Below are positions 1 through 64,000 of a DNA stretch of 64,000 bases, one piece after another. Position numbers and translations under genes: made by a program. The notes beneath the pieces are model-generated. The model saw only the letters and a list, made by a program, of their open reading frames with translations, did not search any database and was not told where the DNA came from. The stretch covers positions 124,001-188,000 of the forward strand of contig JAQOOI010000076.1 in the NCBI GenBank assembly GCA_028554645.1, read 5' to 3'. This DNA comes from Omphalotus guepiniiformis. Lineage: Eukaryota; Basidiomycota; Agaricomycetes; Agaricales; Omphalotaceae. The stretch's first letter is position 1. Each line of letters opens with the position of its first letter.

Positions 1-1
1 C

Positions 2-802
2 TCCTACATCATATAATTCCTCAGGAGGAATAGCACATACAGCTTTTGCAGCTTTTACAACTTGCTCTAGAGTCCAAGGATCATCTCTTCGACGAACCCC
101 TTCTCCAGTACCATTAGTTGATAATTTTCGAATAACTCTCTTTCTAAACTGTTCTTCTAGAGCAGCTAGATATCCTTGTACTGCCTCGAAGTTCGAGATG
201 ACAGCATGTCCACTCATTAACTTCTTTGCTTCAATCTGATACGCCCTCGAGAAGGCCAAAAGCTTCTCTAGTTGACCAGATGGCACTAGCATGTACTTTT
301 CAATTACACTCATGAGCCTCTGCTTCGAGCCATATCCGTCCTTATCACTAGAATCCGGATAGCAGTCAAGCAAGGCAACTCTAAATGTTTCCCAATCATC
401 TCCTGAAGCTGCATCAAGCGTAGCTAGCTCCTTTCTCGTCTCATAAGTCATGTATTTCAAGGCTAGATGGATCTTCGCCATCTCAGATCTGATATTTAAA
501 GTCCTAAAGATTTCCTCTAAGTCCTCGAGCCATCCTGCAAGTTTCTCAGGACGATCTCTATCAAATATGGGTGCCTTCTTTGAGACTTTCGGTAACTGCT
601 CGTTTTGTACTTCGGCGAGCACCTCAGCAGGTAGCTCTCGTAAGTATGCATCTACTACTTCAGTTTGTTGAGGTCGGCGCGGCCGATTTCCTCCAGGATT
701 TCGATTCGCCGCAGCCTCATCATTATTTGGTTGTCTCTGCTGCTGTGGGTTTCGCCCTTGACCAGCAGGTCCAGCAGTAGCATTATTTCCTTCATCAGGC
801 AT
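2..802 (-). mobile_element. Ty3/gypsy-like retrotransposon Gag, 3'-truncated by window edge
   Basis: An open frame runs from an ATG at 800-802 to the left edge with no stop. The product starts MPDEGNNATAGPAGQGRN, has a Q/N-rich linker, then a helical block with the order of retrotransposon Gag: FDRDRPEKLAGWLEDLEEIF, later ALLDCYPDSSDKDGYGSKQR. Gag coats the RNA intermediate and forms virus-like particles. The frame is also open upstream of this ATG back to 1057 without another Met, so the real start could be elsewhere. No zinc knuckle is seen, but the C-terminus is missing. Pol would lie outside the window to the left. Placement in Ty3/gypsy rather than another Gag class is inferred from overall resemblance. 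Confidence 0.7.
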
Positions 803-1057
803 GTTTGTAAAATCAGAGAATTCAGGACTTGGTAGTCTTATATCTCCTATAACTTCGTTTGTTCCTCTATACCTCTCTCTAGACAGAGGCAAGTTGTTTC
901 GAACAGGGATTCTACTACGACGAGGGGGTCTAGACTCGAATATTAATTCTTCTTGTCCAGCCTCACGGGAATTTCGTGTAGTTCTAGGTTTTCCACGACG
1001 GCTAGAGTCACTAATCTTTGCAAGAGACTCGAATTCGAAGTAGAATACCTTGAAGTG

Positions 1058-2520
1058 TTATGCAAATGTACAATTTCCACTTCGAGAGGCAAATCAAATC
1101 GTCAATTCAATTCGCCGAGGTCAAAAGACAGCGATATTTAGACACAGAGGTCTTTCAAGAGTAAAACTCGATATAATTGTTTTCTGAAACTACCCCTCGC
1201 GGTGGGCTCCAGATAATAGCAGCGTAATGAGCACTCTAAGACGTAGGAACTCGTCTAAACTCAAAGGTTGCCTTGTAAAAGCGAGTGTAGTCTGGCGTTG
1301 GCAAAGATTCCGCACGCAGAAAACTGACTAAAGTCGAGCTAGACTGTTGGAAAGACTAACTGAACTGTAAGATCACCGTCTAGACCCTTCGACGAGTACC
1401 AGAAACAGCAAACAGACAGACACAGACAGACAGACACAGACAGACAGACAGACAGACAGACAGTTCAAACACAACAGATGTTCAGATATTTAGCACTCTA
1501 TTAAAGCACTGCAATTCCTAATAGTCCGCCTCTACCAGCTCGAAGAACCGGGGCCTGACGTTCACAATCAAGAGGCCTTCTGCGATTTAACGCTCTAGAA
1601 GATACGTAAAGTTCTCCAATTTGGCGGGCAGTTGTAACCTGGGGCGCTCGACCCTATACATGACAGTATATGTACTCTACTGCTTGTAAGTATTTCATAA
1701 ATAGATAGAAAACTGAGTGGAGTAATTAAAAGGAACAGAGGGATAACATCGAGTATAAAATGGATATAAACAGAAACAATATGACTGAGTTGGGTAAGTA
1801 GGCACGTCTAGAGGGTAATTATGTGCAGTTCTTGGGTATATATGTGTAAGTATTATGTTTTAGTGATGTTTTTGGTACATCTAGACCCTTCTTATCATGC
1901 GCTCGAGCCATTCTAAACGAACTACTCCTATGCATTTCGTTATTATTCATCTTCGTAACTGTTTTACAGTGTACTTATAGGGGCGCTGAGGGCAGTTTCT
2001 AGTCATTTATCCCGTCGGGCTTCCGTATTTTCTCCTATTTCGACATCTAGACCCCATAGCACCTCGTAGATATACCAATATCCAGCGCTCGAAGGTCAAT
2101 TCTGTCATTACTTTACTAATAAGTTATTATACAGTCATCGAGACTGATCATTTTCATAGCTTTGACCATCTAGTATCTCGGAACGGAATCGTCGATCATA
2201 TATTTCCGATCATAAAGCGTTATCTCCAGTATATCATCAATCTGCAGGTTCTAGGAGGTCGGCTAAGTTCGAACAAACCATTTTGATGGCTCGGCGATAC
2301 CTCTAGCTTTGTCCTTTCGACATTATCGAGGCTCATGAGGCTATTACGCCTGTGTGTGTGTAGTTTCTTCCTTCCTAAGTCCCGTGGATTACACAGATAC
2401 TTGAATAGCGACTTCCAGACGAAGGGCTCTTTGCCAGGCAGGGTGGGTCTGACCATACTGTACAGTCTCGCAGCAGGTAGTTACTTCGCCGAAGGTCTAG
2501 AGGCATATCAGCCATAAGGT
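1058..2520 (-). repeat. Probable 5' leader/LTR region of the gag-bearing element
   Basis: No coding frame of note. On the minus strand this is directly upstream of gag, where leader and 5' LTR should sit. A minus-strand stretch near 1190-1210 reads TGGAGCCCACCGCGAGG, which could be a tRNA primer-binding site next to the end of an LTR. Several copies of a TCTAGACCC-like motif lie between 1377 and 2052. I could not fix the LTR ends or a target duplication, so the limits are approximate. Confidence 0.35.
1411..1463. repeat. GACA microsatellite
   Basis: Simple tandem repeat of GACA/CAGA units with two short interruptions, located in the leader region upstream of the Gag frame. Confidence 0.9.
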
Positions 2521-2946
2521 CTTGATGCATACTCGTACATCGTAGTCCTTTCACTTCGAGCCTTTAACTATTCGTGTTCTATGTTTTAGCTAGCACTATG
2601 GGACATAGTCTAGCCCTTTATTCCCATCATATTCACAGTAGAAATTGTTTAATTTCAGGTATTTCAGGTGTGTATGCGTTTTCAGCGCAACAGCGGCACT
2701 TTGAGAAGGTCTCGGATGGGGTGGAGGGGCGTTGCAGGTATTCTTCACAGTCGAAGACGCGAATGCTTTCTTTGTGCGTGAATACATGGCCGATCGAGTC
2801 CAAGCCTGGGATCCTCCTTTCAATTTTGATTCACTCGTGATTCTGATGTCACTCAGCTATACTGTCCATATGACACTGTTGATGATCGTGTTACATATGT
2901 ACATGATATGCTTGATGAGTAGTATCTATGTAATTGTAGTACAATC

Positions 2947-3802
2947 TTAGATATCTGTCATATTCTCTGTAGCAGTTTCTATAGTCTGGCCACGCTCTGC
3001 CAAACATTTAAGATAATCTTCCCACATTTTCTTGGCAATTCTCTTTCTGTGATCTTCTGCACAAACACACTCTTCTTCTGAGACAGCTGTTTCATCTAGA
3101 GGTGTTGATCTCTGCCCTGACTCTCCAAACCCAGATAGACTTTCCAATTCATCTATCTGCTCACCTGATACATCGTGAACACAGATGAAATTATGCAGAG
3201 CAGCTATTGCAGCCACTAATTTGGCTTGAGTATCAATTTCATACCCGGTGCAGTGCCAAATACTGGGAATCGCCGTTTGAGAACATCAAAAATACACTCA
3301 ATGATGTTGCGAGCCTGAGCATGGCGGAGATTGAATAGTTCTTTGTAGTTTTTTGGCCTAAATCAGCATCAGGTGATGGATATATCTATTGCATGAAAAT
3401 AAGCTATAGATATTATGTCACAGAAGTCCACGTACTGGGAAATTGTATCACTACTTCTTTGGAATCGCTCTCAGAGCACCCGGGATGTACAGCCAGTACT
3501 CAGGAAATGTAGAAAGATAGCCAACTGTTCCTCTACAGTCACAAACTTTGTATTCTGCAGCCCATAAAACATCTGCAATTCAAAAGACAAGCGACAAAAA
3601 ACTTCCTTAGACATTCCAAGCTGTTGCTGAAAGTGTAAAGGGTGTCCTTTGAGAAGTTCGTCAACCCATTGTTGGCCAGTGAGGATAGAAGTGTACATAG
3701 GAGTTGGATCTGGAACAGCTGCTCCAGTTGATGCAGCAAAGGCAGTTGATGCACAAATAAAAGCCAGTGTAGCAAGGTGACAGTGCCTTTTACGGGCTTC
3801 AT
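2947..3802 (-). pseudogene. PIF/Harbinger-type transposase remnant
   Basis: Two separated coding blocks on the minus strand match the HARBI1-like DDE_Tnp_4 family. The N-terminal block (3802 to about 3430) holds YTSILTGQQWVDELLKGHP and then, after a frame change, ERFQRSSDTISQY. The C-terminal block (about 3345 to 2947) holds NLRHAQARNIIECIFDVLKR and, in another frame, QAKLVAAIAALHNFICVHD followed by an acidic tail. The catalytic middle with the first two Asp residues is absent: only about 100 bp separates the blocks. With the internal deletion and at least two frame changes it cannot encode active transposase. It is evidence of past cut-and-paste activity. Confidence 0.75.
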
Positions 3803-6530
3803 CTAACTTCTTTGCCCTAGAATGGTATGCAGAGGGCTTTGCGCGGTCATTATGTCAGTCCAGGAAGCGGAAATGAGCCATTAATGAGAGAAGGAGGACA
3901 AGCAGTTGCACATCAGATAAGCTGCTGTGACTATCCGTAACACGCGTAACTCTATGTAACTCTATGTGACTGATGTGACCTATAAGCCTTAAGCCCCCCC
4001 CAGTTACCATAAGCTGTTCACCCGATCGGCACCTAAGAAGGGCTTCCTGCTTTGGCTTGTAGCTTTGAGCAGTACTAACTTGAGAAAATCTAAATAGATA
4101 CTCTGTAAGCTATATATACTAAATCATAAAATCAAATATATATCTCAAAATTAAAAGAGTAATCTGAACAGTAAATGGGTCAAAAGTAAGTAAGTATCAA
4201 TTGAGTAGAGATTGAATTCTTCTTTTTAGGTAGTTTTCTAGGTAATTTTCCAGTTAGATAGTCAAAATATAGGAACTTTGGGTATAGATTGGTATAAAAT
4301 CAGAAATATATTGCTTTGTCTGCATTCTAGGGGTGTTGTAGTGTACCCAGGGTATCTAAATAAAGGTCCAGAACATGTAAATAACACCCAGTATCATGAC
4401 AGTTGACATTCTCTTCAGTGCATTGCAAATCTGATCCCCTATAAGTTTCTCCAAAATTGGCACATTCTCCTCTACTAGGGCAGCATTAGGGGTTGTGTAG
4501 AAGCTCTAGAGCTTATCTAGACCATGCTTCATCATTTTTATCAGCCACAGCAAGGTACAGTAACTGTTTATTTCAAGTTTTACCCCTATACATCTCTTTT
4601 GGTCAGATTTGTACTCAGGTTATATTTCTTGTTTAGGATAGCTCTCAGCTTCTCCTTGGACAGTATTCTATCTGATAGTTTTGTCTAAGACCTCCAATTA
4701 GAGTGCCTTTATCTTCCATCAAGTTCAGAGGGTTACTGAATTTCAGAGAGATACTCAGATTCAGAGAGATACTCATTTTCAGTATCTAACTTCTTCTATC
4801 ATGAGATTTGAGTATTCAACTCATTTGTGCAGAGGTAACTTAGAATTTACTTCTTTTATTACACAGACTGGCATTTCATCTCAGTGACATCATGTTCACA
4901 TAGTACTCAATGTACTATATTTCTCTGGTAACACAATCTTCAAGATTGCCCATATTCTTAGCATTCAATCTTATAGTGCCAACTTAATTAGCAAGACCAG
5001 CTGGAACTTTTAGTCAGTCCAAAGGACTTAGATAGTTGTTCAATTGAAGTGAAATTCCATCAACCCCTTGGATTACAGTCAACAATACTTGGTAGAGTCT
5101 CTAGTTATTAGAGGGTGGGTTTGACCAACTCAATCTGGTATGGAACATTGGCCTTCCAACACCTCTGGAGAGGCATAACTAGTATCTCTTTGTATAACCT
5201 ATTGGTCTCAGTTGCTTAGCACCAGATTCAGTACTGTAACAATCACTACACTTAGGCATGGTGGCTACAAGTATGTTTCATGTCTTAACTAGCAGTCTGG
5301 GATGACTCTAGTCCTTAATGTTCAAAATATTTACTTCAATCTGATAGATTTCAGTGTTGAAAGGCTTTTTGACGCAACACTGTAACAAGAACTCTGACAT
5401 CACAATGTCAATTGCATCATATAATTATTAGGAGAACATTTTCCTCCAGTCAGTAAAGATTACAAACCCAACAGAAACTGAGAATGGACAGAACACAAAT
5501 TAAAAGTTGACATAATGGGTCTAGAATAGTTCTGGGATATTTACTTCTTAATTAATCACCAGGAACAAATGTTTGATTGAGGGCATTTGCTTCAATTAAA
5601 TGTTTGGTGTAAAATGCTTGCCAAGAAACTGGTTAGGAGGTGTAAAAACTTGATCAGTAAAATTTCTCAGAATACTACTGAATTGAAGGAGCTTCTTGAG
5701 AGAAATAATGTGATACTTTGAGGGTTTTAGATTCTATCAGGTGATTAATTCTATGAAACCCAGATGCCTGAGAAATTTCTCAGAATACTACTGAATTGAA
5801 GGAGCTTCTTGAAAGAAACAATGTGATACTTTGAGGGTCTTAGATTCTATCAGGTGATTAATTCTATGAAACCCAGATGCCTGAGAAATATCAAGGAAAT
5901 CCATAAAAATGGAATAAAGGAGTTGAACATTGCTCACAATAAAAATAGTGGAATTAAAACACATTTTTGAGGTTTGCCTCATAAAATAGATCTATAACAA
6001 GTAACAAAGGATATACATGACACAGATACTTACAACCTACATACACGGATATAGGTATATATATAAGACAGGACAGTTTAGCTATAATTTCCATTTTTAT
6101 TTATTTTGAACTGGCAGTATGTATAAAAGGGCAGTAACTTGGAGAGAGAAAATCCAGGAGAGAAAATCCAGGAGAGGACCATAGTCACAGGGTCACTGGG
6201 CATTGTCTTTATAATGTGAATTGTGCCTGTGAAGGGAAAACCTACCAAAAACATAAAGTTGCCCTAGTCTGTTTCAAAGTCCGGTGTTTATTGTGATATT
6301 GTATAAAGATCATTATTGGTTGAATTGAACTGGTTGTGTTATTGAAATTGGTTGTTTGATCTTGTGGTCAATCAGTTGTGATTGTGCAGTGAACACCTGT
6401 CTTGTTTAAAACCCCCTTGTGCTACTTTTTGCCTTAGTGCATTTTAAAAGCTCAACTATAAAGTTCTTGTGATAAAGATATAAAGTTCTAATAAAGAAGC
6501 CATAAGTTTGGTTGTGCAGAACCTTTGACA
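3803..6530. other. AT-rich gene-poor region
   Basis: No frame longer than about 60 codons resembles a known protein. The stretch is AT-rich and probably made of decayed repeats. The one clear structure is the tandem duplication at 5660-5886, listed separately. Confidence 0.5.
5660..5886. repeat. 113-bp tandem duplication
   Basis: The unit beginning AAATTTCTCAGAATACTACT occurs at 5660-5772 and again at 5773-5886 with only about three substitutions. No open frame runs through it. The low divergence means the duplication is recent relative to the decayed surroundings. Confidence 0.9.
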
Positions 6531-6531
6531 A
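6280..6531 (-). repeat. Possible LTR edge of a second retroelement
   Basis: On the minus strand a purine-rich stretch ending GAGGGGG is followed immediately by TGTTGTCAAAGG at 6531. Polypurine tract followed by TG is the usual junction between internal region and 3' LTR. A charged frame with C-terminus DENEMKNELLMG ends about 60 bp before this junction. The other LTR end and the paired LTR were not found, so limits and class are uncertain. Confidence 0.3.
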
Positions 6532-8424
6532 CACCCCCTCAGACTCGCACCTTTCAAGTAACTTGGTTGTTTTGGTTGTTTTTGGGCATTAACCCATTAG
6601 CAGTTCATTTTTCATTTCATTCTCATCATTGGCATGGTCTGGGTCACTATCAGACTGTGAGTCTCCTCTAGTTCTTGCTCTCCCTCTGTCTATTCTATAG
6701 GCTTTAACTGCCTGATGGCATCTACTAGGGGTTTTAATAGTAGGAGGAGAGTGATTATGCTGGAGAGGGGCTGACAGCCTTCTATACTCAGAAGGAGATG
6801 GGGTACGAGATGTGCACTCTAGTGTGAGTATACTCAGCTATGGGCAGTTTCTAGAGGGAGGTATGTAGGTGTACTGCCAGCCAGGTGGCTTGAACCTTAT
6901 CTGAATTCTAACTCCACTCTATCCACAAAAAAAATAGCATACCTATAGCTGGGCAGTGTTAGGACCGATGCAGAGAGCATATGGTTGTGAATGTGTCAGG
7001 ATGGTCCCTACCCTGGCTCTTAGGATGAGAGGGTTGATATAGAAGCTATATACAATTTTGCAAATGATATTCCTTGTCCAAGGGTCTAAGTTACAGTATC
7101 CTGACACCTTAATGAAGGGTGTTTGACTTGACAGTCCTGCAAGTCTGCTAGAAGTTCCACTAGTGATTCTCAAGCAGAGCTATGAGAGTGTCTGTTGGTT
7201 TTGCCTCTAGAGAGGTTACTTGTTCCTTGCACCACATAGAGGCCAGACACCAGACATCTTTATGATCATGGGGGTCCTTGTGCAAGAGACATGGTGCTAG
7301 GCTTGTAATGTTAGGCTTGTGAAAGTCGCCCATCAGGGCAATGCTTTGGCTTCTCAAGAGCAAATTATCATTGCTGTAGCACTTGGAGAGTTGCTTTAGC
7401 CACAAACCATGTTACATAAGCACCCCAATCTTCAGCCTAGACTCCCCTAGTACAGAACAACAACAAGAACAACAACCATCACCCCTCACCTCAGGTGGTC
7501 TCCTTGTTGTTCCATTCACTGTCGAGCTTCAGGCACTCGATAAATGATGTTAGCTCATACACTCAGTACCACCAGTCTATCTGGTGAGGTTTCAACTCAA
7601 ATCCAAACACCCAACATCCCCCAATACTCAAATTGAACCAAATACAAACCAAAAGAAATTTCTTTTCATGCCTGCCATCCCTCATACACTTGAATTCCCA
7701 ATTGCCCCTCAATCTCTCTGTCCTGCTATTCCTCCCATTCCTCATTGCCGTCGAGGACTACTCATACATACCCGAAAAATTTATCTTGCCATTTTTCCTG
7801 GTCATCATTGTCTCCCACCTATCACATCTAATGTGGCATGTGCATGCTTCAGGCTATCATGCAAGCGGTGATCTGTAGAGCATGTCTATCACTCAGGCAT
7901 AGGCCAAACATACTCTCATTGATCTGCAGTCATGCCTACACCACCAACATCTCGTTTTACAACTCAACTGGCTGAGTATCAAACACAGCTAATGTTGGCC
8001 CACTGTACACTAGAACCTCATTTGCACTACCCACTCCTCCTACCCATACACCAAGCTGCTCTAGCATACCTGCCAGTCGAGCTTGACTGCCTCATTAATC
8101 CACATCCACCTTGAACCCATTCTTGATATTCACACCTAGTATCTACTGTAGACCACCCTCCCTATGGTCATTTCTGATATTCACATAATTACCACCCTCC
8201 TAGTATCCACTGTAGACCATCCTCCCTACATTACTCCCAGTCTGGTTTGTTGAGGTCGTATTTCAACCTTAGTCTCTAGTCGTAGACAAATATCATAATT
8301 GTAAACATTGTAAACAACACAGAAGGGAAGAAAGTCTTCAAATGTATAATCAGGTAACAGGGACTATTGGGTTGTATCCCAAATGACATTGATGAATGTA
8401 CATGATGTCAATATGTTATTCTAC
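6532..8424. other. Region without recognised genes
   Basis: Only short unrelated frames on both strands, none resembling a known family. Part of 6550-7450 may be the decayed internal region of the retroelement whose LTR edge is at 6531. From 7550 to 8250 the DNA is C/T-rich and may be downstream sequence of the gene ending at 8425. Confidence 0.4.
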
Positions 8425-9543
8425 CTATACCAATTCTCCGATCCAACTTCGGACTAAGGGTTCCCAGCAGTCACTAATATCCATGTGCTCGCCATCACAA
8501 GAGTCAAAGAACACTCGACCCTGCTCATCAAGTGTACGCAGACCAATCCAATCTTCAGTATAGATTGGTTGGAGGTGCATAGGCACAGTGATGTAATCCC
8601 GCCCTTCTGCTAACAAATGCTGCCCACTAGCCAGACCCGACGTCTCATCATTGACTGCGTCACTCCCAAACCATGCACTTTCCTTTGGGACGACGGTCTT
8701 GTCTTGGGTGAAGAGAATGAGAACGAGCGCACCCAAAGAAGCAAGGTTCTCAGCATAGGTTTTATTGCGCAGAAGAGGTATTTCATTATTGATTGAGGTC
8801 AAGAAATGATTAGCAGAGATGTATGCGTCAAGATTGGCTGGATCCCGGAAGTATTGAGCCTTTCGAAAGCCCGAGAAATTGACCATGAGAGATAAAAGAT
8901 GCTGACGTGAGGCACCTCACCTGCACCGAGTTCTCCTGGGCCCATGGGCTATATACCGCTCTTTTAGTGACGCGACGTGCAATTTGACAAAGAGCGTCAA
9001 AGGGTCGGCAGATTGGTAGGTCAGAAATCCCCATATGTTGAGACCCGAATGTCAGGAGGTTGTGAACTGACGGTATATTGTACCGTTCGACGTATGCGCG
9101 AAGAAATTGACCACCTGAACGGAAATCAAACAACCGCAATACAGTCATTAGATGATGCTGCTTGCCTTGAGAAAACCCGATAGCATCAAACCCGTTGAGT
9201 AATTGAGGAATAGCGGCTAGTTGCTGGTGAACAAGCTTGACTTGTTCATTCACATTTCCGTACTGTAATGATGAACGTGCTCAGAAGGATTACAACATGC
9301 AGCATAAAGATCTCGACGCACAAAACTAGCCTGTCGGTCTTTATCCAAATCCTGGTCGAGGTACACAGAATGTACAAAAATGTGCGGATGAATTTCCTTT
9401 ATTTTGGAAATGAATTCAATCATTCCAGGAGATGAGTGGGAATCGCCTAGTCCATGCCAAATAACGAGCGGGCGAGGAGAAAGACCAGTAACGAGGAGGA
9501 CATGGAAGCAAAACACAAGAAATCGCAACATGACGTAAGCCAT
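8425..9543 (-). CDS. PPT1: Palmitoyl-protein thioesterase 1 (PPT1-like)
   Basis: Four exons: 9543-9322, 9262-9166, 9114-8921, 8859-8425, giving 315 aa, the usual size for PPT1. The enzyme removes palmitate from cysteines of S-acylated proteins, in animals inside the lysosome; a vacuolar site is likely here. The start MAYVMLRFLVFCFHVLLVTG is a good signal peptide, then PRPLVIWHGLGDS. Splicing restores the nucleophile motif GFSQGG followed by QFLRAYVERYN. A downstream Asp (DKTVVPKESAWFG) and His (DGEHMDIS) complete the triad. The second intron (9115-9165, 51 bp) is GC-AG and splits the codon just after the catalytic Ser. An alternative start is Met at 9531. Confidence 0.9.
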
Positions 9544-9703
9544 GCAGAAACGGTACACAAACAAGTATTCTTTTAGACCAGGTATTACAGTACAGGGTGT
9601 AACGGTTCTATATAGCGTACAAGTATGTATACCCTCAAACAAGCATACCACTAGAATAAAGGAGGCGAGATAAGCATATTACAAACGTGGTTAGATGTAA
9701 GAC

Positions 9704-11986
9704 TCACGCAATGCCAGCGGTCTGCAACGTAGATAGAAAGCCGCAAATCATCGCCGACACAGCGATACGGGAAATTATTTTGGCTCGAGAAGGTGCCATT
9801 GCACTCAGCACACCAATTTGGATACCAAGAGACCCGAGATTAGCAAAGCCGCATAATGCATAGGTGGCAATCGTGAATGCACGAGGACTCAATGCAGCCT
9901 CCGTCTGCTGCAAAGCTATGAGATCAGTATATGCCGCAAACTCGTTGGCGATAAGCTTGGTTGCGAGTATTCGAGACACTTGGAGGATTTCAGAGCGTGG
10001 AACACCAAGGAAGAACGTGACAGGATAGAAAACATATCCAATGATGAGCTGTAGTGTCAGCGCATGGATGCCGAAGCCACGCCCTATCCAAGTGAGAAGA
10101 CCGTTGATACTAGTGATATATAGTCAGCAGATCAAAGGCTAGTTTAGAGAAACAGGGACTCACGCGGCGACAAGAGACAGCACAGTAAGCACATTTGTTC
10201 TTACCCAAACCCAAAGTTAATCGAGTACTGAGAATGTGGATGAAAGAGAACCTACAAGATCTGACCGGCCACTACAAGACCAAATACAGCGCCCTTGCTA
10301 AATGCATGGAGGGCATTGGCCTACAGGTTACATGAGACGATGAAGCTCTACATATGGATGAATGAACTCGCCGGAGGGTACTTTTCCGCCTTGCCTCGAT
10401 CGACGACGACTCTTCCGCGAGTCACTGGTTCATCCAACTCTGGAATGCGCAACTTGCTGATAGCAATAGACGCGGGAATGCTCATAACGGAGGCTGTAAC
10501 GAGGTTTTGCGCGGGAACACCGAGATTGATGTAAGCCGCCATGACGGATCCGGCAATGGTAGAAAACCCAGAAGTCATTGTTAAATCTTTACTTCAAGGA
10601 TCAGAGCGCGTTCTCCTCGGGAAACACGCGCCACTCACGAAGTTCAGACTCAGTCATTACTGTGATTCGATTAGCAAGAAATTCACTCTTCGATATTAGT
10701 CACACTTAAATCGACGTAGGGGCGCACAAGACAGGCAGACTCTCCTTGACCAATCCAAGGAGAGGAAGCAGCGACAACAGCCTCAGCGCCAGATACATTG
10801 AGAAGCTTGAAAAACAACCAGGCGCTACGGCAATGTCAACTTGGCTCAAACGGCACTATGATGTAGAAGAAATCCTTACAATTTGCCCAGCATCCATTGC
10901 ATGACACCCAGATAATACAACATTTGAACAAAGGCGATGAAGAAGATGATAGCAGCAAGCTGGTACAAAAATGTTGCTTCAGCCTTGTGAGCCAAACGTG
11001 TGTATTGCAAACGTACCGTGTTCACGAAAAACCAGTGCTTGTTTATGGTATCTTGGTCGAAAAAGAACGCAGCGCCAGCTTCGGATTGTGCGAGAAAGTC
11101 GGAAGCAAGGGCAGCAATCCATTTGAATATAGAGAACCCGGCACTGCTCTTCAACACGAATAAGGCAATAGCTTGCTGGATAAATAACCCGACAATAACG
11201 GTAGGCCTGTCCTCACAGTTGAGAATTAGTTGAAGGATGTCGAAAAGCAAGAGAGCTGCGTACCACGGCACATGGGATCTGTGCTTCGAAGATAACCAAA
11301 AGCAGAATTGAAAAACGAAGAGACCAAGAACCGAAATGGCACGATCACCATAGTTGGTGTTCTGTCCACGAGATAGTAAGAATTATAAAGAGAGAGAGAG
11401 GCAATAAAGTTATTCTCACAAGTTCAAGTTTGAATCCAAAGGCCGAGCCGAAGACAATACCGAGAAGACACAACCAGCCGATAGTCAACCTAACGTAGTG
11501 AGGGAGAGTGAAGAAAGGACGCTGAACACAGGTCTCCCAAATAACTCCGACAGGTTTTGAGACGACAGAATTGGGGATGAATCGAAATGCAATGACACTG
11601 AAATACAACAGTTATAGACTGGATGACTGGAATGTACATGATCTTACAGCACGAAGAACCAAGCAAACAAGGTCTGCACAATCCTGTCGAGAAAAGATCA
11701 AGATTTATTTTTTCTTCTCTTCATCGGAAACTCACCACCGATGCCTTGTAGCCGGTAGGACGGTCGCACTGACCCACCATCCAATAATCACGCTCGCCAC
11801 TAAGGCCAAGACGAAGGGTCTACACTTTTGGTACCAGACATGAAGAAGGGAAGGCTCGTCTTCAACGGAGACGAAGGGGGCCTCCCGAGCACCCTCAAGA
11901 TCTTCAGGTTGCTGGTTGTCCTTCTCGTCGAGGGAAGAATTGGAAACCTTGTCATGAGCATGAGGAAGTTGTGCAAAAGCGGGCAT
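9704..11986 (-). CDS. Concentrative nucleoside transporter (CNT family)
   Basis: Twelve exons: 11986-11736, 11683-11648, 11597-11420, 11361-11264, 11206-11017, 10959-10880, 10824-10706, 10659-10639, 10586-10382, 10320-10256, 10199-10164, 10109-9704; about 560 aa. CNT proteins import nucleosides with H+ or Na+. Family blocks in order are [119 protein letters not shown]. The N-terminal 60 residues are acidic and cytosolic. Exon 8 is only 21 bp. One junction is unresolved: the donor at 10381 and acceptor at 10321 leave NALHAFSKG one base out of phase. It is downstream of, and co-oriented with, the WD40 gene. Confidence 0.85.
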
Positions 11987-12257
11987 GGGGACTCGGAGAA
12001 GGAAAGAAAAAGTCGGGCATGTTTATATTGAAGGGGAGGACTAGATAAAGCATATGGACCTGTCCGAATAACGGTGTGCTGATAAGACCCGAAAGTGTGT
12101 ACGTAATCAATGCCCATTTGATGCGACATGCTATCCCCGTGGTTCCCTCCAGTGTTCCTAGCTTCCTGCTCACAAGCTACAGACACCATCTCTCTTGGCA
12201 GATACAGTACTGACATTTTAACAGGGACATTATCAGATATTGCTTCCCAAGTAAGCG

Positions 12258-13699
12258 CTAAACTTTCAACGCCTTGACCGATTTGCCACTAGCAATCGCT
12301 ACCCATTCCCCCGTCGCGGTAGAGTGGCCAGTGCCCATTGATATACCTTGTATCAGTGGCGACCACGCTAAATTCGTTATCTGTCCCATCGCAGTATACG
12401 CCATGACTGGATCTGTGACCAGCTTCCGCTTCACGTCAGGTCTGGGGGAGTTCAGACGTGCGCTCGCGCTCCGTGGCGATGTTGCACCCTGCGTGTAATT
12501 GGCTAGATCCCACAACAGCAGCTGACAATCGTCACCTGGGGCATACGAGGTCAGTGAATGTCTCCACATAGACTATACCACATTTTTACATACCAGCTGT
12601 AGCTAAAAGTGGATGCTCGGCCGAGCCCCAGCCTAGAGCATTGATTTGAGCATGATGTGCTTTCAACTCTATGACGGGCTGTCCTGGACTTCGCATGTCT
12701 AGTATTTGCACTTCGGAGCCATCCATATGAAAAGTAGACATGTAATTGGAGTCGGATGGGTTGAATGCGATTCGGAGAAGAGGGGATGTGGGTGGTCGCG
12801 CAGATGTAGAAGGTGAGGCGGAAGGAGGCGGCACATTCTTGGGAGCGGGGGTTTCGTACAGAATAGTCGAGTGTTCCAAGCTTCGTAAATCGAAAGCCCG
12901 TAAGCTTCCGTCAGCGCCGACAGAGACAAAGATATCTGTCGAGCCAGGGAGCCAAGCTACGTCGTAGACCTCTCGATCATGAGCAATCAACTGTGTAACC
13001 GCAGCAGCGGTATCGATGTTCCACACCGTGCAAGTCGTATCGATTGAGGACGTGACTATTAGGCTAGGTGCCTTTTCGTTCCACGAAAAGTTGGTCAGAG
13101 GCGCGCCGTTGGACTGATTCTGTATTTTCGATTGCTAGTACCAAACGATAAGAAGAACGTGGATTAGGACAAAGTTTCACGTACCCCGGAGAGTGCTGTC
13201 TTTAGATTCAACGCATGCCCGCTCGATGCAGACGGCCGCCCCACATAATTCGACATGACTGGCTGACCATCTCCCACATGCTCCCATATCCTCAGTGCAT
13301 CTCCCGTTGTAGCCAATAGTTCCGTGGATGGCTGTTTCTGAGACCAGCCGTAGCCTAGTGCTGTCGCTGGCTGCCACTGTAAACTAGTCACTGGGTAACC
13401 ATGATGGGCTTCACAAAGGGTCACGAAATCGGGATAATCAGAGTAGTCGTCTTCAATGAGCACACGCTCGTCTTGAAGACCAGCGATGGCGATACGATTG
13501 TGGAAGTTGTCTAGGAAGGACCCAATTCCCAACCGAAAAGACGATCGCGGTCGAAGCTGAGCGTTTGGAGCCGGTGATTTGCACCAATCCAAAGCATAGA
13601 CAGGCCCTGTACAAGACATATTAGATAGACAACATTGAAGGGAAAATGCTAAGAAAACAGACAAGGTGCCTCATATTGAAGGAGAGTAGTTTGAGTCAT
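12258..13699 (-). CDS. WD40 repeat protein, DCAF7/HAN11 (TTG1-type) ortholog
   Basis: Four exons: 13699-13663, 13606-13185, 13134-12594, 12535-12258; 425 aa. DCAF7-type proteins are seven-bladed propellers acting as kinase scaffolds and as adaptors of DDB1-CUL4 ubiquitin ligases. The match extends along the whole protein: start MTQTTLLQYEAPWPVYALDW, then RLGIGSFLDNFHNRI, LLATTGDALRIWEHV, SSIDTTCTVWNIDTAAA, AHDREVYDVAW, VSVGADGSLRAFDLRSLEHS, GSEVQILDMRSPGQP, DDCQLLLWDLANYT, MAYTAMGQITNLAW and a short tail SVKALKV. It is somewhat longer than animal DCAF7 because of Ser/Pro-rich inserts (PAPKNVPPPSASPS). Confidence 0.92.
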
Positions 13700-13912
13700 G
13701 AGTAGATTACACCAGCGATCATAAATTCAGACGAGTTGTTGTGGCGCTGTACCAAGCATTCTGTATCGCACGAGTACGCGTTAAAAATAATAGTTATGCA
13801 TCAAGGAGACATAATAACTACGTTACAAGAGTAAAAATACAGTGTAGTCGTTGAAAAAACCGTAAGAAGTAGTAGTAGTCTCATGATAGTGCACATTCGC
13901 TTTCAACTTGTT

Positions 13913-16351
13913 CTACGCATGCCCCATTCCACCCGGAGCATATGTCTTCTCCCCTATTGCACCTTCATGCTCGTACAATGGAGGTAAATCCCCTACTTTC
14001 ATCCTGAAGATATACTTTTTAATATTATGCGGCAATGCTTTCAATTGATAGGCAGCGTGAATATGAGTGGGGACACTGAAAACTTGGTCCAACTCCTCAA
14101 GACTGAGTGCTTTGGTCTCCGGAACGAAAAGAAGGATTGCAACAAATCCAATGATACTTTTGAAAAAAAAAAAAAACAAATTAGCTATCAAGCATATCAA
14201 CGCGAGTAACAGAATACACGTACTTCCAACCAGCATACCAACCAAAGGCTCCTTGGGGTTTGAAAGCTCCCAATAGTCGTGGAAATGTAATCGCGACAAT
14301 AAAGTTGAAGAACCATAATACGGCAGTACTATGGACAAAAACTTGTCTAGATCATGTACGCTGATGTAAAAAGTGGACACAACTCACGCAAAACTCATTC
14401 CGATATCACGAACATATAGCGGGAATGCTTCAGCAGAATACTGTAACCATAAAATCAGCCTCGAAGAAGTATAATACAGAAGATAACGCACTGTGAATGG
14501 CACGGGTCCCTCTCCAGGACTGTATGCCATAGCGAACAAGTAAATTCCCAATGCTACCACTCCAATTTGGGCATTTCCTGCGGGTATCCAGCTAAAGAAA
14601 AGCAAAATGTTCAGGAATTTGTACAAACAACAGTATATAAAGACTTGCAAGGAGAATCCAGCAAGAAGCAGGAAAATCGACATGAGCGGGAACGTAGTCA
14701 GAAGCAAGTTGCGCCGACCAAAAGTGTCGATAGTGTAGATAGCTGGAAAGGCGAATAACCAATTGATCATTCCAAAGCCCCACGATGCAATGAGAGCTTG
14801 GAAATTGGTGAAGCCGGCAGAAGTGAAAATGTTACTCGAGTAGTAAGCAATGACATTGATGCCACAAAATTGTTGCCTGTTGAAATGAAAGACTCGCTCA
14901 GGCAAGACAACACAGACAGATGCACAACACCCACATGAACATGACGATGAAAGATGCGAGTGTAGCTCTACGATTCCTGGGAACAGTGAAAAGCTCTAAG
15001 AATGGGTTCCTGTTGCGAATGATGCTCTTCTCAGCTTCTAGCAAGACGTGGATGTCTACAAAGGGAATGTGAGTGATCTGTGAGATACTCAATGAGCAGT
15101 ACATACAATACAGATCTCTAGCGGCCTGTACGGGCCTGTATCTGAGACGCGCAAGGGAATTGTATGCGTCCCTGTAACGCCCCTTGGACAAATACCAACG
15201 AGGAGATTCGGGGCAGAAAAACACTTGTACAACGATAAAAAGTGCGGGAATACCAGCCTTGATAGGAATAGTATAATGTTAAGGATTGAAGTACAACAAG
15301 AGTTGGGCAACACACTCACACTTGCCAACATCAAGCGCCAGTTTAGACCGGTGATATTAGGCCTGTCGGGGACTCGGAAGAAAGCAAGGTCCATGACAGT
15401 TCCAAGCATGATCCCAAATGCTGTCCATGTTTGCCTAAAACACACGAGGTTATTTTTCATCACCCCGACTAGACAAAAAGGTATTTACCACATCATAACG
15501 AGAGCACCGCGAATTGCGGGAGGAGCACATTCAGCGGCATAGACCGGAACTGTACTCGACTTTGGTCCAATTCCCAGACCGAGTACAAAACGGGCAACGA
15601 AGAGATGTTCCCAAGAGTTGGTAACGCCTTGCCAAATGCAAGTCAAGAAGGAGATCAAGGCGGTAATGAAAATGGTGCCTCGACGACCAAACACCCTGTT
15701 CAACTATCAAAAGAGGATCAGAATACACCTTTAGTAGCAACAAGGGGTGCAACATACTGGCTCAGTCAACCAACATCCTAAAACACCGCAGCACAAATAA
15801 GGCGCAGAATTGACCAGTCCAAGCAACCACTGATTCCTGCTAGTATCTCCTGAATTGGGATCGATACCAAATTGACGGGCGAAAAAGAGATTGGCGCCAT
15901 TAATAACAGATTCGTCCATCTATGGGCATAATGTATTGAGTACCGTACACGGAAACAAAACAGAGAAAATTAAACATACACCCTGGACAGCAGCGGCCAT
16001 TGAACAGAGAATGACGAGATAGTAGAGCATCTTTGGTTGATCCCACTTGTGAGTGAGTTCACGCCTCAGAACATTCCTATCGTCGTCGTCTAGCAGGGGC
16101 AAATCCTCAAAGGCAGTAGGATCCTGAGCAACGAGCGCGCCTTTCTGAAACTCAAGAGAAAGATCACTGAGGCCATGAGACTCGGCAAATAACCTTGCAT
16201 CCTCGATAAGCTTCTCATGAGGGATACCAGAGAGAGGATTGGCTAATTTGGCGTTCAAAGACTTTTCAGGAGTGTGATGCTCGTTGAGCGAGACAGATGC
16301 GTCGTCGCGCTTCTCGATGGATGCCTTGTCGGTGGGATTAGAAGAGGACAT
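13913..16351 (-). CDS. MFS sugar transporter 1
   Basis: Eleven exons: 16351-15980, 15919-15758, 15703-15489, 15434-15320, 15257-15107, 15055-14935, 14876-14649, 14591-14492, 14440-14388, 14328-14224, 14156-13913; 621 aa. Sugar-porter family (MFS) with a long cytosolic N-terminus of about 110 residues that includes [14 protein letters not shown]. Signatures are [71 protein letters not shown] and [13 protein letters not shown]. The substrate cannot be read from sequence. Intron 7 (14592-14648) is GC-AG with donor GCAAGT. The acceptor of the last intron follows a run of 14 T. Tandem paralog of the next gene upstream; both face left. Confidence 0.92.
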
Positions 16352-16594
16352 GGCTCGAAAGAGAAGTGGGAAGAAAAGAAGAAGAAGGGCCGAGTAATTT
16401 ATATGTAGTCGACCTCTGAACTTGTCTTATTTCGCAAGAACAGAGTGGAGTATCAAAGCGTATCAAGCGGTGGAGTAAAAATTAGCCAGCGGTTGTCAAT
16501 TTACGTTACGCGGAGCTCCACAACATCAATGCGCACTGGGGAACCTTACCTTACCCCGCAAAACCATATTCTTCCCTTCCTTATAAGCCTTCCC

Positions 16595-19180
<2,586 letters not shown>

Positions 19181-20397
19181 ACTGAGGTCGACAGACAGAA
19201 GAAATGAAGGACCGAAGATGGCCTTTTAAACTGCTAGCCTGGAAAAAACCATCCATCCTGAATTGTGTTAATAAGGGGCGGGATCGATATCAATCTGATG
19301 GACAGATGTAAATGGGATGTGAAGTAGTCTGGTGATTCGCATTGAATTGAATAATGAAATGAACAGAGTGGCAAAGAGAGATAAGTACATGCTGCAGGTT
19401 ACGAGGATTCAGGAAAGAGAACGGTTGCGACGACGGATCTTGCCAGTTTTTGATCATGCGACCCCGCCTGCGCCATCAGCGCTGCGATGTCCATGTGGTT
19501 TGTAAATTTCATTTCCATTTCAAAAAAATAAAAGTCGGGTTACCAACACCGTTCGCTCATCGTCGATTGACCTGACCGAAATTCTGTGTGAGGAAACAAG
19601 AAGAGAAGCTAGTTATCGTTAGAGCCGACTGCATAGCCTGATGTACACTGCCACATACCATTTGTGTAAGCAAATCTACCATATACGGGCCTCTTCCCGC
19701 TGGTGAAATTCCAGGTCGGTCGCGACTCGCGATTTTACTTCAAGTTCAAATTTTAAAAGACGAACTGGACTGCCAACTTTCCTTGGCCTAGTATAGATGA
19801 GCCCAATCAAGAGTTTTTGTTTTTTTTTTTTTGTTTTTTTTCGTCAAACCCCAAAGCTGGAATCAGTCAGTACTTCAGTACTCATCAAATAGGCCATATA
19901 CCCAAACAGTAGAATTCAGATCGAATACACAGTGATAAGTATAATAATCTTTATCTACATACACACATACACAACAGACCAGGATGTTTTGATTTTAGTG
20001 CTGTCAACAGTATGGGTGGTGCAAATTGCGAGTTGGCGGCATAGATCAGAGAGGAGGAGAGAGAGAGAGAGAGAGAAGTTGGCGAGTGTCGTGATGAAGC
20101 AGGGGCATAGGCATTGTTGGCAAGCAAGGTTTGTCGAGAGTGCAAGGTCGACATAGTTGTTTTTAGAGCAATAAGTTAGGTGTCACGAAGAAGCCGAAGT
20201 CGGAGGGGAAAGAGGTCGCCACGGTAAAGTACAACAAGAACAAAGAAAAATAAAGAAAGCGTTCGACGAAGAGCAAGGACGACAAATATGAAGAAAGGGC
20301 AGATAAAGTAGAACCAAAACAAATGACGCAGGAAGGGCAAAGCCGAGTTTTTTTGAGCGGCTGCAGCATTGATGATGTCGACCGTAGACCTCGGAGC
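19181..20397. other. Intergenic region between MFS2 promoter and next gene
   Basis: No supported gene. It holds the MFS2 upstream region, a poly-T tract near 19819-19842, and a short AG repeat at about 20050-20076. The part next to 20397 is probably the 3' UTR of the minus-strand gene ending there. Confidence 0.5.
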
Positions 20398-21064
20398 TCA
20401 GTCGTTGCTGACCATGGAGATCGAACCACATTCTTCGCAGAAGCTCCACATTGTCCTTTGACCGTTAAGACCGGGGGCGCAGGCGACACGAAGTTTCGGT
20501 ATAGTTGAACAGTGGGCGCTGTAACGAAGATGCACGTTCAACCATTCTGTTACCAACAAAAGAATCAGTCGACAGCTTCGCTTACCCGTGATGCTTGAAT
20601 GTACTTTGAGGCTGCAAAAGACCGACATTAGGAGTGAAACCGTCAGGGGCTGAAAAGTCGGAAGCCGAGGACATTTCTGCTTCTGGAAGGAGGGACAAGG
20701 GATAAAGCTCAATCGCTGGATAAGAGGCTGTGAATCATTTAGCGGCGTATACGGTAAGCTCGTCGTTGAGTGATAGCAGAGAAAAGACGCATACACGGGG
20801 GGGTCACCGGTGAAGAAGACGCGTCAGAGGAGCTTGAACTGGTAGAGGAGAAGTTTCGGTAATGGTGATGAGGAGAGTACAGAGGTTCAGCTTCAGTCAT
20901 CATGCAGTCATTGTCAGAGCCAGAGTCAGGAAATGGAACAAGTTTCAACTGCTTTGGATTCTGAGGCATGACGCGCGTAAGTATGGAAGAAGATCACGTA
21001 GGAGGATACCTACATGGTGAACCGCGTCGTCAGAGACCGCATCAAATTTTCTTTTCATAGCCAT
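20398..21064 (-). CDS. Conserved basidiomycete protein of unknown function (155 aa)
   Basis: Four exons: 21064-21014, 20960-20795, 20715-20586, 20518-20398; 155 aa. It starts MAMKRKFDAVSDDAV (basic, nuclear-localisation-like), passes through LKLVPFPDSGSDND and a Ser-rich linker, and ends with a tight block IPKLRVACAPGLNGQRTMW plus SFCEECGSISMV. One upstream Cys, one Cys in VAC and the CEEC pair could form a small zinc site. The strong end-to-end coherence after splicing supports a real gene, and similar short proteins occur in other mushrooms as I recall them. Function unknown. It shares a 123-bp upstream region with the divergent gene at 21188. Confidence 0.8.
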
Positions 21065-21187
21065 TGCTGCAGAGTAGAAAGGGACGGACGCTGAACAGAG
21101 GGGGACAGAGGCTAGTAACTCAATGAGTGTGGGGGAAGAAGCAAGAGTATCAACATTCAGGAGGACGGAAACTTATATGTTCTTTGT
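21065..21187. promoter_or_regulatory. Putative bidirectional promoter
   Basis: About 120 bp separate the start of the minus-strand 155-aa gene from the first in-frame ATG of the plus-strand membrane-protein gene. Both genes must be driven from here or from within each other's 5' ends. No clear TATA box is visible. Confidence 0.4.
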
Positions 21188-22165
21188 TTGGTCGTATTGA
21201 TTTTTGGCGCGGAGTGTGAAAATTCCGGCCTGTCATCGCAGAAACTCATGCCGACGTCTCCGATTGGTTGGAGAGATCCGTACCCCAGATTGTACCTTCC
21301 TTATATGGCAGCATTCCGAGATGAAACTAAAATGTCCTGGCTTGAGAATTATTGTTCGGCCCTTGCCGGTATCATTAATAGGACGGTGCACGTGATTGAA
21401 TCAACGTCAATTCTCACCGTGGTGGCAGTGCTCACACTGCAGCACTCTCTGCTCGTAGCTATGGCCTTGCCCGAATTTCTGGACCCACTTCTAGGTTATC
21501 TCTCTGATACCTTGCCTCCGCCATTATATTCTCTTCTGATTACATTCCTCTCTCACACTCTGGCGCTTCTATTTGCGTTATATGATCTGTTTAGTTCATT
21601 GCCAACGAAGCATTTAAGTTGGGATGCTCAGACCGTTATACCGCCGCTCATTGCATTGCTGTCGGCCTATTTGGCCCTACTCAGCCTTTATCGCACGACG
21701 ACGTGGATGCTGCGAGTTGGCTTTTGGTTCGTCAAGTGGGGGGCAATCTTGGGTGCTCTCGTCGCCAGTGTAGCTTGGATGATGGGAAGCGGTGGTGGTA
21801 ATGCGGTAGGGAGTTGGGGTCTTGTGAATGCTATAGGAGGTCTGGTTTTGGACATGACTCAGGCGAATGGTCAGGGCAGGAATGCTGCTCGAGGCCCTCG
21901 CTCTCATGTGCGGAAAAGGAATCGTTCAGTCCAATCAATGAAGAAACCCCGAGCATGGGATTCATTTGAGGCTCATCGCGAATATCAGGAGCAACTAGGA
22001 AAAGACGAGCATGACTTGCAGGAAATTGTGCAGAATATTATTTCTACAGCAGGTGCAAGCATCAGTCAAAGGTGGTGGGGAGTCGCGGCTGTGGACCAGC
22101 CGGAGGACAAAGGCAAAGATACGAGGCAGAGTGCCAAAAGTACCACGGGGTCTATCTCCCGGTGA
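21188..22165 (+). CDS. Apq12-like nuclear envelope membrane protein
   Basis: Uninterrupted frame of up to 325 aa. Better start candidates are Met at 21248 (MPTSPIGW) or at 21332 (MSWLENYCSALAG); the first 20-50 residues are therefore doubtful. The core has two or three hydrophobic segments: ILTVVAVLTLQHSLLVAMAL, PPLYSLLITFLSHTLALLFA, and VIPPLIALLSAYLALLSLYR followed by FWFVKWGAILGALVASVAW. This pattern resembles the Apq12 family (nuclear pore biogenesis and lipid balance of the ER/nuclear envelope). The tail is basic, then charged. The assignment is by resemblance and not certain. Intronless, unlike nearly all its neighbours. Confidence 0.6.
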   Translation: MVVLIFGAECENSGLSSQKLMPTSPIGWRDPYPRLYLPYMAAFRDETKMSWLENYCSALAGIINRTVHVIESTSILTVVAVLTLQHSLLVAMALPEFLDPLLGYLSDTLPPPLYSLLITFLSHTLALLFALYDLFSSLPTKHLSWDAQTVIPPLIALLSAYLALLSLYRTTTWMLRVGFWFVKWGAILGALVASVAWMMGSGGGNAVGSWGLVNAIGGLVLDMTQANGQGRNAARGPRSHVRKRNRSVQSMKKPRAWDSFEAHREYQEQLGKDEHDLQEIVQNIISTAGASISQRWWGVAAVDQPEDKGKDTRQSAKSTTGSISR

Positions 22166-22297
22166 TGAAATGTAACGGACATTCGAAGTGGCATTAGCAT
22201 ATGTACAGTACCAACACACCTTCTCATTACTCATTGTACTTGGAATCGATCACTGGAGATGATATTAAGACTGAAAAGATATCTATAAGGTACAAGG

Positions 22298-22872
22298 TTA
22301 TGCCTTCGTAGCTGACAAGGCTTGCTTAGGCTGATTGTACCTATGACTGAAAGATGTGATAGATGTGTTAAAACCGAGCGGAGAGTAACGGAGGAAATGC
22401 TCACTTTGCTATGCGGGCCAATTGACTTACACCAGACAGACCGACAAAGAAATTGACCTGTTAGCGAAAAAAAATCAGATTAGCGGCAATGAAAAAATGC
22501 ACAAGACGCACAGCTGCTAGGCTGTAATTGACCGGGGTGATCACGAAAGAGTATCTGACCCAAATGAATCCCGTGGCCGTTAGAGCTTGTTCATGCGAAA
22601 ACGTCAGCATCGGGGTGAAAGAAAACAAGGTTGGAAGCCGTACCGAGGTTCTGAGAAACACTAAGCTTGTCTGCTGGTCTGCTGAGATCTTTGAGTCCAG
22701 CTGCAACGAGACACCACTTCATCACTGGAGCCCAAAAGAACACAGTCTTGGGCCCTAACGATACCAGTCAGAAGAGGATCAAGCAGAAGAATATCTTGGG
22801 GGCTGCACCTGCTGGGTGGTTCATGAAAGCAGAAAATTTTGAGGCACCTGCGGAAGCTGCTGCACCAGACAT
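22298..22872 (-). CDS. MPC2: Mitochondrial pyruvate carrier subunit MPC2
   Basis: Five exons: 22872-22809, 22754-22644, 22585-22512, 22457-22405, 22346-22298; 116 aa, normal for the family. MPC2 pairs with MPC1 in the inner mitochondrial membrane to import pyruvate. Family blocks are SKFSAFMNHPAGPKTVFFW, APVMKWCLVAAGLKDL, PADKLSVSQNLALTATG, FIWVRYSFVITPVNYSLAAV, NFFVGLSGVSQLARI. All five splice junctions use GT-AG and keep phase. It is transcribed divergently from the CBM/DM9 gene, with 294 bp between start codons. Confidence 0.95.
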
Positions 22873-23082
22873 GATTAAAGAGAAAGAGAGAGAGACTGAG
22901 AGGGAGAGGTAAACCCCAGATTTGTCGGCACTGCAGGATTGATTACATAAGTCGTTGAGCTGGTGGTGGGACGCGACGCGACTGAAACTTTCTATCTTGA
23001 GTAGTGAATAGTGAAGCTAGTGAAGCAGTGTCCTCGAGACTACTTTCTTCCTTTGTTCCGATCGATTATTTAATCGATTCTC

Positions 23083-23092
23083 TGCATATATA
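23083..23092 (+). promoter_or_regulatory. TATA-like box of the CBM/DM9 gene
   Basis: The sequence GCATATATAACC lies about 75 bp upstream of the ATG at 23167, followed by a C/T-rich stretch, a typical arrangement for a strongly expressed fungal gene. Confidence 0.45.
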
Positions 23093-23166
23093 ACCATGCC
23101 AATTACCCATCTTTCTCCTTCGTCTCTTACCATCATCTTCAACTCTTCATAACGAAAGCACAATCA

Positions 23167-24615
23167 ATGGCTTACTGGGAACCTGGAACTTCATACGGTC
23201 CTGGAGATGTTGTCGAATATCAAGGTCACCGTCCAGCCAACATCTGTCTACTCATTCTTCTCATTGACATCTTTGCAGGCCATCGATACAAGATTGTCAT
23301 TCCTCACACCTCTCAGGTATCTATAAAGTTCCTTCTTAGCCTCGACACTGTATGGTAATGATGGTGATCCTGATTCGATGTCTCAGTCGGACTGGGCTCC
23401 CACTGTCACGCCTAACCTTTGGGGTCGTTTAGACGATAACGACCAAGGCGAATGGGGTGGTTACAAGCAGCATCAGACTCAACCAGCGAACTACCAGCCG
23501 TCTGACGAATGTGTGTATGTTTGTACTATTCATACCTTTCGTGCTAATTTGTTTCACTTGCCAGGCCACCCCGCTCCCCCAGAAGGTCAAAGCACCTCTA
23601 TCCATCATGAAGAGCGTCGCAAGAACTGGTACGATCTCGACGATGACAGGAAGAAACAGTTGGAGGTTCGTACCCCTTTTAGCTTACTATCATAATATTT
23701 TGCGATACCTGTCCTTGTATAGGTTGGTGGGGGTCTTCTTGCCGGCCTTGCTGCGGCTGCAGGTGGCTACTACATGTATAAACATCACGAGAAAGGCGAA
23801 GAGGATGTAAGCATATTTACTCTTCGTACTTACCTTTCCATCGCGTTGACGACCTGTTCAGAAAAAGGCCGACGCCTGGGCGCTCCAGAATTGGATTCAC
23901 GAAGCCGAAGCACGACTCAATGACTACAAACGATACGGTCCCCGAGGTCCAGCTCAATGGATTCTCAACAAGGGCAAGGATATTCCTGCCAATGCTATCT
24001 GTGTAGGCCCTGAACATAGCTGGATGTTATACATCTGTAGGGCGTATGTCGACGTAAGACATCCAAGTCTTGGCATTGTCAGTGCACTAATAACTCAGGT
24101 CTTGGATCTAGGGGTCTATTCGTACGTCATATATTTGTTCGAAGAATGGGGACTAAGGGATTGATTATACAGAGGTCGGTAAGGCATCTAACGTATTCAA
24201 GAAAGGCGCAGTGATTGGATATGAGAACGAGGAAATCCATGTATGTCGACAACCATATGCGATTGAAGACGGTAGCTAATTACTTTCCTTAGTTGGACAC
24301 GTATGAGATTCTTGTCGGAGATATGAACGGCCTTCGTTGGGTGGACGCAAGCGGACGCCTCAACGTCAGCAGCCTTGGATGTCGTCCGGTGGAAGGTGGT
24401 CGCGACAAAGATGGTACACCGCTATACATTGCTCAAGCACCTCATCACGGTGCTGTCCATCCCGGGTTTGCTAGCGAAAAGCACGACGGTAAGTATCATT
24501 TGACTTTCTTTATACCCCCACTTAGTGCACTGAAACTCTTCTAGGGGCTTACATTCCTTACGATGGGAAGCAAAAGCAAGTTGGTACCTACCGTGTCTTG
24601 TGCTACAACTTTTGA
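23167..24615 (+). CDS. CBM5/12 chitin-binding module plus DM9 (DUF3421) domain protein
   Basis: Ten exons: 23167-23224, 23279-23316, 23387-23510, 23565-23665, 23723-23806, 23862-24053, 24112-24121, 24173-24240, 24293-24488, 24545-24615; 313 aa. Residues 1-45 form a CBM5/12 fold (MAYWEPGTSYGPGDVVEYQG, HRYKIVIPHTSQSDWAP, TPNLWGRL). A linker follows, then a glycine/alanine hydrophobic segment (GGGLLAGLAAAAGGYYMY). The C-terminal half has DM9-type repeats: NVFKKGAVIGYENEEI, YEILVGDMNGLRWVDASGRL, EKHDGAYIPYDGKQK. DM9 proteins are known elsewhere as glycan-binding lectins. There is no signal peptide, so the protein is probably intracellular. Exon 7 is a 10-bp microexon. Carbohydrate binding is likely; the cellular role is unknown. 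Confidence 0.88.
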
Positions 24616-25025
24616 ACGACGGTCAATGCACTTTGGCTGACGTCGACTCGATACACTGTCAGCTTTTCGTACGCCGTTCAGGACTTTTTTGTAGTGTCTT
24701 CATGTAACTTTGAAAGGATTTGTACAATATGATGTGATTCTTAGTAACTCAACAAAACCTTGAACGATCAGACATCAGAATAGTATCCTTATTATACAAG
24801 GTACACAACTCGCGCTACATCATGATCACCATGGGCCACCCTTTGCTCGCAAGGCCACCTCTTCTTCTAATTGCTCTCCGTATGCTTTCACGATGAAAAT
24901 ACCCCCTGCAAAGAAAAGATCAAACGTGTCGCGACGTCAAAAAAAGCAACGAACTTACAAATCTCCATTAACCATACAAAAACAAAAACCCCGACCATAA
25001 CCCCCTTCACAATTTCCTCTCCTTA
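24616..25025. other. Intergenic region left of the 18.9-kb interval
   Basis: Contains the 3' flank of the DM9 gene and an A/C-rich stretch (24900-25010). No gene seen. Confidence 0.5.
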
Positions 25026-25050
25026 TGAGGGTCCCCGCCGGACAAAAATA
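25026..25050 (+). repeat. Left terminal inverted repeat
   Basis: 25-bp sequence starting TGAGGGTCCCC and ending CCGGACAAAAATA. It matches the reverse complement of 43860-43884 with two mismatches. Confidence 0.75.
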
Positions 25051-25090
25051 ATGGTGATTTGAAAGCAGGTTTTTCGTTTTGGCTCAGGGC

Positions 25091-25258
25091 TTTGATTTCG
25101 GACTTGGTCTTTGATTTCGGTTTCGGCTTTCGATTTCGGACTTGGTCTTTAGATTTCGGTTTCGGCTTTCGATTTCGGACTTGGTCTCTGATTTCGGTTT
25201 CGGCTTTCGATTTCGGACTTGGTCTCTGATTTCGGCTTTGGCTTTCGATTTCGGACTG
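25091..25258 (-). repeat. Left subterminal minisatellite
   Basis: Four tandem units of about 38 bp, each containing GGACTTGGTCT, GATTTCGG and TTTCGGCTTTCG, with few differences. The motifs are shared with the right-end array at 43520-43840 in opposite orientation. Such subterminal repeats often bind transposase. The minus strand happens to be open through the array but low in complexity, so I do not call a gene. Confidence 0.8.
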
Positions 25259-25492
25259 AGCTTTCAGTGTTAGCATTTCCTTTCAATTCTGCACCTTATT
25301 CTCATTGTCAGAAGGTGATACAGACATCGTAGTCTTATTGATAAAGGCATAAAGCACTGTACATAACATGTTTTTACCAGCATACAATAGAGTGAAAAGC
25401 AGCAGAAGCATAGTGAGCGTCATCGTAGCATAAGAGGGGCATTAGCGAAAAATGTGCAGACCCAGTGCAGCAGTAGGAAAAAAGAACCCAAG

Positions 25493-28400
25493 TCACTCAG
25501 CACCAAACTCGCATTCTCTCAGGGCATCTCCAAACCAGATATCAAAGGGAGTGTTGGTTGATAACTGGCTAGGGCAGCAGTCTCCATTGAGGTAGTAGGT
25601 GTCGGGCTGGAGGACCACTTCGAGTTTAAAAAAGCATGTGCGGAAAATCAGATCTGCGTCTGTTGTAGGAACTTCATAAAAATCAATCTGATGCCACTGG
25701 GTCAGCAAGAATAAACGAAGGAAAAAGAAAGAAAGAAAAGCACCGAAAATTTGCTGGGAAGAGCTCCAGGAGCAGGCAAATACCGACTACCAGTAATAGC
25801 ATGTAGAAACACTTTGCAGTTAGCGAGGCTCTTGTGAAGAAACCTTAGAAAGCACGCGAGCCACTTGGTCTCTTGATCAGACCTAGTGGTTGTGATACTA
25901 TTGTAGTCCACCCGAGCAGCTATGTCCCTCCAGTCCAGAATGTGACGCCCAGACCAGATTGTGGCCAGAAGAGAAGCAAGAGTGATGCCAGCACTCTCTA
26001 GCGTAGATTTTATATCCACCGAATGGGCCATCATACCATCGCGGAATGCTACTAGAATGTATAGTTGGCTTTCTTCAAGAGGTCGCGGCAGTTTGAAAAG
26101 TGCACTTAGTCGGAGCTTTGTTGTCAAGTTTGCAATCTCGGAATCATGCATGTTCTGCACACAATTAATCTAAAGATTAAAGGAAATGAATATTTGCAAA
26201 ACAATAGCAGAAAGAAGCAGCAACTTGCACTGATGTCACCAATGTACTCATATATGAGATGCATTGGATCTCCTTGAACACTGACGTCCCATCTTCCAGC
26301 ACCCTCTGTTCTTGGTCTTGGTGGCCATTTCGCCAAGCGCTCAGAAAGAGAAGGGCATACTACTTCTAGAAAGGGCCCATCCTCCATTATCGACTTTATG
26401 CTGTCACCCATCGCTGCTCTCAGAAACATTGGCGAAAGAAAGATTGGATCAAGACCCCAGAGTAAGGCAGTGTAGGCGTAGAAGCCGACTCCTTTGAAGA
26501 ACTGCTGCACAGTGGCTTTCTCCTCGAAAATATCTGGATCTTCAATCGCAGGCGTCAAATACCCATCGTCGGTGAGCTGCTGCCACATTTCTGTTTTGCT
26601 GATGATAATGTCTTCGATCTTGCAAAATACAGTTCTCCAAACTCCATGTCCAGTCGCAGTGGAATTTGATTCCAAAGTACTTGAAAGTCAAACTAAGTAC
26701 GAGAGCATGCGCACTAAAAGATACTCACATTCGAATTTCCCTGCATGTGTCTGGAAGGAAAAAAAATCTCGGCTCCAAGTTTTGAATCTCCATATCAGGT
26801 GGGGTCCTGGGTAATTGGGAGCTGTTACCGAAAGCATGAAAGCAGCTCCACAAATATTCAGCGATTTGGGATATAGAAGATCCTTTGATTGATAGTGTTT
26901 GCATATTTGATAGTGAAGGACCATAAAGCATCGCACTTGAAGATCGCCAGCTAGAGGCGACTTCTCCACTAATTCGCCTTTCCAAGTAGTGGGAAGAAAT
27001 AGTGTGCTCATCCACACTAAAATAGTTTATCGAAAAACCATCAGCAAGAATAGTGGGAGCAGTAGAAGCAATCGGTGCAGCGAGGGTAGTGGAAGCGAGG
27101 GTAGTGGAAGCAATTGGTGCAGCGAGGATAGTGGGAGCAGTGGAAGCAATTGATGCAGCGAGGGTAGTGGAAGCGAGGGTAGTGGAAGCAATTGGTGCAG
27201 CGAGGATAGTGGGTGCAGTGGAAGCAATTGATGCAGCGAGGGTAGTGGAAGCGAGGGTAGTGGAAGCAATTGGTGCAGCGAGGATAGTGGGAGCAGTGGA
27301 AGCAATTGATGCAGCGAGGGTAGTGGAAGCGAGGGTAGTGGAAGCAATTGGTGCAGCGAGGATAGTGGGAGCAGTGGAAGCAATTGATGCAGCGAGGGTA
27401 GTGGAAGCGATAGGTGCAGCGAGGATAGTGGGAGCAATGGAAGCGATCGGTGCAGCAAGGGTAGTGGAAGCGAGGGTAGTGGAAGCGATAGGTGCAGTGA
27501 GGATAGTGGGAGCAATGGAAGCGATCGGTGCAGCAAGGGTAGTGGAAGCAGTGGAAGTAATTGGTGCAGCAAGGGTGCCCAATGCAGCAGAAGTAGCAGT
27601 TGAATCTGGGCTCAGCAGCAGAGTGCGAGGGCTATTTAGTGTATGAATAGCAGGCGAGGTTGGTATAGAAGGTGGCATGGGTTCTAGGAGGTTTAGAATT
27701 GAGGAATCTGGTGAGGGTGACGAGTCGAAGAAAAGAGGTCTATGCACTGCGGAAGGGCCACCCTCAGATAAATCTGAGATTGCTGCACCACTTGCTCGTT
27801 TCTTATCATGTGTATTAGTAATTGTGCAAGACTCAGCATAGCTCAAAAAACCTACTGGACAATAGCCGTCCCAGCACATCTGCTCAAAATGGTCTTCTGA
27901 CAGTTCATTCAGGCTGTTCATGTCCTGATCATCGTAAAATCCCTCCCATAGTCTTGAACCTAGGCAAAGATGGTGGTTGTTACCGTTGACTTCTATTTGC
28001 CCAGCAATGCAGCAGTTGGTCGGTCCTAACAATCTATTAGTTTGAGACAAATAACAACTTATACAAATGCACCTACCGATAATCACAAGGCAAACATCCT
28101 CACCAACCGAGCTATAGCGTTTAGCAGACCGTGCTAAATCTTTCCATGTGACACCATCGGGATTTTTGCTCGGATTGAGAATTGGGCTTGAACTACTTCG
28201 CGAAGTCATGGAACAGGTATACACTGTCCAGCGACGCTCTCCTATTCCAGCTGCCAGTGTACCATTCAGGTTGGTGAATTGGAGATTGTGAGCACCCATG
28301 TGGCTACTGAGCAGCTCATCGACACAAGGAGCAATTCTGACTGCATGACGGAAGGTGTCTTGCACTGTGAAGTGCAAATGATGTCTGTCGGCTCTTAGCA

Positions 28401-29513
28401 GAAAATAATGCTGCTTTGCTGTTGCAGGTGAGCGCATCACACCGTTTGGGAAACCAAATGGCATATCATCGTACACTTTTGCTGGCTAGTAAGCAAAATC
28501 CGACTTGATTAGTCGGTAGCAATAAATGAAAAGGTCAAGCTCTCACAGGATAGGGGTGAATAACAAAGTGAACTGTAAGACTTGAAGAACTGGGAACTTT
28601 AGATCTAGGTCCTTGCCGAAAATGCCTGCCACTAGAGTGGTTGGATGTGCCAATAGCAAGGCTCAAAGGTGAGTGAGTATCACTGAGGCCAGCTGCACTG
28701 GAAGCACTTCGAGCACGGTCCCTTGAATATTGATGATCTTCTCGATTGCGACCAGCCTCTCTGTGACCACTTATGGTAGCAGAGCTACCTGAGCTGAAAG
28801 CAGGAGCTACCGATGTAGAAATAGGCGAGCTCCCAAAGCGTGGTGCCTGAGTGAGAGAGTGTGATGCCCCATAACCAGGAGGCGAAACATACGGGGAAGG
28901 AGATAGAGAAGGCTGCGATGAAAATAGTGAGGCTTGCGATGAGGATAAATTATATTGCAATGAAGAGTGTGAAGGCGAAGGGAGAAGTGCAGATTGAGAA
29001 GAGCGTGGAGCTGAAGCACGAAGCAATGATTGAGAAGAATGTGGAGATGAAGCATGAAGTATGGATTGAGAAGAGCCTGGGGGTAAAGCATGAATCGCAG
29101 ATTGAGAAGAACTTGAAGAGGTTGCTTGAAGAGGTTGCAAACTGGTATTAGGACTCGGAGATGCTGCATGCATATAATATGGTCGCTGGCAGTTGCAGCA
29201 AATAGTTTGACCACGCTGAGAGTGGTCACTCTATTCAAAAAAACTCAATGAAAAATTAAAGCATGGTGCAAAAAATGCAACACACCGACGAGAACATTGA
29301 ATTGCTTCCTAGGCAACTGCGACTCTCTAGAAATTGACGTGCAGGGGAAACATGAGTGGATTCTGCATGTCCACAGTAGCATATATTACTAAATAACTAG
29401 AGTGTGTCATCAGTAGAACAACGCAAGGAAAATCGGCACAAACTCACTTCATTTGGATCACAAGTAAAAGTAGTGCATCGATTAATAGCAGGGCATTGGT
29501 TGCAGAAAGACAT
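25493..29513 (-). CDS. HECT-like E3 ubiquitin-ligase domain protein (1212 aa)
   Basis: Eight exons: 29513-29448, 29396-29286, 29230-28547, 28485-28077, 28025-26729, 26679-26229, 26169-25744, 25687-25493. The N-terminus is Cys-rich (MSFCNQCPAINRC, CYCGHAES, TICCNCQRPYYM), a probable zinc-binding head, followed by a Ser/Gln/Pro-rich low-complexity stretch. Then comes a folded block (VYDDMPFGFPNGVMR) and a 78-bp minisatellite encoding an Ala/Thr/Ile-rich repeat. The C-terminal 300 residues resemble a HECT domain: FLHAITGSRYLPAPG, then FRTCFFKLEV where Cys sits in the position of the catalytic thioester Cys. Intron 6 (26170-26228) is GC-AG. Real ligase activity is not proven, because the family is divergent. 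It lies next to the left TIR. Confidence 0.65.
27040..27590. repeat. Coding 78-bp minisatellite in the HECT-like gene
   Basis: Unit starts recur at 27082, 27160, 27238, 27316 and 27394, exactly 78 bp apart, followed by shorter variant units to about 27590. Each unit encodes 26 residues with STTLA, STAPTILAAPIA and AASIA elements. Because 78 is a multiple of three, copy-number changes keep the frame open. The array lies in exon 5. Confidence 0.92.
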
Positions 29514-31411
29514 TTGAATTAAATCTTGGCAATTATATGAGTTTAATAAAAAGAACAGTGCAAACTGACTCTTAGCGTACTGTAATATTTAGAGAATAAA
29601 AATCTGCAACAAATAGCGATTAGTGAACTAGAATTGCAGAATGAGTAGAAAAACCTACCAGTCGTTGCAAATAACAAATCTAGCAATGCAAATTATATGC
29701 AGAAAGCAGGGGAAAGAGCAAGAAAAACGAAATCGAGTGAAAATGTTGGTGAAGATTCAAAATGGCAATCGTCAAAGCCAGACCACGCTGTCCCAAAAGA
29801 AACCTCATTACATAATGCAAGCTTGCAAATGTAGAACTCGTGAAAGAGATACTGATGAACCAGTATTCTAAAACAAACTTTAGGTAAATGAAGTCCACGG
29901 TGAATACACAGTCATTCTCTTCAGCAACTGCTCCTGGCCCTTCTGACCCTGCTCTTTCTTCATCTTACAATTCCACAGTGTCAGATCGGCCAACGTCAAG
30001 AGATTGGCCAGCGTCAGCGAGACCTTCACCTTTGAATGGTGAGAGGTTGCATTCATCGGCTCAGGCACTATGGTCGCTGCAGCACTCCAAATGTGCTCCT
30101 ACTTGGTGCACTTCTCGAGGTCAGCGAGAAAAAAGACCAGAGTGCAGTGCAGTGCCAAGCTCAGCAAAGAAGACACCTAGTCTTCTTGTGGCGTGAAGGC
30201 AGGAGACACCAAGTCTCAGCAGCAAAACACACAAAAACACCAAGTCTTTATGCTGCGATCCAAGCCAATGTTTTGATAACTTTTGTAAGGCCAAGGTGGG
30301 GGAGGTATGCTGTGAGGGCATGCGAGCACTTAAGCAGGAAAGGGGTGAAGGTGGGGAGCAGATGAGTGAGACCTAATAAAAACAAAAAAGCAGGAGCAAA
30401 GTCAGAAAACAAATTGAGAAAACCAAAAATACACATACTGAGATTCTTCGTTCTTCTCTTTGCACCTGAATTGAGCTGCCGATGACAATGCTCAGTGCCA
30501 CCTGCAAAGCCCAAACATGGCAATCAACATGCACTTCATTTGAACGACTGGGTGGAAACAAAAGACTACATCGCCACACGTGGTCCATTGTTGTGGAGGG
30601 AAGAGAAGGTAAAAGGTGCCGAAGTGTACCACTCAAATATAGAGATGATAGCGAGAGTTTACGGGGCTAAGAAAACAAAATCCAGGAATGAGCTGAGAAA
30701 ACAAACTGAGAAAAAAAAAACATACTGAGAATCCTTAGGAGCTGCTGGCGACGACTCTCATATCAACTGCAAAGCCCAGCCAGACTTGAGTAGATGTTCG
30801 GCAGTGGTCCTGAGGTCAGGTCCACATTAGAACAGCTCGCAATCCCACTACTTGTGCTCCTGAGGTCAGGTTCACAAAGTAGCTTGAATTACGATCAACT
30901 TGAGGTCAGGTTCACCGAGTACCTTGAGGTACACCAGTAAATGTTCGGCAGTGGTCCTGAGGTCAGGTCCACATTAGAACACCTCACAATCTCACTACTT
31001 GTGCTCCTGAGGTCAGGTTCACAAAGTAGCTTGAATACCAGTCAACATGGAGGTCAGTGGTCCCTACCCAAATGACCATTCCTCACCTGCAACACCAAAG
31101 AGTTGTAGGGGACACCCACTACAGTCAATGCGTGTGCAGGATGGGGGCAGTCAAAGGGCTAGGAGCTGAGCGATCAATTGTTGTGGTGGTTGCGAGCCTA
31201 AAGACATGTGGAAGTCAGTAAACGAGAATTTCAACGATCGCAATTGTACATGTTTACTTACTTAGTCATGCTCACGTGCACTTTCCGCTTTCAGGTGCAG
31301 GTGCAGACTAGCCCGCGTTTTCACACCAATTGGGAACTATGCATGGATTACACTTTCTCCGTACAACAACAACGCACCAAAGCCAGCACCGACAAGTCCT
31401 CGTTAGAACGT
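29514..31411. other. Repeat-rich region between HECT-like gene and membrane-protein gene
   Basis: No supported gene. It contains a diverged local duplication (about 30390-30500 versus 30680-30780, sharing AGAAAACAAA..GAGAAAA, ACATACTGAGA and TGCAAAGCCCA) and the tandem array at 30794-31050. Several short frames on both strands do not resemble known proteins. Confidence 0.5.
30794..31050. repeat. 147-bp tandem repeat with internal GAGGTCAGGTTCAC motif
   Basis: The sequence ATGTTCGGCAGTGGTCCTGA begins at 30794 and again at 30941, giving a 147-bp period for nearly two units. A 15-bp motif TGAGGTCAGG(T/T)(T/C)CAC recurs at about 30810, 30861, 30899, 30957 and 31007. Confidence 0.85.
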
Positions 31412-32482
31412 TCATACTAATATCACCGCACCGCTCTCCATAGCGTCGTTTCCTCCCCCGACCCCACCCACTCCCTCCGCCCCAGCATTGCGTTTCGGAC
31501 TCAAACCCCCTCCACCACCTCCTCTAACAATCCTATCAGGATCAAAATTCCCATCAAACGCATCCATATCATCAAACCTCCTCTTCCTCCTAATCCACCA
31601 AAACACTCCAATAATCAAAATCATCAACCCTCCCAATCCACCTACGATCCCACCTACAATCGCCCCCGTATGCGATGAAGATGAACTCTGACCGTTGCCG
31701 TTGCCGGAATTGTTGGAAGAGGAGGAAGAGGCGGTTATTGTGGCTCCGGCTGGTAGGACTGATTCGACAGTAACGATTGTGGTGAATGCTACTCCGTTTG
31801 ATGTTCCGCTGCGTAAGAACGTCAGAACGTAAACACACACGCACGCGATTCGAATGCTTACATAGAAGTACTCTCAGTCGACAACGTAGAAGCCTGCGTC
31901 AACACACTCGTACTCTCACTCTCACTCACACTCCCACTCGTACTCCCACTCCCACTCGGCGTAATTTGACTGCTCCCACTCCCATTTACCGACCCTTGCG
32001 ATTCCGAAGTCCCACCATCACTCGCACTCTGACTCGCGGCGCACTGAGTCGTAGACGTATCACTTGACGTCGTAGTAGACGTCGTACTCGTGGTCGAAGT
32101 TCACGCTGAAGGTGGTGTTGGTGTGGGCGTAGGCGTTGGGGTAGTAATCCGTATCATCCTCCCTTGATCTCTTCGCGGGCTGCTCAGAGAATCCAGAGAG
32201 TCCAGACTCCGAATCGAAGCAGCATTTCAAAGGGTTCGAGCGAGTGTCGTCGGGATCAGCTTGTCCTTTAGTGGATGTAGTCGTTACCGCTGTTGTCGAG
32301 CCAGATCCCGAAGACCTGCTGCTCAGACATGGTTTGTGGCATATCTGACTGGAGCCAAAAGGCGATGGTTCGACGCTGGCTTTATCAACACTCAGGCTGG
32401 ACGTCTGACCATCACGAGAAATATGTTGCGGACTCCTCTTGAAAACCGTAAATGTGAGCGGGTCCGACCACCTGTATCGCTC
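31412..32482 (-). CDS. Ser/Thr-rich single-pass membrane protein, 5' end unresolved
   Basis: Three exons are consistent in phase: 32482-32105, 32043-31862, 31808-31412. The product has a Ser/Thr-rich outer part (SGSGSTTAVTTTSTKG, later SESESTSVLTQASTLS), one transmembrane segment (GAIVGGIVGGLGGLMILIIG) followed by a basic stop-transfer (WWIRRKRR), and a Gly-rich tail. This is the plan of the large basidiomycete SKG6-like surface-protein class. No start Met or signal peptide is found. The frame is closed upstream by an in-frame TAG at 32483-32485, beyond which 73 more codons are open (32486-32704). It is either a broken gene or one with an undetected intron. Confidence 0.5.
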
Positions 32483-32675
32483 CTAGGGCGGACTCTGTAG
32501 TGCCTCCTTCATTTCCTCGCCTTCCTCCGACCGCCTTTCCACCGCCGCTTTCTTCACTCCAAGCGTATCCGGACATCTGATAGAACTTGACCCAAAGCTA
32601 TCAAGCTGGTAAAAATCCGTGGACTTGCTCGCTATTCTCAAACCGAATCCCATACTAAAAACAGAACATACGAAA

Positions 32676-34095
32676 TCAGCACCTCTTTCGGACGTCAGCA
32701 TCAAGGATACACAACACTGACATTGATATCACACGAAACCGACTTCCTCTTCTTATCACTTTCCAACTTTTTCTCGTCAACCCTTCGAATCGCATTATAA
32801 AGCGTCTCGCCTGTAGTCTTGCCCAAAACTTCATGATGGGCAAAGTGAGGTTATCGTCGAGCGAGCCAAGGTCTACAAAGCAGCACAGATTACTCAACAA
32901 GACGAACCAAAACATGTCGATGACGGGACGAACCTAGAGCCTCTGCAACACCACTGACTAGCCCCGCACAAGCAGCTATCAAAATGAAACCCAACCACCC
33001 ACCAAATCCACCGAACGCTCCATCAACACCAGGGCGAACACCACCATCCCACCACCAGGTTACATCATTTGTCTGGGGGCGCATAGGCGTCATCCAGCTC
33101 CGGAACCCAACGGCGATACACGCGCCAGTAATCGAGGCAGCGATAAAGCCTGCGAGGGACTTTCTTGGCGCAAGGGGTAGTCGAAGAACTGGTGTGCGCG
33201 AAGGCAAACGTGGAGTCATAGAACCCCACATACGACCGATGGTCGAGGCGGCTGTGTCGGCCCAGGAAAGACTGTACTAAGGAAGGGTGAGCAAAGGTTT
33301 TTGAAATGAGATAGGGTTACTCGCATTAAGATAGCTACAGTCGCGACGTCGAGAGGGTAAAACGTAAGCGCGAAATTGACGCCTATGATATACCATATAA
33401 CCCCGTTCGTTGTCTCCTAGAGCCGTGAGTCAGAAAAGGGCTCGCGGGGGGTACAGAAAAGAAGTTTGAACTACCTTCTCGCTCTCTCGCATGAGAAATC
33501 CTAGGAAGCGTTCATAGACGCGCGCGAAGGGAGGGTATCCAAGGCGGAGAAAATCTGCAGGCGCGATGACTGTCAGAGCGCTCCAAAGCACGTAAACTAC
33601 AGTTTGAGGAGTTCCTTCGGAAAGATACAGATATATAGTAAAGAAACCTAGCGACGGCGAAGAAAAAACGGGATGCGTGAGGTACTGGAATGAGGAAACG
33701 AAATCAACAACGTACCAATAGATGAATGCAACACTTTTCTAGGAATTTCCCAGTCAATCTTCTTTTTGGCAAGGTACCCAGCCCCAGCCTGTTCGTCGCG
33801 TCCGCGATACACGTCCATCTGTGAACGCGCAAACTCGATGATCATATCTTCACAACAAACAACGATGCGTACGATTTATACGGTGTAATATCCGTCACCG
33901 TATTCTTCGGTTGAGATGGTGGAGGCGATGCTGGATCTGCAAGCTGCGAAAACGAATTGCCTTCGCCGTCATCGTCGGCGTCATCATCCGATGTAAGAGA
34001 GGCCCACGAACGCCAGTATTTGGCAAAGGTGCTCGGGGCAAAGGAAGGTCTGTTTCGTCGTCGAATTCTTCTTCGATTGTCGGTTTTCTGGACAT
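32676..34095 (-). CDS. DGK1: DGK1-like CTP-dependent diacylglycerol kinase
   Basis: Phase-consistent exons are 33818-33716, 33647-33475, 33416-33325, 33271-32934 and 32872 onward. DGK1 phosphorylates diacylglycerol with CTP in the ER/nuclear membrane. Conserved parts are IDWEIPRKVLHSSIGF, TPQTVVYVLWSALTVIAPAD, NFALTFYPLDVATVAILILS, WADTAASTIGRMWG, LPLAPRKSLAGF, VSGVAEALDLGSLDDNLTLP. To get ILILSWADTAAS the intron 33272-33324 must be GC-AG (donor GCGAGT). Two ends are odd. The N-terminal frame from MSRKPTIEEEFDDETD must shift to reach DDDADDDGEGNSFSQ, and after LTLPI the reading runs 50 atypical residues to the stop at 32676. It may be 3'-rearranged. Confidence 0.7.
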
Positions 34096-35040
34096 GATGA
34101 TGAGCAGAAGCAAACAGAGCTGGAGCTTCCCACGAAAACCAGACGCGCTATTGTTTCTTGAACGCCGACCGCGACGACAGGATGCGTCTCTCGTCGACGC
34201 TGCCTACGACTACGACATTATGCATGTGAGTCTCTATTTTCATAGTTTGGTTTGTGTACTGATAAACCTTGCAGATGTATATGGACATTCTTATTATGTC
34301 TTCTTCACATCGTCAAAGCTGCCGGAAATGAAACTCATCCAATCCACTTCTTTCCCGTTTTGCACCAGAACCAACTTTTCCATCCTTCACTTGACATCTG
34401 CGTTCGTAGCAGGTATCATCGGTTGTTTCCTCGCACAGTACGCTATATGCGGTTCTGGATGCTTCAGTCCTGCCAGCCGGACTTCAAGCTCGAGTTCGGG
34501 CTCGTAAGCAGGCTTGCTAGCGAAACCTATCCCTGGCTCGACAGAAGTTCACCCGTTCCCACCTACTTCGCCCATCAACGTTTTTCCTTCTCTTTTCCCG
34601 ACCAACGTCGGTTATCCAGGTGGAACAGGCTTCACAGTAAGTGTTCTGTCTTGTTCGTACCTTCGACGGCTCGACTCATGATCTATATAGCCCTTCCCTA
34701 TCTCTCCATGTAACTCTCCAATAGCTACCATTAACCTCCTACGAACCACGTCTTGAAGTCGCCTTACATCTGCACTCATCCGGGAGCACTTGACGAAGCG
34801 TAAGACCGAAGCATTCACTGGCACTTCGTCCTGGTATCGTGTGTTGCATTCACCCAGTCCCCATAATGTAGGACTTGACGCATATGTAATATAGGTGCAT
34901 CAGCAACATGTTAACCTCGCGCACCGTCGCCTGGCGCGTATGACCAAACCTGTACCGATGTTAGGAAACACCTTCAACTTGACCGCGACTGAGCTTTGGT
35001 TGAAGGTAGAACAATGGGCTCGCGAATGGTGCGTTAGATA
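34094..35040 (+). pseudogene. Possible histidine-acid-phosphatase (phytase) N-terminal remnant
   Basis: The plus-strand frame contains a membrane-anchor-like segment FVAGIIGCFLAQYAIC, a Ser-rich linker, an in-frame TAA at 34505-34507, and then PINVFPSLFPTNVGYPGGTG and, in a shifted frame, LPLTSYEPR. Membrane-anchored basidiomycete acid phosphatases have this order before their RHG catalytic motif. I find no RHGARYP motif downstream and frames break repeatedly, so this is at most a degraded piece. The identification rests on weak resemblance. Confidence 0.25.
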
Positions 35041-35842
35041 GTTTCTGAGATGACAAAATCGTCTGAAATTGTATTTTTAAAGGGCCCAATTTCGATCTTT
35101 TATGTTATAAGACTTACTATATATTACAACACCCACTATGTATAACAACACCCACTACTAACATCTAAAATACATTGATCTCTTCAATATCTGTTGTACT
35201 CTCTAAAACATGTAAGAATTACTATCATTTCTTGGGATATAATAAGATTCTAAGACTATAATATAGGGGATCTTGATATAACACTCTTAAAATCAAGACA
35301 TATTATTGTTTTCTTAGTTATAACAAATACTATATGGAATAATCCTTTATATGTTTGTGTGGGTTTTGCTGATGACTGCCTTCAAAATCAATTCATCCAG
35401 TTTTTCACATCACAGGTTTTAATGTGCCATGAAATTGCAGTTCCTCACAGATTTGATGTGCTATGAAATGGACAGGCTTGTGTTTCTAGCTCAAGCAGTG
35501 TATGCAGTGCATTCATATCATATATATTTATGCTGCATCATTTCAAGGCAGTTGCATGTATACAAGCAGTACATCTATATACTTAGTTTTAAGCTGTGAT
35601 ATTTCAAGGCAGTACACAAGCAGTACATTCATATCATATACTTTCATGCTGTGATATTTCAAGGCAGTACACAAGCAGTACATTCATATCATATACTTTC
35701 ATGCTGTGTTATTTCAAGGCAGTTTACAGGCAGTATTCAGCAGTGCCACTTCAAAGGCAGTTATGGTATGGCCCTCATGTTCTGAGTATAAAGCCTGGAT
35801 GATTTCAAAAGTAAAAGGGCAACTCACAGCTCATCTCTAGCA
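35041..35842. other. AT-rich region with 55-bp tandem repeats
   Basis: No gene. From about 35540 to 35740 a unit containing ATTTCAAGGCAGTACACAAG and CATATACTTTCATGCTGTG repeats every 55 bp (clear starts at 35596, 35651 and 35706), with a more decayed copy before it. Confidence 0.75.
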
Positions 35843-37403
35843 ATGTCAGCACGCCCATCTATCTATTTCAAATTCTCCCAAGACTTTCTTTCTATCAACT
35901 CATCTGATGCTGGTGAGCTTCGCAGACTGATAGCAACTCCAACAGAGACTTTGTACCACAACAATCATCCTTCTGCACTTACTGTAGCTCTTTATCCCCA
36001 TGTTGTGCACACATATGCAGATGATCCTTCTCCGTCATTGATTATCCAGGACTTTTTGTCTTGGCTAAACAAAAACATCTCACAGGTTCCTGAAGTCATC
36101 CAGGGTGCTCTACATGCTCGTAAGATCCGTCAAAGTGCAGATCCCAAGCGGCAATTTGTCGATTCACTTGGCTTGAATCCAAACTCTATCCGCGGTCAGG
36201 AGCGCAGGCGCAAAATACACAAGTCTCTTACTAAAATTGAGGTAGAGACAGGTGTGAATTATCCCACACCCGGACACTGGCTCATAGAAACTGATTCAAT
36301 TGAAAACCGATGGAAAAAACATCTTGAGGAGCGGAACTTTGACAAGCGAGTTCATCCAAAGGATATTCTTCGCATTGATTGGTCAAAAATCAAACATGTG
36401 GTGCAGCCTGATGAAAGTGTGGAATTCCGGACCAAAGATGGAGAGTCTAGTTTCAGAGTCTAAATATATTGTCTAATCTATTCATAGGAGAGCTTGTAGC
36501 AATAGTCATCAGGGATTTTTGCAGTGATAAGGAAGTGGTAGAGCAAGTCAACAGGCTTGTACTAGAGTACACTGGAGCCACAAAGAGTGTTAGAGTGAGT
36601 TCTGTTTTGTTTTCTTAAAAACTATGCATTTATTTTGTTTTTAGTATGAAGATGCAGGGAATATTGTCATTAGTGGTTGGTCTGCTGGTGCGCGCAGCAG
36701 AGGCTGCTTTGATTGGGTCCGCAACTTTACTGGCCGGAAATACAGTGAAGAGGAGAAAGAGTCATTGCAGTATAAGGTAGCCTCAGCATTTGCGCTGTTT
36801 TGGAATTTGTCAGTCGATGTGCTTCCGGAAGAAGTAATTGAAGACTTCCGAAGCCTGGGTCGGCGGTATTATCCACCTATGGATACTGGGATACACACTG
36901 GTGGTGAGCAAGAGATGTTTACCATAGAGTACTATGGTGAAAAGCTCAGCTTTCACAATGCGGAAATGGCACCAGTGCAGGGTGTGTGTGCTGTGAATTA
37001 TGCCCGGTAAGTTGGTGCACATATTTTTGTTTCTTTGAAACTAATGTGTTCTTTTAGTCATGTACACAAAGAGAATCAGCCTCATGACTGGGCTTCTGCA
37101 TGGACCACAGCGCGGCTCTCCAATATTGGCGGTGGACATTTTTTCTTGTCAGAGTATGGGATCTGCATTAAGGCAGCAGCCAACTCAGTGGTATTGTGGA
37201 AGCCCAGGCTTTTCCATGCCACAAGTTTGCAGGATATTGAGCCTACATTACCTTATTACCTGCCTGATTGCATTGTGCAATCTGGAATAGCTATAGTTAC
37301 TTCTCCTAGATTGCCTAGTGCACTAGAGAAGTTGTTAAAGACTCATCCTTCAGTAGAAGAAGTGGAAGAGGAAGGAAGCAGGTGTATGGTGCATGATGAC
37401 TAG
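35843..37403 (+). CDS. Agaricomycete-expanded protein with oxygenase-like C-terminal domain
   Basis: Four coding blocks: 35843 to about 36462, 36488-36594, 36645-37006, 37058-37403. The last three join cleanly. The C-terminal part has HNAEMAPVQGVCAVNYAR, HVHKENQPHDWASAW, GGGHFFLSEYGICI and WKPRLFHATSLQ. The spacing of His/Asp, a glycine strand and a second His resembles a double-stranded beta-helix 2OG-Fe(II) oxygenase, but this is inference. The family is abundant in mushroom genomes and often transposon-associated, as I recall it. The first junction is unresolved: the only nearby donor GTCTAA and the acceptor at 36487 do not keep phase, so the gene may be mutated. Confidence 0.5.
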
Positions 37404-39936
37404 TTTAACTCTGAATTGTATTTGTTGTTGCTTTCAGATCAATGTCAGTAGAAAAATATTATATTGGCTCTATTACTGGTTTTATTCACAAAAGCTGAAG
37501 TTGTGATTTGCATATCACCTTATTTCTTTTATCTCACTCCAACTTTCTATTAAAATGTTAGCACTTTTGCAATATTTCTACTAGCTAATAGACAATGTGA
37601 TAGTCAATGGTCAAGTAAGCAAAAGTCTTTAAACTCACAGGTTACTATTGGAACTCACTGCTCACTCAGCTGCTGCCAAACTATCAGGTATTCTTGATAC
37701 CTTCTGAATGAGAAGGAAGCTTAACTTCTACTTTCTACACCCAGCTAATATGAGGATTAGTGGATATGCAACAGTAGCAGATTTAGTATAAACTTGGCCA
37801 CCAGAATCAGAAGGCTAAAATAGATAACTAAACTCAAATACCCATTTTGAGGGCAGCTAAATCAATACACTCTTATAAGTGAGATACAATGAATTCAATA
37901 TCACAGAAAGGAGTATACAGGTATTATTAATAATAATTATATTTCTAAGGGATTATCAGAAGAATGTAAATAAAAAGGAAGATTACTAAAATCAAAGAAT
38001 TTACTTTTCTTGAACTCAAAAGGTGTCAAAGTTCAAAGATTTGAAGGCTTTAGGTCAGTTTCAAGCAGTAAAGATGCTATGCCTGAAATGATCTTCAAGT
38101 TAAACTACCAATTTCAAAAAGGTAGAATTATGTCTTAAAGTGTGTAATACTTTGGTATTCTACATTTGGTGCTACTGTGCATATTGCACAAATATAGACA
38201 TATAGAAATTGCACTTTACTTGGTTTCTAGAGTATAGTAAGAATCAATATAAAGCAATCAGGTTTTATTAGAACTTTTCTGAGGTCTGACATCTCATCAC
38301 ACTTTTCTCCTGCACTTATGCTCCCAATTTAGATTGTTATCTCACTTATTTTGCTATCACACATGAAGTGCATATAGGCAAGTATTTTTGTGATGAAGTA
38401 TTATAGCTGCTACCTCTTATCCAACACTTGACTCCACTTATCTTCTGCTATCATCCTTCAATAGTGTGAAACTACTAAGAGTTCTTAGTAATATCTGGAT
38501 AGGAAGGAAGCTTGACTTTTACTGCCTGCACCCAGATAATGTGAGTAAGTAAATATGTAAAGTTTGCAGATAGAGTACAACCTTGCACTGCTGGGGCCCA
38601 TAAATTTTTGGTGGCAAAGATGGGCTTGGCAAAAAGGAAGACAAATTTATTAGCTTATTTTTGAGAACACAAATATTACATTTTTGAGGCAAAAGATGCA
38701 GCAAAGATGCAGCATCTTTGCCAAGTCTTTTCAGATAAGTATGTAAGCTATTGCAAGGACTAGGGAAATCATTTTTGCCTGCAAAGATGAGGGTAAGTAT
38801 ATAAACTATTTTAGGAATAAAAGGAATCATTTTTGGGCACAAAGATTGAGGATAAAGATAACTCATTACAGAAATTAAAGGAATCATTTTTGCAAGAAAG
38901 GATGTGGATATTTGCTACATTAAACAGCAACATTCTTGCTCTTCAAGATACAAATACAGAGAATTAAAAACATTTTTGCTGTTAGTAATCTTAAAGAGCA
39001 AAAATGTTGCTTTATTGTAGCAAAAATCCACTTTCTTTCTTGCAAAAATGATTTCTTTTATCCCTGAAATAGTTCAATTACTTATCCTCATCTTCAGAGG
39101 CAAAAAATGATTCCCTTAATTTTTGCAATAGCTTACATACTTATCCTCAATTTTTGCCTGCAAAATTGTCACTTCTCATGGTGTATATATGTAAACATAT
39201 TGTCTAAAAAGATATGGCAAAGATGCCGCATCTTTCCCACATCTCTTGTACCAAAAATGAAATATCTGTACTATTAAAAATAAGCTGAAAAATTTGTCTT
39301 CCTTTTTGCCACGCCCATTTTTGCCATCAAATATTCATGGGCCCCAGCAGTGTTGGCTATCAGAATCAGGAGACTAAGATATATAACTAAACTCAAAGTC
39401 AGAACATAGAAACAACATACTGGACTTGAAAGAAATGAAGAACAAAAATAAACTTACTGGATAGCTAGAATTATATGCTCTTGCAAGAAATAGTAAATTT
39501 CAATATCACAGAAGAGAGGTATATAGGAACAGATATTTTTGAAGAGTTGCTAAGAGATGTAGAAAAGGAATTTAGTACTTCCATCTTCCCATCTGAGTAC
39601 TAACAGGTGTAGATAGAAGGTAGCAGGAGATTACTAAAATCAAAGGTTTAAACTCAATCAGGCACTAATTTATTTCAAAGGTTTTTTTAAAAAGTTCAGA
39701 GTGTATACTGATCTATGTCCAGTTTTTCCATTGCAAAGATTAAGCTTCAGAGATTAGAAATAGCATGCTGGCAAAGTAAGAGCTATCTGAGGTATATTAG
39801 ATATACTCTATTCAATAGATCACCTTAATTATTTTTTGTTGATAAGAGTTATACTAGCTAGCTGCATATATAAACTGAAAAAAGTGTCAGGTCTTTAGAT
39901 CACTTTTGTCTTCACTTTTTCTACTGCTTCATCAGA
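37404..39936. other. Non-coding region with diverged duplication and palindromic insertion
   Basis: No gene. Two diverged copies of one segment lie at about 37640-38030 and about 38430-39660; shared markers include GGAAGCTT(A/G)ACTT, CACCCAG(C/A)TAAT, ATAACTAAACTCAAA, TTCAATATCACAGAA and GATTACTAAAATCAAA. The second copy is interrupted by the palindromic element at 38586-39352. Confidence 0.65.
38586..39352. mobile_element. Palindromic MITE/foldback element with 3-bp target duplication
   Basis: 767-bp non-coding element beginning CACTGCTGGGGCCCAT and ending ATGGGCCCCAGCAGTG. Its two halves are inverted copies for nearly their whole length, with the centre near 38970. TTG flanks both ends (38583-38585 and 39353-39355). 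A paralogous copy of the target without the insertion at 37794-37796 has a single TTG, confirming insertion and duplication. A 3-bp duplication fits the PIF/Harbinger group, although TTG is not its usual TAA/TTA. Confidence 0.85.
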
Positions 39937-40913
39937 ATGCCAGAAATCACTACAGAGTACTGTCCACAATATTCCTACTATGTGGTGGATGATGTGATGA
40001 TTGATATCATCACTAGGGTGTTGCTGAGAGATGGGAGTTATGGGAATTCAGACTTACTACTTTTGAGAAAGAGCATCAACAAGCAGTGAGTAGGTTTCTT
40101 TTCTGCACTGGATTGAAGCTAAAATATTACCAGTTTATATCCTCTATTTTATGCTAGGCATATTATCAATTCTCCAACATATTTTTTCAGACTTTGCAGA
40201 TCTTTGATAAATTCTGCAGAACTTGCAGCATATATCAAGAATATCACATTCTATTTTCTATGGGCTCCTGCATGGTCAGATATTGATCAATTACTTAACT
40301 ATGAAGATGACTCGCAGCTTGCATTCAAGTTGCTTGAGCTCACATCCCAATATATCAGCCATTTCTATATCTGCACCGACATACTTCATTATTCACTATC
40401 TCAGACTCTATCTCAGAGCAGTATAGTGTTTTGATAGTGTTCCCTCATTTAGTTGAGCTATATGCTCCTATTGAGGTTGTGAATCCGGAACTTCTGATCC
40501 ATCGCGGCTTATCTTTCCAAAACATCAACTATCCCATATATAGGCAGCTCTGGCCTCAAGTTGAACGCCTCACTATTGTTTATCATTGTGATCCAGGAAC
40601 ATCTTATCTGCATGAGCAATTAGACTTTCGCTTTTTGCCCAAGCTTTCACATCTTTTCATGTGCCTGGATACTTTCACCTATGATGCAGCTTTTAACTTG
40701 GACACACTTCAATTTTACTCAGCACCTCTCCTTGTGATTATCAACCCATCAAATTTGCTATTCCCCTTGTCTCTTCAGATTCTTAATCTTTACCTGATGT
40801 TTTGGTTTTTGCTTGTAAAAGCCAAATACAGCCAGATTTCACCCATCTACTTAACCAGGAGCATTTTATTGAAGAAAGAAAGATGGATATTAGTGAGTTT
40901 CAATTTCCATTGA
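39937..40913 (+). pseudogene. F-box/LRR-like protein, probably frameshifted
   Basis: Exon 39937-40085 starts MPEITTEYCPQYSYYVVDDV and splices (GT-AG) to 40158 onward, giving FFRLCRSLINSAELAAYIKN and a leucine-patterned region. That frame stops at 40432-40434, while similar sequence continues in another frame (VFPHLVELYAPIEVV, ERLTIVYHCDPGTSYL, LPKLSHLFMCLDTFTYDA). At the break a short motif ATAGTGTT is repeated, consistent with a small duplication that shifted the frame. Leucine spacing resembles the F-box/LRR proteins that mushrooms encode in hundreds. Function unknown. Confidence 0.4.
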
Positions 40914-41208
40914 ATTTGAATAGATTATGGAAATTAGGACTCAAGGCCAGAAAATTGCAATTGTGATTTTTAAATATGAACAGTACTATATGCTCATTTT
41001 TTGCGCAGTCAAGTTGGACTATGATATGCTTTTGATTCTGATAAAACTCAAATAAAGATTGATATCTACAAACTTTCCTTTTTTGCAAAAATCTGTAAAA
41101 CATAACTGCACTTTGATACTTTTGGAAATGACTAGCTATATACGAGAAATTTAAATAGCTGACTGGAATCAAGATATCTTGCATATCCACATTTACTTTT
41201 ATTGCTTC

Positions 41209-43042
41209 ATGTCTATCACAGAAACTAGCCAACTTGCTGCTGTTACTCTACATGAAAAATTCAACAGAATGAAGGAGCAGGTATCACATGCATTGCAAAC
41301 ACAGCTGGGAAACTCTTTCCAACTGAGCATTGTCATGAGAGCCTGTCAGGCCTTGCTCAATGAATTTTTTCAGGTGTGTATTTTGCTTGATTATGAATAA
41401 ATTCAGATATCAAATTATATTTATATAGTATGCACATATGGTCGCAGAATGGGACTTCAGAATCTATAGTGGGTCTCTCCAGCAAATGATTCACGATGTA
41501 GAAGTTGCGCAGAACCGCTGTCCAGAACCACCAGCTCAGCCACCATTTGCAGTAGAAGAGCAGATTGTGTCATCATCTGGCCGCCGTGGTAGACCTCGCA
41601 AATACATTGATCCAGAAGCACTCTTAAAATTCACAAATGCTTCAAGAACTTCTCGCAATGAGATTGGATCTGTTTTTCATTGCAGTGGCCGGACAATTCG
41701 GAGGCGCTTAGTAGAACATGGATTTTCACCCGCTGGTCCTGCAGTATATGATACTATTGCACAAGCTGATGGAACTCTGATCAGACAATATCATCCTGGT
41801 CGCAGTAGTGACTTGGCTTTACTATCGGATCAAGAGTTAGATCAACTTGTGCATCAGATTCATGTACAATTTCCTTCTTTTGGAAGAAGAATGATTGATG
41901 GATATCTGCTGCAAATGGGATATCGAGTTCCCCGAAGTAAACTTCAGAATTCGTTTAGTCGAGTAGCTGGTCCAAGCACAAGATCATTTGCTCACCGGAG
42001 AATACCTCGTGCTCCATATTCAGTGCCTGGTCCAAACTCATTATGGCACCATGATGGGCAGCATGGTAGGTTATTCCTTCAAGACAAACTCAAATAGCTC
42101 TAATTTGGTGCAGGTCTTATCAAATACCGCATTGTAATCCATGCATTCATTGATGGATTTAGCCGATATCTACTTGGCATTCGCGCAAGTGATAATAATC
42201 GCTGCGAAACAACTTATGACTTATTTGAAGCTATATGTGATGTGCGCGGATATCCAAGCAGAGTTAGAGGTGATCATGGTACAGAAAATGTCATGGTAGC
42301 TGCTCGGATGAATGAGGTTCGAGGCCCTGGGCGCGGTTCATATATCTATGGAAAGTAAGTATTGTGTTTGTTTATATTATAGTGGGATTTACTCAATAAA
42401 ATCTATAGATCAGTCCATAATATCCGCATTGAGCGCCTTTGGGTTGATGTCACTTCTGCTTTTGGAAAAAAGTGGAAGAACTTTTTTGAAGACTTGGAAA
42501 TCAACCATGGTCTCAATATCAACAATGATGCCCATCTCTGGCTGCTTCACATTCTCTTTCTTCCTCGCATTAACCAAGATGCATATGATTTTATGCAGAC
42601 TTGGAACTTCCATACTTTGGGAAGCCAAACCAACACTTACCGATCTCCACATGTCATGTACACACTTGGAGCAGCTCAGATTGGTGATTACTCTATGCAT
42701 CTAGCACAGATCCCTCAAGATGATCCACACTTTGCAGACGGAGAATATGATCATTATGGAATTGATTGGAATGATCTTGATAATTCAAGATTGCGGGCAC
42801 ATCATCAGACTCAGCATCCAGATCAAGCTCAAGATAATCCATTTGATAGTGCAGTGCCAGAGCACATGAACCATGTGGAGGTTCCAGAAACTTCATGTCC
42901 TCTGTCTGAAGATACTGTGGATAGAATGGAAGCTCACTTGCGCAGCTTTCCCTTTTACAGTGGGATAGATGCTCAGTCTCACAAGGCTTTGTGGCTTGAA
43001 GCTATGAACTTTGCAAGACATGCAGCACAGAATAGAAATTAA
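41209..43042 (+). CDS. Integrase-type DDE transposase (558 aa), apparently intact
   Basis: Four exons: 41209-41373, 41429-42065, 42114-42354, 42409-43042, all GT-AG and in phase. The N-terminus is helical, then a helix-turn-helix (SSGRRGRPRKYIDPEALL; SRNEIGSVFHCSGRTIRRRL). The catalytic core is an rve-like RNase H fold: LWHHDGQHGLIKYRIVIHAF (first Asp), PSRVRGDHGTENVMVAARMN (second Asp), SVHNIRIERLWVDVTSAFG (Glu). The same block order, including H-x-D before the first strand and SVHNxRIERxW, is seen in integrase-core proteins of animal genomes. No stops or frameshifts, so it may be active. It lies 0.8 kb inside the right TIR. Confidence 0.85.
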
Positions 43043-43490
43043 TAGTATATTTTTCATTTATAAACATTAATTTGTATATAAATTGTGTGCACAAACTCTT
43101 CACAACTATCAACCCAGAAAGCACCAAGGTGATGGCATTAGTGAAGAAAGAAAGTTTGATATAAGAGGGAAAGTGAGCTTACCTCAGAAACCACCAGCAT
43201 GAATTTTCAAGGCCTAACACCTGCTTTGGCACAGTAAAACAAAAACTAGGAATTGAAATGAGAGGCAGAAATGAAACATGAAACATAGCATCAAAGGTCA
43301 TTGGCATGTCCAACACCCAAAGATGGCTGGAACCTAGCCAAGGCTCTTATTTCCAGCTTGGATCTCCTTCAAGAGAATTTCTGCAACTAGGTGTGTGGTG
43401 TACGCAAAGAAACAGCAGAGAGCTGTTGCGCCAGGCAATTTTGTAAGCATCTATACATATAAACAATGGTAAGCGCGCGGCTTTTGGGCA
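43043..43490. other. Region downstream of the transposase gene
   Basis: No gene seen. Probably the 3' UTR of the transposase gene followed by non-coding sequence leading into the right subterminal repeats. Confidence 0.5.
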
Positions 43491-43519
43491 CCCGTGGAAA
43501 AGTGCTGGGGTGGCCCTCA

Positions 43520-43840
43520 GGAAGCCGAAATAGAAACCGAAACCGAAATCGAAACTAGTGCCCGAAATCCAGCCGTGGTGTCCGAAATCGAAGCCGAAAC
43601 CGAAATCGAAACTAGTGCCCGAAATCCAGCCGTGGTGTCCGAAATCGAAGTCGAAACCGAAATCGAAACTAGTGCCCGAAATCCAGCCGTGGTGTCCGAA
43701 ATCGAAACCGAAATCGAAATCCAGCCGCGGTGTCCGAAATCAGAAAATACCCCTTCCCAAAGCCAAAACCGAATCCTAATCCAGCCGTGGTGTCCGAAAT
43801 CAGAAAATACCCCTTCCCAAATCCAAACCGAATTCTAATC
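43520..43840 (+). repeat. Right subterminal minisatellite
   Basis: Two repeat types. About three units of 57 bp contain CCGAAATCGAAAC, TAGTGCCCGAAATCCAGCC and GTGGTGTCCGAAATCGAA. They are followed by two units of 60 bp containing CCGAAATCAGAAAATACCCC. The CCGAAATC core is the inverse of the GATTTCGG core in the left array. Open frames through it are low-complexity (Glu/Thr/Ile) and not called as genes. Confidence 0.8.
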
Positions 43841-43859
43841 CCGCGCCTGTCGTGCCAAA

Positions 43860-43884
43860 TATTTTTGTCCGGTGAGGACCCTCA
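43860..43884 (-). repeat. Right terminal inverted repeat
   Basis: 25 bp reading TATTTTTGTCCGG then TGAGGACCCTCA; inverted match (two mismatches) to 25026-25050. Confidence 0.75.
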
Positions 43885-44863
43885 GACTAACTGGATGATA
43901 TAAGGCAGTTTTTGCTGTATAGTATCATGCGCTGTGAAAGATGAACGTTTTGCTGGGAACATGCTTGGACGAATCAAAGGTGCGTACGTATGTTTTTGAG
44001 CTGGATAATGGCTGCGACAGTAAGTAGTCCGCCTAGCCCTGTGCCTAAGATACTGATAATCTATACGGACAGGTTAGTTGCTACATGCTACAAGTATGAA
44101 AATGTACTCACAAAGACACCGAGCCTGACAGGTAGACAACAGCAAAACGTGCGCGATTGGACATACATTATTGCGGGAAGAGCTCGTGAATAAAGTTTCT
44201 TTCAGAAGTAGAGCTGCCTGAGCTGTAAAATGTGGGGGAAGGACCAGCCTATCGCGAAAACACATGAACCCGCGGTCGAGTTTATAAGGCGTACAGAGCC
44301 CATAGATACAAACGATGGCAGTGTACAGGCAGTGCTTTTCGGCCATGTCGTTACACGCAACAAAACCCTGCAACAGTATCAGGTATATGATATGGCAGTG
44401 TAGTACACAGTCCCCTTCTCCGTTGTTTGCGAAAGATGCGCGTCACGGTAACTTGGTGGAGTCGAAGTTCAAAATGAACTTGGAAATGGCTCCATAAGTC
44501 CCTGTAAACGAATGTTTTTGAAAACCGCAGGATAAGTATTGCTTAAGTTGGCCGGTGCATGCCGTGCGAGTGTGCTACATACACGAGGTGATGCCATGGA
44601 CTGATATAATATTATTGCAAGAATGAATGTCAGAATTACAGGAGTACGAGCTGACCGGCGATATAAATTATATGAATCCCGTACGATAGAGTCAGTATAT
44701 GGTACAGCATACGAAGCTACATGGAGTACATTGCATTGAAACACAGTCGATGAAGTCTGGGAGGGGAGCTTTTGCAGCTTTTATTCGTACATATATATCC
44801 AGGATTAGGCGTCGCGTTGCGGAGAACGATACTCATTCACCATCCAGGTGACAGCTTGCTTGA
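43885..44863. other. Intergenic region right of the 18.9-kb interval
   Basis: No supported gene. A minus-strand segment at 44744-44469 contains a hydrophobic stretch TPVILTFILAIILYQSMAS and could be a relic of a multi-pass membrane protein, but no continuous gene can be assembled. Confidence 0.35.
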
Positions 44864-46412
44864 TCAGTAAGTTCGCTCCATACTGACGCTCCTGGAATGC
44901 CTACTCCTATGTCCGTGCCTGCTATGGTGGTGTCTTTTGTGTGGCTTCGTGTACACCACCATTTGCGTTTGTGGCATTTGCGCTGGAGGCATCATAAATC
45001 CACCTGTATGCACGTACTGCGGCTGTGGACGGGCAGAATAAGGATAGTGCAAGCTAGTGCTTGGATAAGACATCCCCGTGCTACTCGCGTACGGGGCCGC
45101 CATACTCATGCTAGTGCTGCGGGCACGCACAGGAAGAATGGTGGGCACGTTGCCATGGTATGAGGAATTCATAGTCATAGGTACTGGCATACCAGAAGAA
45201 TATGCAGGCCCAGGAGAGCTACTGAAGGGCATTCCTCCATACTGGGAGCCGTATGCACTACCCCCAGCGGCGATGGGAATGGATGAGGAAGAATGATTTG
45301 GGTATTCCAAAAGTGGCCGGCGGTACGACGACGAGTGTGAACGAGGTCTTGAATGAGACCTGGGTCGGCGCCGGGAGAGCATTATATCTGAATCAAAGCC
45401 ATAAGGATCACCATAGGCAGAAGATCCATAAGAACTGTAAGAACGCCCTCGACTAGGATATAATTCAGAGGCATCATAATCGTCATGATCACGGCTCTGA
45501 ACATGGCAAAAACATCTAAGCGAAATACTTCAAGCTTGAAAAGGAAGTCCTCACCCAGAAAAAGATTTGAGATGCTGTGGCAGCAGCCGCCTCTGCTGCA
45601 TCTCGACGAGTGTAGGGATCGTTTCCACGAGCAGTATACTGCAACAGCAGGGTTGCTTGAATTGACGATAAGCCGCAATTCATGACTTGCATCAACAAAA
45701 AGAAATTTACTTTCTGCAATAGCAAGCCCGATAAGGGCTTCCCTTTGCCTATCAATGTCACCACTCAGAGGCTCGTACATAGAGCTATGGTGTATCCATT
45801 TGCGATATGCTTCATATGCGGCAGCATGGCCAACTTCGGAGGGAATCATTTGATTCAATTCACCCTGTAGGGCTGATTAACACAAACAATATACAACCGA
45901 GAAAGACTGACCATTCCGCCATACGCACGACTATGCCAGTGCCTTGCCTCGTGGATACCTACACCACCAGAGAAATCTCTGTAGTTGGAGTAGTTGTAAT
46001 CTCTAACTCTGCTCCAGGCAGAATCGTAGAGAGATCTGTTGTCATCGACACGATAATTATCAGTATCCTGGCTAAGGTGATACATGATGGCAGGAGCAGA
46101 GAGACTGAGTGCGAAGAGAAGATAGACTTACGGGTCAGGACTTGTGGCATGTGCACGGTAAAAATCCAGACCACCCCCTGTACGTGTGTAAAAAGGAATA
46201 GTAAAAAGGCAATATACGTATCGTAAACGTGTATTGCAGGGTGAAAGAGGATAAATTACATACAAGAAGGTTGAGGGTGGAAGGCAGGGGCCGGAGGGGC
46301 ACCAAAGCGAAACTGGAAAACTGAATGACCAAGACGAGTAACAACTCACACGGGTGGAACATACCTGATTTGTTCCCCAAGCAGGGCCTTGCTGATAGAA
46401 AGAATAGGACAT
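44864..46412 (-). CDS. CipC-like protein with DUF3759 domain
   Basis: Seven exons: 46412-46365, 46312-46264, 46177-46132, 46071-45912, 45864-45711, 45655-45555, 45496-44864; 396 aa. The middle carries the CipC/DUF3759 helical pattern: GELNQMIPSEVGHAAAYEAY, RKWIHHSSMYEPLSGDIDRQ, REALIGLAIAE, DPYTRRDAAEAAAATASQIF. The N-terminus is Tyr/Asp-rich. The C-terminal 200 residues are low-complexity, Ser/Tyr/Pro-rich, ending in a basic His/Arg/Ser tail (HHHSRHGHRSRHSRSVS). CipC was found as a concanamycin-induced fungal protein; its role is unclear. The long disordered tail is unusual for the family. Confidence 0.75.
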
Positions 46413-46759
46413 TCTCAAGTGAGAGAGACGAAGACAAAGTGATGATGGTGGTGGTGGTTCAAGCACAAGTCGACGAGGACGATAAACGACTCTACTTCCA
46501 TTATCATTAGTACTTCGTTGGAGCAGTGCACAGCTGGTGCACAGTCCTGTCCACCCTTCTACCTGCTCGTCTGACTCCCACACGTGTTCCTCGCGAGGCG
46601 TTTGAAGTATCTTATGTAGCTAGTACTAATGCACAATATTACATTACAACTTGACACGAATAAGTATTATCCTATGTACAACAAAGCTAGGTGGGTTCCA
46701 GTGAATTAGTTTCATACCGTAACGGAAGTAAATATCATTCTACAGAAATAATGGCAAAA
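46413..46759. other. Intergenic region
   Basis: Upstream region of the CipC-like gene and 3' flank of the Zn2Cys6 gene. A GGTGGTGGT-type short repeat lies at about 46447-46458. Nothing else seen. Confidence 0.4.
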
Positions 46760-49700
46760 TCAGGTTGTCGTGGACGTCAAAGAAGAGTACTGACTCAAAT
46801 CGGGGTTGTTATCTCCAGGCCAAAACCATGGATTCCACAGACTTTCGTACTGAGAAGATTGGGGCTCGACCATGTACTCGCTCTCAGGGGCTGAGAGTGA
46901 CTGCACATATGAGCTTTGTGGCGTTTCATATGGAACATCATTATATCGGTGCTGAGAACTGGACGAATACAGATCATTAGCAGAATGTCTGTCCTCTTGC
47001 GAAACAGCAGAAGAAGAACTGTGATGTGAGGTAGGATCGACACCTGCTACAGCAGTAGGCAGGTCAGATGACGGTACATTGGAAGTCGATGTGTACGCCT
47101 GAGGCAAGGGGGATAGGTGGGGATATTGCATTGGGATTGGCGTAGACTCGAGGGGTACATCTTCAGGCATAGACGGTGAAGGAGTTGCTGATGACTGTGT
47201 CGAGGATTCTGCATAACCACCCACAGGAGAGGGTGATGACACAGGAAAGCCACCAGGTCGTATTCCTGCTACGTTGGAAGAAATAGCAGAATTGGAGGGT
47301 GCAGAAGACAAGGTCGTTTGTGAATGGCTGCCGTGCGAGGTAGTGTATATCCTTTGATTGCACCGAGAAAGTGTGGCATGTAGATGCTTTTGCAGACACA
47401 ATACCGAAGAGTGCATTCCAGGTATATTGGAAGATCCTCCAGACAGAACTTTCCCAGCCAGAGCAAGACGAGTAAAAATGAGGCCCGGAACAGACTTTTC
47501 TCGGTCTGCGAGGGCCAGGTCGACTGTGGCTGCAAGGAAAGCTGCGAATACAATGATGTAGGACGCGCGCGAAAGAGGGTACAATCTGTCATACATAGTG
47601 AAGAGCACGTGAATATCTTTAGCAGCTCGCTCACATGTTGATACTGCATGAGGCACAGAAGGTGCAGATGCTGGGGACGAAGTAGGGCCCTCACTACGGG
47701 CGGAACTATAGAAAAAGGGACGGTACAGGAGAATCCACATGGCTCGGACCAAAAGGCTGCGAATGTTTAGTCAGTCTGTTGCCCAAAATCCCAATTATAT
47801 TGACGCACTTGAGCTGCATGATATGAGGTGGCGGCGGACTCGAAACAGGTCCTTCTATCTCAAATATGACCTCTCCATAGGCATCAGCTTGCCATCTCAG
47901 GAGTCTCTCCCGCATCTTCGACACGAAATCGCAAACTTGCGATGGACGCATCTTTGGTCGACAGTAAATGTGTCGATGGATCTCATCAAGAAACTATCGC
48001 GCGGCCTTAGACAAAAAATACGGTACAGCACGGTACAAGGCAAAATAATCCATACCTCGTTCGCACGGCAGGTCCTGTAGCAACAACTTGTATGAGAGAG
48101 GAAACGAAGAAAGCGAAAAGTATAATTCACTCATAGAAACATTTGTCTTGGTGACTGAGTTGTGGCGTGTATGAAAACAGTGCTGGTGGAGAATCAGCGG
48201 ACAGGCAAGGCACCCATAGTTCCGAACTGTCTTTGGGTTCTAGATTCATAAAAAATTAAGGACTCTCCAGATTCAAAAAGGGTTTTCTAGACATACCAGG
48301 GAAAGGGGGTTTATGGTCCTCCAAACTTAGTAGTGGCTTTCTATTGAGAGCTAAGGATATTAACCTAAGAAAGTCAATTAAGAGAAAGAAATCATCCAAA
48401 TAGATTACTGACTTATCCCAAATGAATGCAGACCAAAAGAGCCGCAGCCTCATTTGTCGCTGTACCCAATTTCGCTTATTCTGGTGGGTAGAGTCCCCAT
48501 TCGTTGCAGACTCCGTTCTTGTTTCCAGTTGACATCCCAAATCTAGGCAGACAAAGAGATGTGCGAAACTGAGATCCAGAATATGAAGTACTTGCCCTTC
48601 ATCATTGCAATGGCGGCGGCAGTTAGATTCCAAGCTTGAGCATACATACCACGAGACGCGTGGTGCGACGCGAGCAGTAGTATCCCTCAAGAAAATATGA
48701 GTCACTTTGGTGAGAGTCAAGTGGGTTTAAGGAATAACCTTGAGCAGTTGGAATGCTACTAGGGCGACTCAATTCGCTTGCCAAGAGAAATTGGGCTTTT
48801 GCCTGCAATTGTGTCAAGCAACACATCAGCACGACCAAGTTAAGAAGCACATACTGCGTACATATGTGCTCGATCGGCAACTTGGGGGACGTGCCGCACT
48901 GTATGAGCGCAAATTGAATACATGAGTAAGTGTGAGTAGTATTTGGTGTCATTTTCCTCAATTGCGCCTGAAGGAAGAACATGAGCGTTCCGCTATATAA
49001 GGCTAGTTACGTCAAGGGTGCATACGTTGAAATATCGCTCTGTCAACGATGCAGTTTCGAGGACCTTGCCAACTGTAGAAGATGAAACTCGGCTTGCTTT
49101 TCAGATGTTGCGAGCTTACCAAAAGTAGTTATTGAATAAAATTTCACGCTCGTTGACCAGAGCTACAGTAAATGGCGCGTATCAAGAATGAGCTCAAAGA
49201 CAAATACGAGAGACATACGCCCGTCTGCTTCATTGTCCATTGAAAATGCGATTTTGGTATAATGATCCATCCATCGTGAAATGTCAGTATGAGGCATGAA
49301 CCGGTTGGTGGAAGTCTGTCCTTCTTGACTCTCCCCGTGCGAAAGATCGGAGTCAGGCGTTGCAGGCTTTAGGGAAAGGCGTAAAGCTGATTCCGGACGC
49401 AACGGGGTGTTTTGCTAAGGGATCGTAAGACCAAGCACATCATGCGATGCTTCAAATACGTACTATTTCATCTTCTTCGTCAACGTTTTCGGGAACTGAT
49501 GGGACCTTGTGGTTCGTCGCGGTTGCCCTGCCATTCCAAAGCTTTGCTCTTTTATGGGGTGGAGAATCCGGTTCCGGCGGTGGGCTTGATGATCGTAAGG
49601 ATTGCATACGCAGTCCGTCATCATCGCTCAGGTCAAATGGTGCAGGTGAATTGCTACTTGACGTTAGTTTTCCAGATGAACGAGACTCGAATTTCGATTG

Positions 49701-50216
49701 TGAAGGTAACGTCTGTACGGCATGTACTGGTAAGCCATCATTCTCGTTAATCCATTGATCAAGCATTGGGCCTCTGTCTTCTTCGTTCGCTGAAGCTAAT
49801 CGCCGGATGTATCTGCATAGGTCGACTGAGCAAAAGCAAGGAATCTGTACAGATGGTAGCCATACGCTCTTAGCTTTTCCACCTCTTCAGGTGCACTTGA
49901 GGTGACAGCGACAGCTCTCTTTGCACGAACAAAAGATCCGTTCCTACTAACAATAGAGCCAAAAAGTGCGGGGATAAGTACAATCAATGAGGGCGGGAAA
50001 TAAACGGTCGTACGGAGGAAAGACACATTTCACTCCAACTTCAGCACAATGGGTACAGAGGCTCTGTCCTTCGCTGTCTCGTCCTGGGCATTTTCTTTTG
50101 CGCCTCCTGCAGAGCTCACACGAAGCACCGTAGCGACGCTTGGTACGCACAGGTGTCTTGTCGTTGACCTGATCATCGAATGGCGAGAGAGGAGATTGGG
50201 AACTTGAGCTAGCCAT
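46760..50216 (-). CDS. Zn2Cys6 fungal transcription factor
   Basis: Multi-exon gene; the first exon is 50216-50014 and the second starts at 49946. The DNA-binding domain is complete: YGASCELCRRRKRKCPGRD, then LCTHCAEVGVKCVFPP (six Cys, basic spacer). Downstream blocks fit a fungal-specific transcription factor domain: RRLASANEED, a Ser/Pro-rich linker, DISRWMDHYTKIAFSMDNEA, LQAKAQFLLASELSRPSSIP, RLRLFWSAFIWDKSV, SLALNRKPLLSLEDHKPPFP. The long last exon (47752-46760) has FAAFLAATVDLALADREKSV and a Ser/Tyr/Pro-rich activation-type tail ending YSSLTSTTT. Internal junctions between 47.8 and 49.4 kb were not all resolved, so a defect there cannot be excluded. Target genes unknown. Confidence 0.75.
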
Positions 50217-50477
50217 CGATCTGGGCGAATGCGAAGAGGATATAGGACTGCAATGGCAGCAAATGCATCAGAAGCGGTTGCAGTCCCGCCGACGCGCGGT
50301 GAGATTTCTCTCGCTAACACATTTGAATGACCCACGTGATCAATGTCGCCTAGATTATCTTTCAATTTCAAAAAGTTGAAGCTCAAGCTCTCTAAACTAC
50401 CTAAAAATGAACGAAATCATTGAACACTCATACAACTTATTATGTTATATCAAGGCATGAGGAGTAATTAAGAAAAT

Positions 50478-52022
<1,545 letters not shown>

Positions 52023-52176
52023 AGTGAAATGAGGATGTTGAGTAGTTTGGGTTGCTCTAGTAGAGTCTGACGCGTCGCGTTTCTCAAGTCAAGGTCCGTG
52101 GACCTATCACAGTCACATGAATATTATATAATCAATATGTGGTGATAACATTCGTATTGACCAGATACGCCTTGAA
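52023..52176. promoter_or_regulatory. Putative bidirectional promoter RPT6/COG5
   Basis: Only 154 bp separate the RPT6 start (minus) from the COG5 start (plus). A stretch TATTATATAATCAATATG lies at about 52125-52142. Regulation must be shared or strongly overlapping. Confidence 0.4.
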
Positions 52177-55100
52177 ATGAGTGGTGAGTGCATATATCTT
52201 GAATTTTATCTTTTCTCTGTGTCTCAGTATTCGACACTTACTTAGATTATTCTGTCTTCGCTTCAACAAGCTTCGATCCAAACGATTATGCAAACGCAAT
52301 CCTCGCTGGAGAGCCATATTCAGTACAGAATGGAATCACGTCTTCCACTGCTACCAGACTACCCAACAAGCTCTCCGCACCTGAGGCATCAGCAAAGGAA
52401 GATATATCACTCGCAATATCGAAACTGTCTTTTGGTATTGACGACGTCTCAAAGCAAATCAAGAATCTTGTCTGTACTGTCCGCCTAGCGTCCTATGAGA
52501 AGGTTGTGTTTATAGATTATAGTAGGTAACGGTGCATCATGAAGATTTGCTTTCTCAAGCAGCCAATGCAAGTCAGCTCTCTGGATCATTGACGTCTGTT
52601 CGCGCCGGCCTTACGGACCTTGATTCCTCTCTTGACAAGTAAGCTTCTATCCTCATACATGATGCAGACAGTTGACTGTTTTCAGACTTCGACTCAGGAT
52701 CAGCATGCCCTATCAATCTCTTCATTCGTCCGTTGATAGGCTCCAGAAATTCCAACAAGCATCTGACATCCTCCGCCGAACATCAAGATTCGTAGTGCTG
52801 GCGCGAAGGCTCCGAGGCCAAATAGCGGAGATGGAAGCTCGTGGCTCTGGGAATGAAACACTGCCAGTCATGAACGGTTCCAGGGTTGAAATTTCTCAGC
52901 GGCCAGAAAGCGTTGTCTCCCCCGCTGTCTCCCCCACTGTTTCGACAACTTTTGGCATCGAAGGCGAGGACGAGAAGGAAAGAACTATAGCGAAGGCGGC
53001 TTTGAGCATTGCTGAGCTAGGTGAGGTCTTGAAATATCGGCATATTCATCAATTGACATATTTTTTAGATGCGTTGCTGGACGACTCTTTGTCCTCTTCT
53101 TACCTTGACCTCGAAACTGGGGACTCGGGCACTGAGTCAACATCTCATTCTCCTGACGAGCAAGCACCATCAGAGCATGCTCAGACCAAATTCAATTTGC
53201 GGTTAGTACACGCTGTTGCTGCGCATGCTCCCTTCGTAGAAGATACTCGTGCCAAGGTAACGAGCGAGATGGAGAACATGGTTGTGGTAGGCCTCACATC
53301 TCTTGTACGTACCGCACCACTTTCCTTTCTAGTTGCTTAATATTAACATCTGATACAGAACCAGTCACTATTGGCTTCTTCATTCCAAACCGCGTACAAC
53401 TTGCGAATTCTTCCCCGACTTGTTCAAGGCCTTGTGGCCGATCTCGCGCAAGCTGTAGAGGATCGCATAAAAAGTGCCTTTGACTTATCTAAAATTTCCA
53501 AGGACGCAGCCGCAACCGGAAAAGGTTGGTCATCGCCAAGTCCGTGTGCCTCCCCACTTCTACGTTTGTAAAGGACTAGCCATTGTCGTGTTTATACACA
53601 GTAATCATTTGAAGCTTTCCTACTCTCAGTATCTGCTACTTTCCGTTTCTCATGCACTCACCCATGCCTATCATCAGATGAATCATCAAGTCCAGTGCCT
53701 TCATTGACAAGTTCACCAACGCTTTACAAATCTCGAATTCGAACTGAGCCTACAAATGTCACAGCACCTCAATGGGCAGCAGCTTTATGGATCCGATTGG
53801 AGAAGATGACAGAAGAGATGGCTGATTGTTGCGTCAAGGTGATTTGGTGTGACTGTGCATTAGTCTTCTCAATCTCCTTTTTACACCTGGAAAAGCGCTT
53901 GACTGTAGTCCTCTTTTACAGGTTTACACCCTCGAGAAGGTTCTCAAAATGAAAAAAGACACAGTATCGCAAGCCGTTTTTCTAGACGTGGTCATGACTG
54001 TGGGGTCCTTCAATGTCTACACTGCAATCAACTCATTCTTGCCCTCATAATTTTGATAGCTTTTGGAAAATAAACCTAGCGCGACTTTCTGGACAGCACT
54101 TGGCCGTTCGTTAGAGAAATACACCAAAGACTCAGCCAGAGGTCGGTAATAAGTTCTTACAATATGAACGTCGCGAATTGACTGATCGTTCCAGGTTCGA
54201 GTTTTTTGCAACAGACGCTCAGCACAGGGTATCCCAGGCTTCTCCGTCTTTTCCACGAATTTTTCGCCAAGATCGCGGTACACACTGATACTGTTTATAT
54301 TCAAACATATCAAAGGTGAGCCACAGTATCTCCTTCTGGTCTCATTCCGAATTGAGGAAAATTTCAGCCCAGAAACCGTTCTTGTTCTCCGGTCGCTGTC
54401 AAATTTCGAAGCCCTCTATCTTTCTCGCTCGTCCAATAAACTTAATGAAGTCGTCGGGCAGGCTTTTGCGGGAGGAACGCGCATTCCTCCTGGCTTTAAT
54501 GACGGCGTGAATATCGCCCGCACAATCACAAACGAGCTGGACTCAGCAAGGTTTGACCCTCTGCTTGTTAGATCAATAGCGAAGAACGTGGTCTCAAGTT
54601 TGGAGACCATGATCTCAAGGGCGGATAGCCTGGTCAGTCTGATGTGTTCCAAAAACAGCCCTGTGCTCACGATGATCGCAGATTGTGAGGGATCGTTCTG
54701 CAGTCCTACTCTCAGGTCCGACAGCGACACCTGCACAGACGTTAAACGCATCTATTGCCACATGTCTTCACGCTTGCCATTCTCGATTACTCAAGCTCAG
54801 TGAAGAGCATACCGAAGTTGTTTTCCAACTAATCCTTGGGACTCTCGAGGTAAACATCACTTCTTCAACACTTCACCGTTTGCAGTGACGTTTACTGTAC
54901 GCAGAAAGTATACGCTCTGTACGACCGTGTCGTCGACAGTCTCTTAACTGCAATTCGGCGAGAGTTAAGTTCCATTATTGCTCGCTTGCACCGCATTGAC
55001 TTTGGCAAGTCTGCCGATCCAACCACTGGGATGGGCGGTTCAAGCTTCTACATGAAAGATCTTGTTGACAAGCTGAATTTTGTCAAAACCGAAGTCTTGA

Positions 55101-55771
55101 GCAAGTTTGCTGCGGGAGACGATAATCAGAAATGGTGCGCTTCAATTACTTGCTGTCTGATAATGACTCAAGTTCGCCGGAATTCAGGGTAATATCCATT
55201 ACCAAGTTCGTACTACGAACATTTGTGCTGCACGTCTCCATCACGCAGCCCCTCTCTGAAAGCGGGAAGCTGCAGCTGACGACGGATATGACCGAGTTGG
55301 AGTTTGCGCTGAGTGCTTTCATGGCCGACAATACTCCCGGCAGGCGAGGTGGAAAGCTTGAAAGTTTGGGTGACGAATATCGTGTCTTGAGAGGCATGAG
55401 GTACGGTTATTTTCTGGTAATCGTCATCGCTCAATGGCTTAATATTCGATTTCAGACCGTTGCTGTTTCTGGAAAATTCACAGCTGGCGTCACCAGCCCA
55501 TACAGACGGTGTACCGTCTCTGATCGTCCTTCACCATATCCTCGTACGATCACCGCTGCCCTTACCCCATACGTTGCACGGATGGCAGGAAGCTGAATAT
55601 GTTCGTTGGGTAGATGAACATTCGGAAGAAGAGGCACGGACGCTTGTTGAAGGAGGACTGTCTCACTGGGAGAAGATTAACGAGAGTGAAGGAGATGAGC
55701 AGTCGAAGGAAGCAAAGGAATATATTCGACTGGCGCGGACTGTTTTGAGACTCGAAAATAAGGAAAAGTAG
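52177..55771 (+). CDS. COG5: Conserved oligomeric Golgi complex subunit 5 (COG5)
   Basis: COG is a tethering complex for retrograde transport in the Golgi. The first coding exon is only 7 bp (52177-52183, ATGAGTG). Next exons: 52228-52469, 52526-52638, 52686-53020, 53069-53304, 53359-53525, 53691-53838, then 53922 onward through further exons to the stop at 55769-55771. Family features: YSVFASTSFDPNDYANAILA near the start, SLAISKLSFGIDDVSKQIKN, LTDLDSSLDKLRLRISMPYQ, RRTSRFVVLARRLRGQI, LVHAVAAHAPFVEDTRAKV, LRILPRLVQGLVADL, NKPSATFWTALGRSLEKY, TRIPPGFNDGVNIARTITNE. The C-terminus is charged and helical (EAKEYIRLARTVLRLENKEK). Full length for a fungal COG5. Confidence 0.9.
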
Positions 55772-55846
55772 CTTATATAATCATGTAGATGTACAATTCT
55801 ACAAGTTTGAATTGTCAAGTTCTTGACTCGTACCAGCAACATTTCA

Positions 55847-57049
55847 ATGGCCAGCCTGTTCCTTTCGAGGGTCGTTGTTCGGCGCAGTGCCATTGCTACT
55901 CGTCTCTTCTCATCGTCCTCGTTGCTCAGAGACGATGAAAAACTTCCCCAGCCGCCAAAACCAATAGATGACTCGACTTCAGCCTTGGATTACAAGAGGG
56001 CAATGCGGACGCGCCCTCCTCCACTTCCGGCGATGGATTTGCCTCGTTCGAGGACAGCAGAAGAAGCTGTTACCAACATTCTGTACAACACTCCGCCGCC
56101 GAGTTTGCAGCCTTTCAAGAAGTGAGTCCGACCGTTTTGAGTTGTGCTGAATGACTGACCCCTTGTTCGTTGCAGGCATGTTCTAAACTGTCTTGTTCAA
56201 AATGAACCAGGAGTTCTTTCTCGTGTTTCCGGTATCCTCGCAGGCAGGGGCTTCAACATTGACTCGCTCGTTGTATGTCGAACGGAGATCCGCGATCTTA
56301 GTAGGATGTGTATTGTTTTGAGTGGGCAGGACGGTGTTGTGGAACAAGCTCGGAGACAACTCGAAGATCTGGTACCTGTTCACACTCTGAGTTGCCCTCC
56401 GACGCGCAGCTTGACTGATTGCTTCTCAGGTACCTGTTTGGGCTGTACTGGACTATACAGAAACGCGAACAATTGCACGTGAACTTCTTCTTGTCAAGGT
56501 TTCTATACTCGGGCCTGAGTATCTCGATGAACAACTCGCCGGTGGACCGACGCACGAGCCTCGAAGACATCCTGAGAATCTGTCTTCGGACGAGAAAATA
56601 GAGCGCGAGACTTTCCTTGCTCACAACTTTGAACGAGGGGGTCAGCCTGAAGGGGTCGAAGCAGAGCTCCGTGGAATGAACGGTACTGCACTCACACCTT
56701 CTCAGGTTCTACGCCTCAAACATCAACACCTCCAATCCATATCTACTTTGGCAAATCAGTTCGGAGGCAAGATTGTTGATGTCAGCCAAAACAGTGTGAT
56801 CGTAGAGCTCACAGCCAAGACAAATCGTGTAGAAGCCTTCTTGGGCTTACTGAGGCCTTTCGGTATTCTCGAGGCGGCGAGGACAGGTTAGTTCCGGTGC
56901 TCGCATTAAGATTGTATCTTCCTGATGCATTTACCTTCATAGGTGTCATGGCTATGCCTCGAACTCCTATCGCAGGCTCCAACCAAGACTCTGACAGTGC
57001 AGCGGATGATGTCGCTACAGTCGATGCTAGTCTTCTTCCTCCCGGTTAA
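55847..57049 (+). CDS. ILV6: Acetolactate synthase regulatory (small) subunit, mitochondrial
   Basis: Four exons: 55847-56121, 56176-56371, 56430-56886, 56943-57049; 344 aa. ILV6 stimulates acetohydroxyacid synthase and confers valine feedback inhibition in isoleucine/valine synthesis. The N-terminus is a mitochondrial targeting sequence (MASLFLSRVVVRRSAIATRL). The ACT domain begins HVLNCLVQNEPGVLSRVSGI, then LAGRGFNIDSLVVCRTEI and RMCIVLSGQDGVVEQARRQL; the second domain has LANQFGGKIVDVSQNSVIVE and LLRPFGILEAARTG. Intron 2 (56372-56429) starts GTACCTGTT, and the following exon also starts GTACCTGTT, a direct repeat across the splice site. It lies 75 bp downstream of COG5, same strand. Confidence 0.93.
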
Positions 57050-57421
57050 TATATACACCATCTACCGATCCTCTTCAAAAGTGCTATCTCCGTCATTTTG
57101 AATAGGCCAAAATTCTTGATTATAGATATCCTATTTGTCTAACTTCTTGGTAATGATACTATCTCCTGTACGTGTTACAATGACACACAGCCAGGCAATG
57201 TGATTGTCAAGATACGGCAAAGAAAGCGTCAGGTTCCCGAAGATACAAGAGTGCCAGAGTCTGCCCATATAAATATAATGTGGAAGAGTCTAAAGATACA
57301 TTTGACCTGAATGTGCTGCACACTAAAGCCCAGAGAAAAACCAGATGAAAGCGAAGATTATTCCTAGTCCGGCCAGCAATGTATCGTATAATGTCACAGT
57401 CTTGATGCAATCCGCAATAAA
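57050..57421. other. Intergenic region between convergent genes
   Basis: 3' flanks of ILV6 and the PDK1-type kinase, which converge here. No further gene seen. Confidence 0.5.
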
Positions 57422-59997
57422 TTACTGCCCACTTGCTGCTGCGTTGATCTTCTCTATCCAAGCAGTTGCTGACAGAGGATCTGAAGCTGCATAATTAAAG
57501 TTCTTGCCAGACTGTTGATCGATGAGGAACACTTGTCAGAAACCGGCATCATAAAGAGAGAATACTCACAGAGAGTACGACAAATTCCCTTTCCCCCTTA
57601 CGTTCTGCCGACAATACGATAGGCCTTGATTCTTTCTCCTTCTCTTTATCTTTCCCGTCTCTGGAAACGACCTTATCCAAAGGTCTGAGAAACAATTCCG
57701 ACTTTAACGAGACACGCTCAGAAGCCCTCTCGGTATGCTTCACGCAAATGAGGCGGCAATTGGTGAGTACCAGCTCCCGTGTTTTAGGCTTCATCTGACC
57801 ACCGCCAAGAGGCAACAACCTGCTAGCACGCCGGCGAATAGAGCGAACCTCGATCTCGGAGCGATGGGCAATGGTTTCATTCGACTTGAGAATGGAGAGT
57901 CTTTATTTTTTATACCGAACAAGTTATTAATGCTGCAGTTCATTGAAGGCAGATGAGAAGCGTACAATTCGGTTGACCAAGAATTGCCTTGGACAGGAGT
58001 AGGGTATTGGTTCCTTCCGCGTCCATCCTCACCCTTCTCATGCCGCAGCACCCCTTTCGACACTTGCATTGACTGCATTTCGGTTGTAATTCTCTCCATG
58101 GAATCTCCACCATCTGAAGAACTACACGGTGACTCTGTCGACGGCGATTCGTTCGAAGGTGCATATGCAAGTGAAGTTGCAGGCGCTCTAGGCGTTACAG
58201 CTAAGGGAGTAGCGTCGATGTCGCCAGCGACGGTGTTCTCATGAGCGGCATTGCTCGACATTAACGGTACATTCATCCGCTGCATGTGCCCAGTCGTATC
58301 AAATTGATTTTGTCTCATCATTCTCACCTCCGAGGTCTCGTCGGCATCTGCCCACTCAATTCCATCTCCGCGTTGTGCCCCGCGTTCTTGAGCGTCGTTC
58401 TCAGAGACAAGAGCATCCCAGGCGGAACCGATATCCTCCCAATTCCTATCTTGGCCTTTGGCAAGGCGATGATCGCGCTTGACCAGCCCAGGCTCTAAAG
58501 GCGGCGCAGGAACAGACCAAAGGGTAGTCCAGTCAATTCCAGAGAAAAACGGGTGAGACCGTAAAGCCTGCATATCGTTGGATGATCCGGGTTCGCCTGC
58601 TCCTAAACGCTGAGCTGGGTCACGGACCTTTGAATAGATTAGAATAAGCAAAGCAAGATTCAATGATAAAAGGTACCAAAAGTTTCTGCACAAGGTCCTT
58701 TGCTTTCTCGTCGAAACCTTCTGGAAAAGTGTAATCCATCTGCTTGACTTTTTGCAGAGTGAGAAATTCGGAAAGGCCAGAGAACGCGAAACGACCGGAA
58801 ATCATTTGATAGAGTATACACGCTAATGCCCATAAATCAGAGCTAATAAGCAGTCAGCATTTTTCAATTCGGACCAAAAGAGAGAAAACAAACCTTTCGC
58901 TGGTTTCATTTGCTTGTACTAATTCCGGAGCAACGTACTGAGCAGTGCCAACGAATCGCTCAGCTTCAACTGCAACAAATTTCAATTCAGTGTTGATTTC
59001 AACACTCATGGACACGCACTGACCATCGTTGTCCAGTATCTTGGCTGTACCGAAATCGGCAATCATGAGTCGAAAGGTGTCAGTGAGCAGTAGATTCTCT
59101 GGCTTGAGGTCTCTGAAACGAGCACTCTGAGGTTGTATTATTACAGAAAACAAGAGCACACATACCTGTGAATAACCTTCTTGCCATGCATGTATGCCAG
59201 AGCGTCCACAAGTTGAGCTGTATAGTACTGCGATAGATTCGTTGAAAAAGATCCCATTCGAGAAATCATCGACTGCATTTCTCCATTCGACGCAAAGTCG
59301 AGTACAAAGTCTAGCAAAAGGATGAATTACGAGAATCGACTGAAAGATGAACAAAAAAAAAAGACGAACATAAACTCCAGTCATCCTGAAAGGCGTAGTG
59401 TAGATGTACGATGCCCGGATGTTCGTGACCCAGCCTCATCAAGGCACCCTTCTCCACCATTGCCGTGCCCATCTTTTGTTTTCGTACAAGAAACACCTTG
59501 TCAAGAGCCTTTATTGCAAATTTGTGACCGGTCCTCAGGAAGGTGGCCTCCATAACCTGTCAGAATAACATTGAGCTTTGGAAGACTGCGATTCCACTGT
59601 CGCTCACAGTCGAATATGAACCCTCGCCCAAAATTTCTCCGACATCAAAGTCGTCGATAGTAACCACATTGCTTCTGCCCCTCGACTTGGAACGTGCTTT
59701 CGATGCTGCCCTGCTTTGGGAAGCCTGCTGATGAGACTGAGCCGGATCAAGGTTGGAACTACCAAACTGTTTGATGAGATAAGTAGGAGCCCTGGAAGAC
59801 TTTGGAGACGGAGAGGCTGGGCTAGCTGAACGAGGAGAGGAGAAAGTACGAAGTGGACGAGGCCTGGGAGTGGTGAGCAAATCTTGGGCAACAGAATCTG
59901 AGCTGGAAGACGAGGAAATGACTGAAGCATTTCTGCTCAACGCAGCTAACGACGGATAGGACCCATCTGCTGAAGGAGAGGTCAAGTCCTTGAGCAT
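57422..59997 (-). CDS. PDK1-type (Pkh) AGC protein kinase
   Basis: PDK1 kinases phosphorylate the activation loops of other AGC kinases; fungal Pkh proteins act in sphingolipid and TOR signalling. The Ser-rich N-terminus (about 100 aa) is followed by the kinase domain: DDFDVGEILGEGSYSTV, FAIKALDK (VAIK Lys), MEKGAL-type helix VEKGALMRLGHEHPGIVHLH, VIHRDLKPENLLLTD, MIADFGTAKIL, activation loop ERFVGTAQYVAPELV, SDLWALACILYQMISG, KAKDLVQKLLVRDPAQRLG. About 300 linker residues precede a C-terminal PH-like region (TRELVLTNCRLICVKHTERA; RPIVLSAERKGEREFVVLS) that ends SATAWIEKINAAASGQ. The PH-like end supports PDK1 rather than other AGC kinases. Several introns; N-terminal start chosen as the first Met of MLKDLTSPSADGSY. 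Confidence 0.88.
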
Positions 59998-60484
59998 ACC
60001 ACTGTAAGTTCAAAGAATACGCCAAGTCAAGCTAGCATTACAAATGTGGCGCGCGTATAAAAATAATATGCATATATTTTATTACCATGATACCAAATAC
60101 ACACGCAGCACAACGACAACGAGGAAAACAGTAATGCAGTTGTAACGAAAGCGATATAGTTCGAATACTGGATGGGGAGAGTAGCAAAACGGCAAAGCAA
60201 AAAGAAAAAAAACGAAGAAGAAAAAAAAAACCAAGAAAAAAAAAAAAACACCGAAAGCGGAAGATAGCGACCAACATCATCAGAGTTCGTAACGGGAGAG
60301 AATAAGTGCACACAATGAGTGATATCCATAAGTACCAGATAAGTATGGGATAGAGTAAATGCTTCGAGTGGAATAGATAAATGCAACAGATCAATGCAGA
60401 CATAGACAGATGTGAGGTGAGAGATAAGCCAGAGTTACAAATAACATTAAGAGCGAGGGAAGAAAAAGCATCCCAGGAGTCTAG
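59998..60484. other. Intergenic region with A/T tracts
   Basis: Upstream region of the kinase gene and 3' flank of the HMG-box gene. Two oligo-A runs at about 60200-60250. No gene seen. Confidence 0.5.
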
Positions 60485-61760
60485 TTAGACGGGGACACTG
60501 TAAGGTCGGGGGGGACCTTGAGCCTCGTCCGAGGGGAATGGTCTCCAGGTGCCTCCAACCCGTCGGTTAGCTGCCTGAGACGCGCCTTGCGGGGGCACAT
60601 ACGGTGTTGTTGTTGCAGCCCGCTCAAAGGTGGGTTCAGGAGTCGAAGAGGTCGTGACAGCAGCGCCGGCAGCCTCATAATCGAAGAATTCGTCTGAAGC
60701 AAAGCGAGTTTGTCCTTCTGAATATTCTAGGATTGGTGTGGCCTCGAGAAAGGACTGATCATTGGAGTCTAGCGCAAGACCGCTCAAATCCCAGTCCGTC
60801 ATATTGGGGAACTGGCTAGTGTCGAGCAGCTGCCCAAGATCGACATCCAAAGCTTGTCCGTTGAGCTCAGAAGGGTCGAAGTTTGACATTTGGAAGATCG
60901 ACGGATCGCCAGTTGCTGTGATGAGCGCTTGTATCGACTGGTCAAACTCGGCAGTGCCGTCAGTAGACATCCATGGCTGTTGGGGCAGGTTGAATTGGAG
61001 CATGTGCTGCAGTGTACGAGTAAGCAAACAACCACACCAGAAAATCCGCGTAAGAAAGATCTCTCACCTGGCCATCCGTCTCAGGCTCGTTGATCGAGGG
61101 CAGTCCAGGCCAAGTGACCGCGTCAGAGGGCACTTGCTGCTGCCAGTTGCTTGGACCAGCAATAGGCTGTTCAGGAAGGTCGAAAGAAGGCAATGACTGA
61201 GATTGAGGCACTGTAATCAATGACCCAGGATGGTACTGCAGTTGACTGCTCTCTTCTTGAGACTCTCCAGGAGACGAAGCGGCAGAGATTGGTGGCGATG
61301 GGCCACATGGACCATACGACAACGGCATGTCGGTTGGCACCGCAGAAGAGGGGTGGGCAGAAATGAGAGAAGGTATATAAGAAGACGCGTAAGGGGAGGC
61401 CCGAACGCGTTTCCTGCTAGCTTTACTGTCCCTCTCCTTTTCTAAACGCTTCTGCTCCCTGAGACGCTCCTTCTCCTCCTTTTTCATGGGCGCGAAACGA
61501 TAATCAGGATATGCCATCTGATGCTCTTGCTTCTTGGCCTCTGCAAGACGGTCATACAGTTCACGAGTCTCCGGTGGGGCACTCTGCCACAAGTTAGAGA
61601 TTTCCTTGGAGATGGTGGCTTGTGTTTTGCGGGTACCATCGTCGTCGTATTTGGATACTTGTTTGTTCATATCTGAACGAAAAAGAATCCATGCGTTAGG
61701 AGGACGAGGGATTTTTCTGTTCATGACAGATGCCGGCTGGGTACGATCAGGACCAGGCAT
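60485..61760 (-). CDS. HMG-box transcription factor (MATA_HMG type)
   Basis: Two exons: 61760-61068 and 61006-60485; 404 aa. The HMG box lies near the N-terminus: KIPRPPNAWILFRSDMNKQV, then ATISKEISNLWQSAPPETRE and KKQEHQMAYPDYRFAPMKKE. The PRPPNAWILFR start is typical of fungal sequence-specific HMG factors of the mating-type/Ste11/Rox1 group. A basic stretch (KEEKERLREQKRLEKERDSK) and a Ser/Pro/Gln-rich region follow. The second exon encodes an acidic C-terminus (DFDPSELNGQ-like, LSGLALDSNDQSFLEATP) that may activate transcription. There is no homeodomain pair nearby, so this is not the mating-type locus itself. Confidence 0.85.
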
Positions 61761-62109
61761 TTTTACAGCACTGGACACGGTTGAAGATGAGGAACGAGGA
61801 TGAAGATGAGGGACGAGGACGAAAAGAGTTGTAGGCGTCTGTGGGTGCTTATGTATGAACCAATAACAACAGACACAAACACGCATTCCACAACCAAGGA
61901 TTACCAAATTTGGATAACAGATTGAATGAATTCATTGAAGGTAAGAGCAATAATAGTACATAAGACGCTAACTACGGAGACCATACAAGTGACGAGCAAC
62001 GAGCGACGAGGGTACCACAGAGAAAGAACCTTGTACATGGCGACACGCTGGAACTGCAAATCAAGCTACATCGCGAAAGAATCAAGCAGAATTCGTAGAG
62101 AAGAACGGC
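61761..62109. other. Intergenic region
   Basis: Promoter region of the HMG-box gene and 3' flank of the RRM gene. C/T- and G/A-rich stretches, no gene seen. Confidence 0.4.
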
Positions 62110-63096
62110 TAGTAGCCACCATTATAACCGCCTTGGTTGAAGCCTGTGAGGAGAGAGAGAGTAAGCGTATGTTCGTAAAAATAAAATAAAACATATAAAT
62201 TACCACTACCTTGCTGGGAGTAACCTCCTCCTCCGTAACCGCCGTAACCGGTACCACCTTGGGGATAACCGCCGCCGCCGCCCATACTGTAACCACCGTA
62301 CCCTCCGCCTCCGCTGTATCCACCTCCACCACCGCCACCGCTGTATCCTATAATGTGAATTCACAATTTGTTGTTTTCAAATTCAGAATTAACATGTTCA
62401 CATCAAGAAATATTTCAAGCCTAACCTCCGCCTCCACCCCCGCCTCCGCCAGCACCACGGGCATTGGCTAGGTTCACTTTGATACGACGACCATCTAGCT
62501 CACGCTCGTTCAATCCCGTAATAGCCTGATCAGCTTCCTGGCTACTGCTGAACGTCACAAATCCGAAACCACGCGAGCGACCAGTGTCACGATCACGCAT
62601 GACAATCGACTAACCAAATGGAAAGAGGCAAAAACATATTAGTCAGAAAAGCGTTCTCATCTCACGCACGAGCCGCACGACACAACACAGCACAGTGAAT
62701 GGAAAAAAAAGAAAAAAAAAAAAAACACTCGACATTCGAGGCGCACACAGCAGACGGGGAAAGAAAAAGGGAGAATGAGATAAGATAGCGTACATCTGTC
62801 ACCCGACCATACTCAGAAAAGGCCTAAAATAGGAAACATATGCGATAAGACAACAGTCGCAAGCGAGGCCAAAAAAATTGTAATCGCGCTCTCAAGAGAA
62901 AACTTTAGAACGCGACCACAGTGCATCTCACTGACTTGTCGCAATGTATCATCATTGGTGTTCCAGCTCAAATTGCTATACCAAGTGCCAAAACGCTATC
63001 AGTTTCAAATTTATTTTTACGAGAAAGACGACGAAAAGTGTGACGAGGGGATCCGATACAGGTGAGCAAGACTGACCCAACATATACTTTTGCCAT
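62110..63096 (-). CDS. Glycine-rich RRM RNA-binding protein
   Basis: Six exons: 63096-63077, 62975-62936, 62823-62794, 62609-62426, 62347-62210, 62144-62110; 148 aa. One RRM fills residues 1-80 with RNP2 VYVGNLSW and RNP1 RGFGFVTF, ending [15 protein letters not shown]. The C-terminal 65 residues are Gly/Tyr-rich ([23 protein letters not shown]). This is the plan of CIRBP/plant GRP proteins, which bind mRNA and respond to cold or stress. The first coding exon is 20 bp, and the RRM is cut by three introns while the Gly-rich tail has two. All junctions are GT-AG and in phase. Confidence 0.93.
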
Positions 63097-63516
63097 GGCG
63101 AAATACAATAGAGAATTCCGGACACTGTAATAGAGAGAGACCCAACAAAACCGAGAACCGAAACTCGAACCGGAAACAGGGAGTGGTTTGAAGAAGAGGG
63201 AGGAAGATCGTACGTGGTGGATGTAATGCTTATATACCCTCACTCCATCCTTTCGAACTCCGACTTCAACCTTAATTTGGAAGCCATCCAGAGAATGTTC
63301 CACATCCCAAAGTCATCTGAGACCAAGATCTTGGACACCTGATATTGTATTGATTGAAACCGTGGTATTGTGTGGCGGTAAAAAGGAATCATTATGGCTG
63401 TATATACAATGCAAACTATCCAAGAGTGAGGGGCATGCTAATCGTAAAGGTTCGTTACAAAAAAAAAAAAAAAAACGGACAACAGAGTACTACGCGAAGA
63501 ACACTGAGACCTCTTC
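63097..63516. other. Intergenic region
   Basis: Upstream region of the RRM gene and 3' flank of the edge gene. A run of about 17 A lies at 63460-63475. No gene seen. Confidence 0.4.
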
Positions 63517-63999
63517 TCAGATCGTCTTCTTCTTGTCCTTCTTACTCTTCTTCTTCTTGCTCTTATCAGCGGTGTCGTCTGTCACGCTGGGAGCAGGGCT
63601 ATCGTTCGATCCTCGTACACTCCCCCCTGCACCATCATCTGTCGACACTCGGGGCGAACTCTCCTTGTCTCTCTTCAAACCAGGAATATTAGGTATTATT
63701 GACCCCACGGACCCCTGTTTTCGTGCCGTGATCGATATCCTTCTTGCTAGTCGTTGAAAATTTTGTGATGAGATACGTTTCCGTTTAGGTTCAGCATCAG
63801 GGTCAGGTGTCCCGCTTCGTGATGGATGGTTAGCATTCTCAAAGGTGACTCCGGGTGTCGGCGGTGGAGACTGGAGCGGTGTAGTGGTAGCATCAGGCGA
63901 ATCAGGGAATGCCACCGCTGGTGAGGATGGCACAGATGGTGCAGCTGCAGGTTCAGAGGGAGGCACTGGCTCCTCTTCAGCCGCAGGCGCTCCCTCAGG
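63517..63999 (-). CDS. Partial protein, C-terminal part only, function unknown
   Basis: Open frame from the right window edge to a stop at 63517. Pro/Ser/Ala-rich (FPDSPDATTTPLQSPPPTPG), then a basic patch PKRKRISSQNFQRLARRIS, a short helix, and a strongly basic end KSKKKKSKKDKKKTI. The frame continues beyond the edge (PEGAPAAEEEPVPPSEP). Low-complexity composition gives no family match. The lysine-rich tail suggests nuclear or nucleic-acid association, which is inference only. Confidence 0.6.
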   Translation of the reverse strand, partial: PEGAPAAEEEPVPPSEPAAAPSVPSSPAVAFPDSPDATTTPLQSPPPTPGVTFENANHPSRSGTPDPDAEPKRKRISSQNFQRLARRISITARKQGSVGSIIPNIPGLKRDKESSPRVSTDDGAGGSVRGSNDSPAPSVTDDTADKSKKKKSKKDKKKTI

Positions 64000-64000
64000 C

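Follow-up and report, generated by a model that had tools for sequence, protein, structure and literature searches.

Is the 18.9-kb interval that lies between inverted repeats in this stretch of the Omphalotus guepiniiformis genome a single mobile unit, or ordinary host DNA caught between two insertions? The window, by which we mean the whole 64,000-nucleotide stretch analysed, corresponds to C77:124001-188000 of the assembly that was searched (42.5 Mb, 80 contigs). An earlier note, made from the sequence, had proposed a giant DNA transposon with cargo, bounded by 25-bp inverted ends with two mismatches and carrying mirrored minisatellites just inside both ends. The features that delimit the interval are as follows.

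25024..43886, no strand: very probable whole transposon copy (homology to the second copy on contig C41, comparison of ends)
25024..25050, plus strand: left terminal inverted repeat with terminal TA (inverted-repeat search, homology border)
43860..43886, minus strand: right terminal inverted repeat (inverted-repeat search, ends compared)
25087..25265, plus strand: left subterminal array with GATTTCGG core (repeat search, core count)
43525..43841, minus strand: right subterminal array, same core mirrored (repeat search, core count)

Both descriptions of the ends were borne out. Positions 25026-25050 and 43860-43884 are inverted and identical at 23 of 25 bases, and a search for 25-bp inverted pairs with at most two mismatches, 5-30 kb apart, returned this one pair in the window and none in each of three block shuffles. 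The core GATTTCGG is expected by chance about 0.9 times per strand; all nine of its occurrences in the window lie inside 25094-25254, and 12 of the 13 occurrences of its reverse complement lie inside 43543-43801. These arrays may be transposase binding sites. The blocks that align to the C41 copy have 25024 as their first base and 43882 as their last in the window, so that the left end includes a terminal TA outside its repeat; with the right end set two bases outside its repeat, the window copy measures 18,863 bp. On the outward strand of that right end, TC is present where TA is expected. Rfam families had no match between 20000 and 48000, and a search of the whole window for tRNAs gave none.

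The question is largely answered by a second copy. With up to three mismatches, the terminal-repeat pattern has four matches in the genome, namely the window pair, C41:150510 (+) and C41:197009 (-), and the reversed pattern used as a control has none; the four matches form two inward-facing pairs, and only two full copies were found in the assembly. The ends are polar, because the CCCCGCC-type and CCTCACC-type ends again point inward in C41. The C41 copy occupies 150508-197035 (46,528 bp), thereby supplying the further locus with both ends far apart that the earlier note had proposed to look for, and it aligns to 15,616 of the 18,863 bp of the window element, with main blocks 93-99% identical. 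Gene order is identical in the two copies, the common sequence stops at the ends, and the flanking sequences are unrelated. The C41 copy has TA..TA termini (TAGCAGGG...CCCTCATA) and is flanked on both sides by CAGCTC, a perfect 6-bp target-site duplication (TSD). Given that the two copies share their ends, their gene order and most of their sequence, and that the C41 copy has TA..TA termini and a 6-bp TSD, the unit moved as a whole. The proposal of a giant DNA transposon with cargo is thus supported, and we hold with high confidence that what lies here is a single copy of a large DNA transposon of IS3EU type, equipped with its own transposase gene.

Two other readings of the borders deserve mention. 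That two separate short insertions of one family flank an ordinary host island containing DGK1, which the earlier note had itself put forward, would suit the lack of a TSD around the window copy and the resemblance of part of the inner sequence to host genes. The C41 copy, however, stands at an unrelated site and still shows these ends in this polarity, this inner order and a perfect TSD, no terminal repeat was found close to a partner of its own, and the inner stretch is patched from several contigs; we therefore consider the island reading extremely improbable and, on the C41 copy and the pairing of the repeats, ruled out. The long high-identity blocks on two contigs could also suggest a segmental duplication with chance borders, an explanation more improbable still, as it is contradicted by borders that fall on the terminal repeats, by the 6-bp TSD at C41 and by the unrelated flanks.

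Comparison of its ends confirms that the window copy, as had been remarked, has no matching TSD; TA is present at its left end only, so that a TSD is seen in one of the two copies. Our guess is that a later deletion or exchange took place at one side. No empty site was found in the assembly, where each of the four flanks matches only itself. According to passages of one account, TA..TA termini are invariable in complete IS3EU families, whose TSDs are usually 6 bp long (PMC10045372), and judged by termini, TSD length and transposase type the present element fits this superfamily. The word undescribed in the earlier note applies only in part, since the superfamily is a known one.

Between the ends lie the following genes and segments.

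25496..28464, minus strand: HECT-like gene (weak HECT match, exon blocks)
28535..29230, minus strand: Ser/Pro-rich open frame 5' of the HECT-like gene (no Pfam match)
31192..32142, minus strand: segment common to C41, donor not found (alignment to C41)
35843..37403, plus strand: dioxygenase-like gene, candidate PE-type TET/JBP (homologues, motif, frame open in both copies)
38586..39352, no strand: nested 767-bp inverted-repeat MITE with CACTG..CAGTG ends and 3-bp TSD TTG (not in the C41 copy)
41429..43042, plus strand: DDE transposase, integrase type (PF24764), introns 42066-42113 and 42355-42408 (Pfam, homologues)

The intact-looking DDE transposase reported near one end stands: a Pfam scan matched the PF24764 integrase core (E=6.4e-21), and the frame is open in both copies, which differ by four synonymous and two nonsynonymous changes. 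DD34E spacing was read by eye, and the protein is a candidate member of the IS3EU transposase clade. An additional upstream exon is likely. There are 657 homologues of the transposase, the best 120 of which are, where named, mostly from Agaricomycetes, and by our grouping the 46 matches in the genome fall into about 18 loci, the two copies included. No TA..TA with a 6-bp TSD was found in the 7-10 kb examined at each of four other transposase loci, and because more than 8 kb around one transposase is common to C6, C12 and C21, comparison of these gave no element borders. A partial relic is present on C43 (38801-41611 and 48805-49348), the examined pieces of which contain no terminal-repeat core; a 379-bp inverted repeat of this relic region, present in copies, accounts for the matches in locus L051.

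A gene region does lie near the other end, as the earlier note had it, but its assignment to HECT is weak: PF00632 matches one exon frame at E=0.0073 and 16.4 bits against a cut-off of 23.9, and as this falls short of the curated cut-off the gene is named only HECT-like. Its exon blocks are 25496-25699, 25741-26169, 26229-26684, 26716-27045 and 27772-28464, with a coding minisatellite (27042-27574) between blocks and, in the last exon, a cysteine in an RTCF context (by eye). The Ser/Pro-rich frame at 28535..29230 is possibly the first part of the same gene. No homologue of the joined protein at E<=1e-3 was found among the 7998 best candidates, and in the genome its 12 matches comprise the two copies and a scrap on C57 only. 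C57:41641-41809 and C19:1171963-1172086, tried as captures, match the HECT-like gene region and were read as relics. C19:1171963-1172086 adjoins an LTR-like repeat. Within the segment at 31192..32142, a 153-aa frame (31412-31873) has a transmembrane stretch and is Mid2-like only below cut-off.

The dioxygenase-like gene has, in our splice model, exons at 35843-36416, 36488-36594, 36645-37006 and 37058-37403; the two copies differ by five synonymous and five nonsynonymous changes with the frame open in both, and 45 genome matches fall by our grouping into about 20 loci, some of them fragments and the two copies included. The window protein contains HKE and LFHAT, that is HxE and a downstream histidine, and among eight homologues HxE is kept in seven, with HxD in one, and the later histidine in all eight. 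These homologues include Collybiopsis confluens, which we take to be a synonym of Gymnopus confluens. In the portion of PMC12730594 drawn on here, PE-type proteins are reported in Gymnopus confluens, HxE is given as the hallmark of PE-type TET/JBP enzymes, and structure comparison was needed to recognise TET/JBP proteins. The motif could instead have arisen by chance in another double-psi or helix protein of transposons, an unlikely reading with which the single HxD homologue and the want of any match in a Pfam search or of a meaningful match in a PDB sequence search of the family would agree. Against it speak the near-constant HxE and invariant histidine, the homologues in a species with reported PE-type proteins (PMC12730594, as excerpted), and a position and orientation to the transposase like those in some TET+ IS3EU families. 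If truly TET/JBP-like, the protein would counter silencing by methylation.

The cargo sits between the HECT-like and dioxygenase-like genes, and there the earlier note had seen host-type genes. Donor alignments do not uphold whole genes; they show instead pieces of several loci, listed here with their identity to the donor.

32142..32597, minus strand: fragment of C16:240071-240525, 92.5%, adjoins a fungal kinase frame (donor alignment)
32622..32833, plus strand: fragment of C65:2637776-2637986, 96.2%, adjoins an IMS-polymerase frame (donor alignment)
32833..33764, minus strand: DGK1-like fragment, 93.9% to C35:33959-34880 and 93.7% to C31:32756-33680 (donor alignment)
33769..34341, minus strand: fragment of C76:920263-919564 in two pieces (100% and 90.0%), 93 bp of donor skipped
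34341..34627, plus strand: fragment of C65:2612161-2612447, 95.1%, phosphatase-like by eye, no Pfam match
34628..34790, minus strand: fragment of C76:1380766-1380407 in two pieces (93.7% and 97.4%), AMP-binding-like donor frame, also in C41
34789..34945, minus strand: fragment of C61:39843-39688, 93.6%, adjoins an aspartyl protease frame, also in C41

Nine aligned pieces, 38-932 bp long and drawn from seven donor loci, together cover window positions 32142-34945 except for stretches of 24 bp and 4 bp without an assigned donor; their identity to the donors, which lie in other parts of the genome, is 90-100%. The 93 bp skipped in the C76:920k donor start with GT and end with AG on one strand, and the gene there is on the other strand (by eye). 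The DGK1-like gene is host-derived, as had been suspected, but what the element holds is a single captured fragment, truncated relative to its donors and with indels, of which fuller copies exist on C35 and C31. The name is tentative, given a weak CTP_transf_1 match (E=0.023, 15 bits against a cut-off of 24); the exons of the donor gene, joined by eye, gave no Pfam match. Donor frames extend past the captured part, as does a 512-aa frame in locus L063. Pfam was run on 15 donor frames, three C41 cargo frames and two flank frames. Four donor frames matched above cut-off (fungal kinase, IMS polymerase, aspartyl protease and DAO oxidoreductase), each beside or between captured pieces and none fully inside; an AMP-binding match fell 0.1 bit under its cut-off, two frames had PUF_NOP9 matches under the cut-off, and the remaining 13 of the 20 had no match.

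The C41 copy carries parts of the same C76:920k, C76:1380k and C61 fragments (88-95%), is without the C16:240k, both C65 and the DGK1-like pieces, and has private captures that are 91-99% identical overall to their donors: 2 kb of C16:790k (91.1%), three C74 pieces set into the C76:1380k piece (97-98%), about 3 kb of C63 (98-99%) and 1.3 kb of C22 (95.3%). Over both copies, then, captures are 88-100% identical to donors still in the genome. That some are common and some private implies capture both before and after the copies parted, or loss from one copy; given the common fragments together with those of C41 alone, capture was repeated. Two insertions lengthen the C41 copy. A nested 21.4-kb insert at 161493-182855, with a 7-bp TSD (CGCTACT), contains a KDZ transposase (PF18758, 1.8e-42) and a Copia frame, and the C63 donor runs uninterrupted across its site; a 1.85-kb LTR-like repeat (189133-190978), which by eye has TCGC at either border, occurs in at least 39 other places at 97-99% identity. 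Subtracting both leaves a C41 element of about 23.3 kb.

How such cargo was acquired may be sketched as follows. The transposase would recognise the terminal repeats and the subterminal GATTTCGG arrays and would move the whole unit by cut and paste, host DNA from ectopic sites would be copied into breaks inside the element during their repair (gap filling with template switching), and the captures would be carried along by later transposition. Genomic fragments from several contigs, skips within single donors (C76:920k, C76:1380k and C74) and microhomology fit this mechanism, which we favour slightly. At the ten filler-free junctions together, 13 bp of microhomology were counted where 6.7 +/- 3.0 would be expected (P=0.037); five further junctions, which contain 1-24 bp of filler, did not enter this total. 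Taken one by one, no junction stands out (lowest P 0.049), and the overall signal is weak. Capture from cDNA was rejected: the DGK1-like fragment covers donor exons plus the sequence between them, and the C76:1380k skip sits within one continuous donor frame, so that a genomic source is favoured. The main rival to gap filling is neutral filler, in which accidental indels accumulated at a tolerant spot of an ageing transposon without relation to transposition. The truncated, indel-bearing pieces and the weak microhomology would suit it, and it is a plausible if rather doubtful explanation, since some captures occur in both copies and so travelled with the element, all donor matches found fall in one interval, and the transposase and dioxygenase-like frames remain open.

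Starships are giant fungal transposons with cargo that use a tyrosine recombinase; the present element is likewise large, cargo-bearing and fungal, but has a DDE transposase and terminal inverted repeats. It shares TA..TA termini, a 6-bp TSD, terminal inverted repeats and an integrase-type DDE transposase with IS3EU elements, including the TET+ IS3EU of rust fungi (PMC12730594, in part). In all TET+ IS3EU families treated in the relevant passages of that paper (Kojima 2025), the TET/JBP gene is placed between the transposase gene and a gene for an alpha-kinase in the opposite orientation; this arrangement recurs here, except that the minus-strand HECT-like gene replaces the alpha-kinase, and that long arrays at both ends and host fragments from several donors are present. 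Those passages place IS3EU with TET/JBP in Pucciniomycetes and Tuber indicum, and Agaricomycotina under other transposon groups only. Pack-TYPE elements (Pack-MULE, Pack-CACTA), described in part of PMC8903248 as non-autonomous and from plants, similarly combine terminal inverted repeats with host gene pieces, whereas the present element is fungal and, by its sequence, keeps an open transposase frame in both copies. Animal Pack-TIRs, for which a gap-filling model with template switching is set out in sections of PMC8277862, resemble it in their host fillers and breakpoint microhomology and differ in that here several donors lie side by side, partly common to two transposed copies. The Helitrons of Pleurotus ostreatus are also basidiomycete DNA transposons, but move by rolling circle and are without TIR-type ends; extracts of PMC4289320 describe Helitrons with extra genes, some putatively autonomous, discuss a filler-DNA model, and report no intact Helitron with P. 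ostreatus gene fragments. The portion of a further review considered here deals with plants and leaves fungi unmentioned (PMC13317346). In open-access papers, IS3EU together with host gene capture led to PMC12730594 and a killifish genome, and giant cargo transposons of basidiomycetes led to a paper on Starships. Searches of the open-access literature yielded neither an IS3EU element with recurrent multi-donor capture nor one combined with HECT, and among the open-access titles listed for HECT together with DNA transposons none was on the subject.

The IS3EU superfamily and gene capture are thus each already known; what is unusual is the size, and that an element still in possession of its transposase gene has captured repeatedly and from several donors. 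We tentatively suggest that some IS3EU elements of mushroom-type fungi could be gene-capturing giants, with transposase, methylation-countering dioxygenase and HECT-like genes at fixed places and one internal site that is reloaded with pieces of host genes and moves with the element, and that in Basidiomycota they might carry cargo. TIR transposons that capture host genes have been documented mostly as short plant elements without a transposase and as animal Pack-TIRs; in the present case a fungal genome shows directly which donors were captured, in what order and when, and where the pieces were joined, and a possible DNA-demethylating enzyme may be linked to a large cargo-bearing transposon.

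Within the cargo site, the mosaic of captured host fragments in the window copy of the transposon, a single open frame at 33842-34507 (+) spans the junction at window 34341 and fuses two captured fragments of different donors, C76:920263-919564 (-) and C65:2612161-2612447 (+). The stop that closes this frame is absent from the donor, and it is possible that the predicted product is a chimeric protein. Three further elements were noted:

C41:161493-182855, 21.4-kb nested KDZ transposon that itself contains a Copia element
C43:38801-41611 and 48805-49348, relic of the same family as the window transposon
Window 38586-39352, inverted-repeat MITE with ends CACTG..CAGTG and a 3-bp TSD

The KDZ transposon sits in a captured host fragment of the second copy, on C41, where it is flanked by a 7-bp TSD (CGCTACT) and has the ends CAAAAG...TTACAG. 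The C41 element also contains a high-copy LTR-like repeat, a portion of which occupies window 4033-5379. The MITE, which we take to be EnSpm/CACTA-like, has related copies on several contigs. Outside the transposon, inspection by eye identified an HMG-box-like stretch (RPPNAWILFRSDMN) within the open frame 60960-61931 (-) and a putative AAA-ATPase frame similar to a proteasome regulatory subunit at 50992-51822 (-).

In the C43 relic, the equivalents of window 31339 and window 37471 are 17 bp apart, so that neither the dioxygenase-like gene nor the cargo site is present; this state reflects either a deletion or an older form that carried neither. The dioxygenase-like gene itself (window 35843-37403, a candidate PE-type TET/JBP) belongs to a dispersed family of about 20 loci genome-wide, and that family is possibly carried by several kinds of transposon.
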